Positions 1 to 64,000 of a DNA stretch of 64,000 nt are shown here, piece by piece; positions within the stretch are counted from its first letter, which is position 1, and each line of letters begins with the position of its first letter. The stretch is from contig NC_079879.1 in the NCBI RefSeq assembly GCF_029227915.1, positions 8,246,001 to 8,310,000 on the forward strand, in the 5' to 3' direction. Below the pieces are notes generated by a model. It ran no database searches. It had not been told where the DNA came from and saw only the letters and a program-made list of their open reading frames with translations. The position numbers and the translations under genes were made by a program. Origin of the DNA: Hydractinia symbiolongicarpus (taxonomy: Eukaryota; Cnidaria; Hydrozoa; Anthoathecata; Hydractiniidae).

Positions 1-450
1 ATTTGCACGTTTTGGGTGTTTCGGGTAACAATTTACGTTATGGATTCTTAAAAATGGGTTAGTGAACACCTGAAAGGTCGCAAATATTGTAGTTTGTTGT
101 TGTTGTGTATTTATCATTGTTTTTACAAAATAAGCATTATTTGTTAGCATTCTTATGGATTACGTTTTTTAACAATCCTTGTCATTGAAATTTTCTTTAA
201 AACGCGATGTCAATATATAGGCAAACTTTCCTGGGTTTCTTCGCTTTGCCTCATATAAACGTAAAAAAATATCAGTCCTCCAAACTAAGCCAGCTCACAA
301 TAAAAGTTGCTTATTTTGTCTCGAGTTAAGAAACTTAGTTCTATAATGGAGGAAAAAAAGTAAGAAACCTGTGTTGTTCAATTTCTCTGTAGTTTTAATT
401 TAATATCACTCAGGCTAAAAAATATTTTAGTCATAAAAAATAACAACAAC

Positions 451-675
451 ATGGCAGGTAGGATTTTTGGATTTATGGAGCAGTTTACAGTGCAGCCAAG
501 TCGTGTGAAAGAATTTCAAAAGTTTTATCAATCAGGACCACTTCCTGTGCATTTAAAAGGTCGTGTAGATATCAGCGTGTATCGAACTATCATGTGGGGA
601 TCTACACTTGGTGTTGCATTTAGTTTTATAATGTTGTCCCGAATGGCTCTTGGTCAACTGAAGCGAGAAAAATGA
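451..675 (+). CDS. COX7A: Cytochrome c oxidase subunit 7A (COX7A-like)
   Basis: A 74-residue protein in a single open frame. COX7A is a nuclear-encoded, single-pass subunit of mitochondrial complex IV in the inner membrane, and related proteins help assemble respiratory supercomplexes. Seen here: the hallmark stretch LPVHLKG at about residues 31-37, then a YRT motif and one hydrophobic membrane span (about 47-64), ending in a short basic tail. This matches the order and length of mature COX7A. There is only a short N-terminal lead before the family core, so a classical long presequence is not obvious. The start is the only ATG compatible with this length, and it follows an AAC-rich, purine-rich leader. 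It is the only confident plus-strand gene in the window. A 5' UTR intron upstream is possible but cannot be proven from the sequence. An AATAAA lies about 10 bases after the stop. Confidence 0.8.
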   Translation: MAGRIFGFMEQFTVQPSRVKEFQKFYQSGPLPVHLKGRVDISVYRTIMWGSTLGVAFSFIMLSRMALGQLKREK

Positions 676-1749
676 ATTCCTTAGAATAAACTTATCTGTT
701 AGCTGTTCTTGAGTTCCATATGTATATATTTCTTTTTATTGGAAAATATATACATAGTGTATAAATATGTTTGGTGATTGTGCTACTTCTTGTTTTTGAT
801 TATAGTACATTGGAATGTGTAACGGAAAAAGCGAGTGTAGGTTATTGAAATTTATTGTATATAAAGTAAAAAAATATTACATTTTTGATTTTTGTAATAA
901 TCGGCGACTTCTTCTCAAAGTCTCGATATCTCTGTTGCATGTCAACCTAGCATGTCTAAAGAAATATTTCACGTGTATGTGCGTTCTACAATACTAAATA
1001 CAAGAGGAAGGTCAGCAGGTATAAAAAATAGAACATAAGGAAACTAACCCAGTGAATGAATTTTTGTGCATGAAGGTTTTCATCTTTGCATAATTTTTTT
1101 TTGCATTTTTTACGATTAACATGAAAAATCAAAACCTCTTATAAGGACACCAATGAAAAATTAATCCATGCGAAATTTATAAATTTGACTTTTTAAGTGT
1201 AAATGCACAAATTAGAAAGCCTGCTTAAACAAGTCTTCTCTAAGTGACGAAGTTTTTTGAAGATGACGATAATATGGGCTGAAATCTGAGAAAGATTCAT
1301 AAAATTAGGAAACACCAAATCACCGCTCCTGCGTGACAAAAATTTGGGGTGACGGAAAATTTAGTCCCATAAAATATTTTCATATGTACTTTGACTGACA
1401 GATGATAATGAAAAAATAAAAAGATATTAAAAAGATATTTTCTTAAATCATCCGAGCCGCGAAATTAATTTTATACAAAAAAGTCTAAGGAAGGCAAAGA
1501 AGGAAAATTAAGTTCGTTTTACTCCATGCACATTGAGTAGCAATTTTTTAAAATTTTAATTTTTAGGGTGTTTGTTCAAATTTGGCATTGTTTATAAAAC
1601 AAAATGGCTCTCATCTGCGAAATTGAGTCCACTCGATATTTTAAGAAAAGTTGCAAGTGTACAATGCTATGAGAAATTTAGGTGCGCGAAATTTTTCCAT
1701 GCGGGTATAATGCTGATCAACTGAGAAACCCTGTGTAAACAAGCAAACG
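676..1749. other. Intergenic region between COX7A and DBF4 3' ends
   Basis: AT-rich spacer between two convergent genes. It holds the 3' UTRs of COX7A and DBF4. The short open frames in it resemble no known protein and lack splice context, so no gene is seen. Confidence 0.6.
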
Positions 1750-4079
1750 CTACCTGTTCTGAGTGACGTTCTTTCGTTTGACATCACCTCTGTGACGTGG
1801 TGCACGCTTCAATTTTAACGTCAAATCGTCAACTTGCATACATGAATAGTTGTCAAGCGTTGCTGTGTCGGGAGGTTCAAATGAAACTTGTCTTCTTGTT
1901 GGGATTTTCTTAACTGTGTAGCCATTTGTTGGACTGCAAGAAAGAAGATATTAATCTGTTATTTTTTTTTTTTTAAATAACATTAACCTCTTTATCTTTT
2001 TATTTTTTTAGCAGAGTAACTCAGATTTTGAAACCTCGTTCCCAGATCCTGTAGCGTTTTTTAATGCAAAGCAAAGATAAAACTTTAAAAAACGATACAG
2101 AACTTGGCATCGAGGTTGTTGACTTTGTTGCTTAGGAGGATAGAAATTTCTATCCTCTGGGGTTACACAGGATATAAAGCGTTGTAAAATAAAGTATACT
2201 TAAAGTATACTTTTTTTAAAAAAAGGTATACTATAAAACTGATAGCGCCTATGTCAAATTTACTTTTAAAAAAAAATTCTGCAGAAGAGAGTGTACCTAA
2301 ATCTAACTTGCAATGGCGTGATTGTTTTTGCTGTGCTGTTTGACGATAAATTTTTCCGGTGAATCTGTCTCGGGGATTTTCTCTTCTGTTGAGAAGATTT
2401 CTTTTTGTTTCTCAGGTCATATATCAACGAATCAAATTTCCCTCCTCGGGCTATCATTTCATCCAGCCTTTGAAAATGTTCAGACGTGATCATGCTTTGA
2501 TGTTTTCTCCCTTTCAAATGTTGTCCACGATGTGTGTACTGCACGTTGCAGAGTTCACAGTATCCTTTCTTCGAAGTTGAGCTGGGACGTTTTGAAAAGT
2601 TTTGAAGAACGGCAGATGACGTCACCGGTGGAATGACAAGATTGTAGATTTCATCATATGGGGATTGATCGAATCTTGTCATTAGATTGACGCGGGGAAA
2701 TTGTTTTAATTCCGTGTGTACTGGTTGGTATGATCTGCAAAGCACAAGATTTTTTTAGACTACCTCTAAATTAAATGAAAACACGATTTTTTATATTTAC
2801 GATATAAAAGATATAAATACCTTGAATGATCTTCGATTTTCAAGAAGGGAGATTTCAAGGGTTGGGATGCAATCTTTGTTTTTGATTCTTGTGTTTGTTC
2901 ACATGTCGACTCAACTTCCTTCAGCCATCTTAATGCTTTCCCCAAACTTTGGATGCTCAGACCCAAGTCCCGAGCACGTTGTTGAACGCTTCGCGAAGGA
3001 GTCCCTTGTTTTGAAGGTACCTTCTCCAACATTTTCTGTGATCGTGTAACAATCTAACATGAATATTAAAATGACAGCAAGCTTCTTTTCGTTACCAAAC
3101 TCTACAGTTCAGGGAATTTCCCTACTTATACCAGTTCGTTAATTGATGTCTCGTTGTAGACTGTGAATTGACAAAAGCATTGGTAATTTCACTTTCTATT
3201 TTTTCGATTCAAAAGATTCAATTTCCAACTAATTAATTCAAAATATTTTAGAAGAAAAGTAAATCAATTATCTGCATAAATGTTTTCGGTAACCGGACCT
3301 TACATAAAAATTATGTAAGGTTGATAGGTGTTTTTTTTTCCAAATATGTTTGACAGTTTTTTACTTTATGGATATTAATATTCACCTTATTCGCATTTCG
3401 TGGTGATCTTCTGGTCTGCGCAGTGACTTGTGATGATTGATTTGTGATGAAATATGTTACTTCTTTCGATAGAAAGGTCTCGATCGTCTAGACGTAAAAC
3501 GCTGTAAAGCAAAATTTATCCCAGCCTTTCCTATTATTAACTTTTTGTGTTTAGGATTTTCAAGGCCATCGGTATTCGGGGACTGGAGAGTTACCATGCC
3601 CAATAACACTTTTTCACCCGTTAATTTTTTTAGAAATCAGGTATTACTCTGTACTCTTAATTTAAAATCGATAGTTTAATGATCTAAGCAGTAGAAACAA
3701 ACACTTTTGTTCTCAGGCATTTTTGCTATGTCGATATAAGAGACAAAAAAGTTTCGTCGAGGATATCAAACTGTTTTTTACGCTTTTATGTTACATATCT
3801 CGGGGAAACCTACAGCTCCAAGCGATGTCAACCTTTCTTCCAACTCTTTGATATGTTTGTAACCTTTTACATCAAGGTAGAAATTGTTTCCAGAAAGTGG
3901 CTTTTTTCGTCGTCGTTGCGTGACTAAAACCAATTTTTAGAATTTTTAGAACATTAGACAATTAAAACTACAACAGATGTTTTTTTCCCACCATTACCAA
4001 AGACAGCGACATCAAATTCCCCCTTAAAAACCATACCGCAGCTTAACAAAAGAAGCGAATGCTAACCTTTTGGTTTCAT
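1750..4079 (-). CDS. DBF4: DBF4, regulatory subunit of Cdc7 kinase (DDK)
   Basis: DBF4 binds and activates Cdc7, which phosphorylates MCM helicase at replication origins in the nucleus. Six exons on the minus strand: 4067-4079, 3814-3923, 3386-3487, 2821-3053, 2297-2734 and 1750-1933. Together they are 1080 nt, giving 359 aa and a stop, with every junction in phase. All three family signatures are present. Motif N, a BRCT-like region, covers residues about 12-125 and includes FYLDV and FLSKEVTYFIT. Motif M, which contacts Cdc7, is SPFLKIEDHSR at about 142-153. Motif C is the DBF4-type zinc finger with C212, C215, H225 and H231 (GYCELC and QHLKGRKH). The first coding exon is only 13 nt (M-K-P-K), which makes this start a splice-based inference. 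The protein is much shorter than human DBF4 because the C-terminal tail after the zinc finger is short. Confidence 0.92.
2032..2119. repeat. Short inverted-repeat element in DBF4 last intron
   Basis: It begins AACCTCGTTCCCAG and ends with the near-complement GGCATCGAGGTTG, about 88 bp in all. These ends belong to a dispersed family with CCTCG-N-N-CCCAGG ends that recurs in this window near 26.3, 26.6, 28.4, 30.6 and 57.1 kb. Confidence 0.55.
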
Positions 4080-4143
4080 ATTTAACCTGATGTTGTCCTG
4101 TTGTCCATCCAAGGTAATAAGCTGATGGTAAATCTCACATATT

Positions 4144-4193
4144 TGACGTAATATTTTGTGACGTAATATATTGTGACGTAGTACGTGACGTCA
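4144..4193. promoter_or_regulatory. Array of four TGACGT (CRE/ATF-like) motifs upstream of DBF4
   Basis: TGACGT occurs at 4144, 4159, 4174 and 4186. The last copy is a full palindromic TGACGTCA. Spacing is 15, 15 and 12 bases, and the array lies 65-115 bp upstream of the proposed DBF4 ATG. TGACGTCA is the classical CREB/ATF binding site. That this array is the DBF4 promoter is inference. It also lies within the 675 bp separating DBF4 from the PAN2 stop codon. Confidence 0.55.
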
Positions 4194-4753
4194 AAGCAAA
4201 TCATTGATAATCACTGTACACATGTTATTTATATACTTCTTCTCATATAAATAATTCTTATACACAAATCTAAGTGTTATAAAAGCTTCATATTCTGTTA
4301 CAATTTCTTATGTTGAGTTACACAATTTTTCTTTATAAGAACGTCTAAATTTCCGAAAACATGCGGTCAGATTTACCTATAGCGGTGACGATTTAATAGG
4401 ACTACCAGAAATAGATCGCGTTAAAGGTATCGACAACGAAAGAAAGAAATTGTTCTGAATAATAGTTTCTTAGTAATTCTATATTCACATTACTTTCTTA
4501 AGCTTGAAGAATTCACGCTGAACATATTAAGATGTTTTTTATATTTGGAAATTCCCGCACTCAACCGTACACGTTAAGTTAGGTTCTTATAAGAAACAAG
4601 GTCTGCACATTTCCGTAGTTGGACTACATAAAATCTTTGAATGGCAACGTTTGTGTCGAAAGTCTAAACAAGACATTGTATGTTTCTTTACTATGCTTAT
4701 AATGTTCTTTATTTTACGCATTTTAGGCATCTCTCGAAGATAGAAACAGTAGC

Positions 4754-7700
4754 CTAATCAGGAACCTGCCAATTATACTGTCTTCCAGTGTCGTATAATA
4801 TTTCCAATTCTTCTTCCAGAACGTACTCTCCAGCTCGCAAAAGTTCGCGATATTTTTCGTACAATTTTAAGGCTGTGTGTGCATCTTCTGCGCTATCGTG
4901 TGTGTCCGCTTGAATTTTAATATCTATAAAAGGATAGACATGCTAAAAGACAACATTAAATAAAAGGCTTCTAAAAGTGGCTCACCCCTAATAACCTACA
5001 AGAAGGCAGTTTGACCTATAAAAGTATAATCAAACTATATTTGTAAATTAACAACCATGCGGGAGAGAGTAATCAGAGGCAATGGAGGAAAGTAATACTA
5101 GAGACAAAAAGCTTTTGCCGCCAATTAGTGTTTGTTTTAATTTACACTTGACTTTCACATTTTTGACTTTTAGATTTTTTTTTATAGCACGAAAAACATA
5201 ACAATTACCACTTACTCAAAAAATGCCAAGCCAAAAATTTCAAGGAAACGTAACGTTGTTTTGGAAGATGGAATAAATCCACAGTGTCGATAACTTGATC
5301 ACGTGGTATCTGAAACAAAAAGGGGGTAAATAATAAAAAAGTTAGCTGGACAGGCGAAGAATAAAAAGGTGCAAAACACAAATTGTTAGAATGGAAAATT
5401 TAAGATATTTTAAAGTGTTTACTCTACATTTGGCGGACTGAACACTTAATAATCAAATGATGTTAAAATATTGTACCACTAGGTTGATAACACGAAAATC
5501 TTTTTTTAAGCCGTGACCGATAAAGATCACTTTGGCTTGGATGAGATATCGCAACTTCTGATAGGATGTCTTTAACGTGGTAAGATGTTTAGATGAGCGA
5601 TTGACATCCAAATCACCTGGCTTGATACCCGAAAATTTGGTTAAGTAATCCACAACCTAAAAATGATATTCTAATCATAATGAATGCTAGAGAATGAATA
5701 GAATTTAAAGAGTATTGTTAGAGGTGGTAGTGGTGTTAAGAAAAGAACTATAGCAGAACCCTGATAACTCGAATTCCCCATAACTCGATATTCCAGTAAC
5801 TCGAACTGTTTTCTCGGTCCCGTGGAGGTTCCAGATATAGAGAATATACTGTCGTTTTGTAACCCGTAGCACATTTTACTGACAGGATAGTTTAATACAT
5901 AAAAGCAATATTTTTTACTGCGCAAAAAAATGAACTCAACTTGCGCACTCAATGAGAAAAAATAAATCGCGCAGACAACTTTTTCTCGTCTAGTTCCTTT
6001 TATACGCTTTATTTATAGCGATATATTGATATCCGTAAGGCTGCTTCATTCATTCCAGCACCAACAACAATAGCAATAAAGTTCGTTTTGGCGCGCCATT
6101 TAAATTCGCGCATTACCTGTTCTGATGTGGATATGTAGTCATCAATAAAGGGTACTCCTTGCAATGGTCCCCACCTAAATTTACACAGTAAAATATGAGC
6201 ATGCTTAGCAAAAACACTTCGAGACCCTTGGGACGGGTGGATGGGGGTGGGGACAATGATCTGCTCGAAAGACCACCGATGGCAAAATGGTGTTTACATC
6301 AGCCAAAAATGACTCAATCCCTCTCCAGTTGCAATGATCATGGACTGATCGAAAAATCTCAAAGGCATTAAAATTTCTCACGTATTCCTTGTTAAAGCAA
6401 TCCTAGCTCACCCTCGTACTACCGTTATTCTTGCAACACTCATCTGGCTTGGTCGTAGCGTTGATAACGTTCCGTCTCCTCTCATTTCAGACTCTTCCTA
6501 AAACACAACGAGGTTTGTGCGAACAAGTCAGATAATCGTGTTACTCAACAAAAAGTGAAATATTTGTCAACGTCTACATACTTGGTTTAAGGTAACAAAC
6601 TCAGCATCAACTCCAACAACGTCCCCTTCTTGTAAGACTTCAGAAGAATTGAGTGGAGTAAAATTACGTGAGAACCGTAATTGTTTCATGGCGAGTGATT
6701 TATCAGAATACAAAATGTTCGAACTGATCTGCGGCGAGACTAAACACAAAACAAAGGATTGTAGATGAGTTCAAAATCTACTGGAACACATGTACTTTTA
6801 TAAGAAAACAGTGATAAGAAACTGAGTACTAAAGGTTCAAATTTGTATTAATCTAAACCTCGTTTCAAAAACCTTAATTTCTATGTAGCCCAAATGTATC
6901 AATGTCGAACGTCAGATTCCCATTACCAGGATTTTTAGAAAGTGAAAAACAAAAGCAATTTCAACTGACGTTTCATTTAGTGGAAAAAAAATGAGAAAGG
7001 TGAACACGACCGATCATGTATATTCGGCAAGTGCATAGAGAAGAGAATCATCACAGCTACTAATAAATTCTTAGTTTATTGTTACATAAGCAGTCGATAG
7101 ATGAATGCTTCAACCGTTTCTCCCAAGCAACTTGAAGTGTTCAGAGAGCTAAGAGATTAAGGTTTATAACAGATGAAGTTTTGTTATGCTAAATTTTTTA
7201 GGTTAGAAATTCCCGCGTACATAAAACGAAGTTTGTCCAAGAGAGCAATAAAATGAAACTTAAAGAGCTTTGTTTCTTGTATGATTGAGTTGGGTGAAAT
7301 GTCAGGGTTGTTTGAAAAATAGAATTTTTTATTGCTTTCATTAGGTAGTCAAACAAGTGTTGTTTCTTTTCGACAACGCTGTAACAAGAAACAGCTAACT
7401 TTTCCAAATTGCTTAGAGAATATTTAAAACCTACTGTTAAGATCGTAAACATTGTTGATGTCCCTTCTCGCGTACACAAGTACACACGGAACTTTCCAAT
7501 CCATGTTGAATGATAATGCGTCGTGCTGAAACAGCAAAAACATATGTTGAGCATAAATCTTTGCCACATTGTATGATAATCACAAGATATCTATTTCGAA
7601 TTTTACTTCAATAAGGAGTTTTAAACCTTTTTAAACCTCCTTGAGTTCATCAAGACTTTCGGATGCTTATTAAAAAATGGCACGCGCTATTTTTGGACCG

Positions 7701-10700
7701 ATTTCTTATTTTCTGAGGCATAAGCTTTCACATAACGAAACTCACCGGCCTTCATTTAGCAGATTAAAAAAAATCACTCACTCAAGTATAAGGACTAGTA
7801 AGAGTATGTACTTTGGTATACTAAAATATAACTAAAAAGGGCAAGTCAAATAACTTATGAAATTTATACCTCGGAAACTGGAGTGATTGCGAAATCATTA
7901 AAGACATACCACTGCTCCTTTTCTTCTGCCTAAAAAATAATCAGATTTCAACAAACGTTTTTTTTTGATTGATCAAGCGTGTGCCTCCGTGGAAGTAAAA
8001 CGAATCGATCGACCGATCAACCAGACAGGCAAATAAACAAACAAAAACAAAACAATTATACTTCTTTTCTCGTGTGATAGTCCTTTCCGACATGAGCGTG
8101 CAATACAAGAGTTGAGCCGAACGTTGGATCGCGAATATGACAAACATTTGATGCTAATGTGTACACAACACCATCTAGCTCATCGTGCTCGTCATCCTGA
8201 ATTTAGACAATAATGTAACTGTAATATACGAAAACAAAACTGTTACGAGTCACAGAAAATGAACAGATTTTAACTCGATTTCACAAATAGAAAAACAACA
8301 CTTGCAGAAGTGATGGTAATATTAAACTCGCGGCAGTTAAAAGATTTTAGAGCTTGTATATCTTAAAATTTAAATAATCTTATATACTAGAGCAGTACTG
8401 AAAAAAAAATCATTTTGTTTACTGCCTTTTTCGAAATTGCACAAATATTCGTTTACACTCACAGGAATGTGGTCAGTGATTTCCACTTCTTCTGTTTCTT
8501 TGTTGTGTTTCACTAAAATCATCGCTGGCAGCCATGTTGGAGTGTTCAAGTTGAAACTGCCATCCAAATCTGCTGTTGGTGTTCTGCACGAAAAAATTGA
8601 GAATAAAAATGTAAACATAAAAATAAATAAATCATCTTCTCATCGCTACTAACACGCCATTATTATGTGAAGGTAAGAGGTATATAAAACCGAACGAATT
8701 TTACTGCTGAATGTAGCTAACAATTTCACGTTAATTTTATAAAAAATCCGTGGATAAATTAGTATGAAGAGGCCCATGATCAAATCCTGTAATTGTTGTA
8801 AAAAAATCTAACCTAATTTGCTTTTTGTTGTTGTTTTCAAAACAAAACAAAAAACTACGGTGTCATTAGTGTTGTCTTGCATTTTGCATTTTAAAACAGT
8901 GTAATAAATGTGTGATATTTTTTTTAAAAAAAATCACCTTTACGCAATAAAAATGCCTGTAAAGGCTGCAACACCTCGAATAATACTATTGTTTTCATCT
9001 ACAAAATTAAATCAAACTGGCGCGAAAATTTCCAAGAGTATAGTAAGTAAATAAATAAATAATGCAAAATGAAAAGAAGAAACGTACTTGACAGGTTCTC
9101 CGTCACGCCCAGGGTGAACAAATTTACACCCTTGTCGACTACAAAATTTTCCATAACGACAAACCTTTGGTGGAGACGAATGAACAGTAATTTTGGATTG
9201 AGGGGGGTTTAATGGGCGCAGAAGCTGTAAAGAAAACATAATGACGTCAGCAAAAACGTAGCAGCAAAATTAAACGGGTACCTTGAGTAACCATGTCAAC
9301 AATAGAGAAGCGTTAAACTGATTCACTAAGGCATTAATAACATTAAACAAGTTGATCGAATTAACAATAACATTAAACTGGTACATCGAGTCAACGACAG
9401 AATTAACGTCTTACCTCTTGCTGCTTCTTCCAAAATTCAACATCTTTTGGATGTTCAATATGACAGTTCAAATTAATTACATCAGGAAGAGAGTGGATTT
9501 TGCGGACTTGTTTCTAGAAAAATTTCCTTTATATCATTAGTCAGTTCGATTAGATACTTAAGCACAACCGTTATTTCACAAGATGTGGTAACAGCTAAGT
9601 TACCACAAACGATAAGTAGAAACATACATTGCTCTGCTTAACTCGAAATTAGAACAACTCGAAGTGTAAGTTCTTATGAAATATTGGGATAACTCGAACA
9701 TTCGTTATAGGTTTTTTCAATTCTGAAGAGATTCGAGTTACACCAGTATATATACTTATCTGACGATGTAAGAGTTTTTACTTACGAAATGCTTTGTATT
9801 ATCATTTGTACATATTTAAATGTTCTTATCTTAACAAAATATATTTCTCTTCATCGGCAACAACTTGAAAATCTTTTGTACGTGTAACAAAATTAAAATG
9901 TTTTGTTATCATGCAAGAAAATATATTAATATAACTTTTTTTTTTACTATAAGGCTTACTTAAAAAATACATCTTTAGCAATTCATTAAGAATCATAGTA
10001 GGTAGTAGTAGTGATTTATATGCTGCATGGTTAGCCTCAAAAATTTCGAGGGTTACGCCCTATCAATTGTTTCCAGGAGGAATTTCAAAGACGGTTTTAA
10101 AGTGTTTAAAGCTCCAATTTGAGCTATTAAAGTCGTTTTAAAACTTCTGTCCAATCAGACAACGGCCTTATGTGGGAATCGCACTCACGACCTCTTGGAC
10201 ATAAGTCGAACGCTTTACCAATCTTAATAACACAAATGTTGAAAATTTTAAATTTATTGTTGCAACATCAGAACAACAAGTTACGAAAATTAAAAACAGA
10301 TGTTAAATTAAAAAAAATATTGACAAGTTTAAATATAATCACAATTTTGTGTCAAACACATCGGGGATAACAAAGACAATATCTTTCTCCTTTTCTTTGT
10401 TTGAAATGTCTGATTTGGAGTCATTGTTTGCTCGAATGTAACTATAAAATGTTTCCTGGAAAGCACTGTGACGAAACGAATACACAATAGGATTTATCGC
10501 GAACTGCAAAAACACGCACGTACACGCGACTTTACCAAGCGTCACTGGTGTCTCTAAAGGAGAAATGCCAACTATCGCATAAACAGCAAATGGAGTCCAA
10601 CACAAAGCAAATATTCCAACAATCATTATGACAGTTTTTATAAGTTTTTTATCGCATGTTCCATGGGATAGCGAAGTTACACTCAATCTACCAATCCTTT

Positions 10701-13700
10701 TTACATTCTTGTGCACGTTTTTATAAATCCGCAAATAACAAAACAACATCACACCAAGTGGGATGAGAAATCCAACTACAACTAAAAGTGCTAACAATGA
10801 TAGGCCAGCCAGTGTGCGATTCGCGCCAACAACACACCATTTTCTGCCAACTGGGTGTGAATAATGACCCCAGCCAATCATCGGCGAGCTTGCTATACCA
10901 ATCGAAATTAACCAATTTATACAGATAAAAACTGAAGAACGATCTTTGCGACTTAGTACTGAAAAAGGTTTCCTTATATTTACATATTTGTGAAGACTAA
11001 TCGAGGCAAGCGTTGTCGTGGATACCATAAACAGCACAATCATGAAAAAACCGTTAACGGTGCACAACCACGGTATATCCAAAATCGTTTCATCGAAGCT
11101 CGCGTAAATCATTATCGGTATAAGAAATGATGCCGATACTAAGTTACACACTGCAAGATTTAAAATGTAGTACCATATTGGATTCTGTATCAACCGTTTC
11201 CTAACAATCACAACGGAGACGAAGACATTACTTGGTATAATACACGCCAGAAGGATTGACAAAATAACAATGAAAAATATATCGCCAACTTCCACGCTAG
11301 CAGACATGATCACAATGTTGATACAAAAATTTTTTCTTCCTTTTTTTTTCTTATTCGTTTGTTGCAACTTCACACTTAATTACATCTTGCCATACAACTA
11401 CGCACTGATGTTTCAACTGTTTAAATTCATAATTTAGCATACTCGTTAGAATGCAATTTTAATTGAGTTGTGATTGAGAAATCTCAAATTATTTATGAAG
11501 GTATTTAAATATAGTCTTAGTTACAACTCCCGAGTGTGAATATAGGAGATGAAAGTATATTGTCTTACTGGAAGTTATGCATTTGTGGTAAAGAAAGCCT
11601 TTGACATATACGCGGAATCAGGGTATTTGTGGTAAACGAGGCTTATGATATATACATGGAATCAGGGCATTTGTGGTAAACAAGGCTTATGACGTATACG
11701 CAGAGACAGCATGCTCCGCAGTAATTATAGCATGAGTCAGCAAATTAATACACTCATTTGTTATTAAAGGAGAACTAACGAAAAAAACTACATATTCTTA
11801 CATATCACGAAAACAACATGGCATTAATATTTTTAAATTTTCGTCCCCAGATAACTAATGTCTAAAACTCTAAAACTAATTTATAACATTGAAACATTAT
11901 TTAATTCTTATAAAGATATTTATTTCAAAATATGATAAATAAAATTAATCTTAGACAATCGCAGAAGGCACAGTTTAGAATTCCTTCGCTCCTTTCATTT
12001 AGATTACGGACTTACGTTACAGAAGTTAGTATTTTACCAAACAGAAAGTCCTTGTCGACATTGTCATGGCGGCGACCGTAGGACTAGTTTGACCTTAAAT
12101 ATCTCAAGATCCAAAGCTCACAAATATAAAAAATTAACAGTTTATATATTCACATTATAATGAACACTTTGAGCACAACTTGTTATCAATCGTTAGTTCT
12201 TCTTTAACGAAATTTTGAGGCTAAATGTTGCTTAAGTTTCTGTATTGTACAGACTCTACTGTTGCTTACTGACTTGAGAAAACCAGGTTCGCGTTTTTGC
12301 ATGATTGGTAAGGCCAGTCCCCCACTTCTTTTTTAATTGAGTTCTTCGTATAAAGCAATATATTCTATACATCACTTTTTAAAAAAGGTCTCCGAAACAC
12401 TAAATATAGAATGTCCGCGAAAAGACTAAATTTTAAGAGCTGCTCCTGGAGTACTTGCTGAATTGCGAGTATTAATGTTTTTAAAATTAAAACATTTCAA
12501 ATTTTTTGACTCTTTAATGTCATGGATTTTTAGCCATTGCTCCAAAACATCTTTTAACCCTCTAAGATGTTTTAATTCTAATTGAACAACGATGCAGTCT
12601 CATTGAAACATTTTGCCACAGGTTCAATTCGTTTTTCTCGCTTTTTTTGCTAGAATCTTAGACTAGCGAAAGCCTTAACTCGCAACTTTTATAATAAACA
12701 ACACAAGATAAAATTGAGGAAAAAATGGCAGGAAAACTCAAAAGGTGACTTACGCAGCTTTGGTATTTGTTGCACTTGTCACACCATGCTTGTGTGTTTT
12801 GTCGTCGTGTCATACTTTCTTGCAATACTTTCGAAAAAGGATAAGGTGTATCATCTAAAAAAAAAAAACTTGCATAAAAATTGTAAAAGATTAATTTGAA
12901 TATCATCCTCCGCGATGACGTAACAATAAAGACTTTACGAAGCAAGAACGAAGAAATTATGAAAGCATTCATCTGAAAAACGCGCCAAAAATTGAGTACG
13001 AAAAATAAAATGAAAGCGACAACGTGAAATAAAATCAAAACAAATATGGCTGCACTCAAAATTAAAAAACAATGCGAAGCTGACAACAAAGCGTCAAACA
13101 CATCAAATGTAGAGAGATTTTTTTTAGCTGAGTTGGTTTTTTCTGCATGCTTTAATCAGTAATATATTTATATGACAATTTTACTTCGTTAAAATATTCA
13201 ACTTTTTACTCACAACCTCAAAATGGTTCTTTTCGAGTAGAAGAAAGACCGGCAATTCTGTTTTTAGGGGTTTACCCTGATCTGCACATGCGCATTAAAA
13301 AAATAATAATATTGTATCTGTCGTAGATGGTTCCGTCATTGTTTCGTAAGTTCGCTAATAAATGGTTCAATATCAATCATGTAATAATATAATCAATATC
13401 ACATCCAGTGGCATTTTAGTCCACCCAATGGGACATCTAGGGCTACTCCAAACAACAGATGTTACCATATTTACATGTGAGAGTTTTGGTTTTGATTTAT
13501 TTGATTGTGTACTCCAAATGAAAGAGCAAAAAATTTTATCATAATTTTCCAACTTCTTACAAAAAGGTCTTTTTTAAGATTTTTACAAAACATTTAAAAC
13601 TCTCTTGGCATTACAGGACACCACTAAAAGTGACGAAAGTGTTTATAAAACAAATTTACTACCATCTGCTTTGAGATCAGGGTATGTCAAAACTGTCGAA

Positions 13701-16700
13701 AATAGCGTAACTTTACGCTGATGGTCGATACCGCACTTGCATGTTCGATACGACGTAACATCCATCCCAAATAACTTCTTGATGACGGATGGCCCCTCGA
13801 AGCTACGAAAGAAAATATGGTTACAAGCTACAATAACTACATGGTTTAGGAATAATAAAAAGACTTCCCTCTTTAATAATTCAACTCAAAAGTTTTACGA
13901 GAACAATGTTTTATACGAGGGAGTGTTGCTTTCCAGCCAATTGGACAACATAAGATATCCGTGCCTACGTTCCATTACAGGAAACTACAGGTTAATTACA
14001 AAGTTGATTTATACAAAACTTGCATATATAGAATATCACCCTACTCTGAAACTTTGTTAGCTGACTTTTTTTCATTAGTTTTCCCTTCATCTGACTCGCT
14101 TTCCTTCTTAGGCTCATCATCATTATTCTTTTCTTCTGCCAAATCAGACACAGGTTTTTCCTCTTCCTCAAACTGCCGATCGCTTTTGTCATTTTTCTCA
14201 TCATTTTCTTTTTTAACCGCTGTATCCTAAAGAAAATTCTTGTAAACTAATAAGAAAAAAAAGCAAATAAAAGAATATTCATTCAGCTTAGCCAAAAAAA
14301 ACAACGTGCAAAGTTTACATATAACTGGATTTTAGCTGCCATTTTGGATCACAGAATACAGATACTACAATACATACCATTACTTCTTGCTGATGTTGTA
14401 CTTTGTATAAGACAAACACACGTCCTCATTTTAACTATCAAAACATTACCTGATGAAGTTGTCTCAGGACGAACCTATTCCAGTTCTGTATGGTTTGTGC
14501 CAAGCTTTTATTCTTCTGAGTACTGTCATTATCGCTGAGCAGTAAGCCAAGTGCAGAAGCTTCTGGTAATGTGCGAAACGTACGAAGAAAATTTGTAGCC
14601 TAAATAGTTGTGAAAACAAATATTAAAAGTTCAGAAAAGCAATGTTAACAAAATACTTCACCAGTTCGATCCTTTTTCTTAGTACTTGTCTAGTAAAAAG
14701 TCACATATCAAGCTATTTAGGGGTGTTTTTTCGGTAAGCTGCATTGGTTAATTTTTCACAAAGTGTAGCAGCATGACACGCCTAAATTATTATGGAAAAC
14801 GAAAAAGATGTTATCACACTGCCTCCTATACTGTTTTACTAAACACCAGCGTTAAAAGGTTAATAAGGGACCTTTAGGTTCACATGGTCAAAAATACTGT
14901 GAGGTGACGAATTACCTGGCATGTCTGTCCATCAGACGTATCTAACATAAAGAAGAGGAAGCCTAGCTCACATGCCAAGCAGAATTCACGTTGACACAGG
15001 TGGTTGCATAACCCAACACGGAGGGCATCAATCAAATACAGCAGCTGAAATGAAATTTAGTTGGAATCCACAATTTTAAAGGCAAAATATATTAGTAATT
15101 ATTTTTATATTGAAGGAAAATGTTTCACCTGAAGCATGCTGTTACAGTATGCATTGGGAATATGAATCTCTAAACCACTAAAGTTTGTTTTATTGTAATG
15201 TTTGAAATTAAAGCCTTCAACACCTAAAGAAAAATATGAAGCTTTAACCAAAAGACGGTGAAAAGAAATAATTTCTACTTTTGCATTCTCACTGCCTGAA
15301 TTGGCTACAAAGAAATACAAAACAGGGATGCCACAGATAATGTAAAACCAAATTTCTTGGCATTTCCAGTATTACTGAATGAAAGTTGACTGATAAAAAA
15401 ATTGTCATGTAAAAAAACAGCTTTGAAACCGTAGAAAGAATGACGCTGCCAATTTACTGTAATGTGATATATAAAGAAAACAGGAAAAGGAGAGGGAGAA
15501 AAAAGGGAGATAAGAAAACACGAAACAAACCACTTACAACCGCGTACTATGACATTATCAGAACACCTCTTTCTCCAGTTTTTGTAGTTACAGACAAGGT
15601 AGAAACAGTGTGTCTGTAGTTCTTGTTTCAGTAATTTAATGATACAGTATAAACAAAGAGTTCATTTTCAGAACCAAAATGTCAGGTTTGTGAGAGTTTT
15701 ATAAAAAACATTTTAAGGGCTTCAATGAGACGAACCTTGTCTACTTTTAAATGCTACTCATTATGTCTTTCAATAAATTCATCCATTGAAGATTTTAGGG
15801 CTATTTGCATAATTGACGAGTTCTATGTTTTTGTTTTTTTACATTATCGTGCTGTGGTAGTATCTTTAGTACGCCGCTACCTGCTTTCTTTCGAAGAAAT
15901 CAGAATTATTTCATGAAAAGACCTGTCTTACCTATATCAATAGAAATACTCACAAATGTATAAAAATTCCTACCATACTTCGAATATTTGATATCAACCC
16001 TTTGGTAGATTTTTGGAACCATGCTACTTGCTTCTAAAGAAAGTCAGTTCAGTTAAACAAAAATGCTTTCTGAGATTTACTGCACAGGATTATTCACTGC
16101 AGGATTATTATCAAAATTGCATCTCCTTACATTGGCTTACATTAGATAAACTGAAAAAATGAGTGTATGTTGTCTATTTCTTAGTACAGTATCTGACTTT
16201 TCGACTTAGAAACCAAACTTCTTTTTACCTCTATTCATAGGAGATTCTGGGTATGGATAATCACTTGAATGAGATTCCAGTCTGTATGCCACCTGAAAAA
16301 TGCATGTAAAGATTCTACCACAATTCTTTTACATGTTTCTTTCTTATGACTGTCTTGCACAGTAAATTACCTGATTTCTTAATCTCTTTTTTGGATTGGG
16401 AGCATAACCAACGAATTGTCTAATCGTCATATTTTTTAAAATATCAGGATCAATTGGTGGTGTAGGCCTAAAGATTATACACACTGTGAGATATTTTGAA
16501 GGAAGTAACATGGGTACAGAGTCAACATGAAAGCAATGACATAGAAACACTTCATTTCTCACCCTAAACATTGCAATATATTGTAACCCACCTGTCTGCT
16601 CTCTTCAGTAAATGTTCTGGCCAATCAGATAACAAGGGTTCGCTGAATTCATAAAAAGAAAAATGTCTCATTATATAAGCAAACACAACATATTTACTGA

Positions 16701-19700
16701 CAAATAGGAAATAGCCATAACAAAATGGCTTACGATGATTTTGGCATTGGTATAGTTGTCAGCGGTATTGACCAGTCATCAATAGCAAACGCATTTAAAG
16801 GCTGGACCTAAAGATAGTAATAGGGAGTTTTCCAGATTATGCTTATGTCACATCTTCCTTTTTAGGGTGTCTATACTTGGCTTTTACACTGATTTTAACA
16901 CAATAACTAGTAACAAAACCTACCTCGTCAGGAAATACAGTTTGCTGTGTACTGTGGTTAAACACAAACTCTCCTGTTCTTATGTCAGCCCACAAGTGGA
17001 GAAAACCTATAACAAAATTTTTTTTGGTTACCTGAAAATAAACAAAAATGAAAAAGCAATTTAGCTTTACGGCTAGGAAAAACAAGTGAGGTTTAAGAAG
17101 AAGGGAACTAGAATGGTAAAAAGCTTGAAGGACACTTACTGGTAGGCCCAAGATATTTGCACATTTTTACAAATGCAAGCTAAAGTTGGCATATGAATGC
17201 CTCGATATGGTTTACCTTATTCCATGAAATTAACAAGTCATGAAATTAACGCGGTTTTTCAAAATTTGCGTTAATTTAATGACTGTTAATTAAAGGCAGT
17301 GTTAATTTAAAGACTGTTAATTTCATGACTCGTTAATTAAAATACTGTTAATTTGTTAATTTTTTATAATATATAAAAGCCTAAAAAACCTGGAAATACA
17401 ATATTTTTTACAAATTTTCTATTATTTTCTATATATATTACTATTTCTTATAGCTCAACTGTGTTCTGTTTTTTACCAATCTTTTTTGAAATAGCTTTTG
17501 TATATTCTTCATCCTCTGATACAAGTAGAAAATTAACTGAAAGCACTTATTTCTTAAAATTTTTTAACATTGCCTTTCCAAACAACGAAAACTCTTATTT
17601 CAATTTCCAAACCGCCTTGTAATAGAGGAGACCGCTTCACTATCGTGAATTTCACTGTTGCCGTAATTTTTGCTTCGTGTGATGTTGTATATTCTCAAAT
17701 TCACGTTAATTAAATGCATTTTTGAAAACAATCTTGCTGAACCCTGTTAATTAAATGCATTTTTCAAAATAATTTCATTAAGTCACGTTTTCATGATTGT
17801 TAATTTCATTAGCGTTAATTTATTGACTCATTAATTTCATGGAATAAGGTATAATGCACACTGCAATAGTAGATGATATTTTTTCACCTGCATTACTGAT
17901 GAGGGTTACAGTTGAGCCTTGATCACTGTACTTTTTGCTTTACATGTTTAAAGTGAGAATACGTCATATTTTCACAACAGAGGTCCTCATGTGTATCAGA
18001 ACTTATTAAACTCCGCTATAAAAAATAAGTACCAGATGTATCACCAAACGCCAATGATTGATAGTTATCTGAAACACAACAATCCATAATGGCAGCTCCT
18101 TGGTTATTTACTTGATACATGTCTGGATCAACAACAAGACTGTCTGGTTGACAGAAAACAAATTGACCACTCTAAAAGATGAAAATATAATCCTTAAGTT
18201 GACATCATATTGACTGAATAACATACTGTTTTGAAATCAAATACAAGTTGTACCTGAGATAGAACCAAGCAGCGTAATGTGTAAGTAGGCATGAATCTCA
18301 CAAGAAATGGTTGAATTGGAAGCTAAATATAAAAAAACTGGCTCATGTATGACATAACTTCTTGTTGCACTCCTGCAGTGGCTGAGTTCAGTCCATATAG
18401 CACATCTATTTTAAAAGCACCCCAAAAATATGGCACAATTTTTTGTATGTTTTAGAGTTTTATATGGAGGATATACAGAAACACTTGAGTACAATGCATA
18501 ATAAAGACATTTTAGTGTTATTTGTTAAACAACATAAAGAAATTTGCTTCTCGTGCTTTACACAGAAGCTACCAATGCCAAAAATAATTTTGTGTAGCAG
18601 CACCTATTTACAATTTTTTTTCACACTCAGAAAAAAATCACTGATGTAGGAGTAAAATGCTTGAGGCAAATGATATGATGAATATCATTTTTAATACAAA
18701 ATATTTTTATCCAGAATAAGAGTTTGTAATTCATATTTATAACACAATGCAATCCTAAAACAAGTCTTACTTGAACGGGTGGAAAGGCTCTAAGTGTTCG
18801 CAGATCATAAACCATAAGATACGGATCAACAGTGAGATGATTATATCTAGATAAACAAAAAGAAAATAGAAAAAACAAATAAAACTATTTAAAAATTTCA
18901 ATTCTAGCAATTAAGTTGCACATACCGGTTGGAAAAACCAGTCGTGACAAGAAGATTACCATTCACATCTAAATCTGACAATGCACCGTTATGTGCTTGG
19001 AGTGTGTGAGTTGGTTCTAAACTATCAGGATCGTGCAAAACAACCTGGAAAGAAACAGAACCAAATGATATAAAAAACACATTAAAACCAAATGTTAAAT
19101 CCTAAAGTATGCCATACCTTTCCAGTCTTATGGCCACAGCATAAATAATGATTTGATTCTTTTAAAACAACAGTACTTGGTTCATAAGGAGTCTATGGAA
19201 CAAAATCTCAAATGGTGAAACTAAGGTAGTGTCAATAAATCCTACTGCATGGAGTGGAAGAGGAAAAAAAACTTTTAAACAGAGTGAGTTTTCTACCTCA
19301 TTTTTTTGATAAACATCGCCAGATGTTAAATCAAGCTCGAAAAAATATTCATTTTCACCAGCTAGCAAAACATAATTATCTTTCAAATGATTTCCGCGTA
19401 ACATAGTGTGCATTGAGTGCATACCATCGGTGCTATAACAACAAATCAATAACATATCAATATCATATAATGGTTTATTTATGTTTATCTTTTCAAAAAT
19501 ATCCATCTTGATAACTGTAAGATAATCTCATCCTTACCAATCAGTCCAAAAGACTTTAATACTATACTTATTATGTTAATAACAAATAAATTAATAAACA
19601 TTTGTGCGGACATAAAACATTTAGAGTTCTTATAGCACATCAAGGGCATTACCTTTCATATCATGGGCCTATCTGTAAAATTTGAAGATGTCATTGGGAA

Positions 19701-22700
19701 TTTTAAGATATCAAAGTTTTAACAATATTCCTGAAAATACAACTACAGTACTGGATTCAGGACACCTAACATCGTGAGCGAGTATCATGCACGACATGAA
19801 CGATCCACGATCCTATCATGACCATCGCGATAGAAAAAATGTTAACGAAGAGTTTATTTTTTTACCTTGACAGCTACTTAATTATTTAAAACAAGAGAAC
19901 AAATTTATCTGACCATTTTTTTTGGTGAGATAAATTATTAATTTTTTTTCCTTCGGAACAACGAAAAAGTTTAAAGTCTTTCACGACATTAAAATTATTT
20001 AATTATTTCATAACGGAGGACATAACGACATGCGTATTTTACGTTGTTTTAATTATTTTTCTAATATCCTTGAAAAAGATTTAATGATATTAATTATTTT
20101 TCCTAAATATATCGACTAAAAAGTTTAAGAAATTAGCAAACAGCGTAATTTTAAACATATATTAAACATAACGATGGAGGTTGTTACGACATTCACAATC
20201 TTTCACAAGATGGGATAAGAAAATGTTTGTTGATATTTTTATTATTTTTTTTTATCGAGAAAGTTAGGGTCAGGCGAGCCCGTAGAACAACTAAATAAGT
20301 TAGAGTCTAAACAAGAAAAAAGCTTACGACAACGAAAATATTTTTGATTTAAAAAAAACAAAAAACAATTATTCATATTTAATTGCGCTATTCTCTCATG
20401 ACATTAATTACGTGATTTTTATAATGCTTAAAGATGTATCATGACGGTCGCAATATGGATCGCAAAAGTCACGATGCATCGTGAAAATTCCACCCCGCGA
20501 TCGATTGCGACCTTCACGATGCTAAAAAATTTTACTATCGCGACAGCATCGTGAATAGTGCGCGACGCGCATGGTACACGATCCACGATGTTAGGTGTCC
20601 TGATTCCAGTATATACTGTAAAATACTTAATTTGAGCATTTTGCAGCACGCATATAAAAAAACATCTATAAAAAGACAGTAATTTGACGATGAAGTTTTA
20701 TGATTTGGGCAGATCATTAATAAATTTTTTTCTAGTTTATTAGAAAATATAAATCAAAAATAATTCCCATAAAGTACCGTTGCAACTCAAAATATAAACT
20801 AAAAAAAATAAGAAAAAAAATCCTTTCCCCAAAATGATAATGCAAAATTTTAATTTCGTATTATAGAAAAAAAGGGGAATAAAAATACCTACCCAGTAGA
20901 ATAAATCTTTAATCCTTGTTTGGTTGTGTAACGAACTTGATTTGGAGACAATGACAAAATACCATGTGCATCAGACAGCATCTTTCGAACATCAGAGTGG
21001 TGGGCTTGAAAAGCAGTGTATTTAAGACAAGAAGGTCCATAATAGGAAGTAACATGACCCTAAATATCAATATAAAAAAGAAGGCAACATCAACTTATGT
21101 CCTTAATTAGAAAAAAAAATCTTGTATGTGCTTTATATGTATATCAGAAATGGTGGAAATTTCTCAGCTAAATTGAGCATTATGCATCAAATATTGGAAT
21201 CATGGACTTGGAAATTTGCTGAAAATAAAAACAAAGTATGATAAACAAACAAAACATGTTGTGACATCAGAATTTTGATTTTTGACACCCAATATGCTGT
21301 TTATTCCTGAAAAATCACCAGTTTTGATAAAAAAGAGTGAAGGGAACAAAACCAGCATGCCACACATGTTACAACTACACACTTATAACTATCATTTTTG
21401 AAGGCATGGAGTTGACACATTAAAAGACTTCAATCAATGGTATTCTGCATAGAGGAGATATAGTAGTTTAAAAAAGTGCAGACCATTAAGAAAAGGGGGC
21501 CAGAAACAAGAGGTTCGAAAATGCAGAAATCACAGGACTTAAAATCTTGTTTGAGCTTAGTAAGCTAGAAACAGAATTCATAGATAAAATGTATGGATAA
21601 TGATTTTGTATATTATTTTCTTTTGTTGATCCCTCTCTAAAATAATGAAATATAAAAACAAAAAGTTCACTCTATTGTTTTTGATATGCAAAAATAGCTC
21701 CTGTACTTGACAATATGTCAACAATTACAATGAAATGCCAACTAATGAAAGCTTGTGTGCACATGTAAAGTTGAACTTAAGCTTTACTCTGATCATTTGT
21801 AGGACAGCAGGATTTAGGGGACTAAAAATGCAATAGCACAAAAATTATTGTATAAGCTTCAAAAGTTTTAAAAAATAGTATTTTTTTATGAGAACAGCTT
21901 ATATTTTTGGTTATTTGTAAAAGTATTATGTTTTACAACTAGATGCGCAAAATCAAGTTCTGCTCCTGTTAATTGTGGTGAATAAAGTACAGCTCTTTTA
22001 GCACTTGTGTGTACTATACATTATGCTTGTCTTGTCTATTGAGTATGTTCATTAGAGTCCTGGTATAATTGGGGTGGCTTCCAGCTATGAAAGCTGCTAA
22101 GGGGATCAGTCTATCATACTTATGTCTTGATTATCAAGGGCTGCCAATAAATACCCAGTACTACTGTACTGTGCTACTTCTCCAAACGACCCAATGCATC
22201 TTGCGTTATTATTTAGGAACCTAAAGCAATTAATAGCTGTTCATTTTAAACGTAGTATTTTAAAGCTTGCCTTCCACTACGTCGAGAATTTGAAATTTAA
22301 AATTTAATAGACAAAATTTGAAATAATAAAGCAGATATAAAGCCATATTCTCTTTTGGTAACTGTGATAGGTTGAAACCAGTTTGATGTCATCTCCTGGA
22401 TGGCAAAAAAGACTTTCTGAACATGTTGCTGTAAAACTTGTTACAAGAAAACTTGAAGAAACAGAAGGTAAATTATTACAAGTAAGGTTAATTTTGTGTA
22501 CGACACTGCTGGGTAGCTTAAATCATTTAAAACATTTAGCCACATCTTTTTTTTCTATTTTACAGAAAGCATTCTCTGTGACTCTCTCTTTCGCCTTTAA
22601 GTGTAAGCTTATAAAAAACTTAAAGAATGTGCAATTTAAAAGTGCGTTACTCAAAAATCTTTATCCGCATGGTTTAAATAAAACTAATAAATACAATATC

Positions 22701-25700
22701 TCTTTTTAAAAAGGTACATGTCAGGTAAATACAATTTATACAGAAAAAAATTTTTTACCGCACGTAGGTTTCGTTTTTAAAATTTTTTGAATAACAGTTG
22801 TGGCATAAAGAAAATAATATATTAAATTTGGACCTGCTATGGTTTCCAATTGTTTCGTCAAATGAAGAAATTATCTGCAATTAAATCCATGATAAATTGT
22901 CTGTTCCGCCTGTAAGTGCAGTTTTGCAGACTTGCGTCATCCGTGCTTCATCTGTGTTCAACTCCGCATTAGTTAAGAAGCATGGCTGGATTTCTTGTGT
23001 AAAACCTGGTTACCAACGACGAAGGGGCCAGGCAAAAGAGATTTATGTCTACGTAGTTTTTTAACTAAGTCAGGAGTCGGTGAATTAGCTAGGATGGTCA
23101 GGTTGGCTATGAATAGGCTTTCTCATGGATTTAAAGGACCAGGACTATTCAATAATTCTGAGATCTAAAAGTGTCCGACCAAGACGGAAAAATATCGGAC
23201 GTTTTAACCGATGAAAGTTCGAAACAAGCTACAGCTGAAACAGTTTAGGTGTGTGCCAAGGTGCACGCCTCTCCTGAAAAAGATGCCCTGAGAGACTAAA
23301 TGTAAAGTTTTTTTAGCCAAAAATATGGCGAGCAAAATTGCTCGCATGGACACTCTGTCGTGAGCAATTAATTGTACAGGAGGTTATTTGCTCATGGCAA
23401 GGCCTTCATTAAATAATCTAGGACTCCCCATCTAAGCCATGACCCCTCCTGAAAATAATAGACATGGTATATCCCTCGATATTCGTGAGGCTAGCCATCT
23501 CTATCTACTAAGCAACTGTGAGACAAAATCAAAAAAATCACATTCTAACATTGGTGTGGACACTTACCACTTGTTTTGTTAAGGACATCAATTATTTTTT
23601 ATATACTAATATTTACTCTTTGTTTATTTTAGATCCAAACATCTAATAGATACTTAAAACTAATATTTTAATTGGAGGATCTTTATCCTATTGGTATAAA
23701 GCAATAACGAGTATTATTAAAAAAACCTAACGTAGATGCTGGGTGCTAAGGTGAAAAAATGCAAATGTGAAACACCTCTTCAGCCTTAGCTGTTAACTGA
23801 CAAAAAAGGGCTTTTTACATTAGAACCAAAACTGCCGAGTTGTTTCACAAACTTCATGATTTTATTGTTCCCTTAGTAAGAAATGGTACTAACGAAACAA
23901 CAACTAAAAAAAATTTGTTGCAAAATTATAGTAGAGCATGGACCCTAATTAGATCTGCGTAGCTCAAAAAGAGCATTAAATACTCTAGAACTCCCCACCT
24001 AAGCCATGGCTCCTCCTGAAAATATTAGACAGGGTACTTCCCTAGATATTTGTGAGGCTAGCCATGCAAAATATGCACATCTATCTATAAGTTCTTTTTT
24101 TACTAACAAGATAAACAATATACTAAGCACTTTTGCTGAACAGTGCAACCGACGCACTTCAGAAATAACAAATTGTGTGTCCTTTTCTAACAGTCCAAGT
24201 ATTAAATATCACTTGACCTCCACATCAGCAAGCAATTTACAGTCTATCAAAGATGCAGCTGAAATTTTCATCAAAACTAAATAATTTAATCAATCAGCAT
24301 TAGGCTAGCTAACATGGTCAAATTACAAGCACCTAAGGCCGTCATGAAAAATATGTTGTGTTCGCGTCCCCTGACCGATACACTTTTGGTAATAAAAACC
24401 CGAGTTGGTAAGTCAGAAAAAGACCGGAAAAAATTTTGCGAAATATTTTTTAAAGAGAAATATTTTTTCTCCAGAACTAATTTATGAAAAATTGACAAAA
24501 ACTTGCAAAAATTAATTTTGGTAAAAATTAATTCCTTTAGGGCACTCCTGTGTCTACTGACAATTTACAGGGCAACGAAAAATTGTCTACAAACGATGTC
24601 GAGTGGCGCTATACTGTCTTGGCCCTGGGAACGAATTTGCTTGCTGCGATCTGAAAATCCCGTGAAAAAATACGGCAGACCGACTCATTTTTGCAGTGTC
24701 TTCAGGACGCGAACACAACATATTTTTGATGGTGGCCTAATCACTGAAGATATTATTGACTTGTTCTGCAAATTCTACAATATATAGTTTTTGTTTGCAT
24801 ATTGTGCTTCCATTTCTTACAAGACCTTAACTTAAAGTTAAACCATATAGCCACACAACTGACACTACATCTTTTTGCAAGATAAATGCAAATGCCCATA
24901 CTGAAGTCTAGAAATTCCACTTCAAAAACAATAAAAATTTACTGCACTAGGGGGCCTTCAAAAAATTTTTTGGGCTCCGTTAGCGGGATATCGCCGCTAA
25001 GGGAGGGGGCCTTCGAAAAAATTTTTGGGCTTCGTTAGCGGGAGATCGCCGCTAAGGGGGGAGGGGGTCTAAAGTTTGAAAAAAAAATCCGCAAGGATTG
25101 AGAAATTTTAAAAATTTGTTTGTGACCTGAAAATTCTTCGTCGTTCGTGAGCATAATTCGTCTTATCATCAATTCCGATAACTTTTATCTACAAAACACG
25201 CCCCTGAGCCTTCCAAGATTTATCCGAATGTGTATATTTTACAGATGGAAATCCACTAAAAGAAGGGGGAGGGGGCCGAATCTTAGCGGCGATATCCCGC
25301 TAACAGGGCCCGAAAATTTTTTCGAAGGCCCCTAGATTGTCTCACCTTGGGGTAAAGCTAGCTAGCCGTTCTTCAGAGGTGGGAATGTGCATGTACAACT
25401 TTAGGTCAAGAGAAAACACGGACGTTTCATAGTCAAAATCTCACAGAGAAGATTTGATTAAACAAGAACGAAAATTCAGCCCCTATTTATGTAGTGAAAT
25501 CATAATGGCTAACATGAAAAATACGTCTGCTTAAATAATCAGGTAATGATGATGGTAGCTATATACGCTTTATCTAGCTATAGCTCCTAGCTAGCTAGCT
25601 ACATGTTTTAAACTTTTAGTACTTACGGTTTGTGTTCCAGCCCAAAGTAATTGTTCATGTGAATCAAAAGTGGCGGCTGTAATTAGTTGATTATTCAAAA

Positions 25701-25788
25701 CTACTCTAACTTCTTGAAACTCGCCACTATTCATAGGAACTTCCATAACACCATGCTCGTGCTCTTTATCTTGTTCACGCGCCTCCAT
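4754..25788 (-). CDS. PAN2: PAN2, catalytic subunit of PAN2-PAN3 poly(A) nuclease
   Basis: PAN2 trims mRNA poly(A) tails in the cytoplasm together with PAN3. There are 32 exons: 25627-25788, 20893-21059, 19297-19432, 19118-19192, 18926-19044, 18771-18846, 18254-18322, 18033-18171, 16924-17006, 16734-16807, 16592-16642, 16371-16467, 16229-16292, 15974-16033, 15129-15223, 14916-15044, 14450-14599, 14045-14226, 13663-13802, 12754-12854, 9415-9513, 9088-9224, 8463-8583, 8062-8196, 7870-7929, 7435-7525, 6582-6739, 6412-6497, 6117-6174, 5477-5656, 5216-5309 and 4754-4923. They total 3558 nt, or 1185 aa (human PAN2 is about 1200). Order: a WD40-like N-terminus to about residue 340, a PAN3-binding linker, an inactive USP-like domain, and a C-terminal DEDDh exonuclease. 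The exonuclease catalytic residues are all present: D982 and E984 (VDAEF), D1091 (KKDFRV), H1138 and D1143. Oddities: exon 18 encodes a highly charged Glu/Lys-rich insert (about 583-643), and exon 22 adds a CCCH finger (C778, C784, C789, H793). Exon 20 to 21 spans an intron that contains a GPCR gene. Confidence 0.95.
10010..10235 (-). repeat. tRNA-derived SINE-like repeat
   Basis: Read on the minus strand, 10222-10172 carries a tRNA-like head. It has an A-box-like TTGGTAAAGCG followed about 35 bases later by a B-box-like GTGCGATTCCC. A non-tRNA body of about 160 bases follows, then AT-rich sequence. The head fits a Pol III promoter, but no complete cloverleaf can be drawn, so this is a SINE or tRNA relic rather than a functional tRNA. 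It lies in the large PAN2 intron, just downstream of the GPCR gene. Confidence 0.5.
10339..11307 (-). CDS. Class A (rhodopsin-like) G-protein-coupled receptor, single exon
   Basis: About 322 residues from the preferred ATG at 11307 (MSASVEVG). An in-frame upstream ATG at 11373 would add 22 lysine-rich residues that look like untranslated sequence. Seven hydrophobic spans are visible. Class A landmarks are present: the disulfide Cys before TM3 and in loop 2, CWTP in TM6, and NPIVY in TM7. Two key positions are altered. The TM2 aspartate of LAxxD is Asn (NLAVCNL), and the DRY motif after TM3 is HKY. TM7 lacks the retinal-binding lysine, so it is not a working opsin. The intracellular tail is short and charged. 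It is intronless and sits inside the PAN2 intron between 9513 and 12754, on the same strand. The ligand cannot be deduced. Cnidarian genomes have many such orphan intronless receptors. Confidence 0.85.
   Translation of the reverse strand: MSASVEVGDIFFIVILSILLACIIPSNVFVSVVIVRKRLIQNPIWYYILNLAVCNLVSASFLIPIMIYASFDETILDIPWLCTVNGFFMIVLFMVSTTTLASISLHKYVNIRKPFSVLSRKDRSSVFICINWLISIGIASSPMIGWGHYSHPVGRKWCVVGANRTLAGLSLLALLVVVGFLIPLGVMLFCYLRIYKNVHKNVKRIGRLSVTSLSHGTCDKKLIKTVIMIVGIFALCWTPFAVYAIVGISPLETPVTLGKVACTCVFLQFAINPIVYSFRHSAFQETFYSYIRANNDSKSDISNKEKEKDIVFVIPDVFDTKL
11579..11706. repeat. 44-bp tandem repeat, about three copies
   Basis: The word G-C/T-ATTTGTGGTAAA starts at 11579, 11623 and 11667, giving a period of 44 bases with roughly 10% divergence between copies. 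It lies about 270 bp upstream of the GPCR start codon, within the PAN2 intron. Confidence 0.7.
17215..17849. mobile_element. MITE with TA target site (Tc1/mariner-like ends)
   Basis: Non-coding 635-bp element in the PAN2 intron between exons 8 and 9. Ends are inverted: left CCTTATTCCATGAAATTAAC, with its complement at the right end. Both ends are flanked by TA. The interior is full of short direct and inverted copies of a GTTAATTTCATGACT-like word. No transposase frame is seen, so it is non-autonomous. Superfamily is inferred from the TA duplication only. Confidence 0.7.
19751..20609. mobile_element. MITE of about 859 bp with TA target site
   Basis: Inverted ends read CTGGATTCAGGACACCTAAC on the left and the near-complement on the right, each next to a TA. 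The subterminal parts contain repeated ATCGTG/CACGAT words on both sides. It has no coding capacity and lies in the PAN2 intron between exons 2 and 3. Confidence 0.7.
23419..24066 (+). repeat. Direct repeat pair of about 82 bp
   Basis: Copies at 23419-23500 and 23983-24066 share the words AAGCCATG, CTCCTGAAAAT and GTGAGGCTAGCCAT and are about 85% identical. They are probably two members of a dispersed repeat, or an old local duplication inside PAN2 intron 1. Confidence 0.6.
24337..24737. mobile_element. PIF/Harbinger-type MITE (401 bp)
   Basis: Inverted ends of about 35 bp: left GGCCGTCATGAAAAATATGT and right its near-complement, both continuing into TTGTGTTCGCGTCC. The element is bracketed by TAA at 24334-24336 and 24738-24740. 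A 3-bp TWA duplication is typical of PIF/Harbinger transposons. It is too short to encode transposase. Confidence 0.75.
24950..25333. mobile_element. GC-rich-ended MITE with duplicated left terminus
   Basis: Inverted ends GGGGGCCTTC and GAAGGCCCC lie within a longer inverted match that includes TTAGCGG-GATATC-CCGCTAA. TA occurs on each side. The left end is present twice in tandem (period 55 bp, from 24950 and from 25005). About 384 bp and non-coding, in PAN2 intron 1. Confidence 0.7.
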
Positions 25789-27097
25789 TTTGAAATTTTA
25801 TGTTTACAAATATTAGAGGGCCACTAAAAGACATTGTTTGAAATATATAATACAGGATGGCTGCGCTCTGAATCATATTTCAAAACGCACTTTTCACACT
25901 CCACCACACGTAGTCGTCCTCATAATCTCGTACCCAGAATGTCGTTTTTACTTTATGGCTAATAAAGCAAAAACAAGTCCTGGGTCCGTGCTTAGGGATT
26001 CTTACCTTTAGTAAACGATAGCGGCTCGGACGGCAGGCAACAACCGGGGGGTTGATTGATACACTTTCTAATTTTTCTTAAACTCAGTTTGCTTTACATA
26101 GTTATCATAATCAAGAACATTTGCACGCAATCTGCGGCTTGTTTAAATGGTTCCCCTCCTTCAAATTCGAGGTTGCGGAATTAGGAAATCACTGAATTAG
26201 GAAAAACTGCGAAAGAAATAAATTCCTCATCAGGTTCCTTATCCATCCCCAAGGTTTTTTCCTTTTTTTATGTGTGAAGGGAACAAGGCAACCTTGTCCC
26301 TAGGCCAACCTCGAACCCAGGGCCCTTTTCACTATTTTTATATCGGGACGGCGATTTTGTTATTTTTTCCAACGTTAGGTATTATTTTTAACAACCGATG
26401 TTAGAAAAGATACCTGGGGACGAAGTTGGTCCATAAGGGGTCCTTGTATTTTCTTGGCATTCGGGCGGCGATATGAACATCGTGTTCGTATTGCCGCCCT
26501 CATGTTAGAAAAGTTATAAAATGCCCCTGGGACAAGGCTGGGAATCACGCTATCTCAGTAAAGTCAAAACGCGTTTTAAATAAAAGCTTATCACAAGTTG
26601 TCATTTGTAAGACACTTGAATATTATATACAAGTTATCAACCTCGATCCAAGGTTTTTTTCTCTTTTTAATATAAAGAAGGAACGGCAATAAAAAGGGGA
26701 TAAAGAGCCCGGGGGTCAAGGTTGGCAAGTTTTCTTACCGTGTATAATTATAATAGAAAAGTGCACAGCCACAGTTACGGGCTATTGCAAACCTGACGTA
26801 TTTTGAATATCAAAGTTTAGCTCTGGGCAGCGCGTTGGATAACTGTGTATAATATTTAAAATTGGCGGTTGTTGGTGCTGAGTTGTTGCTATCTTAGCAC
26901 ATAAGTAGCAAGTTCTCTTTATCAACGTAAAAGGTCCTCATGAAAAAGTCAAATCAGCATATCTCTAATTTGTGCTATTGGTATTATTTACATATATAAA
27001 TATACAAATTTGTTTCTAATAGAAAGTAGTGTCTTCCTTTATCTTTATATGCATACGATACTTAAACTGCAGTATAAAGAACGCAGTTGTCAAACAC
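25789..27097. other. Intergenic region upstream of PAN2, repeat-bearing
   Basis: About 1.3 kb between the PAN2 start and the stop of gelsolin copy 1. It should contain the PAN2 promoter. No gene is seen. Several copies of the CCTCG/CCCAGG-ended short repeat lie near 26230-26345, 26400-26540 and 26639-26726. Confidence 0.6.
26639..26726. repeat. Short hairpin repeat of the CAACCTCG family
   Basis: Starts CAACCTCGATCC and ends GGGGGTCAAGGTTGG, so the two ends can pair. About 88 bp, with an A/T-rich loop. It is one of several similar copies in the window. Confidence 0.6.
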
Positions 27098-29155
27098 TTA
27101 AAAAGCAGCGTGGAAATCAGCAGTCTCACTTCCCTCTGCTACCACAGTTATTGGAAGCCAAGGCGTTTCAGTCTTGTTCAAATAATTTGAGGCATATGAT
27201 AAACCATTTCTCCGTTCGTCAACACTTGCTCCTTTACCAACCCAACAGTAACAATGTTCACCAGAGTTGATCACGTACACTAAGAGCGAACAAAGTACAT
27301 TACATGGCGAAAAAAAAGTCGTTTAAAGATAAATGATGTCTATTATACCATCATCAGATGTCAAAAGATTCTTTGAATATCCATCAACTGGATCTAAATC
27401 AAGACTGCCATCTGCATCACTGACTCTAAACATTTCCCTTTTACCTTTGACATCAGGTTTCTATATAAAAAATAAAGAAGTGCTTCGAAAAAATTGGAAG
27501 ATTCACACAGCAGTGACTTTATTAGGGTGGCTCGTAATAACAAGAACTTACTGCTTTGCTTTCTCCATCTTTTAGAGCTAAAAGGGCGGGGTGCTCAGGT
27601 GATGCTGTTTTTTCTTCCACAACCTCAACCTTAGCTGCTGTTTGTCGTGAAGACTTTAGACGAGCACACTCTTGCGAAGCTTTGTACTTTTCATCATGGG
27701 TGCAATCAGCACCATTATACTACAAAGGAAACAAGTGAAAAAAATCATATAACATTTCCCCGTTTAAAAGGAAAAAAACAAAGCAACTTACCTGGTATAT
27801 GATACTACCGGTGTCAATGATAAAAACATCTCCAGATTTTAAGTTTCCTTTCTTTGCAGAAATTTCGGTAGAATAAATTTTTCCTCGTCCTGTTTTCTTT
27901 ACGTGAAATAATCTGGTGGTGTAACCTTCAGGAAGCACCCTTCGAAAACCAGTTTCCGCTCCACCTTTCAATAATGTTAAAGCTGAAATGGTACAATAGA
28001 TATTCTGCTATGCATTCTCCAGAGGTCGGGCTAAGCATCGGGCAAGGTATCAAAAGGAGATAAAATAAATATAAATGAACTTACTATCAAAGTAAGATTT
28101 AAAAAGTTTGGATTCATGTCCTTGCACTTCACGATGTTGGATAGGTTTATCATCCAACAACGTATCCAACTCAACAGTTTTGTATGCAGCAGTACCATAC
28201 TCATCTTGCGTGGAATGTTTCCCAATCCAAAAATGAACATCATATTTTAATTCATCACCTTCTGGTTCTTTGTATGTATTTAAAATGATGTACGAATCTC
28301 CATTGTAGAATTCGCCATATTGCTCTTTCTCCCAATCCGTCACCTACATAGTGGGAGCCAAGAAATTGTGATTTAAACAGTGTTCAAACTCGTCCCCAGG
28401 GTCTTGTGACCCCTGAGATGTTATTACGGAGCGCCGCTATCAACTTCATCAAGAAAATAAAATGCCCTGGGAACGAGGGTGAACAATGTTCGGTGTCTGC
28501 AGACACTAAACAGGTATTTATGTCATTTAAGTCTACCCAGTTGAAAAGGTTGGTGGGCGAGGCCGATAGTGGTAACACAGAAAGTAACCCACAAAGTTGT
28601 ATTACCTTGAATTTAACAATTCTCCAAATTTGTAGTCCAACTTTCTCCCCAGCTCCTTTCCAGGCTGGCTCCGTTTCAGCAGATTCCTTCTTGACCTAAG
28701 ATTAAAATTTGTTGTGGATTTTATTTATTGAAAGAGAGCTATGATTAAGGTTCTATGGCTGGGTGGAAAGAATTTAATTTTTTTCTTAACTTTAACAGGG
28801 TCTATAACTTCAGAGATTCAATCAAAAACATGATTTTGATACAACAAAGACAATTATTATCTCCAGAGTTCTTCAAGATTAAACTATTTCAAGGTTTATT
28901 TCAAAGAGTTCTGGGGTCGAGAATGGGAGGCTCTGTCCGGTCCCGAAATATCAGGACTACTCTGATATTTGCTAGTTTCTTCTTATACTAGGTGATAATA
29001 CAGAAATGCCATTCAAATGCCATTGGTTGATTAAATTTTTGTTAGGCGACAAGTCAAATAAAGTGGTTTCTTATAATACATACCTTTTTTTCTGTATCTG
29101 AGCCAAACAAGGCCATGTTAGAATCCTTCCAGTCATATTTCTTTGCCTTTATCAT
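27098..29155 (-). CDS. Gelsolin/severin-type actin-binding protein, tandem copy 1
   Basis: Three-domain gelsolin-family protein of 357 aa, of the size and layout of severin, fragmin and CapG. These proteins cap, and mostly sever, actin filaments under calcium control in the cytoplasm. Seven exons: 29084-29155, 28606-28695, 28085-28343, 27792-27982, 27552-27719, 27349-27460 and 27098-27279. Domain 1 (about 35-145) has the core [16 protein letters not shown] and the family hallmark [10 protein letters not shown]. Domain 2 (about 155-255) has LFHV and GDVFIIDTG. Domain 3 (about 268-357) has [10 protein letters not shown] and [13 protein letters not shown]. It is one residue longer than the other two copies because exon 4 gains three bases. 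No signal peptide is seen. It is the most downstream of three tandem paralogues on the same strand. Whether it severs or only caps cannot be decided from sequence. Confidence 0.93.
28388..28482. repeat. Short inverted repeat in gelsolin copy 1 intron 2
   Basis: Ends AACTCGTCCCCAGGG and CCCTGGGAACGAGGGT are near-complementary, about 95 bp apart. Same repeat family as at 2032, 26639 and 30551. Confidence 0.6.
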
Positions 29156-32100
29156 ATTGATTTTCTTTAACTGTTCACAAAGCTCGACAATAAAGTTTGA
29201 ATGTTATGCCACTCCTTTGCAACAGTTTGTGTCGACTTTATAATATTTAGTGAAGGCCTTATAAGGAAGTTAAAAGAAATAATTATGACAATTTATTAAG
29301 CGTGGCGAAGCGTTTTTAAAACAACCCGTAGAGGTTTTTTTAAGTGTTAGTTACAGAAGGTTTATACCTCACCAGATTTGAAAAAAAGGTTTCTGTTAAT
29401 GACTTGTTCAATGCAAAAGTGCGTAAACTATAATTATTATGATAGGCATGCCCATCGCGAGCTTCCGCGTTGTGAAAGGTTGAATCAAGTGTAGTGAATT
29501 TTACTTCAAGAAGGTAATGTTTTCACTTCTTACTGCTTCACTTGTATGTACTGTAGAAGCTTTCAAAATAACTTCGCACGATATCTAACCTCTCTGAATA
29601 TAACATCATCGGGAATATTCTAAATTTTAATTAGAAAATAAAGCGATACATTTTTTTCAAGTTTCAGGATTTTTTACCTGTTTCGCGAAAATTAACCAAT
29701 GAGAAATGTGTAGATTGTCGATTCGTTAAAATTGATTCGCGCGAAATAATACAATTCGCAAAAATTGAGCCAGTTAAATGCGAGTCTTCCATGAAGTATC
29801 CAAAAAGATAAAAAAGCAGAATGATTTAAGTAATTTAATGTCAAGAATTCGCGGTTTCGGTTAATTCGCCGAAACATTTATGATTTTTAGGAATCGTTTA
29901 ATTTAGTTCCTCTAAACTTGAAAATTATTCAACAACATTCGAGAAGCGGGAAAAGAAAACACAAAGTCTATTTTTATTTGGAGTATAGGTTCATTGCCAG
30001 CCAGTTTCTTTTGTCTTCGTTAATAATATTAGCTGATCTTCTGCTTTTATCACATTAGGCAAACCACATCAGAACGATACTGATATTTTTAGTGGGCAAT
30101 CAAAAGGAAACAGAACGAATTATGCGTGTGATTTTATATATTTATATATTTAAAACTTTATAACTGCGGGGTTTACAACATCTTCCCCAAGGCTCTTGAT
30201 ATTTACGTTACACTTTAATCAAAAGCATTAATTTCCCGAAATAAGTTGACTTTTTGTTGGCTATCGGCGTAGCAATTTCGTACCCACAGCTTTTTTTTCG
30301 TCTGATATGAGCCAGCAATAAAAGATCTAAGAACACAAGGATATTTTCGCAGAATTAAATTTCGTGAAGTTTGGTCAAATTATCAAAATTTTGCATTTTG
30401 CAAAGCTTGCATTTCGCGAAAATATCTTCCGCGAAATTTAAGTAATATTAACAAATGTAAAGGAAATAAAACAACGACAAATGTAATCTTCCAAACTTCT
30501 TTTTATTTCTAAAAACAAGCAAAATGTTATGAAAAATATACTAAGGGGTAGGTTGCCAACCCGACCCCCATGCTCTTTGTCTTTTTATTAGAAAAAAAAG
30601 CCCTGGGATCGAGGTTGGTAAGTTGCAATAATCCATGGGTGGAAGAAATTATTCACTAAAACCCAAACAAAATTGCAAAAATATTTTCGCGAAATTATTT
30701 GTATACCATAGATTTCAACACCGTCCCCTTAAGACTTGTTAGGTTTTTTATATTTAAACGGCCTGAAACAATTTAAAAAACCTAACAAATCCTGGTTACG
30801 AGATTGACCCTAAATATCTTTTGGGAAAATCCTTATTTTTGCGAACGCCATTTGCGATAATATATTCCGCGAAAATTCACTACTTTCTGAGTACTCGTAC
30901 ATCTCTTTAAACACCGAAAATTTGTTCTTGTTAAATTTTTTGACAATAATTAGCTTTTTTACGCAGTATATATCAAACGAAGAATATGAACTTTTTTGAT
31001 GTGTCTATGACAGGTTAAGTTTTGTCCCCGAACTTATAATCTGGTTTTTTTTAAACACGGATGGACATTTCGCAATATATTTTTTTTGCATTTCATCATT
31101 TTCCCGCTCGTTCACACGTAAGCCACAGAATTAATGAAATTAAATAAGAAAGTAAAAGCAATAGAAAATCGTACCATTTTGTTCAGTTTCATAGAAAAGG
31201 CGTTCTTGTACAAAAAGAACCGGAAATAAATTAATTTGTATGATAAAACCTGGACATTTCGCAATATATTTTTTTTGCATTTCATCATTTTCCAGCTCGT
31301 TCACACGTAAGCCACAGAATTAATGAAATTAAATAAGAAAGTAAAAGCAATAGAAAATCGTACCATTTTGTTCAGTTTCATAGAAAAGGCGTTCTTGTAC
31401 AAAAAGAACCGGAAATAAATTAATTTGTATGATAAAACATGTTAAATCATGATGCATTAACTTTTCACCCCTTTTTTTTCCCCAAATATTTTCTGAAATT
31501 TCCAATCCTCCTGGGTAAGGACCAATTTCAAACCATCCACCTAAGTTATTGGTGTTAGGAGGTGCCCACACTATAACAAATGCTGGGAACGAGGTTGATA
31601 GAAACCTAGGGTTGTCGATTTAATACGATGCATAGTAACAAATAAAAGCAGTAATTTAACAGCACATCGCACTTAACGTCTAGACGTGTGATTGTGGCTG
31701 TATTATTCTTATTTTTTATTCTGGCTACAGAGGTTCTCCATAGTGCCCTTTTTCCTTTGTTAAGGCTGGAAATGATAAAATGAAAGCAGGGTAGATCATA
31801 GATTTTGTCTATCAATTACGAAATGAAGCATCTGGGGTGGAGCACATTTTTATAATTTTCTCCACCAAAGTTTTTTATTAGATTTTTTGTGAGTCTCTGC
31901 ATCATTTTATGGAGACTCGGACTAAAATTATTGTACCTTAAAAATTTTTCCTAGTTATTAGGTTTTGTATATTTCTAGCCTAAACGGTATTTGTAGTCCT
32001 GTAAAATGTAATCTTGTTCTTACACCTTCCTGGTGTCTTCCGCTGAAAACAAATGGAATGCTTCTGGGGACTACGCAAAAAAAAAATTCACAATAAAAAT

Positions 32101-32707
32101 AAGTTTATTTTCTCCAGGTGATACTAAATTTATGTTTACAAATGTAATTTTACAAAGCGACAACGTCTTGACCGTACATCACAATTCTTGACCGTACATT
32201 ACATGCCCTCAGTGATGTGTCCACGGAGTGTGTATGTGTTATGCGACAATCAAATCTTTACAAATTAAATAACTATTCAAAGCACCATACTTTGATCCTA
32301 AAAAAAGAAGCATGTTGATTCATATCGTTGGACATAATGCCCCTCCCACCCTCTTTTTTTGCTGACATCAAACCTTTTTCATATCTGATTTCTTTGATGT
32401 TGCAAGTTTTGCCTTTCACCTTTACATATATTAAACAACATAGTTTAAATCCTTGTAAAAAACTGATTAATGCTGAATATATAGCTTGCTTGTTTTCTGT
32501 ATTCAAACCTCCTTTAAAAAAATGCATGGCCAGTCAAACAAAGAGTAGATGTTTGGCTACGATGAGCAGTAATTTCTCAAGTTAAAATTTTGAAAAAAAA
32601 AATCCCAATCTTTCTGAACACAACAATCTTGTTTTTTATTTTTATTGGCAAAAGTACAATACAAGAAAGTTTGAATCTAGATTAATTTTTGTGAGACACC
32701 TACCATT
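29156..32707. other. Intergenic region between gelsolin copies 1 and 2
   Basis: About 3.5 kb containing the copy 1 promoter side and the copy 2 3' side. Contents seen: a CCTCG-family repeat at 30551-30618, a 189-bp tandem duplication at 31063-31440, and AT-rich filler. No open frame here resembles a protein. Confidence 0.6.
31063..31440. repeat. 189-bp tandem duplication
   Basis: Two adjacent copies, 31063-31251 and 31252-31440. They differ at one noticed base (TTCCCGCTCG versus TTCCAGCTCG). Non-coding. Either a recent duplication or an assembly artefact. Confidence 0.85.
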
Positions 32708-35114
32708 TTAAAAAGCAGCTTGGAAATCAGAAGTCTCTTTGCCTTCTGCTATCACAGTAATTGGAAGCCATGGTGTTTCGGTCTTGTTCAAATAATTTGA
32801 GGCATATGACAAACCATTCTTTCGCTCATCAATACTTGCACCTTTTCCAACCCAACAATAACAATGATCACCAGTGTTGATCACATACACTAAAATACCA
32901 GAAATTTTTTAAGAGTATGGTCATTAAGAATGTTTATTTATTTTAATTTTGCAAATGATATTTTAATGAAAGTTGAAGGTATATACTAATGTTCTTAAAA
33001 ATTTTCCAAAATTTTGATGAAAATTACTACATTTACTCAGCAATTAGTATCTTGTCACATATCCTCAAAAAACAAAAAATAATTACCATCATCAGATGTC
33101 AAAAGGTCCTTTGAATATCCATCAACTGGATCCAAATCAAGACTGCCATCTGCATCACTGACTCTAAACATTTCACGTTTACCTTTGACATCAGGTTTCT
33201 AAATATATATTAGACAAGTAAATAAAGACAAGAACACCTGGATAGCTTAACAATCATCATCATAACAATTATCTATTTACATTCTTTAATGTCGCATTGA
33301 AATAAAAAATGTCAAATAACAAAAAAATAATTGGAGAATTAGGTCCTTACTGCTTTGCTTTCACCATCTTTTAAATTCATAAGAGCAGGATGTTCTGGAG
33401 ATGTTGAATTTTCTTCTAAGGTTTCAACTCTAACCTTACCCCCACGTTGTGATCGAATACGAGCACATTCTTGAGCAGCTTTAAACTTTTCATCATGACT
33501 GCATTTCGAGCCATTATACTAAAATTGGAATGGTGTGATTTGCAAATTTTTAACAAAAGATTTTGTAAATAGGACTTTAAAATGCAAAATAAAAAAAATT
33601 GCAAATGAACACATTGTGAATTAATTAGCTCAATAACCATTGTTTTACTTATTCTAAAGTGAATTTCGTTATCCATCTTTGTTTAAAAAATGCAGAATTT
33701 GAGTTTGCAGACAAACTCACAAACATTAATTCAACATTCTTTTCTTCCTTTAACCCGTAGTAAGATATAAACTATCTCTATTAGATTGATAGTTATTCAT
33801 ACAAGGAGCTTACTTGGTAAATTGTAGTTCCAGAGTCAATAATAAAGACATCTTCAGATGTCAGATTTCCTTTCTTTGGACTAATTTCCGTGCTTGTGAT
33901 TTTTCTTCCTGCTTTTTTAACATGAAACAATCTTGTTTTGTAAGATTCTGGAAGCACTCGGCGAAAACCAGTTTCAGCACCTCCCTTTAATAATGTTAAA
34001 GCTGAAATAAAAATAAAAACAGTGAAATTATGAGTAGCTTTAAGTTAAGAAAATGTAAAAACTTTTGCAAGTACAAGTTACACTTGTATATATAAATTTA
34101 CTATAAATTCCTAGATTATTAACAGATCAGTAAGTACCTACAGGTAAAGTAAGACTTGAATAGCTTTGTTTCATGTCCTTGCACTTCACGATGTTGGACA
34201 GGTTTATCATCCAACAAAGTATCCAACTCAACGGTTTTGTATGCAGCAGTACCATACTCATCTTGCGTGGAATGTTTACCAATCCAGAAATGAACATCAT
34301 ATTTTAATTCATCGCCTTCAGGCTCTTTGTATGTATTCAAAATAATGTACGAATCCCCATTGTAGAATTCACCATATTGCTCTTTATCCCAATGTGTTAC
34401 CTATGATAATTTATATAAAATATTAAAGCTAAAAAATAGGAATTATTGGTACTAAAAATATAAATTTAATATATATAGCTATATATATATATATGTAGAA
34501 ATTTACCTTAAATTTTACAATCCTCCAAATTTGCACTCCAACTTTGTCCCCAGCTCCCTTCCATGCTGGTTCAGTTTCTGCAGATTCTTTTTTTACCTAG
34601 ACATTGTTGAGTAAAATTGCTTCGTTTATAGCGTTTGTGGTGGAGTAGCTAGCTAGCTTATGTTTAGACCATAAAGCACTGATGTTAAAAGTACTAAAAC
34701 TAGCCAAATGAATTCAATAATTAGCTAGCTTCCTATTTAGTAATAAGAAGTTCAGCAACACAGACATTTAACTAATTTGTAGTGCAGCACTCGCGTAATA
34801 TATCAAACATTAACTTGAACTTGGTATTATGACTATTTTAGTCATTGAAGTGTGGGTTAAGGTCCTTTCTACGAAGTACTTAGCTTAGCCTTTTAACCTT
34901 TTGATCTCAACAATTAACGTCAGCTAGCTAGCTAGTTATAAATATTTAAAAAAACTTTTGACGTTAAAATGCCATAAAGAATGTTCAACGTAAAAATAAG
35001 TGTACAGAACTAGCTAAAAATGGCTTATCTAACTAGCTATACCTTTTTATCTGTGTCTGAGCCAAACAAGGCCATGTTGGAATCAGTCCAGTCATATTTC
35101 TTTGCTTTTATCAT
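32708..35114 (-). CDS. Gelsolin/severin-type actin-binding protein, tandem copy 2
   Basis: A 356-aa paralogue of the genes on either side. Seven exons: 35043-35114, 34507-34596, 34142-34400, 33814-34001, 33351-33518, 33087-33198 and 32708-32889. They total 1071 nt with all phases matching copy 3. Its three gelsolin domains carry the same landmarks: [16 protein letters not shown] and [11 protein letters not shown] in domain 1, GDVFIIDSG in domain 2, and [14 protein letters not shown] in domain 3. Intron structure is the same as copy 1, with the 112-nt sixth exon undivided, so copies 1 and 2 are structurally closest. The exon 3 boundary differs: it ends Phe-Thr-Ser rather than Phe-Asp-Thr. Role as for copy 1, calcium-regulated actin filament capping or severing. 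Differences in expression cannot be read from the sequence. Confidence 0.93.
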
Positions 35115-36414
35115 CTTGGTTTTGTGAGTTGTCGACAAGTAAAAAAATAGGTCAAGGAAAAACTTTTTAAAGTTCTTTTGCCACTCCTCTTCGCTCGTAA
35201 CAGTTTAGAGAAGAGGACGGTTTATTTTTATAGATCGCCTTTATGGGTTTGTTTATGTGCCCTTTTATGGTTACCAAAAACAATGCTGTATTATCTTACA
35301 TTGTTACATGCCTTTAAAGAACATGCAAGACGAATTGTTTTGGTACCATGTAAACAAACGCACCAATGTTAGCTAACTCCATCGCAGAGCTTTTTTGGAA
35401 ATGTGTTAAGCAGACACCTTAATAAATTCAATGTATGCCGTTGAGTTATTTACATAATGTGTGGAAATTGTTTTTAGCTAAGTTCACTCCTTGACAAATG
35501 TTGCTAGGGAGGGCATAGTTGACTCATTGATACAGAATGTTTATCTCCATGGTACAGACTTGAAAAAAAAAGAAACGATTAATAACATATTAGACTATCA
35601 ATTTGGCTTTTGATGTAAACGAACGCACCAAATGTCAACCATTATTCATTGTCTAAAAAAGTTTAATCTTGGCTCAATAGGCTATTACAAATAACACGCG
35701 GGTTTTTATCCGTTCTCAAAGTTTCCTATAATAAATTCATTAGCATTTCCATTTTAGTAGTTTTTAACCACTTTTGTTATCAGTGCACTTTATTTCGTGA
35801 ACAATATCAATGTTGTGCGCCCTGAAGCTTATAAGAAATAATAATAATAAAAATAAGAGTGCTAATTATGACGAAACTACTCCATCGGGGTGCTTGCACA
35901 TAAAAAACTTCTTTATCATTTACAATTTTCTGTTTTTGTAACGGATCTTAAAAGGTGTAGTTTTACAAAAAAACCAATCCGCCCTACACGGCGTTGTTAA
36001 AAGTCTCTATGAAATTTACGTTTAATATAAACCAGTTAGTCTGGAAATAACCACAATATAATTGTCTTTTACACTAATACAATCAAACATGAGCATAAAT
36101 TAAATTGTTGCCTCCATAAATAACATTTCTTCAAAACATCAAGTGAACTCTAAATAAATAAATACATAAAAAATAACCAAAAATTAAAAAGCATCGCCTA
36201 AAAAGCTTCCAACTGCAGAGAAGAGACCCTATTGATGACATTGCGCAATTCATTCACTACCGGTGACGTCACCATAAAGAGAATCAGTCTGCTTTGAGGC
36301 TAGATCTAAAATATATTACTATTAACTGATTATAAAAAATATAGTTCAGGAAATTTCTTCTATATCTGGAAGTGAATAATTTCCGGAAATGAAAATAACC
36401 GTCTCGCTTACTAT
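35115..36414. other. Intergenic region between gelsolin copies 2 and 3
   Basis: About 1.3 kb upstream of copy 2. No coding sequence is seen. One palindromic GGTGACGTCACC lies at 36262-36273. Its CRE-like core could be regulatory, but it is about 1.15 kb from the copy 2 start and close to the copy 3 stop. Confidence 0.5.
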
Positions 36415-39400
36415 TTAAAATGCTGCGTTGAACTCGGCGGTTTCTTTTCCTTGTTGAACTACAGAAACAGGAAGCCATGGTGTACTTGTCTTGCTCAAGT
36501 AGTTACACGCATAAGCTAATCCATTTTTCCGTTCGTCAACGCTTGCTCCACTTCCAACCCAACAAAAACAATGTTCGCCGGAATTCACGATGTACACTGA
36601 ACACGAAACAAAAAGTAGAGATGTAAACAAACACAGAATAATCCCTTATTTGATCCGGTTTTAGGCGTCGGAAAACAGACTAAAGTTCTTATAAAGATTT
36701 ACTCCCACGGCATGCAACATTTGCAATAAGTTTCGTAATAATTACTTCCCTCGAAAATATATTTCCTTAAAGCACACGGACGAAACACTAATATTGAGGT
36801 TTGCACTAAACTTTTGTATGGCATACATTTTATGGACAAAAACCCAACGTCGGTCCCTCTGACAAACAATTAGCACTGCATAAAAAAGGCCAGATGGGGG
36901 ATTGCGTTGTTACATGGACCCGAGAACTTGCTAAATGTATCCAATGTCACTCACCGTCATCAGAAGTTAATAAATCTTTTGAAAAGCCGTCAACATCATC
37001 CATATCCAAACTACCGTCAGCATCACTCACTCTGTGATGACACAAACAAAAATAAACATTACAAGATGCGGTGAGAAATCTTTCTTCTGTTGCTTATAGA
37101 ACATTGACTGCGTTTAAATATCTGCATTTCCTGATTAGTTGACAATTTTGTTTTCAGAACTACACGACTATCGTGCAAAACTCGGATGGAAATCTTGGAT
37201 GGTTTTTTGAACAGATAAACTGAATGTTGGTATAAAAAATACAACGATTTTTTAGCAATCAACACTCAAATGTACACATAAAGTATAAATTTGTTATTTT
37301 TACCTAAACATTTTTCTTTCACCTTTTTCTTTAATTTTCTAAAGAGTAAAAAAATATTTTTTGAACCGTCCATACCTTTGTGTTCCACCCTCTTTGTTTC
37401 ACCCAAATAAAAGAAACATAAAAAATTCTAGAGACGAGGTTGGTTTACAGTGCATATGACTAGCCTACCTCTTTGCTTTCACCATCTTTTAAAATCATCA
37501 ATGCTGGATGCTCAGGTGAAGTATTTCTCTCTTCCAAAGTCTCTACTTTGACTTTTCCACCACGTGTTGATCGAATGCGAGCACATTCTTGCGCTGCTTT
37601 GAATTTCTCGTCATGGCTGCATTCCGCTCCATTATACTGCAAGGAAAGATCGATGTAAACAAAAATGTATTGAAAAGTCCACTTCTGGTTACTTAAACGA
37701 ACTTACCTGATAAATAGTACTTCCAGTATCAATGATAAAAACATCTCCTGTTTTCAAATTTCCTCTCTTCAAGCTAACTTGAGTGCATGTTATTTTGCGG
37801 CCTTGTTTCTGAACATGGAACAATCTGGGTTTGTATGCTTCAGGAAGCACTCGTCTGAATCCAGTATCAGCCCCTCCTTTTAGCAGTGTCAAAGCTAAAA
37901 ATAATTGTCATCAAGAGTTAGCTCTTCAGATGGAACAAAATCTAATCAACGCAAAAAAATAAACTTACTATCAAAGTAAGATTTGAAAAGTTTGGATTCA
38001 TGTCCTTGCACTTCACGATGTTGGATAGGTTTATCATCCAACAAAGTATCCAACTCAACAGTTTTGTATGCAGCAGTACCATACTCATCTTGCGTGGAAT
38101 GTTTCCCAATCCAAAAATGAACATCATATTTTAATTCATCACCTTCGGGTTCTTTGTATGTATTCAAAATAATGTACGAATCTCCATTGTAGAATTCACC
38201 ATATTGTTCCTTGTTCCAATGTGTTACCTGTGTGGAGAAACCGTTTTAATATCAAAAATGTTAGAAAGAAAATTGTTTTTTTATTTCGTTTCCAGTGGCA
38301 ATATAGCGCAAAACATTCATTTATTCTGAATAAATTGATTGAATTTACACCGCTTTAACTAATAAAGACGAGGCGCGATTATTACAACAAAAAACTCAGC
38401 ACATCCGTAGGAAGTAAAAACATGGCAAGCTCTTGTTTTTTTAGACAAGTGGAAACTATTTTTTTCTTATTACACAAAGAGTGATACATACTACTGACCT
38501 TAAACTTGACAATTCTCCAGATTTGTAAACCAACGTCGTCCCCAGCTCCCTTCCAAGCAGGTTCAGTCTCTGCAGACTCTTTCTTCACCTAAACGACGTT
38601 ATATACATATAAGGATAACTGAACGAAAAAATTATAATTGCTTATTTAGTAAAATGCTTTATCAGCGTTTAAAAGCGGAAAACCATGTGAAAGTTTTTAT
38701 TTGTAACCTTTCGTCATGTTTAATTCGCATTAATTACACATTTTAAGAAATTGTTCTAATGAGCAGAGGTTAATATGGTGATTTCATAGTCATCTGAACT
38801 TAACCTCAAACAACAAAACTGAAATCCTGCGAGAAGAAAAGAGATGATCCACAAAGAAATGAAATGGTGTTAAACTTAAATAGTTTGGAACAGAACCTTT
38901 TCCCCAGGGCTTTTTCTCTTCCTGACAATCCTCCGAGACTGACAGCGAAAAAGAGGTTTGGCTTTGAATAGAAATCACCCGAAAATAAACAATTCCTGGG
39001 GACAAGTCGAAAAAGGGATGCTGAAACCAACTTTGTTTCCAGGCTAAATAAACAAATTATTTATATATGAATTTCAATGGCGACTTCACAGTTCTTTCGT
39101 AGCACGCAGTTAAAATGAAAACGCCAATAAAAGGCTTTACATCTGTCTGAAACTTATAATAAAATCTAAGTGGTAGAGTTTTACAAAGAATGTATTCTTT
39201 GTGTTTTATTAATTGTTGATTATAATCCTAGCTACCTTCAGATTAAATCTTAGTTGCTTGGTAAGCCATACGAGCAAGAACGCAATTCATATCAAACGAT
39301 TAAGACGTATGAAACTAGTTCTATACGTGCAATGTTGAAGACGAAACTTCAACGACAAATTCAACTTTGTTTATTTTGTTTTCTTAAAAATAAAACCAGC

Positions 39401-39770
39401 ACTAAAAACTAGGTGAGAAAATATTAATTTGGTAAATGAATACAAAATATAACAAAAATTATAACATAAAAATACGTTTTCTTATAAGCATAGCAAAATT
39501 CAAAATTCAAAATGGAGGGAAAGTTGAGTATATTCCGCACCCTTTCTAACCCTGGGATAGAAATTCGAATTTTTTTAGGAAAAAAACAAAAGGTGGGCGT
39601 ACTATAACGTAATTCAGATTCGAGTTCTATTACCTCTACTCAGGCTTAAGACAGTGTGCTTACAAAAAAGAAGCAAATTGGTATTTATAAAACTATACCT
39701 TTTTCTCAGTGTCTGAACCAAACAAAGCCATGTTGGAATCCTGCCAGTCATATTTCTTTGCCTTAATCAT
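36415..39770 (-). CDS. Gelsolin/severin-type actin-binding protein, tandem copy 3
   Basis: A 356-aa three-domain gelsolin protein, the most upstream of the tandem trio. Eight exons: 39699-39770, 38499-38588, 37969-38227, 37707-37894, 37469-37636, 37304-37338, 36955-37031 and 36415-36596 (1071 nt). It begins [20 protein letters not shown], nearly the same as its paralogues. Domains: gelsolin 1 at about 35-145 ([26 protein letters not shown]), gelsolin 2 at about 155-255 ([14 protein letters not shown]), and gelsolin 3 at about 268-356 ([24 protein letters not shown]). It differs from copies 1 and 2 by an extra intron (37032-37303) that splits their sixth exon after MFR, and by more divergent domains 2 and 3. 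Yet its exon 3 is almost identical in nucleotides to that of copy 1. Confidence 0.93.
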
Positions 39771-40358
39771 TTTCTTAAAAAGTTTGTATATATACAAAAC
39801 TTGTTGAAAATTCTTTTTCGTTCTCTTTGAAGCGTCAAAAGGAAAGGTCGTTTTTAAAGCTTGATTCAAGTTTTATAGCCTTCTTAACCCCCCTTAAAAA
39901 GGTCGCTCCAAGCAGTAAAAACAATAGGTGTATTATACGGTGTTATGAGCAAAGTCAAAGGTTGTGAGATTAACTGACGTTTTAATAACGAACGGAACAG
40001 TATGGTATGTTTGTTGAGAAGACAATTACGCCATTGATTGTCGAGAGAAGATTAAGATTTCTTGAACAATAAACATTATATGAAGCTATATAAAACTTAT
40101 ATTTGAAATTCTCTACAAAAATACACACGAATGGTACTTCAGAACGTTTTATCAAATAACATTAAATCGTGCCCATCCCTTCGACACATTTCGATTTGTG
40201 CTGACATTTCAAAACTCTCCCAAAATAACACGCCTAGCTAACCATCTTGTGTAAATAGGTTGGAGTTATTTACAAAAATAAGGTGTTAACAAGAATATAT
40301 TTTATCAGCATATAAAACCTTTTTAATATAAACATTTACATACTATACAATATCTACA
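39771..40358. other. Spacer between gelsolin copy 3 and the LRR gene
   Basis: About 590 bp, AT-rich. It should hold the copy 3 promoter and the 3' UTR of the LRR gene. Nothing else is seen. Confidence 0.5.
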
Positions 40359-43300
40359 TTATAACAACAAGTCTGCACGACAAAATTCACCAGTATCCAA
40401 ATTTCTAGCCATTATTTGACTGGACGGTACGCCAGGGATTCGATGCTGGACCACAACACCTTTGACACTTACATCCTAAGAAGGAAAACAGAAAGGTCAA
40501 AATATAACACCCTCATGTTTTTTTAACGACAGCCAATTGACATGGGTGTTTTCTCTCCTCTTTTTCTATGGATAATCAGGGCCGGGTTTTCTTAAACTCT
40601 GTTTCTGATCTACTGCTCATAATTTTATAAGCACAAAAAAATGTCAAAGTAATGCTAAACTATTTGCTTGCGATAAAGCCTCGGTTATAAGAACATTTAG
40701 AATCGGGCTAGTAAAAGAGAAATAACATCCTTATCAACGCATACAGCCGTAGTAAACAGTCCAAAGATGAGGAATATAATATTTTGAGAAATATTAAACA
40801 AAATAAAAACTACCCTAAAATCTCTCTGCATCGACGTCGTAATTTAAAAGAAAAAATTTAATCGCGTGATCTTGCAATAATTTGGAGGACAGCCTACGGA
40901 CATTTTAGGCTGGAAATACAAAAACAATCACCCTCGTCAAAAAGCAGCATAAGAAATTCATTGGCAGAAAAAAATCCTCAAGTTTACGTTTCTCTTAGCT
41001 TCACACGCTGTTACTACAAATAACTAATTAACAGGGATTATAAAAAGAATTTTTAAACTTTGTTCTTTCATTACAATAATGCAAAACCTTTCTACCTTGA
41101 GATACTGCAACACATGTGACGATATGAGGTGACATCCAGAGACATACAACTTCTCCAAAGAACTTGCAACACTACTACTAGCCATCATAAAAATTGGTTT
41201 GTCAGTTAAATAGTTCACACCAGATAAAACAACATCTACCAACTTCAGGTACTGGACTAACACACATACTCCAGCGTCAGTTACCTGAAAGTAAAAAAAA
41301 AAGATGGCTGCTTATAATATAATAGTGCGGGAGAGGGGAAAACAACGAAGGAACGATTATTTACCAATTTACATCCTTTTAAATTGATGCTGCTCACCAA
41401 GGGACAGTGCCAGGCCACTAAGAAGAGTAAGTCATCAGTGAAGTCTCTTATCGCAGCCATGTTGAAGTCTCTTAAGTTCGACAGGTAGGGTAGAATCGCA
41501 CGTAGAATTGAAACGTCAAACTTAAAAATGAAACCAACTCGAATTAAAACAAGAAATTTTACATTCTTTACCAAACGGTAAAAAGGTAAATCAATAAATA
41601 ATTTTTCTGGCGATCCTAAAACAAGCACAAAGTAACTTACATTTCGACAACCAGGCAGAAACAACCGTTTCATACATCTAGCCTGTTCTTTGTTCTCAGG
41701 ATGAGCCAGCATCCGTAATGGTTCGCACACGCCAGTGTAAAATTGTAAAGACAAGGCTTCCAGTTTTGTACACCTGCGCATTATAAACCCAATACCTTCA
41801 TCTGTTAAATTTCCACAATAGCTTAAGTCAATCTCTCTTAAATTTGGTCCGATAGCAGCTGTGATCTAGACATGAATAAATACGCGACAATGTAAGTATC
41901 TATAAAATATTTCAAATGTAAAAGGGTATATTTACAAAAAGAAATTTTTAGCGGTACTGAAAAGTCACAGAATTTACTTACATTGCCTACACTTTCAAAG
42001 CCATGATATTTTTAACGTTCAATAGGGCCGGTTATTAAATTTTTACCTGGGTGTTTAAACAAGGGAAAATTAGAGGGCTTTTATTTTAGTTTTAGCGTTT
42101 ATTTAAGCCTTAACGGTATGTAAACACGACATATTTACAAGACAGGAGTACAGAAATAGGTAAAGATACATAGGGAAGTACAGCAGTAAAAATGACCATT
42201 TTAAAGCTAATGTATGCATATAAAGAAATTCCACTAAAAAGTCCTTGGATGTGCTAAGACTTTTAAGGAGCCAGAAAAGTAGTACTGCCAGAAATATTCA
42301 CTCTATGTTTCTCATAACAACCATCGTCGTTCATTATGCAGATTTCAGTGAAAACAAATCATTTTCCATTTAGATGTTACGATGCTTTTTTTTTACTGTG
42401 TCAATTTGTTTAAAAACAAGAAAGTTTTCACTTTGGAAGAAATTTGCATCCTGTGTTTTTTTAACACATTGCATCTTTCAATGAAAATCCAGAAAATTTC
42501 TATGCTGCAACTACTGGTGGTCGACAAATGGATGAAGAAAAATAGCTAGTGAACTGGTCATTTGTTTTAAATTCCAGTTACATAAATATCATTAAAATGT
42601 ATTGAAATAATGTTACTGAAGAGAAAATAAAAAATTCAGACCTATAGAGGTAACTTCGACATACTTACATTCCTAATCGATCTATCAGTTACACCATCTA
42701 TACCACACAGCTCCAAAGATGTTATCAGTGGACAATGGACTGCCAAATCTACCAAAACATTTTCAACCATTTGGACGCCACAGCTGATAAACTTGTGTAA
42801 AGATTCGGAGAAGCAATTTGAATTTAAGTTTGCAATTTCACTTCCATACCCACAAGTATAGGATATATCGATGCTCGTCAAATTTAATTCGCACAGAATC
42901 TAAACAATTTGTATATTGAGCCGTTTAACCCAAGTTGCACATCAATACAAAGTTATGTATCAACTATACAAAATCAATCGTTGCCGCGACCAACAGGCCC
43001 ATTTCGGCTACATACATCAAAACCATGTCAAATTGTAGGGAAATTTGTCAGGGCCTTACTTGTTCTATGAGTCTGTAACGTCACTTGCCAGAAGTATTTC
43101 AAGAGCACAGACATGGGAAAATTATTCTCCAAGAGTGATTTCTAGGGGTATTATTTCCTAGGGTTTCAAGAAGTTTCCAGCAGTAGTGACTACCCTGTGT
43201 AAAATCCCCCCCCCCCCCAAAAAAAAAAAATACTCCTATGACAGGTGTTGGTATTCCTATTGTGTTTATATAATTTTTGTTTTTAATTTAATACTTTATG

Positions 43301-45706
43301 AATCACATGAATTCATTGATTACTTACCATTTTTTTTGTCTTACTGCAAATAAAATAATTTTAATCATCTACAAAAAGCAAAACACAGCCCAATTTGTCA
43401 AGCGTTAGATATTATTTGAATAATATATTATTTAAATAATATATTATTTGAAGTAAAATCCTGGCCAGCCGGTCCATTTTGTTCCTCATGATAACAAACT
43501 GTGATTTGTTTTTCAGTGAAGGTAACATATAGCGAAACCGAACCAGTTTGTTGTGTCTGGTTGACTTTTTTTCAATGAGGAATAGCAAATCGTGAGAATT
43601 TCACCCCTTTTATTATAAAGAAAGACTTAAAGTAAAATGTTGTTATTAAAAAAATGTTATCGATACTAATGTTGTAAAAACTTTAGGGATTTTCCACTTT
43701 ACATAAATTTAAAGAATTTAACTGGAATGACACCGGAAATCATGAGGCCTTGATAGCTCAAACACTAAAAATAACGTAGTACGCGAACATTTAAGATTTC
43801 TCACCACCTTATAACTAAGAAATGTTTTTAAAGAATCAAACATATTTTTATGATATTCTACTTATCCATCCCCATTCCTTTAATAAAGGATTTATACAAA
43901 ATTATTATTTTGTCTCGTGGTGACTTAAACTGAAATCTTTTAAGATTTAAAGCGCATAGTCGTTACTTTACTGTCTTACGCAGAGTTTTTGGCTGCAAGG
44001 TGAGGAAAACTAAAGAGCGTTAAGCTACTTCAGCAATACTCAGTGTATTTAAAAAGGGTGTATAAAACAAACCTCGTTGATACTTTCTTCATGCAGTTTG
44101 TTGCAACCATAAACCTGTAATCTGAAAAAAAAATCTATATTGCACTTATAAAGGCTTTGTTAAAAAGTTTGTTAATACATTCGCTGTCATTACAAACGCC
44201 TCACAAACTCCTGAAAGACTTACTCCTTTAAATTTGTACAGTTTTTTACCAAACATTCCAAGGCTTGGTCAGTTATTTTGGATATGCCTGATATCCGAAG
44301 AATATTCTATAAAAAGAAATCAAATCAATAATGATAAATTGAACTCAACATGTAGTAGCAAAAGTTTGATGGCAGAAAAAAATGTTTAAAAATCATCTAA
44401 ATTTTTCGCTTACTAAGTTTCCTTTCAGAACAGCCGCTACTGCCATAACACACGCATCAGTCAAATCTCTGCAGTATTGCAAACCAACCCAGCTAACTGT
44501 TGGACAATTCGACACTGCCTGCACCACATATTGATCTTTGAGATTGCTCAAATTCTTTAATACCAACTTACGTAATTTTAAAGATTCTAGTCGGCTTAGA
44601 CAAAGACCATTTACACAAGGAAGAGTCTTCAACTTCAGATAATAAAGATTTCGCTGTCCATTTAATATCGCTGAAAATCCTTTATCTAAATAGAAAAATG
44701 CAGTTTAACTGATAAAAACTAATATGCTTTGTTGTTCTTGTGTTAAACTATTGCTGAAGAAAATTGTTTATATTATATAATACATCATTTAAATTAATAC
44801 CTCAAATCGAAATAAAACTGTTCTATATGCTCCCAGTCAAGACCAGTTAGGATTACTCTTAATAGAAGGGGGTAAACTAACTGTAGAGGGCAATTTTATT
44901 TAAATTAATAGTTAGGAAAGTTGGTTCTTTCAATTTACAGTTTTGCCAAAACATAATCTAGATAATTAAGGACCAGGTTCTAAAAGAGAAGGTAGGCAGA
45001 TTTTTCATTTATTTAGTATGGGTGTATTATTAAATCAAAATGAGAGGTAAAATTTCCACAAAATCTAGTGTTGTCTGCCCCCTACAAGGTAAGGTAGGGG
45101 GCAGGCAACACCGAAACTTTTAATTAACTTTTAAGTAATTAAAAACCCCAAACACCCTAAAAATTCTTCTTTTCACAAGCAAACATAATTTTTAGGGAAA
45201 AAATCTGTTGCAAACATGGTCACAAATAAACAAACAAATGAGGTGTCAACAAGGAAGTTTCATAGCCCTTTACAGAATTTATAATGGAGGATTTCAGGAT
45301 GATAGTTAAATTTTAAGGAGATTTTGGTAATTTAAATATTTTTAAAATTTTTAAGAAAGAGTGTAGTAAGCCATTTCCAGTTCCATAAATCCTAAAATAT
45401 CTTACCAGTTGTTTCTTTACAATTTGTAATGCTAATGTACTCAAATAAGCATTCTGATTGAGATAGCTTCTTCAAGAATCCATCATTAACCAAGGAAGTA
45501 TTGTGCAATTCAAGTCTCTTAAGACCTTTACTAAACAGATTGTTCGATATTGATCTTATGCGATCAACTGTAAACAAGTTATGAGTAGCCATTCTTTTAA
45601 TTAAAAGTTCTTTTTGCTGATGCGTTAAAACCTCTGCCAAATCACGATACAAGTTTATATTTAAAGCAATATGCTGAAGACATAAATCTTTCAGTAACTT
45701 CACCAT
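40359..45706 (-). CDS. Leucine-rich-repeat protein, AMN1/F-box-LRR (cysteine-containing) type
   Basis: About 540 aa in nine exons: 45406-45706, 44414-44685, 44224-44306, 44073-44121, 42669-42899, 41641-41865, 41365-41520, 41096-41284 and 40359-40475. The sum is 1623 nt in one frame. The body is a run of cysteine-containing leucine-rich repeats, for example LREIDLSYCGNLTDEGI, LRISGISKITDQALECL and SSINLKGCKLVTDAGV. This pattern is typical of F-box/LRR substrate receptors and AMN1. No clear F-box is seen at the N-terminus. The first ATG is directly preceded by a good acceptor-like tract (TTTCTTGTTTAG), so an upstream exon, possibly coding, may be missing. A partner-binding scaffold, perhaps in ubiquitin ligation, is the family expectation but not shown here. 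The C-terminal 39 residues after the repeats are unlike LRRs. I do not recognise a specific orthologue. Confidence 0.8.
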
Positions 45707-47473
45707 CTAAACAAGAAAGAAATAAAGAATTTTTTATATGCTTTTAAAGCTAAAGTTCGATTGTCAATTATCCATTTTTTACCACAAATTACACTCATTA
45801 CCTGAAATTTGACGACTTTTACCTATTCAGCTTTCATCACTTAAGGTGTTTTTATATATACAATTTTTTTTAGTATTTTTCAAAACTATGGACCATGGAC
45901 CTTATTAACATGTACGGAAATGGCTTTGACTTATTATCTAAATTTCTAAATCAGCAAAAATTTCCAGTTAAAACTTTATAATAAACTAGAAAAACATTGG
46001 CTTCTACGAGTTCCAGCTTTTTACAACCTAATAATTTTTCATCAACTTCTGCTTTCAAATTAACTTTGGGTTGTTAACTATAGTGAACAGGTGCACAAAG
46101 TTTTTTGTTATTCAAATTTTTCTCGCAATAGGTGATGGAAAAGATCAGCTTAAGAATATCAGCAATGACTTGTGGATACGCAGAAGAAATTTATTTACTC
46201 CTACAAAAGTCTTCATAGGATCATGTGCTGGAAGAGATAATAGGGTTTTAAAGTTTTTTGATTAAGTCATCAACGTGTCCCATGCAGGAGATGAAATCTG
46301 TTATTTCCAGCCGTTTCCAAGTTGTGTGGCTTCGAATTTGTAAGTGCAATGCAAAAGCTTCACTTTTAACATAGTGACTTCAATGTGAATGTATTGACAG
46401 TGTGAGATAACAAGTTAACAAATAAAACATTTTTGAGCAAATGTTAACAATGTAGACTGTTGAGAAATTCAATTCTTTTCATCTTTTAAACTTGTTTTTG
46501 AACCACAACTTTCTTTTTATATATCCCTCTCCCAAAAAAACCACATTTCTTTGATTCATACAGGTTTTCACACACCTTACTGTGTGAAAAGAGCCTATTT
46601 CAAGAAGGAATAATTTTTGCACAGGTCTTCTGCATAAAATTACTACTGCAAGTAAATTAATAAAACTATGGTACTAAAAAAGTGACACAAAAAGATCATC
46701 AGTCAAACTCCAAAAGTTACATTGAAATTATCTATTGCAAAAAAATATAAGGTTCTTCAATATTAGACAAAAAAACAGCTTCTACACTATTGCTCTAGAG
46801 AAAATTCCTGGATATAGAATATTATTGACATGTGTTTGTACAAACTAAAGGCAATACAAGCATGGAAATATTATTTTTATAGTAAGTTTTGCAACCCCAT
46901 TTTTACCATTAATAATACTCCAAGGGCCCCCAAAGCTAAAAAAGTTCTTAAAAAAATTAAAACTTTTCAACCAGTTGACACCCTCTCTGTCAGAGTATGA
47001 CACAATCCAGAACTTAAAGCTTCTCAACATAGACTAAGTACTGAAGTTATTGATCTACTAGTGCCTTATACTACTAAATAGATAGATTATTTCTACACAA
47101 AATTTACCCTTAATTTATGCAATGAAAATCTGTGCTTGTGGTGTGTGTAATCCATGGTTAATTTATTCTGTTTTTCTAACGTATGTATCAACAAAAGAAG
47201 TGTGGAAAATAATATTGTGGCTACATCGCTAACTTTTGACCAATGGATCTGGGTACCCAGGATGTCGCCTCCTTCTTACTCAAAATGGAACATTCTCGGA
47301 TCCAAGTTAACATCATCAAATTTTAAAACAAAAATATTTTGAAGAAAATGAGTGGATAGATAAGATAAAAAAGCAGGACTCACACAGGGTAAAATGGTTA
47401 TTAATGAAAATTAAATATTTTTCGGGTAGCATGAGATCCAAGAAGAACTGGAATTAAATTCTAACTATATTCT
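45707..47473. other. Intergenic region upstream of the LRR gene
   Basis: About 1.8 kb, AT-rich. It may contain a 5' exon of the LRR gene, but none can be assigned. A possible frame on the minus strand near 46000-46070 lacks support. No other gene is seen. Confidence 0.45.
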
Positions 47474-49640
47474 CAGGGGCGTAGCCAGCGTCAGTCAGGC
47501 TTTGCGATCGACTGACCTACTTTTTTCATTTCAACACGTCATTTTTTTCACCGCCACCGCCAACACATGGATGGGTGCACCAATTGTGGATCCGGCACAA
47601 ATCTTTTCCCGGAAGGCACACACAAGCTTCGCCCTTCCCACGCCTCGTTTTCGCAGGATTTAACAGTATCCACTCTGTTTTGCAGGCTGAGGTGTTGAAT
47701 CTCTACTTTGTTTCGCAGATAATTTTTTTCGCAGGATTACCTGCGAAAATTATGCCTATGTACGGTCTTGTGTCTTTCATTTATGGTCATTTTGGACGCA
47801 TCCTATTGGCTAGTAAATTTCGCAGAGAGGTTAAAAATCCGCTCCATATATCGCTATAGAACATACGCAAGAATATTAAAAAAAAAACAAGGCTAGTGAA
47901 GTTGTGAAGGTGAAGAAAGCATGATGTTGCTGTCAAATGTGGATCCGTATTTAGCTTTATAACTTGTATAAAACTTCATAAAAATTCTCTATACTCGAAC
48001 CATCCAACTTTTGTATCTGTATGTAAATCTTCAGATTTGTTTTCCTGTGTAGAGAGCACTTTCAAGTTTTCAGTTAGCTAGCTATTTATCCTATACAGAA
48101 TAAAGCTATTCTTATAAGCCTTTATAACAGTTTATTTAAGAGAAATATTTCAACTTTTTATCCTGATTGTGGTCAGCTATGATTCAAGACGGTTTTAAAT
48201 CAGAACATTTTTCCTCATCTGCCTTCAAATAAAAATTTACAACCAGTATCTATTTTATTTTGCGATAATGACAAACATTCTGGGCAATTTAAGCGTTTTG
48301 CTCAATATTTTAAGCTCGGTTGTCATACGTTATGATAACAAAGCAAAAAAAAAGAAAAAGGAAACGTGTGTATCATCTCGAAGTTTTTCCTTTTGCATTA
48401 GCCCAAACGTTAGTTAATCAATGTGGTACTTCTAGCACTAATGACGAGAATTCTTCCATTTGTAAAAAGCAAACCTTTAACTTAAAATCTTTTTCGTCAA
48501 AGGGATTTCTAAATCGAAACCTATTAAACCTAAACAAGTTTTATCTGCAGAACCTTGGTAGATTCATTCCCCTCGGGTTTTATTAACGGTATTGGGAAAT
48601 ATAATGTAGGCACTCACTACCACAAGCTCCACACCTCAGTGATCACGATTATTCTTCTCACTGTAACTTGCGAGAGGACGTCTTAAGATTTATTCATTGT
48701 AGTGAAGGCTCTTAGGTTTGTCTTTTTCAAAATCATTTTAAAAACCTTATGAATTTTCTCTTGATATATATACAGAATTGATAAGGTCAATGTTATCACA
48801 ATGCTGGCAATGTATCTGTTAAAATTAATAGTTGTCTTGCTAACGTTTTAAAGCAAAACAGATTAGCTTTATACATATCCTTGTTCTTCTCAAGGCTTAA
48901 ATTTAGTTGTCTGTAATTCATGCTTTGTACATTATTTCTGAAACATGATGAATCGAATCAAACGTAACATATTTTTACAAATTTTCCAAAAGTAGGTTAA
49001 AATTTTTACGCAAGAATGTTCCTTACTTAACTAATAATCCCAACTATGCCCATAATTTTAATGTTTGTAACACGATGTGTGGAACGTATTATTAACATGA
49101 GGGTTTTCAATGATTTGTATGAAGGCATTTTGTCCATGGTTTAATTTCATTATATTTTTGAATTTTTTATTATATTTATGAAAAAAGAAGATTTTGATTT
49201 GGTTATATTTTAATGACCTCCAATCTGTAGAAAACTTTACTTTGGTGCTAAATATAAAGAAAGAAGAATGAACATTTTAATTATTGCTTTAATAAATTTC
49301 AATCTATAAAAAACATTATGATGGTGTTGTGTTGTCTTATTGCTGGTTTGATTACACCCTTGATGATAAAGATTTTAATGTATTTTATGTTGTCATTTAT
49401 TCCCCTTTTTCACTCAATACTTAACGTCTATTGTGTATGTCAGAAAGTCGGTTTTATGGCGTTTCAGTGCTTAAAGGGCGTAAAAAGGCATTGGCTTACA
49501 GGGCTCTGCCCTGGACCCGTTTAGGGGGCTCACAACGCCCCCTCAAACCCCCAGTTGGATATTATCGCACCTGTGGTGCAATGTTGACCCTGTGAGTTAA
49601 TGGTTCGACTAAGGTTAATTTTTTTCTGGCTACGCCCCTG
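47474..49640. mobile_element. Non-autonomous DNA transposon, hAT-like ends (2.17 kb)
   Basis: Perfect 15-bp inverted ends, CAGGGGCGTAGCCAG at 47474-47488 and its complement at 49626-49640. hAT elements often begin CAGGG, which suggests that superfamily. The flanking octamers TATATTCT and ATTTTTCT match at only 5 of 8 positions, so the target duplication has decayed or is absent. The interior has no transposase frame. A GC-richer block at about 49470-49560 lies near the right end. The interior may itself contain other insertions. Confidence 0.65.
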
Positions 49641-50602
49641 ATTTTTCTAATTCTTCTTGAAAAATTTCACTAATTTGATTACCATGGTCTGTTGTTTATA
49701 TTTTCCACCTACAGAAATGCTTGTGCATGTGCAAAAAAAACAAAAACATTTTATCTTTTGTAAACACTAGCAAGTCATCTATTAGAAGAGGATTTATTGC
49801 AATGTAAAGTTTTTAATCTTATTAGGATTTTACCGTAATATTCAAGTGCATTGCACTGCAGTTGATCTGTGCGGTCATTTCTTTATAGAACTTTTAAAGA
49901 TTGGTCAGTAATAAAGGCAGCTCGTGTATAAAATTAAAAATTAAGCCATGTTAACCCAGATCTGAGAATAGCAGGGATAAAAACATTTTCAAGTTGTTGG
50001 ACCATCTACCAAAGACAAAACTAGAAAACCATGTTTCCTGATCAGGTTATTTGTCTCTCCAATTAAACACAGAGTATCCATTGATGAGGGTTTGTACCCT
50101 GATCTGTCATTTCTAGAGTCTGGTCTGGTAGAAGAGAGGAAAGACGAGTTTTATTTTCAAGAGAGCTGGTCATCAACATAAATTTAGACAGTTTTTAGAA
50201 TAATCCATTTACCTTTCACTAAAGAACACTGCTATCTTCGTTGTTTCGCGTACCTTGATGTGGTAATTATTACCATTTGAAAAATATAGCTGAGCTCGGT
50301 TCGGTTTCTGGTTTGTTTACACAATGCGCAGCTAATGCTGCCATTTTGTAAAAAACATGCTCTTACAGCAGTATTTTTTAACGAATTAAATGAACTATAT
50401 TTTTAGAATGGGCCATCTATAAATTCTAAGAACTCCCGTTGCGCTCCCCCACAGCGCTAAATTGTCAAAACTTTTTCCTAGATCATCACTTAGTCAATCA
50501 GCTTATTTTTCACTTTGATGCTCCCTTGGATCGTTTCCTACAATATAAAAAATATTTTGTTTCCTTAAAATATTTTTTATTCTAGGGAGAGCAAGCATTT
50601 TT
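49641..50602. other. Spacer between two transposons
   Basis: About 960 bp with no gene. It ends with TTTT (50599-50602) directly before the RAG1-like transposon terminus. Confidence 0.5.
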
Positions 50603-50644
50603 CACGGCTGTTTCAGAGCGGAAACTAAGACTGCGCATGCGTCA
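50603..50644. repeat. Left terminal inverted repeat of the RAG1-like transposon
   Basis: Starts CACGGCTGTTTCAG, continues AGCGGAAACTAAGACTGCGC, and ends ATGCGTCA. It pairs with 56507-56555. Confidence 0.85.
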
Positions 50645-51430
50645 ATAATTACGGCCACGTTGAGGCGCAAGATGGCGGGCGCAAATAAAAACAATCATGA
50701 TAAATAAGTAACTAACTTTTTGAAATCGCTTTTGCATGATAGAATCTATTTCAGTGGATTTAATTTAGTTTTTTAAAGCATTTCAACACGCTGGAAGCTA
50801 AATCTTTCTTTTACCTTTGCGACAAGCATGCTGTTGGAGTAATACTGTGGCAGTTTTGAAGGCATACTTTTTTTTGTTAAAATTAACATGGCAACTTGTT
50901 CCAACTAATTTTTGGTTTTGTGGACGTTGCGAAGTTATGTGGCTGGTGTATTATATATTTTTGGAAAGCTGAAAGGCTCATCTACAAGGTAAGAAAAACG
51001 AAAAAACTGTATCAGTACTTCTGAAAGAATGCTAGAGCGCTGAATTCTGGCAATAAAAGTTAGTGTAAAACCTGAAAATTTTAACTCCCTCTTTGACATA
51101 ATCTACTGTATGATTTATTGTAGGCATTAAAACTGTTGTAGTTTACTAAGCTAATATTTCACAGAATAACAACACTAAACAACATTCTATATAAACAATT
51201 CTGTAACTCTAAATAAGGTTTCTGCGTCTCATACACTACTAACGTAAGCTCGACAAAAAGTCAAATAAAAATGAACTATGCATGTAGTAAGCTAATTAAC
51301 TGTTCAATTCTTTTTCTTTCTAGACCAGCTGATCCACCTTTGAAATAATGCAAAGACTAAAGGAGCTTGCAAAGTAATGCTAATATGCAGTTAAAGATAT
51401 AACTAGCTATCTAAGCTGTAAGTCTAAAAG

Positions 51431-54400
51431 TTATTCTTCACGTGCAATTTTTCTTTTTTTAATTTTTGGTTTTAATTGGCTCGATTCAGGATTTACATTA
51501 ACAAAATGTTGCTTTAATGTATTTCGTAACCGCTCGACTGGGTTTTTGATGCAGCTGTACCTGCTCGACATCCTGTTGATTTCATGATGCAAGCTTTCTC
51601 CACCTTAAAAATGTTATAATTTGACATTTAAGCTAGCTAGCTACACATTTTCTGAAAAATAACACATTTTGGTAAAAAACACAAATTTTGGTGTTACCAG
51701 GTTACAAATTTAAGTGGCTGTTTACCTTGTTCGCCATAAAACCCAAATCCAACATTCCATTTTGCTATGAACTCAGTGACATGATCTTCAAGCATATGCA
51801 GTTTTGGTGAAATATTAACTTTTGGCCAGTTAGTTCGCAGATGCATCATGAATTTATTAATTGAAATTTCTAGAATTATGTACTATATGTATATTATTCT
51901 TTCTTTTTGTTTTGTTTTTGGCACATGAAATTTTAAAAAAAACTTATTTATTATTAAAAAAAGGAACAAGTTTCTCACCTAAAGCCAGTATTTCCTCACA
52001 TGACAGATATTTTGCCGAATTGTAAATGTTATGAACTTCTGCAAAGTAAGTAAATAACATGTCGTACTTATCCATTTCTAAATTCACACTGTGAATAAGC
52101 TGGTCATCATGCTTTTGTGCTGCAACAATCTCTTTAATGCTGGATGTTAAATTTTGGATGTTTTCTTTCTATAAGAGCAAGATTGTTTTTTTAATTTTCT
52201 TTAAATATGTTATTTTTAAATTGCTACATTATTGTTAGTATTAACAAACCTTTAGCAATTTATGTACATGGTTGCCGATAAAACTTTGGCCATGGTAGGC
52301 CTGACGTTCAACACCCATTTTTTGCAGCGTTTTATCTATTGAAGAAGCACAAGGACCAACACCTAAAATAAGATGAACAAACTATTAAACATAGCTTTAG
52401 ATTGGAGAGAATATAAGGCTTGCATCATAAGATCAGAATGAAAATTATAATTTTGGAAAGTTTTTTTTCGGGAATTAAATTTCTTGGAATTTCCAGACAA
52501 AAAAACATTTGCGAATATCACAAAAAATTACTTAGGTAATAAAAATGATCATACCCACTAAAATTCTTTTGTTGTTTCCCAAGGTTGAGATTTCTAATTC
52601 TAATTCTGTGATTTTCTTCTCAGTTTTTATTATACTTTTCTCGTACGTCAGTATATTTCGTTGTAAGCCACCAGATACTACAAGCCAGTTTAACTGATCT
52701 TGCTGGTTTGCTAATTTGGCTTTTTCATCTTCCAGCTTTTGCTGCAAGTCATTTGTTTCTTTAAGGACTTCGATGTAGTCACCATAATCTGAATCCAGTT
52801 CATTGTCTTCTGTTGCCAACAGCAGAGCTATTTTTACATCATAGTCTTGGCAAGAAGACTCAAACATTTTAAACATCTTTTGATATACACCCAAGGAAAT
52901 ATGAAGACCAGGAATACAGACCTAAAATTAGGTGTTTATATAGATTTTATTTTGGGATTATTAAATCAACTTGCAGTGGAAAAGCATAAAAATATGATGT
53001 ATACTTGATCAATAGGTATGTCAAAAAATATGTTGTCAATGACATTATAAAATTCTTTCGCATTTTTAGGGCTCCCACCACTTTCACGGAAATCTGCTAA
53101 ATTTTCTTCAAGTGTCGCCAGTGACCTTTTCTTAAATTTCTTGCGAGTAAACACTGGGATGTTCATTAGTTTTGAGGTAATGTTGCAAAACAAACAGCTG
53201 TGACGCCCTAAACACAAATGTTAAAGTATACATATTTTATTAGAAACTTTTAAAAATAAACCATTTTTAACTATGCATTTCCCATATCTGCGTAGTAAAA
53301 ACCCATTGTTAAACTACAGGAACTTTATGAAGTTGCAAAAAAAGTTCTGTAAAAATTAATTAATTTTGATTATCAACTAGCAACTTGCCCCAGATCTTAA
53401 GTAATTAATATTTACCATTTGCACCAGTTATACCATACATTGCACACAGAAATTCGTAGTCGCCATACATAAATACACGGAATATCGACTCTTTATATTT
53501 GACTTGTTGCAGCATTTTTATTTGTGGTCAAAAATTAATTAATTTTGATTATCAACTAGCAACTTGCCCCAGATCTTAAGTAATTAATATTTACCATTTG
53601 CACCAGTTATACCATACATTGCACACAGAAATTCGTAGTCGCCATACATAAATACACGGAATATCGACTCTTTATATTTGACTTGTTGCAGCATTTTTAT
53701 TTGTGGTCGAAACCGTTCAAGGCAGACTCTTAAGTTTGTTCTTGTGTCTTTCCCTAATTTAAAAAAAAAATATAAAAAATGTTTTGATTTCTACTTTAGA
53801 TCACTTAGATCATTTCTACTTTAGATCACAATTAGACATCACATGCATAGAATTTTGGAAATTCCAGTTTTAATTTTTTTTTTTTCATATTTGTAATATA
53901 TTGCATTAATGTTTGTTACCTTCAAAAATGCTAAACATTATTGTGTTTTCCTTCTTGTTTGGGTTTAGAACATTGCCTATTTGATATGCCATTTTAAAAC
54001 TATTTCCTCCATGGTCTCCACCAATTTTAACATGGATCTCATTGTCAGGAATGAAACTATGTTTTACAAGTAAATTGTGACATTCTAGCTTTTTGAGTTG
54101 ATACAGAATGTGGCCAACTACATTATACAGATACCCCCAGGGCCTAGGTATAACGGATACCCTGTTTCCAACTGATAATTTGGTGAGAGGAGCCAGCTCA
54201 ACTCTCAGTCCTTGGCCTACCCATTCAGCAGCGACACTTCTTGCTTTTTTTTCTGATTCAATTTTTATGTTGAATGTTTTCAACCAACGTGATATTTCAC
54301 GTAGTTGATTCCATGGCATGTTTAAATTTGATTTCATTGCTGTGATGTGATTGGCTGGAATAATGACTTCTGTACCCAAATTTTTAATGATAGTATTTCT

Positions 54401-56075
54401 GTCACTTTCTTCCATAGACTTTAGCAGTGCTGTGGTCTGTTTTGTGACAGATTGGGTTTCTTCACCAGACATCAGATGGATTAACTCCTTGGCTGTATTT
54501 GCTCTTTTCCGCACATTCCTTTCACATGTTTCATCAGAAGACTTGCGAGGAATTCTAATGGGTGTTATTGTCAATGGCTAAAATATGGAACATATGTTAT
54601 TAATTTGTTTTATGTAAAATGTAATATTACTATTAAAATTATCATATTGTTACAGACAATTATGTGTACATTATTTTTAATATAACATAGCATAGTTTTG
54701 TATTTTTGTATAAAGTAGTTATACACATTTTTTATATAAGATCACTTAACGATGTAGACGCCTTAGCATTTAGGGTGGGCACATCAAAATTTTAGTAAAT
54801 CTCCTAATATATAGAATGGTTTTTATTGACCCCCAAAACTTCCTATATTCTGTGACCCCTCTAGCCACTTACTTATATTTATTATTATTTTTAATTATTT
54901 ACTCTGAACATTTTAAAATTTGTCTTGTTCTTATTATGGCTTGTTTTTTGTATAAAAAATGTGTATAAGAAACATTTCACTGGAATTGTAAAAAAATGAT
55001 AACCTAGGTATGCACATATATAGACATATACAAAAGCAACTTATTTTCAGTTTTGATTTCAGCCTTAAAATTGCTAAGATCAAAATTTTTTGCTTTATCA
55101 GCCGTTTGAAAATCAGTTGCTTGTTAAAAAAAGTCAATGTCAAATCACTTTTACTGAGTCCACTCCATACATAAGTAATCTTACTTGTGAACTTCCACTG
55201 GGCAATTGGACAGTTTTATTCGGCAAGTTTGACTGCTGCATTTTTATTCCAACCACATGAGCAATGCATTCTTCTACCTTTTTCGGTACAGGCTTGGAAG
55301 GGCTCAACTGCATCATCTCTAGTGTTGTAAATGACAATGCTGGAGAGCATGTGTGCGATTGTGCAGACAGCAGTTTAAATGAACAACCACATGTTCCCTT
55401 GACAACTCGTGTGTTTAAAATCCTGGAAATGCACAAACCAGGCGAGACATCCCCGGGTGTTGTTGGGATGCTGCAGGTGGGACATCTATTTGAATTTTCC
55501 AACCAATTTGTTAAACACAAGGCACAAAACACGTGGTTACATTGGTTTATCATTAATGGCCTTTTTAAAATATTGCTACACAAAGCACAAATCAGATGTT
55601 CCCAGTTGCCTTCACTGATATTTATGTCTGAGAGAACGTTTCCACTATAGTCAAAAAGTTCAGAGGTTTTTCTGTAAATTTTATTAAGTTCTAGGGGTGT
55701 CCAAGTTTTTTCTGCGGAATCCACAGCTTTGTGTGTTGGGTTACCACCGCCCCTTCTTTTCATAGGTTTGCCACCTCTCTTTTTTTGTGCACTTAATATG
55801 CATGTTTTGCACTCGGTGTCTTTATGTGTATACCATTTAACAGGCACAATAGCGGTAGCTGAGTCACGTTTTAGGACATTACTTATTGTAGCAAAGCACG
55901 AGTGACAGAATTTTTTTGGGTGAATGCCTGCCCGATCAGAATAAAAATCAGCTCTGAAAATACTGTCCAAGTTCTTTATGTGCTCTTGGACAATATGTGA
56001 TCGTCCAGGCAGAGTGTTTCCACATATTCGACACAGCTTGTTCAACCGAGCTAGGTGTAAATCCCCAGTAGCCAT
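51431..56075 (-). CDS. RAG1-like DDE transposase with N-terminal RING/zinc region
   Basis: A 965-aa protein in nine exons: 55185-56075, 53920-54577, 53595-53753, 53005-53207, 52555-52921, 52250-52362, 51979-52168, 51726-51869 and 51431-51603. They total 2898 nt, all in phase. Residues 1-250 resemble the RAG1 N-terminal region. They contain a zinc module (C15, C18, C57, C60, H84, C89, C92) and a C3HC4 RING (C163, C166, C179, H181, C184, C187, C198, C201), followed by a further zinc-like TCGCS...HTC. The C-terminal part reads as an RNase H-like DDE core: D485 (KIGGDHGG), D555 (YGDYEFL), zinc ligands C574/C577 and H885/H890, and E911 (GGESLHH), with E907 as an alternative. D555 to C574 is 19 residues, as D708 to C727 in RAG1, and both have H-x4-H about 20 residues before the glutamate. 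Between D and E lies a long insert with a coiled coil (about 660-755). The start MATGDLHL is preferred over an upstream in-frame ATG at 56132. It presumably cuts and pastes its own element. Confidence 0.87.
53351..53708. repeat. Perfect 179-bp tandem duplication covering most of transposase exon 3
   Basis: Copies 53351-53529 and 53530-53708 read identically. The real exon 3 is 53595-53753. The duplicate supplies an extra 114-nt exon fragment (53416-53529) with its donor site but no acceptor AG at its 5' edge, so it should be skipped. The fragment carries the codon for the second catalytic aspartate. It is either a very recent event or an assembly artefact. Confidence 0.9.
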
Positions 56076-56506
56076 CTTGAACTTTAACAAAAATTTTGAA
56101 AAAAAAGTACCTAATGTTTGATACAATATCAATTCGTAATGTACTGATACACCTACAGTTCTTTTTTTATTCGTATCTCGTAACTATCTTGGAATGATTT
56201 TTATAAAAATTATCTGTGGGATAACTTCGTATCTGAAAATATTTTGCTTTAAGTTGGCATGGTGTCCACAGTCTTCAAAATGGAGGTTGAAAGTTTTTGT
56301 TTTGTTTTAGCTAGGCAACAAGCGAATAGCTTTGTATTTGAATTAATCTTATTGGTATAGGACTATATTTTATTTAAACCACTTAGTTTCCAGTCCTTAA
56401 GTTGGTTTATGTGATTAAAATGCCTATTAAACCTGGTGCTAGCTACCCTAAAATTTGTTTACTTTTAAGCGCAACTCGCCCCAGTCCTTATTTTAAATTT
56501 TTTTTT

Positions 56507-56555
56507 GACATGCGCAGTCTGAGTTTCCGAAATCTCGCTAGCTGAAACAGCCGTG
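56507..56555. repeat. Right terminal inverted repeat of the RAG1-like transposon
   Basis: Ends GCTGAAACAGCCGTG. It is the complement of the left end with an 8-bp extra segment (CTAGCGAG region), and is followed by TTTT. Confidence 0.85.
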
Positions 56556-58750
56556 TTTTGACATTGTCCCTCCTGCCCCCTTCTATAATCTCATCCTAAT
56601 AGCCGTTTTGTTTTTTCTGACATGGGCGAAAGAAAACCCTGGGATAGAAATTGTCTTTATACTTAGTCAGGTTTTTCCTTTTGAGTATTTTTCACTTGCA
56701 AAGCTAAGGGGCCTTTTTTGTATTGATTTACATCAACCTCGACCCCTCCTTTGTCTCGCTGGCGTGCGCAGAAAACGAAACCCTTATCTTTTTTGCATGC
56801 GGACATAGGGAACCTGCTGCCGCTCCGCAACCTTTCATACATTAAACCACCTCCATCAGTTTATTATTAATAATTTTTGTTCTAGATGGATGAGGTAAAT
56901 CCGGGAAATTTAATGACTTTAACTTTTTTTCTGTGGATTTTATTATTACGTCATATTTCTCAGTTAACCACAATTTTACTAAAACCATTCGAGGGACTTC
57001 GAGGTCACATTAAACCCATGCGCGAGTTATGCAACTGTCTGTGATTTTTGTTAGTATTGTCATGTAAATCCAATCTCGATCCCAGGGCTATTTTTCTCTT
57101 TTTGATATAAGGGACGGTTAGAAAGAAAAAGATTTCGTCTCACTGTGCCTTTATAAAAAAAGAGACAAAGAGTCGGGGGTGAAGTTGAACTCATATATAA
57201 AAAAATTCAGTTTATTTTGTTTCTCACAGTTCATTTTTATTCAAATGATATTTTCGAATGCGACACTTTTTAATAAACAGCAACCCCGCTCCTCATGAGA
57301 AAGCAAGAAAAAAATTGAGATAACTGAGATTTAGGGGTTTTGACTTATCAAGTGAAAAAAGTGACAATGATCGAACTTTACACAAAATTGATTTTTCCCG
57401 TTGTGTAATAGAAAATAGAAAAAAAAAATACGCGCTTAAAAATGCCAAACAGGCTTCGCTTCGTTCCGCAAAAATAAAAATAAATGCATGGGTTTATAAG
57501 AACCAGTTTGATCATACACAGTTCTGTAAATTTAACGAGTTAACGAGTGCCCGTGCTTTGTGTGTGCTGTTCCCCGTACCTTAAGAAGTCTTTAAATTTT
57601 TTCCCGACTTTTTTATAACCGACCAAACTTTTTTGCCGACAACCTTTTTGTTGTTGTTTTTTTCCTTGTTGCTAATTTACTTCAGTTTTATGCAATTATT
57701 CATTATTTGTGACTAAATTCAAAAATTTAGTCGGCAAAAAGTGACTAAATTTTGTGCAAGTGACTAATTTTTTAGCCGAATTTTTTTTACCGATAAGGTA
57801 TCCCAATAACTTCTTAAAATGATGTTTAATAAAATAAGAACAATATCTTTTATCGCCCCCTTTACCCAATCCGTTACACAGATTTTATTAAATTCCGCCA
57901 ATCTTATTTTATCTTCAAGCAAAACCGTGATTTGTCCTGTCACGGAAACTTAGCTTAAAACAAACAAAAACAAGAAGCCCTACGGCTTAAAGGTTTTAGT
58001 CTTTAGCCTGAAAGATTCTGAAATTTGAAGTAGACCTTGAAAACTGATCATTGAAATCCAATCAAATCTTAATTATTACGGAATGTTCTGACCACACAAA
58101 GAATACACGCAGATCCGTAAGGATCACATTATTTACAATCTGTATTCAGATTCGTCATAAAATTGTCAGAGATTAAAATAAAGCATCTTTATTGGCTTTC
58201 GAGAAAATGGTCTTTGCTAACAACTCCAAGCTAACAGTTCGTTCACATTAAGATTTCTTGAGCAATAAGTTAGGGAAATGTGGACACAACTTCCAATTAT
58301 TTTATTTTATATATAACTATTGAGAAGCAATTATATATAAAAAAACATTATTATAAAAAAAAGTGTAAAAAAAAGTTTAAAAAATTCGCATATAAAATCC
58401 TTTCCAGATTTGGTCTGGTTTAGTTATAACAACATAACTACTCGATTTTCATCTTCGCTTAATGAATGCAATACCAGCGCAAAGATACTTATCAACAGAT
58501 GGATTGCTCGTTATTTGTTTCCTAAAGTTACAACATACCCAACATTAGAGTTTCATCACATTGTTGAAAATTTTATTTAGTCACTATCAACTGCAACAAT
58601 ATTGGAATACAGTTAAGATAAGTCTGCACCCACATTTTATATGCATATCACATTTTGATACCGTTGTAGTGTTCTTCGTTGCAATAACAATTTTAAAATT
58701 ATGACACAGAGAAAATGCTTCTGCATTATGTTAGCAATTCAATGTTTACC
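56556..58750. other. Intergenic region right of the RAG1-like transposon
   Basis: About 2.2 kb without a recognisable gene. A CCTCG-family inverted repeat lies near 57063-57190 (AATCTCGATCCCAGGG ... GGGGGTGAAGTTGAAC). The rest is AT-rich. Confidence 0.5.
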
Positions 58751-59526
58751 TCACCAGTCAGTATAAGTGTGGTCTCCAAGCGCAACTTTGGCATCAGGAC
58801 TTTGCAGTACAGGTGTAGTCGGTGCCATGGATGGAACAGTTTTATTGGAAATAAGATAAAAATGTTTAATTACATTTAAAGAAGATTGACATTTTGGAAC
58901 ACTTTGTTTTAATTTGTTAATTCCTGTGGATATAATAGTTGGATTAGTGGATGTTGCTTTTGCAGTGAATTCGAAAGGGGTTTTGGTTTTTTGTAACTTT
59001 ACCATTAATTCTTTCGTTTCAGCTTCGCACTGCTTCGCTTGCAATTTTTGAACAGTTTCGTTGACCAATGTCGAAAAGCTAAGAGAAAAGATGGGCAACA
59101 AAAGCTTACTCTTTCAAATATTTCGAAGCAACTCTTTGAAAGACAAGCACACAAAGAAAAATAATGGGAAAGAAAAGCGCTATCTTGTTTTAGAAATAGA
59201 TGGAAAATAACTGGATAAAAAAGTAATTCACATAGGTGTTAAATAGAATCTGGAATCAGAGAATAATATTATTAAAACATTATAAAGAAAAACAATGACT
59301 CACTGCTCATTCTTTGAGAGGTTGTACTTCCTTAAAATACAGTTCACATCATACAAAAACAAATCCAAACGACCAATTTCTAAATATTTTTTTTGAAGTT
59401 CTTGAAAATCCACAAGGAATGTGCTCTTGTTGTTATTGACAGCGCTGTTCGTTAAAAGTTTCTCTCTTTCATCTTTTACCAATTTCTCAGCACAGTAAAG
59501 CTCTATGGTGTAATTGTGTATTGTTA
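58751..59526 (-). CDS. Unidentified protein, two 3' exons, probable coiled coil
   Basis: Two joined exons, 59304-59526 and 58751-59078, give about 183 residues ending in a stop (GDHTYTDW). The junction is in phase: CA plus C makes His. The sequence is rich in Lys, Glu and Leu with heptad-like stretches, such as FQELQKKYLEIGRLDLFLYD and VNETVQKLQAKQCEAE. It then turns into a Ser/Thr/Pro-rich tail. The 5' exon starts at an AG acceptor (59527-59528 region) and has no ATG upstream in frame before a stop, so at least one earlier exon is missing from this model. I do not recognise the family. It could be a small structural or complex-subunit protein. Splice sites and codon structure support a real gene rather than random frames. 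Confidence 0.5.
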
Positions 59527-60012
59527 CTCATCAGGATCATTATCCAATGTATTAAAAAAATAACTTTTAGTTGAGAAAATCAACATGAGGCAAGAAAACC
59601 TATAACATCTACAAACTTTTTAGAAAGGCTTATACAAGACATCATGTACGATGTTATCACACATAGATTAAATCTGAGAAGCACCCCTGTCCAAACAGCT
59701 TTTTTCCATCTACTTAAGGTTACTGTAAAGGAAAAAACTCACTTAATGAGTAGTCTCAGAAAAACCCTTATAATTTATCAATACTTTTATTTTTTTTAAA
59801 TTTTTTTGTTTGTTTCTGAATGCTTGATGAAAGACTTTTTTGATGGTGTTAATTTCGTGAGATGTTATTTTTCCAAAAAGAAAATATAATGAAATAAACG
59901 CACACAATTTTTTTTCCATGTACGTTTTAAAATGGCTTCTTTTTCCGAACGCGTGGTCTCAGACATATTCAGCATAAATTAAATTCAAAAAGGTTCCCAT
60001 TTTTTTTTCTAA
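59527..60012. other. Region upstream of the coiled-coil gene exons
   Basis: AT-rich, with no identifiable exon. The missing 5' exon of the coiled-coil gene may lie here or beyond the neighbouring element. Confidence 0.4.
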
Positions 60013-60672
60013 TAAGCTTGGTTCTCACTATGGGCTAACGATAAGCTAACCATAGTGCGCATGACGCACTAAGACCTTAGCCCATAGTGTGAACGTAAAA
60101 GTACCTGCTTAGCTCACAGCTGAACTCATCGTTAGCTCATCGTTAGCCGATTTTTTGAAATCAAAATTTTTTGATATTTTTTTTTCGGCTACAGTGAGAT
60201 AAGCTCACATTCAGCAATCATCAAAGGAAGCCGACATAAATCGTGCCCAAAGCAATTTTTTTTTAAAAAAAAATAGTATCTTTCGTTGTGAAAGGTCATT
60301 TGAAAACTAAAATGGCTATTAAAATTAAAAAAATTACGTTTGAAGAAGATGAAGAAGAGTTGACGTTTACGGTGAAAGACTTTCCCTGCCTTTCTGACCC
60401 AAAGTCGTTTCCTTTTCCGTAATTTTGTTAATTCCTTTCTTTCCAGGCTACGTTGTCTTCCTCAAAGTGGTAACAACAAAAAAAATTTCTTTCTATCTTT
60501 CTTTTTTATTCTTTCTCGCTTTAGATTCGGCTACAAAAGAGCTAACGATGCACCGTAGTGTGAATGTGAAACGAATACATCAGGTACCCGCAGCTCAAAA
60601 ATTGAAATCGACTAACACATTATGCGCATTATGGTTAGCTCATCGTTAGCCCATAGTGAGAACCAAGCTTAA
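60013..60672. mobile_element. MITE with about 50-bp inverted ends (660 bp)
   Basis: Left end TAAGCTTGGTTCTCACTATG, continuing GGCTAACGAT and AGCTAACCATAGTGCGCAT. The right end is the complement with few changes. The words GTTAGC, CGTTAG and CATAGTG are repeated internally. A short frame at 60312-60422 (37 aa, beginning MAIKIKKITFEEDEEE) lies inside and may be a captured fragment. No transposase is present. Confidence 0.75.
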
Positions 60673-61336
60673 CAAGGTTAAAATTCCAATGCTACACTTT
60701 TGCACAGGTACCAAAAGAAATGTTTAAGCATTTTTTTTTTGAAACAAGAAATTTGGTCGATACATTGCCTGTTTGTGTTGGTAACTCCCATCTGTTTCGT
60801 TGAAAACTAGCGAAACAATTTTTTTTGAAACAGTTACATGTCTGCCTGCAAATTCTTGCTTTTTTACTTCGAAATTTGAATAATTATCGAGCTATCGCCG
60901 AATGATTCATCAAAAGAGGTAAATTTTTGAATTTATGCAGGATTTTAGAAAAGATGCTAATTATAACTTGAGAATAAATAATTTTTTTGAAAAGATGTAG
61001 TAAGATATTGTAGAGCTGAATAAGAGCAATACAACGATGTATTTTAAATGAAAAAAATCGAAGGAGGGGAGTTACTAAAGCTTTAACAAGGGAGGGCGTT
61101 TTTTTGTTTGGAATTTTTTTTCTCCACTCCAGTTTTTTTTCACGAATTTATTTTCTTATATAGTTGTAGGTATATTATCAATGTTTCATACTATAAAGAA
61201 ATGTTTTTTAAAAAGGGACATGTTAAGGAGATATTTTTAATATACTGAACATGTGTCAAAAGGGGCTACCATATCCTTAATGTATTTTTATTTTCTATTC
61301 TACCCATCTCATTATTCACAGTTCTTTGTGAGTTTC

Positions 61337-61349
61337 AGCAAAATTTTAT

Positions 61350-61380
<31 letters not shown>

Positions 61381-61392
61381 TAAAATTTTGCT
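61337..61392. repeat. AT-cored perfect hairpin
   Basis: AGCAAAATTTTATTA, then about 26 bases of TA repeat with a small interruption, then TAATAAAATTTTGCT. The arms are fully complementary, so the whole 56 bp can form a cruciform. Confidence 0.75.
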
Positions 61393-61528
61393 TTATGTGG
61401 TTTTATTGTAAAAGTATATGTAAAGTTTTATTTATAAAAACTTCGTGTGTTTTTACTGTAAATTTTGTATGTTCTTTTGTATAATAATGGCATTACAAGT
61501 TAAAAAAAATACAAAAAAAACTACAACA

Positions 61529-63711
61529 CTAACTAGTCATTAGCCTTTCCTTGGACCTCTTACACCCTTGTGCCGTAGCACCCAAATCTAAACCAACCTC
61601 GTTAATGACACCAAGAAGTTTTGAGTAATGATCTTTCTGACCAGCTAAACCTAGGAAACAAAATTATGGAACTATAAGGAATTGGTGGCAAATAGGTGAT
61701 AAAAAATTCAGAAATTCTCTCAGAGGAAACCCTAAACTCATAAAATCCAACAAACACAAGAGACCATTCACTGGTGACTCGTGTTTACAGCATGAGCTTG
61801 TCCAAATTTTGTAAATCTGAGTGACAACCGTGTTTGTTTTGTGTGTAACATGCCATGTACTCAAAATATGGGATGTGGATGGTTCTTCCAAATTTAATTA
61901 GGTGATTATACATTGCAATATAGCTGGAAGAAAAGACAATGCTTGTTCTCCTCACTAACTCCTGGTTAATTATGAAGTGCTAACACGTTTAAAGGTTTGG
62001 CATAAAAAAAAACTGTACAACAACAATTACCTTTTTGGTCAAACCATATTGATCCAGTTGATGGTCTACCCCACATCATGGTTAAAGGACTTTCATTTAA
62101 ATCAACATGTCTACTTTCATTTAGAGCATCAGGGTCACTAAATACTATTGTCTTGTTCATCTCTGTGTCCTGTCTTGAACTTACGAATGAATAGGAAATA
62201 ACTTCTGAGAGGGGTGGTAACAGTTTATCATTGCATGTACAACCTGTGCAATTCGCTATACATTCATATATAAGGTATTTGTTCATACCGAATTCTTTTT
62301 CACCAACCGCATAATGACTTTTAATCTATAAAAAATATATGATGTTGAAAATGTAGCCAATTCCACAAATGTGGGAATATTTCTCCTTCTATTCTTACCT
62401 TATCAAATTAAGTGAGTTTATGATATTATGGGCTAGTGTGGGTAGAATATCCATTTCCCACTGAGCACAAACAGAAACGTCTAAAATGGATAGACAGGTA
62501 GTTGGTGGGTGGCAAAACAACTTTTAAACTTTCACTACGTCTGTATTGTACAAGATTCCGATTGTGGTCTGTGAATCAAGGAAAGCTGGGCACCAACGTT
62601 ATTTGCTGCATTAAATTTGAGTGTACTGTGTACTGTGCATAATCGTTATTTTTTAAAACAAAAAACAAACTTATATATATAATTTTTTTTATAAAGTCTT
62701 TGTAAACAGGATATATAACTAAAAATACAGAAAAATTCAAAAAATTCCCCCTTTAAAGAATTTTTATAACTTTCCCTGATGAACACAAGCATTAAAACTT
62801 TTTGCACATTTATTTGTTTGTCTAAGCACTGATTTTTATGCACCTAAACTTTATGCAGATAAAAAGTGATAAAACAATCTATACATCTTAGTATAGAAAA
62901 AAATATGATTTATAATATGTATACATACCAATAACACAGTTCGTTCATAACTGTTATGTTCAGCATTATCGCTCCTACTAAAACGTCCAGTTGCCAAGTG
63001 TGCTTCCATAATTATAGCTCTATATTTTTCTTTGGGTAAAATTATCTTTTGCGAGCCACGTAAACAAAGCTTTTCCTTTGATCCAATTTTTCGTTTTGTT
63101 AGTAACTTTGACCATTTTACAAGCTGACTAGCTAGTGAGTGTGACTTATTATATGGTATGCGACTTGTTCTTAATAAAGTCATAATTAAGGGATCCTTCA
63201 CATTATTCTCTGGATCGTTCAAAAACTTTAACAACAGCTTAATATGTCTTTTGTTTAATTGAGGATAGTAAACTCTTTTTAAATTACTTCTGTCTACCTG
63301 AGGTTTCCATACCTTCTTTTCCAATACTAGATCACATATATTCTTTTGTTTAAGATTTCGATTTGATTTGGTTTGGGAGTTGCTTGGCAAAACTACAACA
63401 ACATTAGAAGGAACCGAGGAAAAAGTTGCTGCAGTAGTTTCTTCACTAGTTTTATTTGAAGCCACTGATAATATAGCTGTAGACTTCAAAATATCATTGT
63501 TTGCTGGATTGTTTTCAACACATGTTGCTGGGTTTGATGAGGGAAAGTTACAACCTGTGGGCAGTTTAGTTGAGAAATTTATTGAATTTGGTTCGACAAA
63601 ACAATGTTCATGATGGGAAATTTCACTATTCACTGTAGCATTATTGATATCTACTTTTGCATCGGTAAGAAAAGAGTTAGTATTTTCTAAAGTATCTTCT
63701 AATGTACTCAT
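61529..63711 (-). CDS. Protein with integrase-like H2C2 zinc-binding region, possibly transposon-derived
   Basis: A 399-aa protein in three exons: 62929-63711, 62031-62325 and 61529-61650 (1200 nt, in phase). The start MSTLEDTL is the first ATG after an acceptor (TTGTTTAG), implying an untranslated 5' exon. Residues 1-120 are Asn/Ser-rich and disordered-looking. Residues about 130-230 are basic, with WKPQVDR and RVYYPQLNKRH. Around 235-290 there is an arrangement like the H2C2 zinc domain that precedes retroviral-type integrase cores: IILPKEKYRAIIMEAHL, a second His in AEHNSYER, a LIKSHY segment, and ECIANCTGC. No DDE catalytic core follows; the rest is about 110 residues of unknown fold. This suggests a domesticated fragment of a gypsy- or Ginger-like integrase, but that is inference. 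The Cys cluster C-x4-C-x2-C-x-C is denser than usual. Confidence 0.6.
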
Positions 63712-64000
63712 ATTCACTCTAAACAAGCTTTTTGAACATTGTTGGAAGGTCTTTGTTTATTTAAGGTATTATTATACTTCATCACTAGAGGTTGGAATTA
63801 CTGGCGAGTTTCTTAAACCTTTCTCCAATTAAAAATAAGTTGGTTTCATACCAAAGTTGATAGCTAGCTATGCATCTTTTTACGTTTTGAAAAAACCTTT
63901 ATTGGTTTCCAAGATATAATCTTTAAAACTTTAGCTATATTATTAGCTATATAAGAATTATGACATCATTAAGTTATAGACGCTGAGAAACAATTGTTCG
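63712..64000. other. Upstream of the H2C2 gene
   Basis: AT-rich sequence to the window edge. It probably holds an intron or 5' UTR of the preceding gene. No further gene is seen. Confidence 0.4.

Follow-up and report, generated by a model that had tools for sequence, protein, structure and literature searches.

A probable single-gene Chapaev transposon in Hydractinia symbiolongicarpus with a RAG1-type zinc region and RING at the front of its predicted transposase

The window analysed here is a 64,000-nucleotide stretch of the Hydractinia symbiolongicarpus genome (NC_079879.1, positions 8,246,001 to 8,310,000 of the forward strand). It contains an element of 5953 bp (50603..56555) that carries one gene, on the minus strand, between inverted ends of the form CAC...GTG (Table 1). 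Each end is composed of two blocks. The 14-bp terminal block A (CACGGCTGTTTCAG) occurs without mismatch only at the two termini in a window-wide pattern search; with up to three mismatches allowed, the window has six matches where 2.8 are expected, which puts the looser ones at chance level. The 21-bp inner block B (CGGAAACTMAGACTGCGCATG) is likewise found only at the two ends, with none expected from shuffles, and its left and right copies differ at one position. A gapped alignment of the 70-bp ends scores 45, while random window pairs (n=2000) reach 31 at best. No further pieces of the element were found elsewhere in the window by blastn (E 1e-3).

The sequence TTTT directly adjoins both ends of the element on their outer side. 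Since TTTT makes up 2.5% of the 4-mers in the window, the flank carries little weight when taken alone. The fifth flanking base differs between the two sides (TTTTT on the left, TTTTG on the right), and the repeat at the single insertion examined is therefore best read as 4 bp. A 5-bp repeat in which one base changed later is a possible alternative. Chapaev target repeats are 4 bp long.

Table 1. Features of the element and its immediate flanks, in window coordinates
Feature	Position	Strand	Remark
TTTT, left flank, putative 4-bp target-site duplication	50599..50602	.	
Left end, terminal block A (CACGGCTGTTTCAG)	50603..50616	+	perfect at both ends only
Left spacer, block A to B, 2 bp	50617..50618	+	
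Left end, inner block B (CGGAAACTAAGACTGCGCATG)	50619..50639	+	2 matches, 0 expected
Exon 9, with stop	51431..51603	-	conserved in relatives
Exon 8: H885-x4-H890, E907	51726..51869	-	splice model; motifs
Exon 7	51979..52168	-	splice model
Exon 6	52250..52362	-	splice model
Exon 5	52555..52921	-	splice model
Exon 4: C574-x2-C577	53005..53207	-	
Second unit of 179-bp duplication: part-copy of exon 3 and donor, inside intron 3	53351..53529	.	
First unit of 179-bp duplication, from exon 3 into intron 3	53530..53708	.	
Exon 3: second acidic residue D555	53595..53753	-	
Exon 2: most of DUF1280 match, first acidic residue D485 (KIGGDHGG)	53920..54577	-	
Exon 1: RAG1-type N-terminal zinc motifs (Chapa / RAG1_imp_bd), C3HC4 RING (aa 163-201)	55185..56075	-	
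Right end, inner block B (CGGAAACTCAGACTGCGCATG)	56509..56529	-	2 matches, 0 expected
Right spacer, block A to B, 12 bp	56530..56541	-	
Right end, terminal block A	56542..56555	-	perfect at both ends only
TTTT, right flank	56556..56559	.	

The gene comprises nine exons separated by eight GT-AG introns, and splicing yields a frame of 2898 nt, including the stop codon, that encodes 965 aa with no internal stop. This model is backed by homology, because the protein P0001, a relative described below, aligns to it without a gap coinciding exactly with any exon junction (0 of 8, by eye). The element leaves 828 and 480 bp beyond the gene, its longest intron is 607 bp, and the longest open frame not lying mostly over exons in the ORF list encodes 93 aa; there is no room for a RAG2-like gene. 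The initial annotation had proposed these coordinates, nine exons and a continuous 965-codon spliced frame, together with two inverted ends, a TTTT flanking duplication and the absence of RAG2. The GT-AG model, the blocks common to both ends and the limited space outside the exons bear these proposals out, the TTTT being present on both sides.

The first ~230 residues of the protein match the N-terminal zinc region and RING of RAG1. Pfam reports RAG1_imp_bd (E 7.2e-6, best stretch aa 38-103) followed by a C3HC4 RING at aa 163-201 (zf-C3HC4_2, E 1.9e-11), and in a PDB search aa 38-229 align to residues 156-357 of mouse RAG1 (E 4e-11). The top PDB match, just above RAG1, is a RING2/BMI1 RING chimera (E 1e-11), so the RAG1 score is partly due to the RING. 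The resemblance extends beyond it, since the RAG1 chain 21wb_A is matched at aa 38-95 alone (E 4.4e-4) and profile A1, built mostly from proteins lacking a RING, matches the N-terminal part of RAG1 at 2.6e-7. A search of RAG1-family proteins with aa 1-297 returned 777 candidates, none at E<=0.001, and the link to RAG1 thus rests on Pfam and the PDB. The RAG1 N-terminal RING region named in the initial annotation holds on these matches.

Downstream lies a DUF1280 match (aa 373-540, E 4.3e-15, above the Pfam cut-off). Motifs follow in the order D, D, C(2)C, H(3-4)H, E, at residues 485, 555, 574-577, 885-890 and 907 or 911, and this order is kept in those relatives whose alignment reaches these positions; the third catalytic residue is probably E907 or E911. 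DUF1280 is reported to correspond to Chapaev transposases and, within the RNase H-like superfamily, to group with RAG1 in a single clade (PMC3985635). Kapitonov and Koonin (2015) recognise a Transib superfamily that includes RAG1 and has four clades, Chapaev among them, whose transposases are only distantly related; they gave the truncated RAG1 N-terminal part of TransibSU the name Chapa domain, after Chapaev, and described two Chapaev subgroups in which a RING comes after Chapa, the arrangement known from RAG1 (PMC4411706). For Chapaev elements with Chapa and RING they cite Kapitonov and Jurka (PMC4411706). Since DUF1280 denotes Chapaev and Chapa-RING subgroups are already described, the element very probably belongs with Chapaev (CMC/CMCT), in the Chapa+RING subgroup. 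Chapaev elements with a RAG1-type zinc domain, some of them with a RING, were thus already known, and this element adds a member. It shares with that subgroup a DUF1280 core, a RAG1-type zinc region followed by a RING, CAC ends and a putative short flanking repeat. DUF1280 has been counted in seven cnidarian species at 13, 31, 4, 0, 4, 3 and 2 (PMC7642931; column order unchecked).

Searches across ~5.8 billion protein sequences recovered five relatives with a single-sequence query and ten with a profile query. The nearest relative found, P0001, shares 43% identity with the protein over aa 254-963, most of the core, and 36% over aa 5-113. Two of the ten have named sources, a protein of Hydractinia symbiolongicarpus itself (57% identity over 294 aa) and one of Branchiostoma belcheri (30% over 716 aa); the former is the nearer and agrees with the cnidarian host suggested in the initial annotation, without proving it. 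In a domain scan of five relatives, DUF1280 was present in all five, RAG1_imp_bd in one and a RING in none. The sequence P0010 agrees at 308 of 311 residues with exon 1 and the first part of intron 1 and represents another allele, copy or individual. Because the match runs into intron 1, P0010 is genomic, and we rejected it as transcript support for the gene model. Among viral contigs, 15 pattern matches yielded no confirmed relative, as did 64 in genome contigs.

We consider it highly probable that the locus holds a Chapaev DNA transposon that is complete in structure, has a single gene, and whose transposase is headed by a RAG1-type zinc region and RING. The initial annotation had instead called it a RAG1-like transposon, and the corresponding strict reading is of a RAG1-like (RAGL) transposon that has lost RAG2. 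The N-terminal alignments to RAG1 in the PDB and profile A1 searches speak for that reading, as do the CAC at the ends, the core of a relative (though only that relative), which weakly resembles RAG1 and HzTransib in fold, the one classification that unites Chapaev and RAG1 in a superfamily (PMC4411706), and the possibility that the repeat was 5 bp long and one base changed afterwards. The core itself argues against it: the RAG1 core family is absent from the Pfam list at E<=10, the colinear piece of profile A1 on the C-terminal part of RAG1 reaches 3.4 bits and is not significant, profile A2 has no RAG1 match at E<=10, and against the C-terminal core of mouse RAG1 a profile comparison gives a probability of 0.8% (P 0.07). 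RAGL elements, moreover, are described as carrying RAG1L and RAG2L with repeats predominantly of 5 bp (PMC7204232), whereas here there is no space for RAG2. We regard the strict RAGL reading as very improbable. The catalytic core is, as judged by its sequence, a DUF1280/Chapaev transposase and not recognisably RAG1 or RAGL. The label RAG1-like fits the front part, with its zinc region and RING; it extends to the whole element, and the family assignment stands, only in the broad superfamily sense in which a Chapaev clade lies beside RAG1. The accompanying statement that copies known outside deuterostomes are mostly fragmentary has been overtaken: intact RAGL elements are reported from molluscs and a nemertean, and Aurelia has yielded a single intact gene pair (PMC7204232).

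Two further readings concern the present state of the gene. It could be a host gene domesticated from a Chapaev transposase, its ends still visible by accident; the continuous 965-codon frame and the almost identical exon 1 from a different data set (308/311 aa) are compatible with this, but the element keeps its two ends and a matching flank, which a domesticated gene is expected to lose, and we give this reading hardly any credence. The claim that the transposon is intact stands for its two ends and open spliced frame and needs qualifying at exon 3, which is part-copied together with its donor by a 179-bp tandem duplication; the transposon is nearly intact. That duplication might mean that this copy, still a Chapaev element, died recently because the duplicated donor upsets splicing. 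The two units are perfectly identical, and the second, in which the final 114 nt of exon 3 and the donor lie without the usual acceptor, would bring in-frame stops if its donor were used. Joining the first donor to exon 4, however, preserves the frame. A two-copy tandem repeat elsewhere in the window (31062-31441) has a unit of ~190 bp, 99% identical and close in size, and may itself be an assembly artefact; because of it, the 179-bp duplication may just as fairly be put down to an error of assembly as taken for real. On this evidence a recent death of the copy is possible, if on the unlikely side.

For the preferred reading, a Chapaev transposon, we propose the following sequence of events. 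The spliced 965-aa protein would bind both bipartite ends and then pair them, and its DDE RNase H-fold core would cut at 5'-CAC, likely using D485, D555 and E907 or E911. C574-x2-C577 and H885-x4-H890 likely hold a zinc region. Joining of the ends to a new target at positions separated by 4 bp would leave the TTTT repeat. By analogy with RAG1, the RING may have ubiquitin ligase activity and so adjust the level of the transposase or its partners.

Among known systems, RAG1 and the RAGL elements (ProtoRAG, TransibSU) are like the element in having an N-terminal zinc region and RING, here colinear with RAG1, a core from the same broad DDE clade, and bipartite ends that begin with CAC; they differ from it in that its core is not recognisable as RAG1 by sequence, it has no room for RAG2 and its flanking repeat most likely measures 4 bp. 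Transib has CAC ends as well, and the core of one relative weakly resembles it in fold, but it is described as lacking the RAG1 N-terminal region and as producing repeats predominantly of 5 bp (PMC7204232). N-RAG-TP of Aplysia, compared by description only, likewise bears RAG1 N-terminal-like sequence but is described with that N-terminal part alone (PMC8355894).

The two ends are spaced unequally, with 2 bp between blocks A and B on the left and 12 bp on the right, a difference of about one helical turn that, in a single copy, may be a family rule or a private mutation. The unequal spacers are reminiscent, in this one copy, of paired RAG signals, whose spacers are given as 12 and 23 bp, with ends of 27 and 31 in ProtoRAG (PMC8289069). 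A literature search, with subscription papers and Repbase Reports mostly outside it, found no description of a 2- versus 12-bp spacer difference in Chapaev. A single clean deletion was considered as the origin of the shorter left spacer and rejected, because the 12-bp and 2-bp spacers, compared by eye, cannot be turned into each other by one deletion; two events are possible. It is conceivable, though we think it improbable, that the family uses unequal bipartite ends, with blocks 2 and 12 bp apart, and a transposase that prefers unlike ends. If so, a 12/23-like rule would exist in Chapaev, outside RAG and Transib, and unequal paired signals would predate the RAG lineage; the 2/12 difference, if kept in other copies, would offer a direct test of this. 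Kapitonov and Koonin had already proposed that the RING front end is older than the RAG lineage (PMC4411706). As a near-complete Chapaev with ends, RING and catalytic motifs, the element is an object on which the origin of the RAG1 front end and the role of the RING in a transposon can be tested. Correcting the label also makes clear that a RAG1-like N-terminus does not imply a RAG1-like catalytic core.

tRNA and Rfam scans of the window found none. The remainder of the window contains an exon with a DBF zinc finger (2269-2754; zf-DBF, 6.2e-12), from a DBF4-type gene, and a single-exon frame for a rhodopsin-family receptor (10342-11379; 7tm_1, E 1.5e-36). A multi-exon host gene is present in three tandem copies (27098-29164, 32707-35123 and 36414-39773) whose pieces are 73-93% identical; their minus-strand translations presumably represent gelsolin/severin-like repeats. 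A 55-bp unit is duplicated in tandem and has a related sequence close by in inverted orientation (24949-25058 and 25282-25332). Finally, 50-bp inverted repeats at 60013-60062 and 60622-60671, 96% identical and ~560 bp apart, possibly delimit a short non-autonomous transposon.
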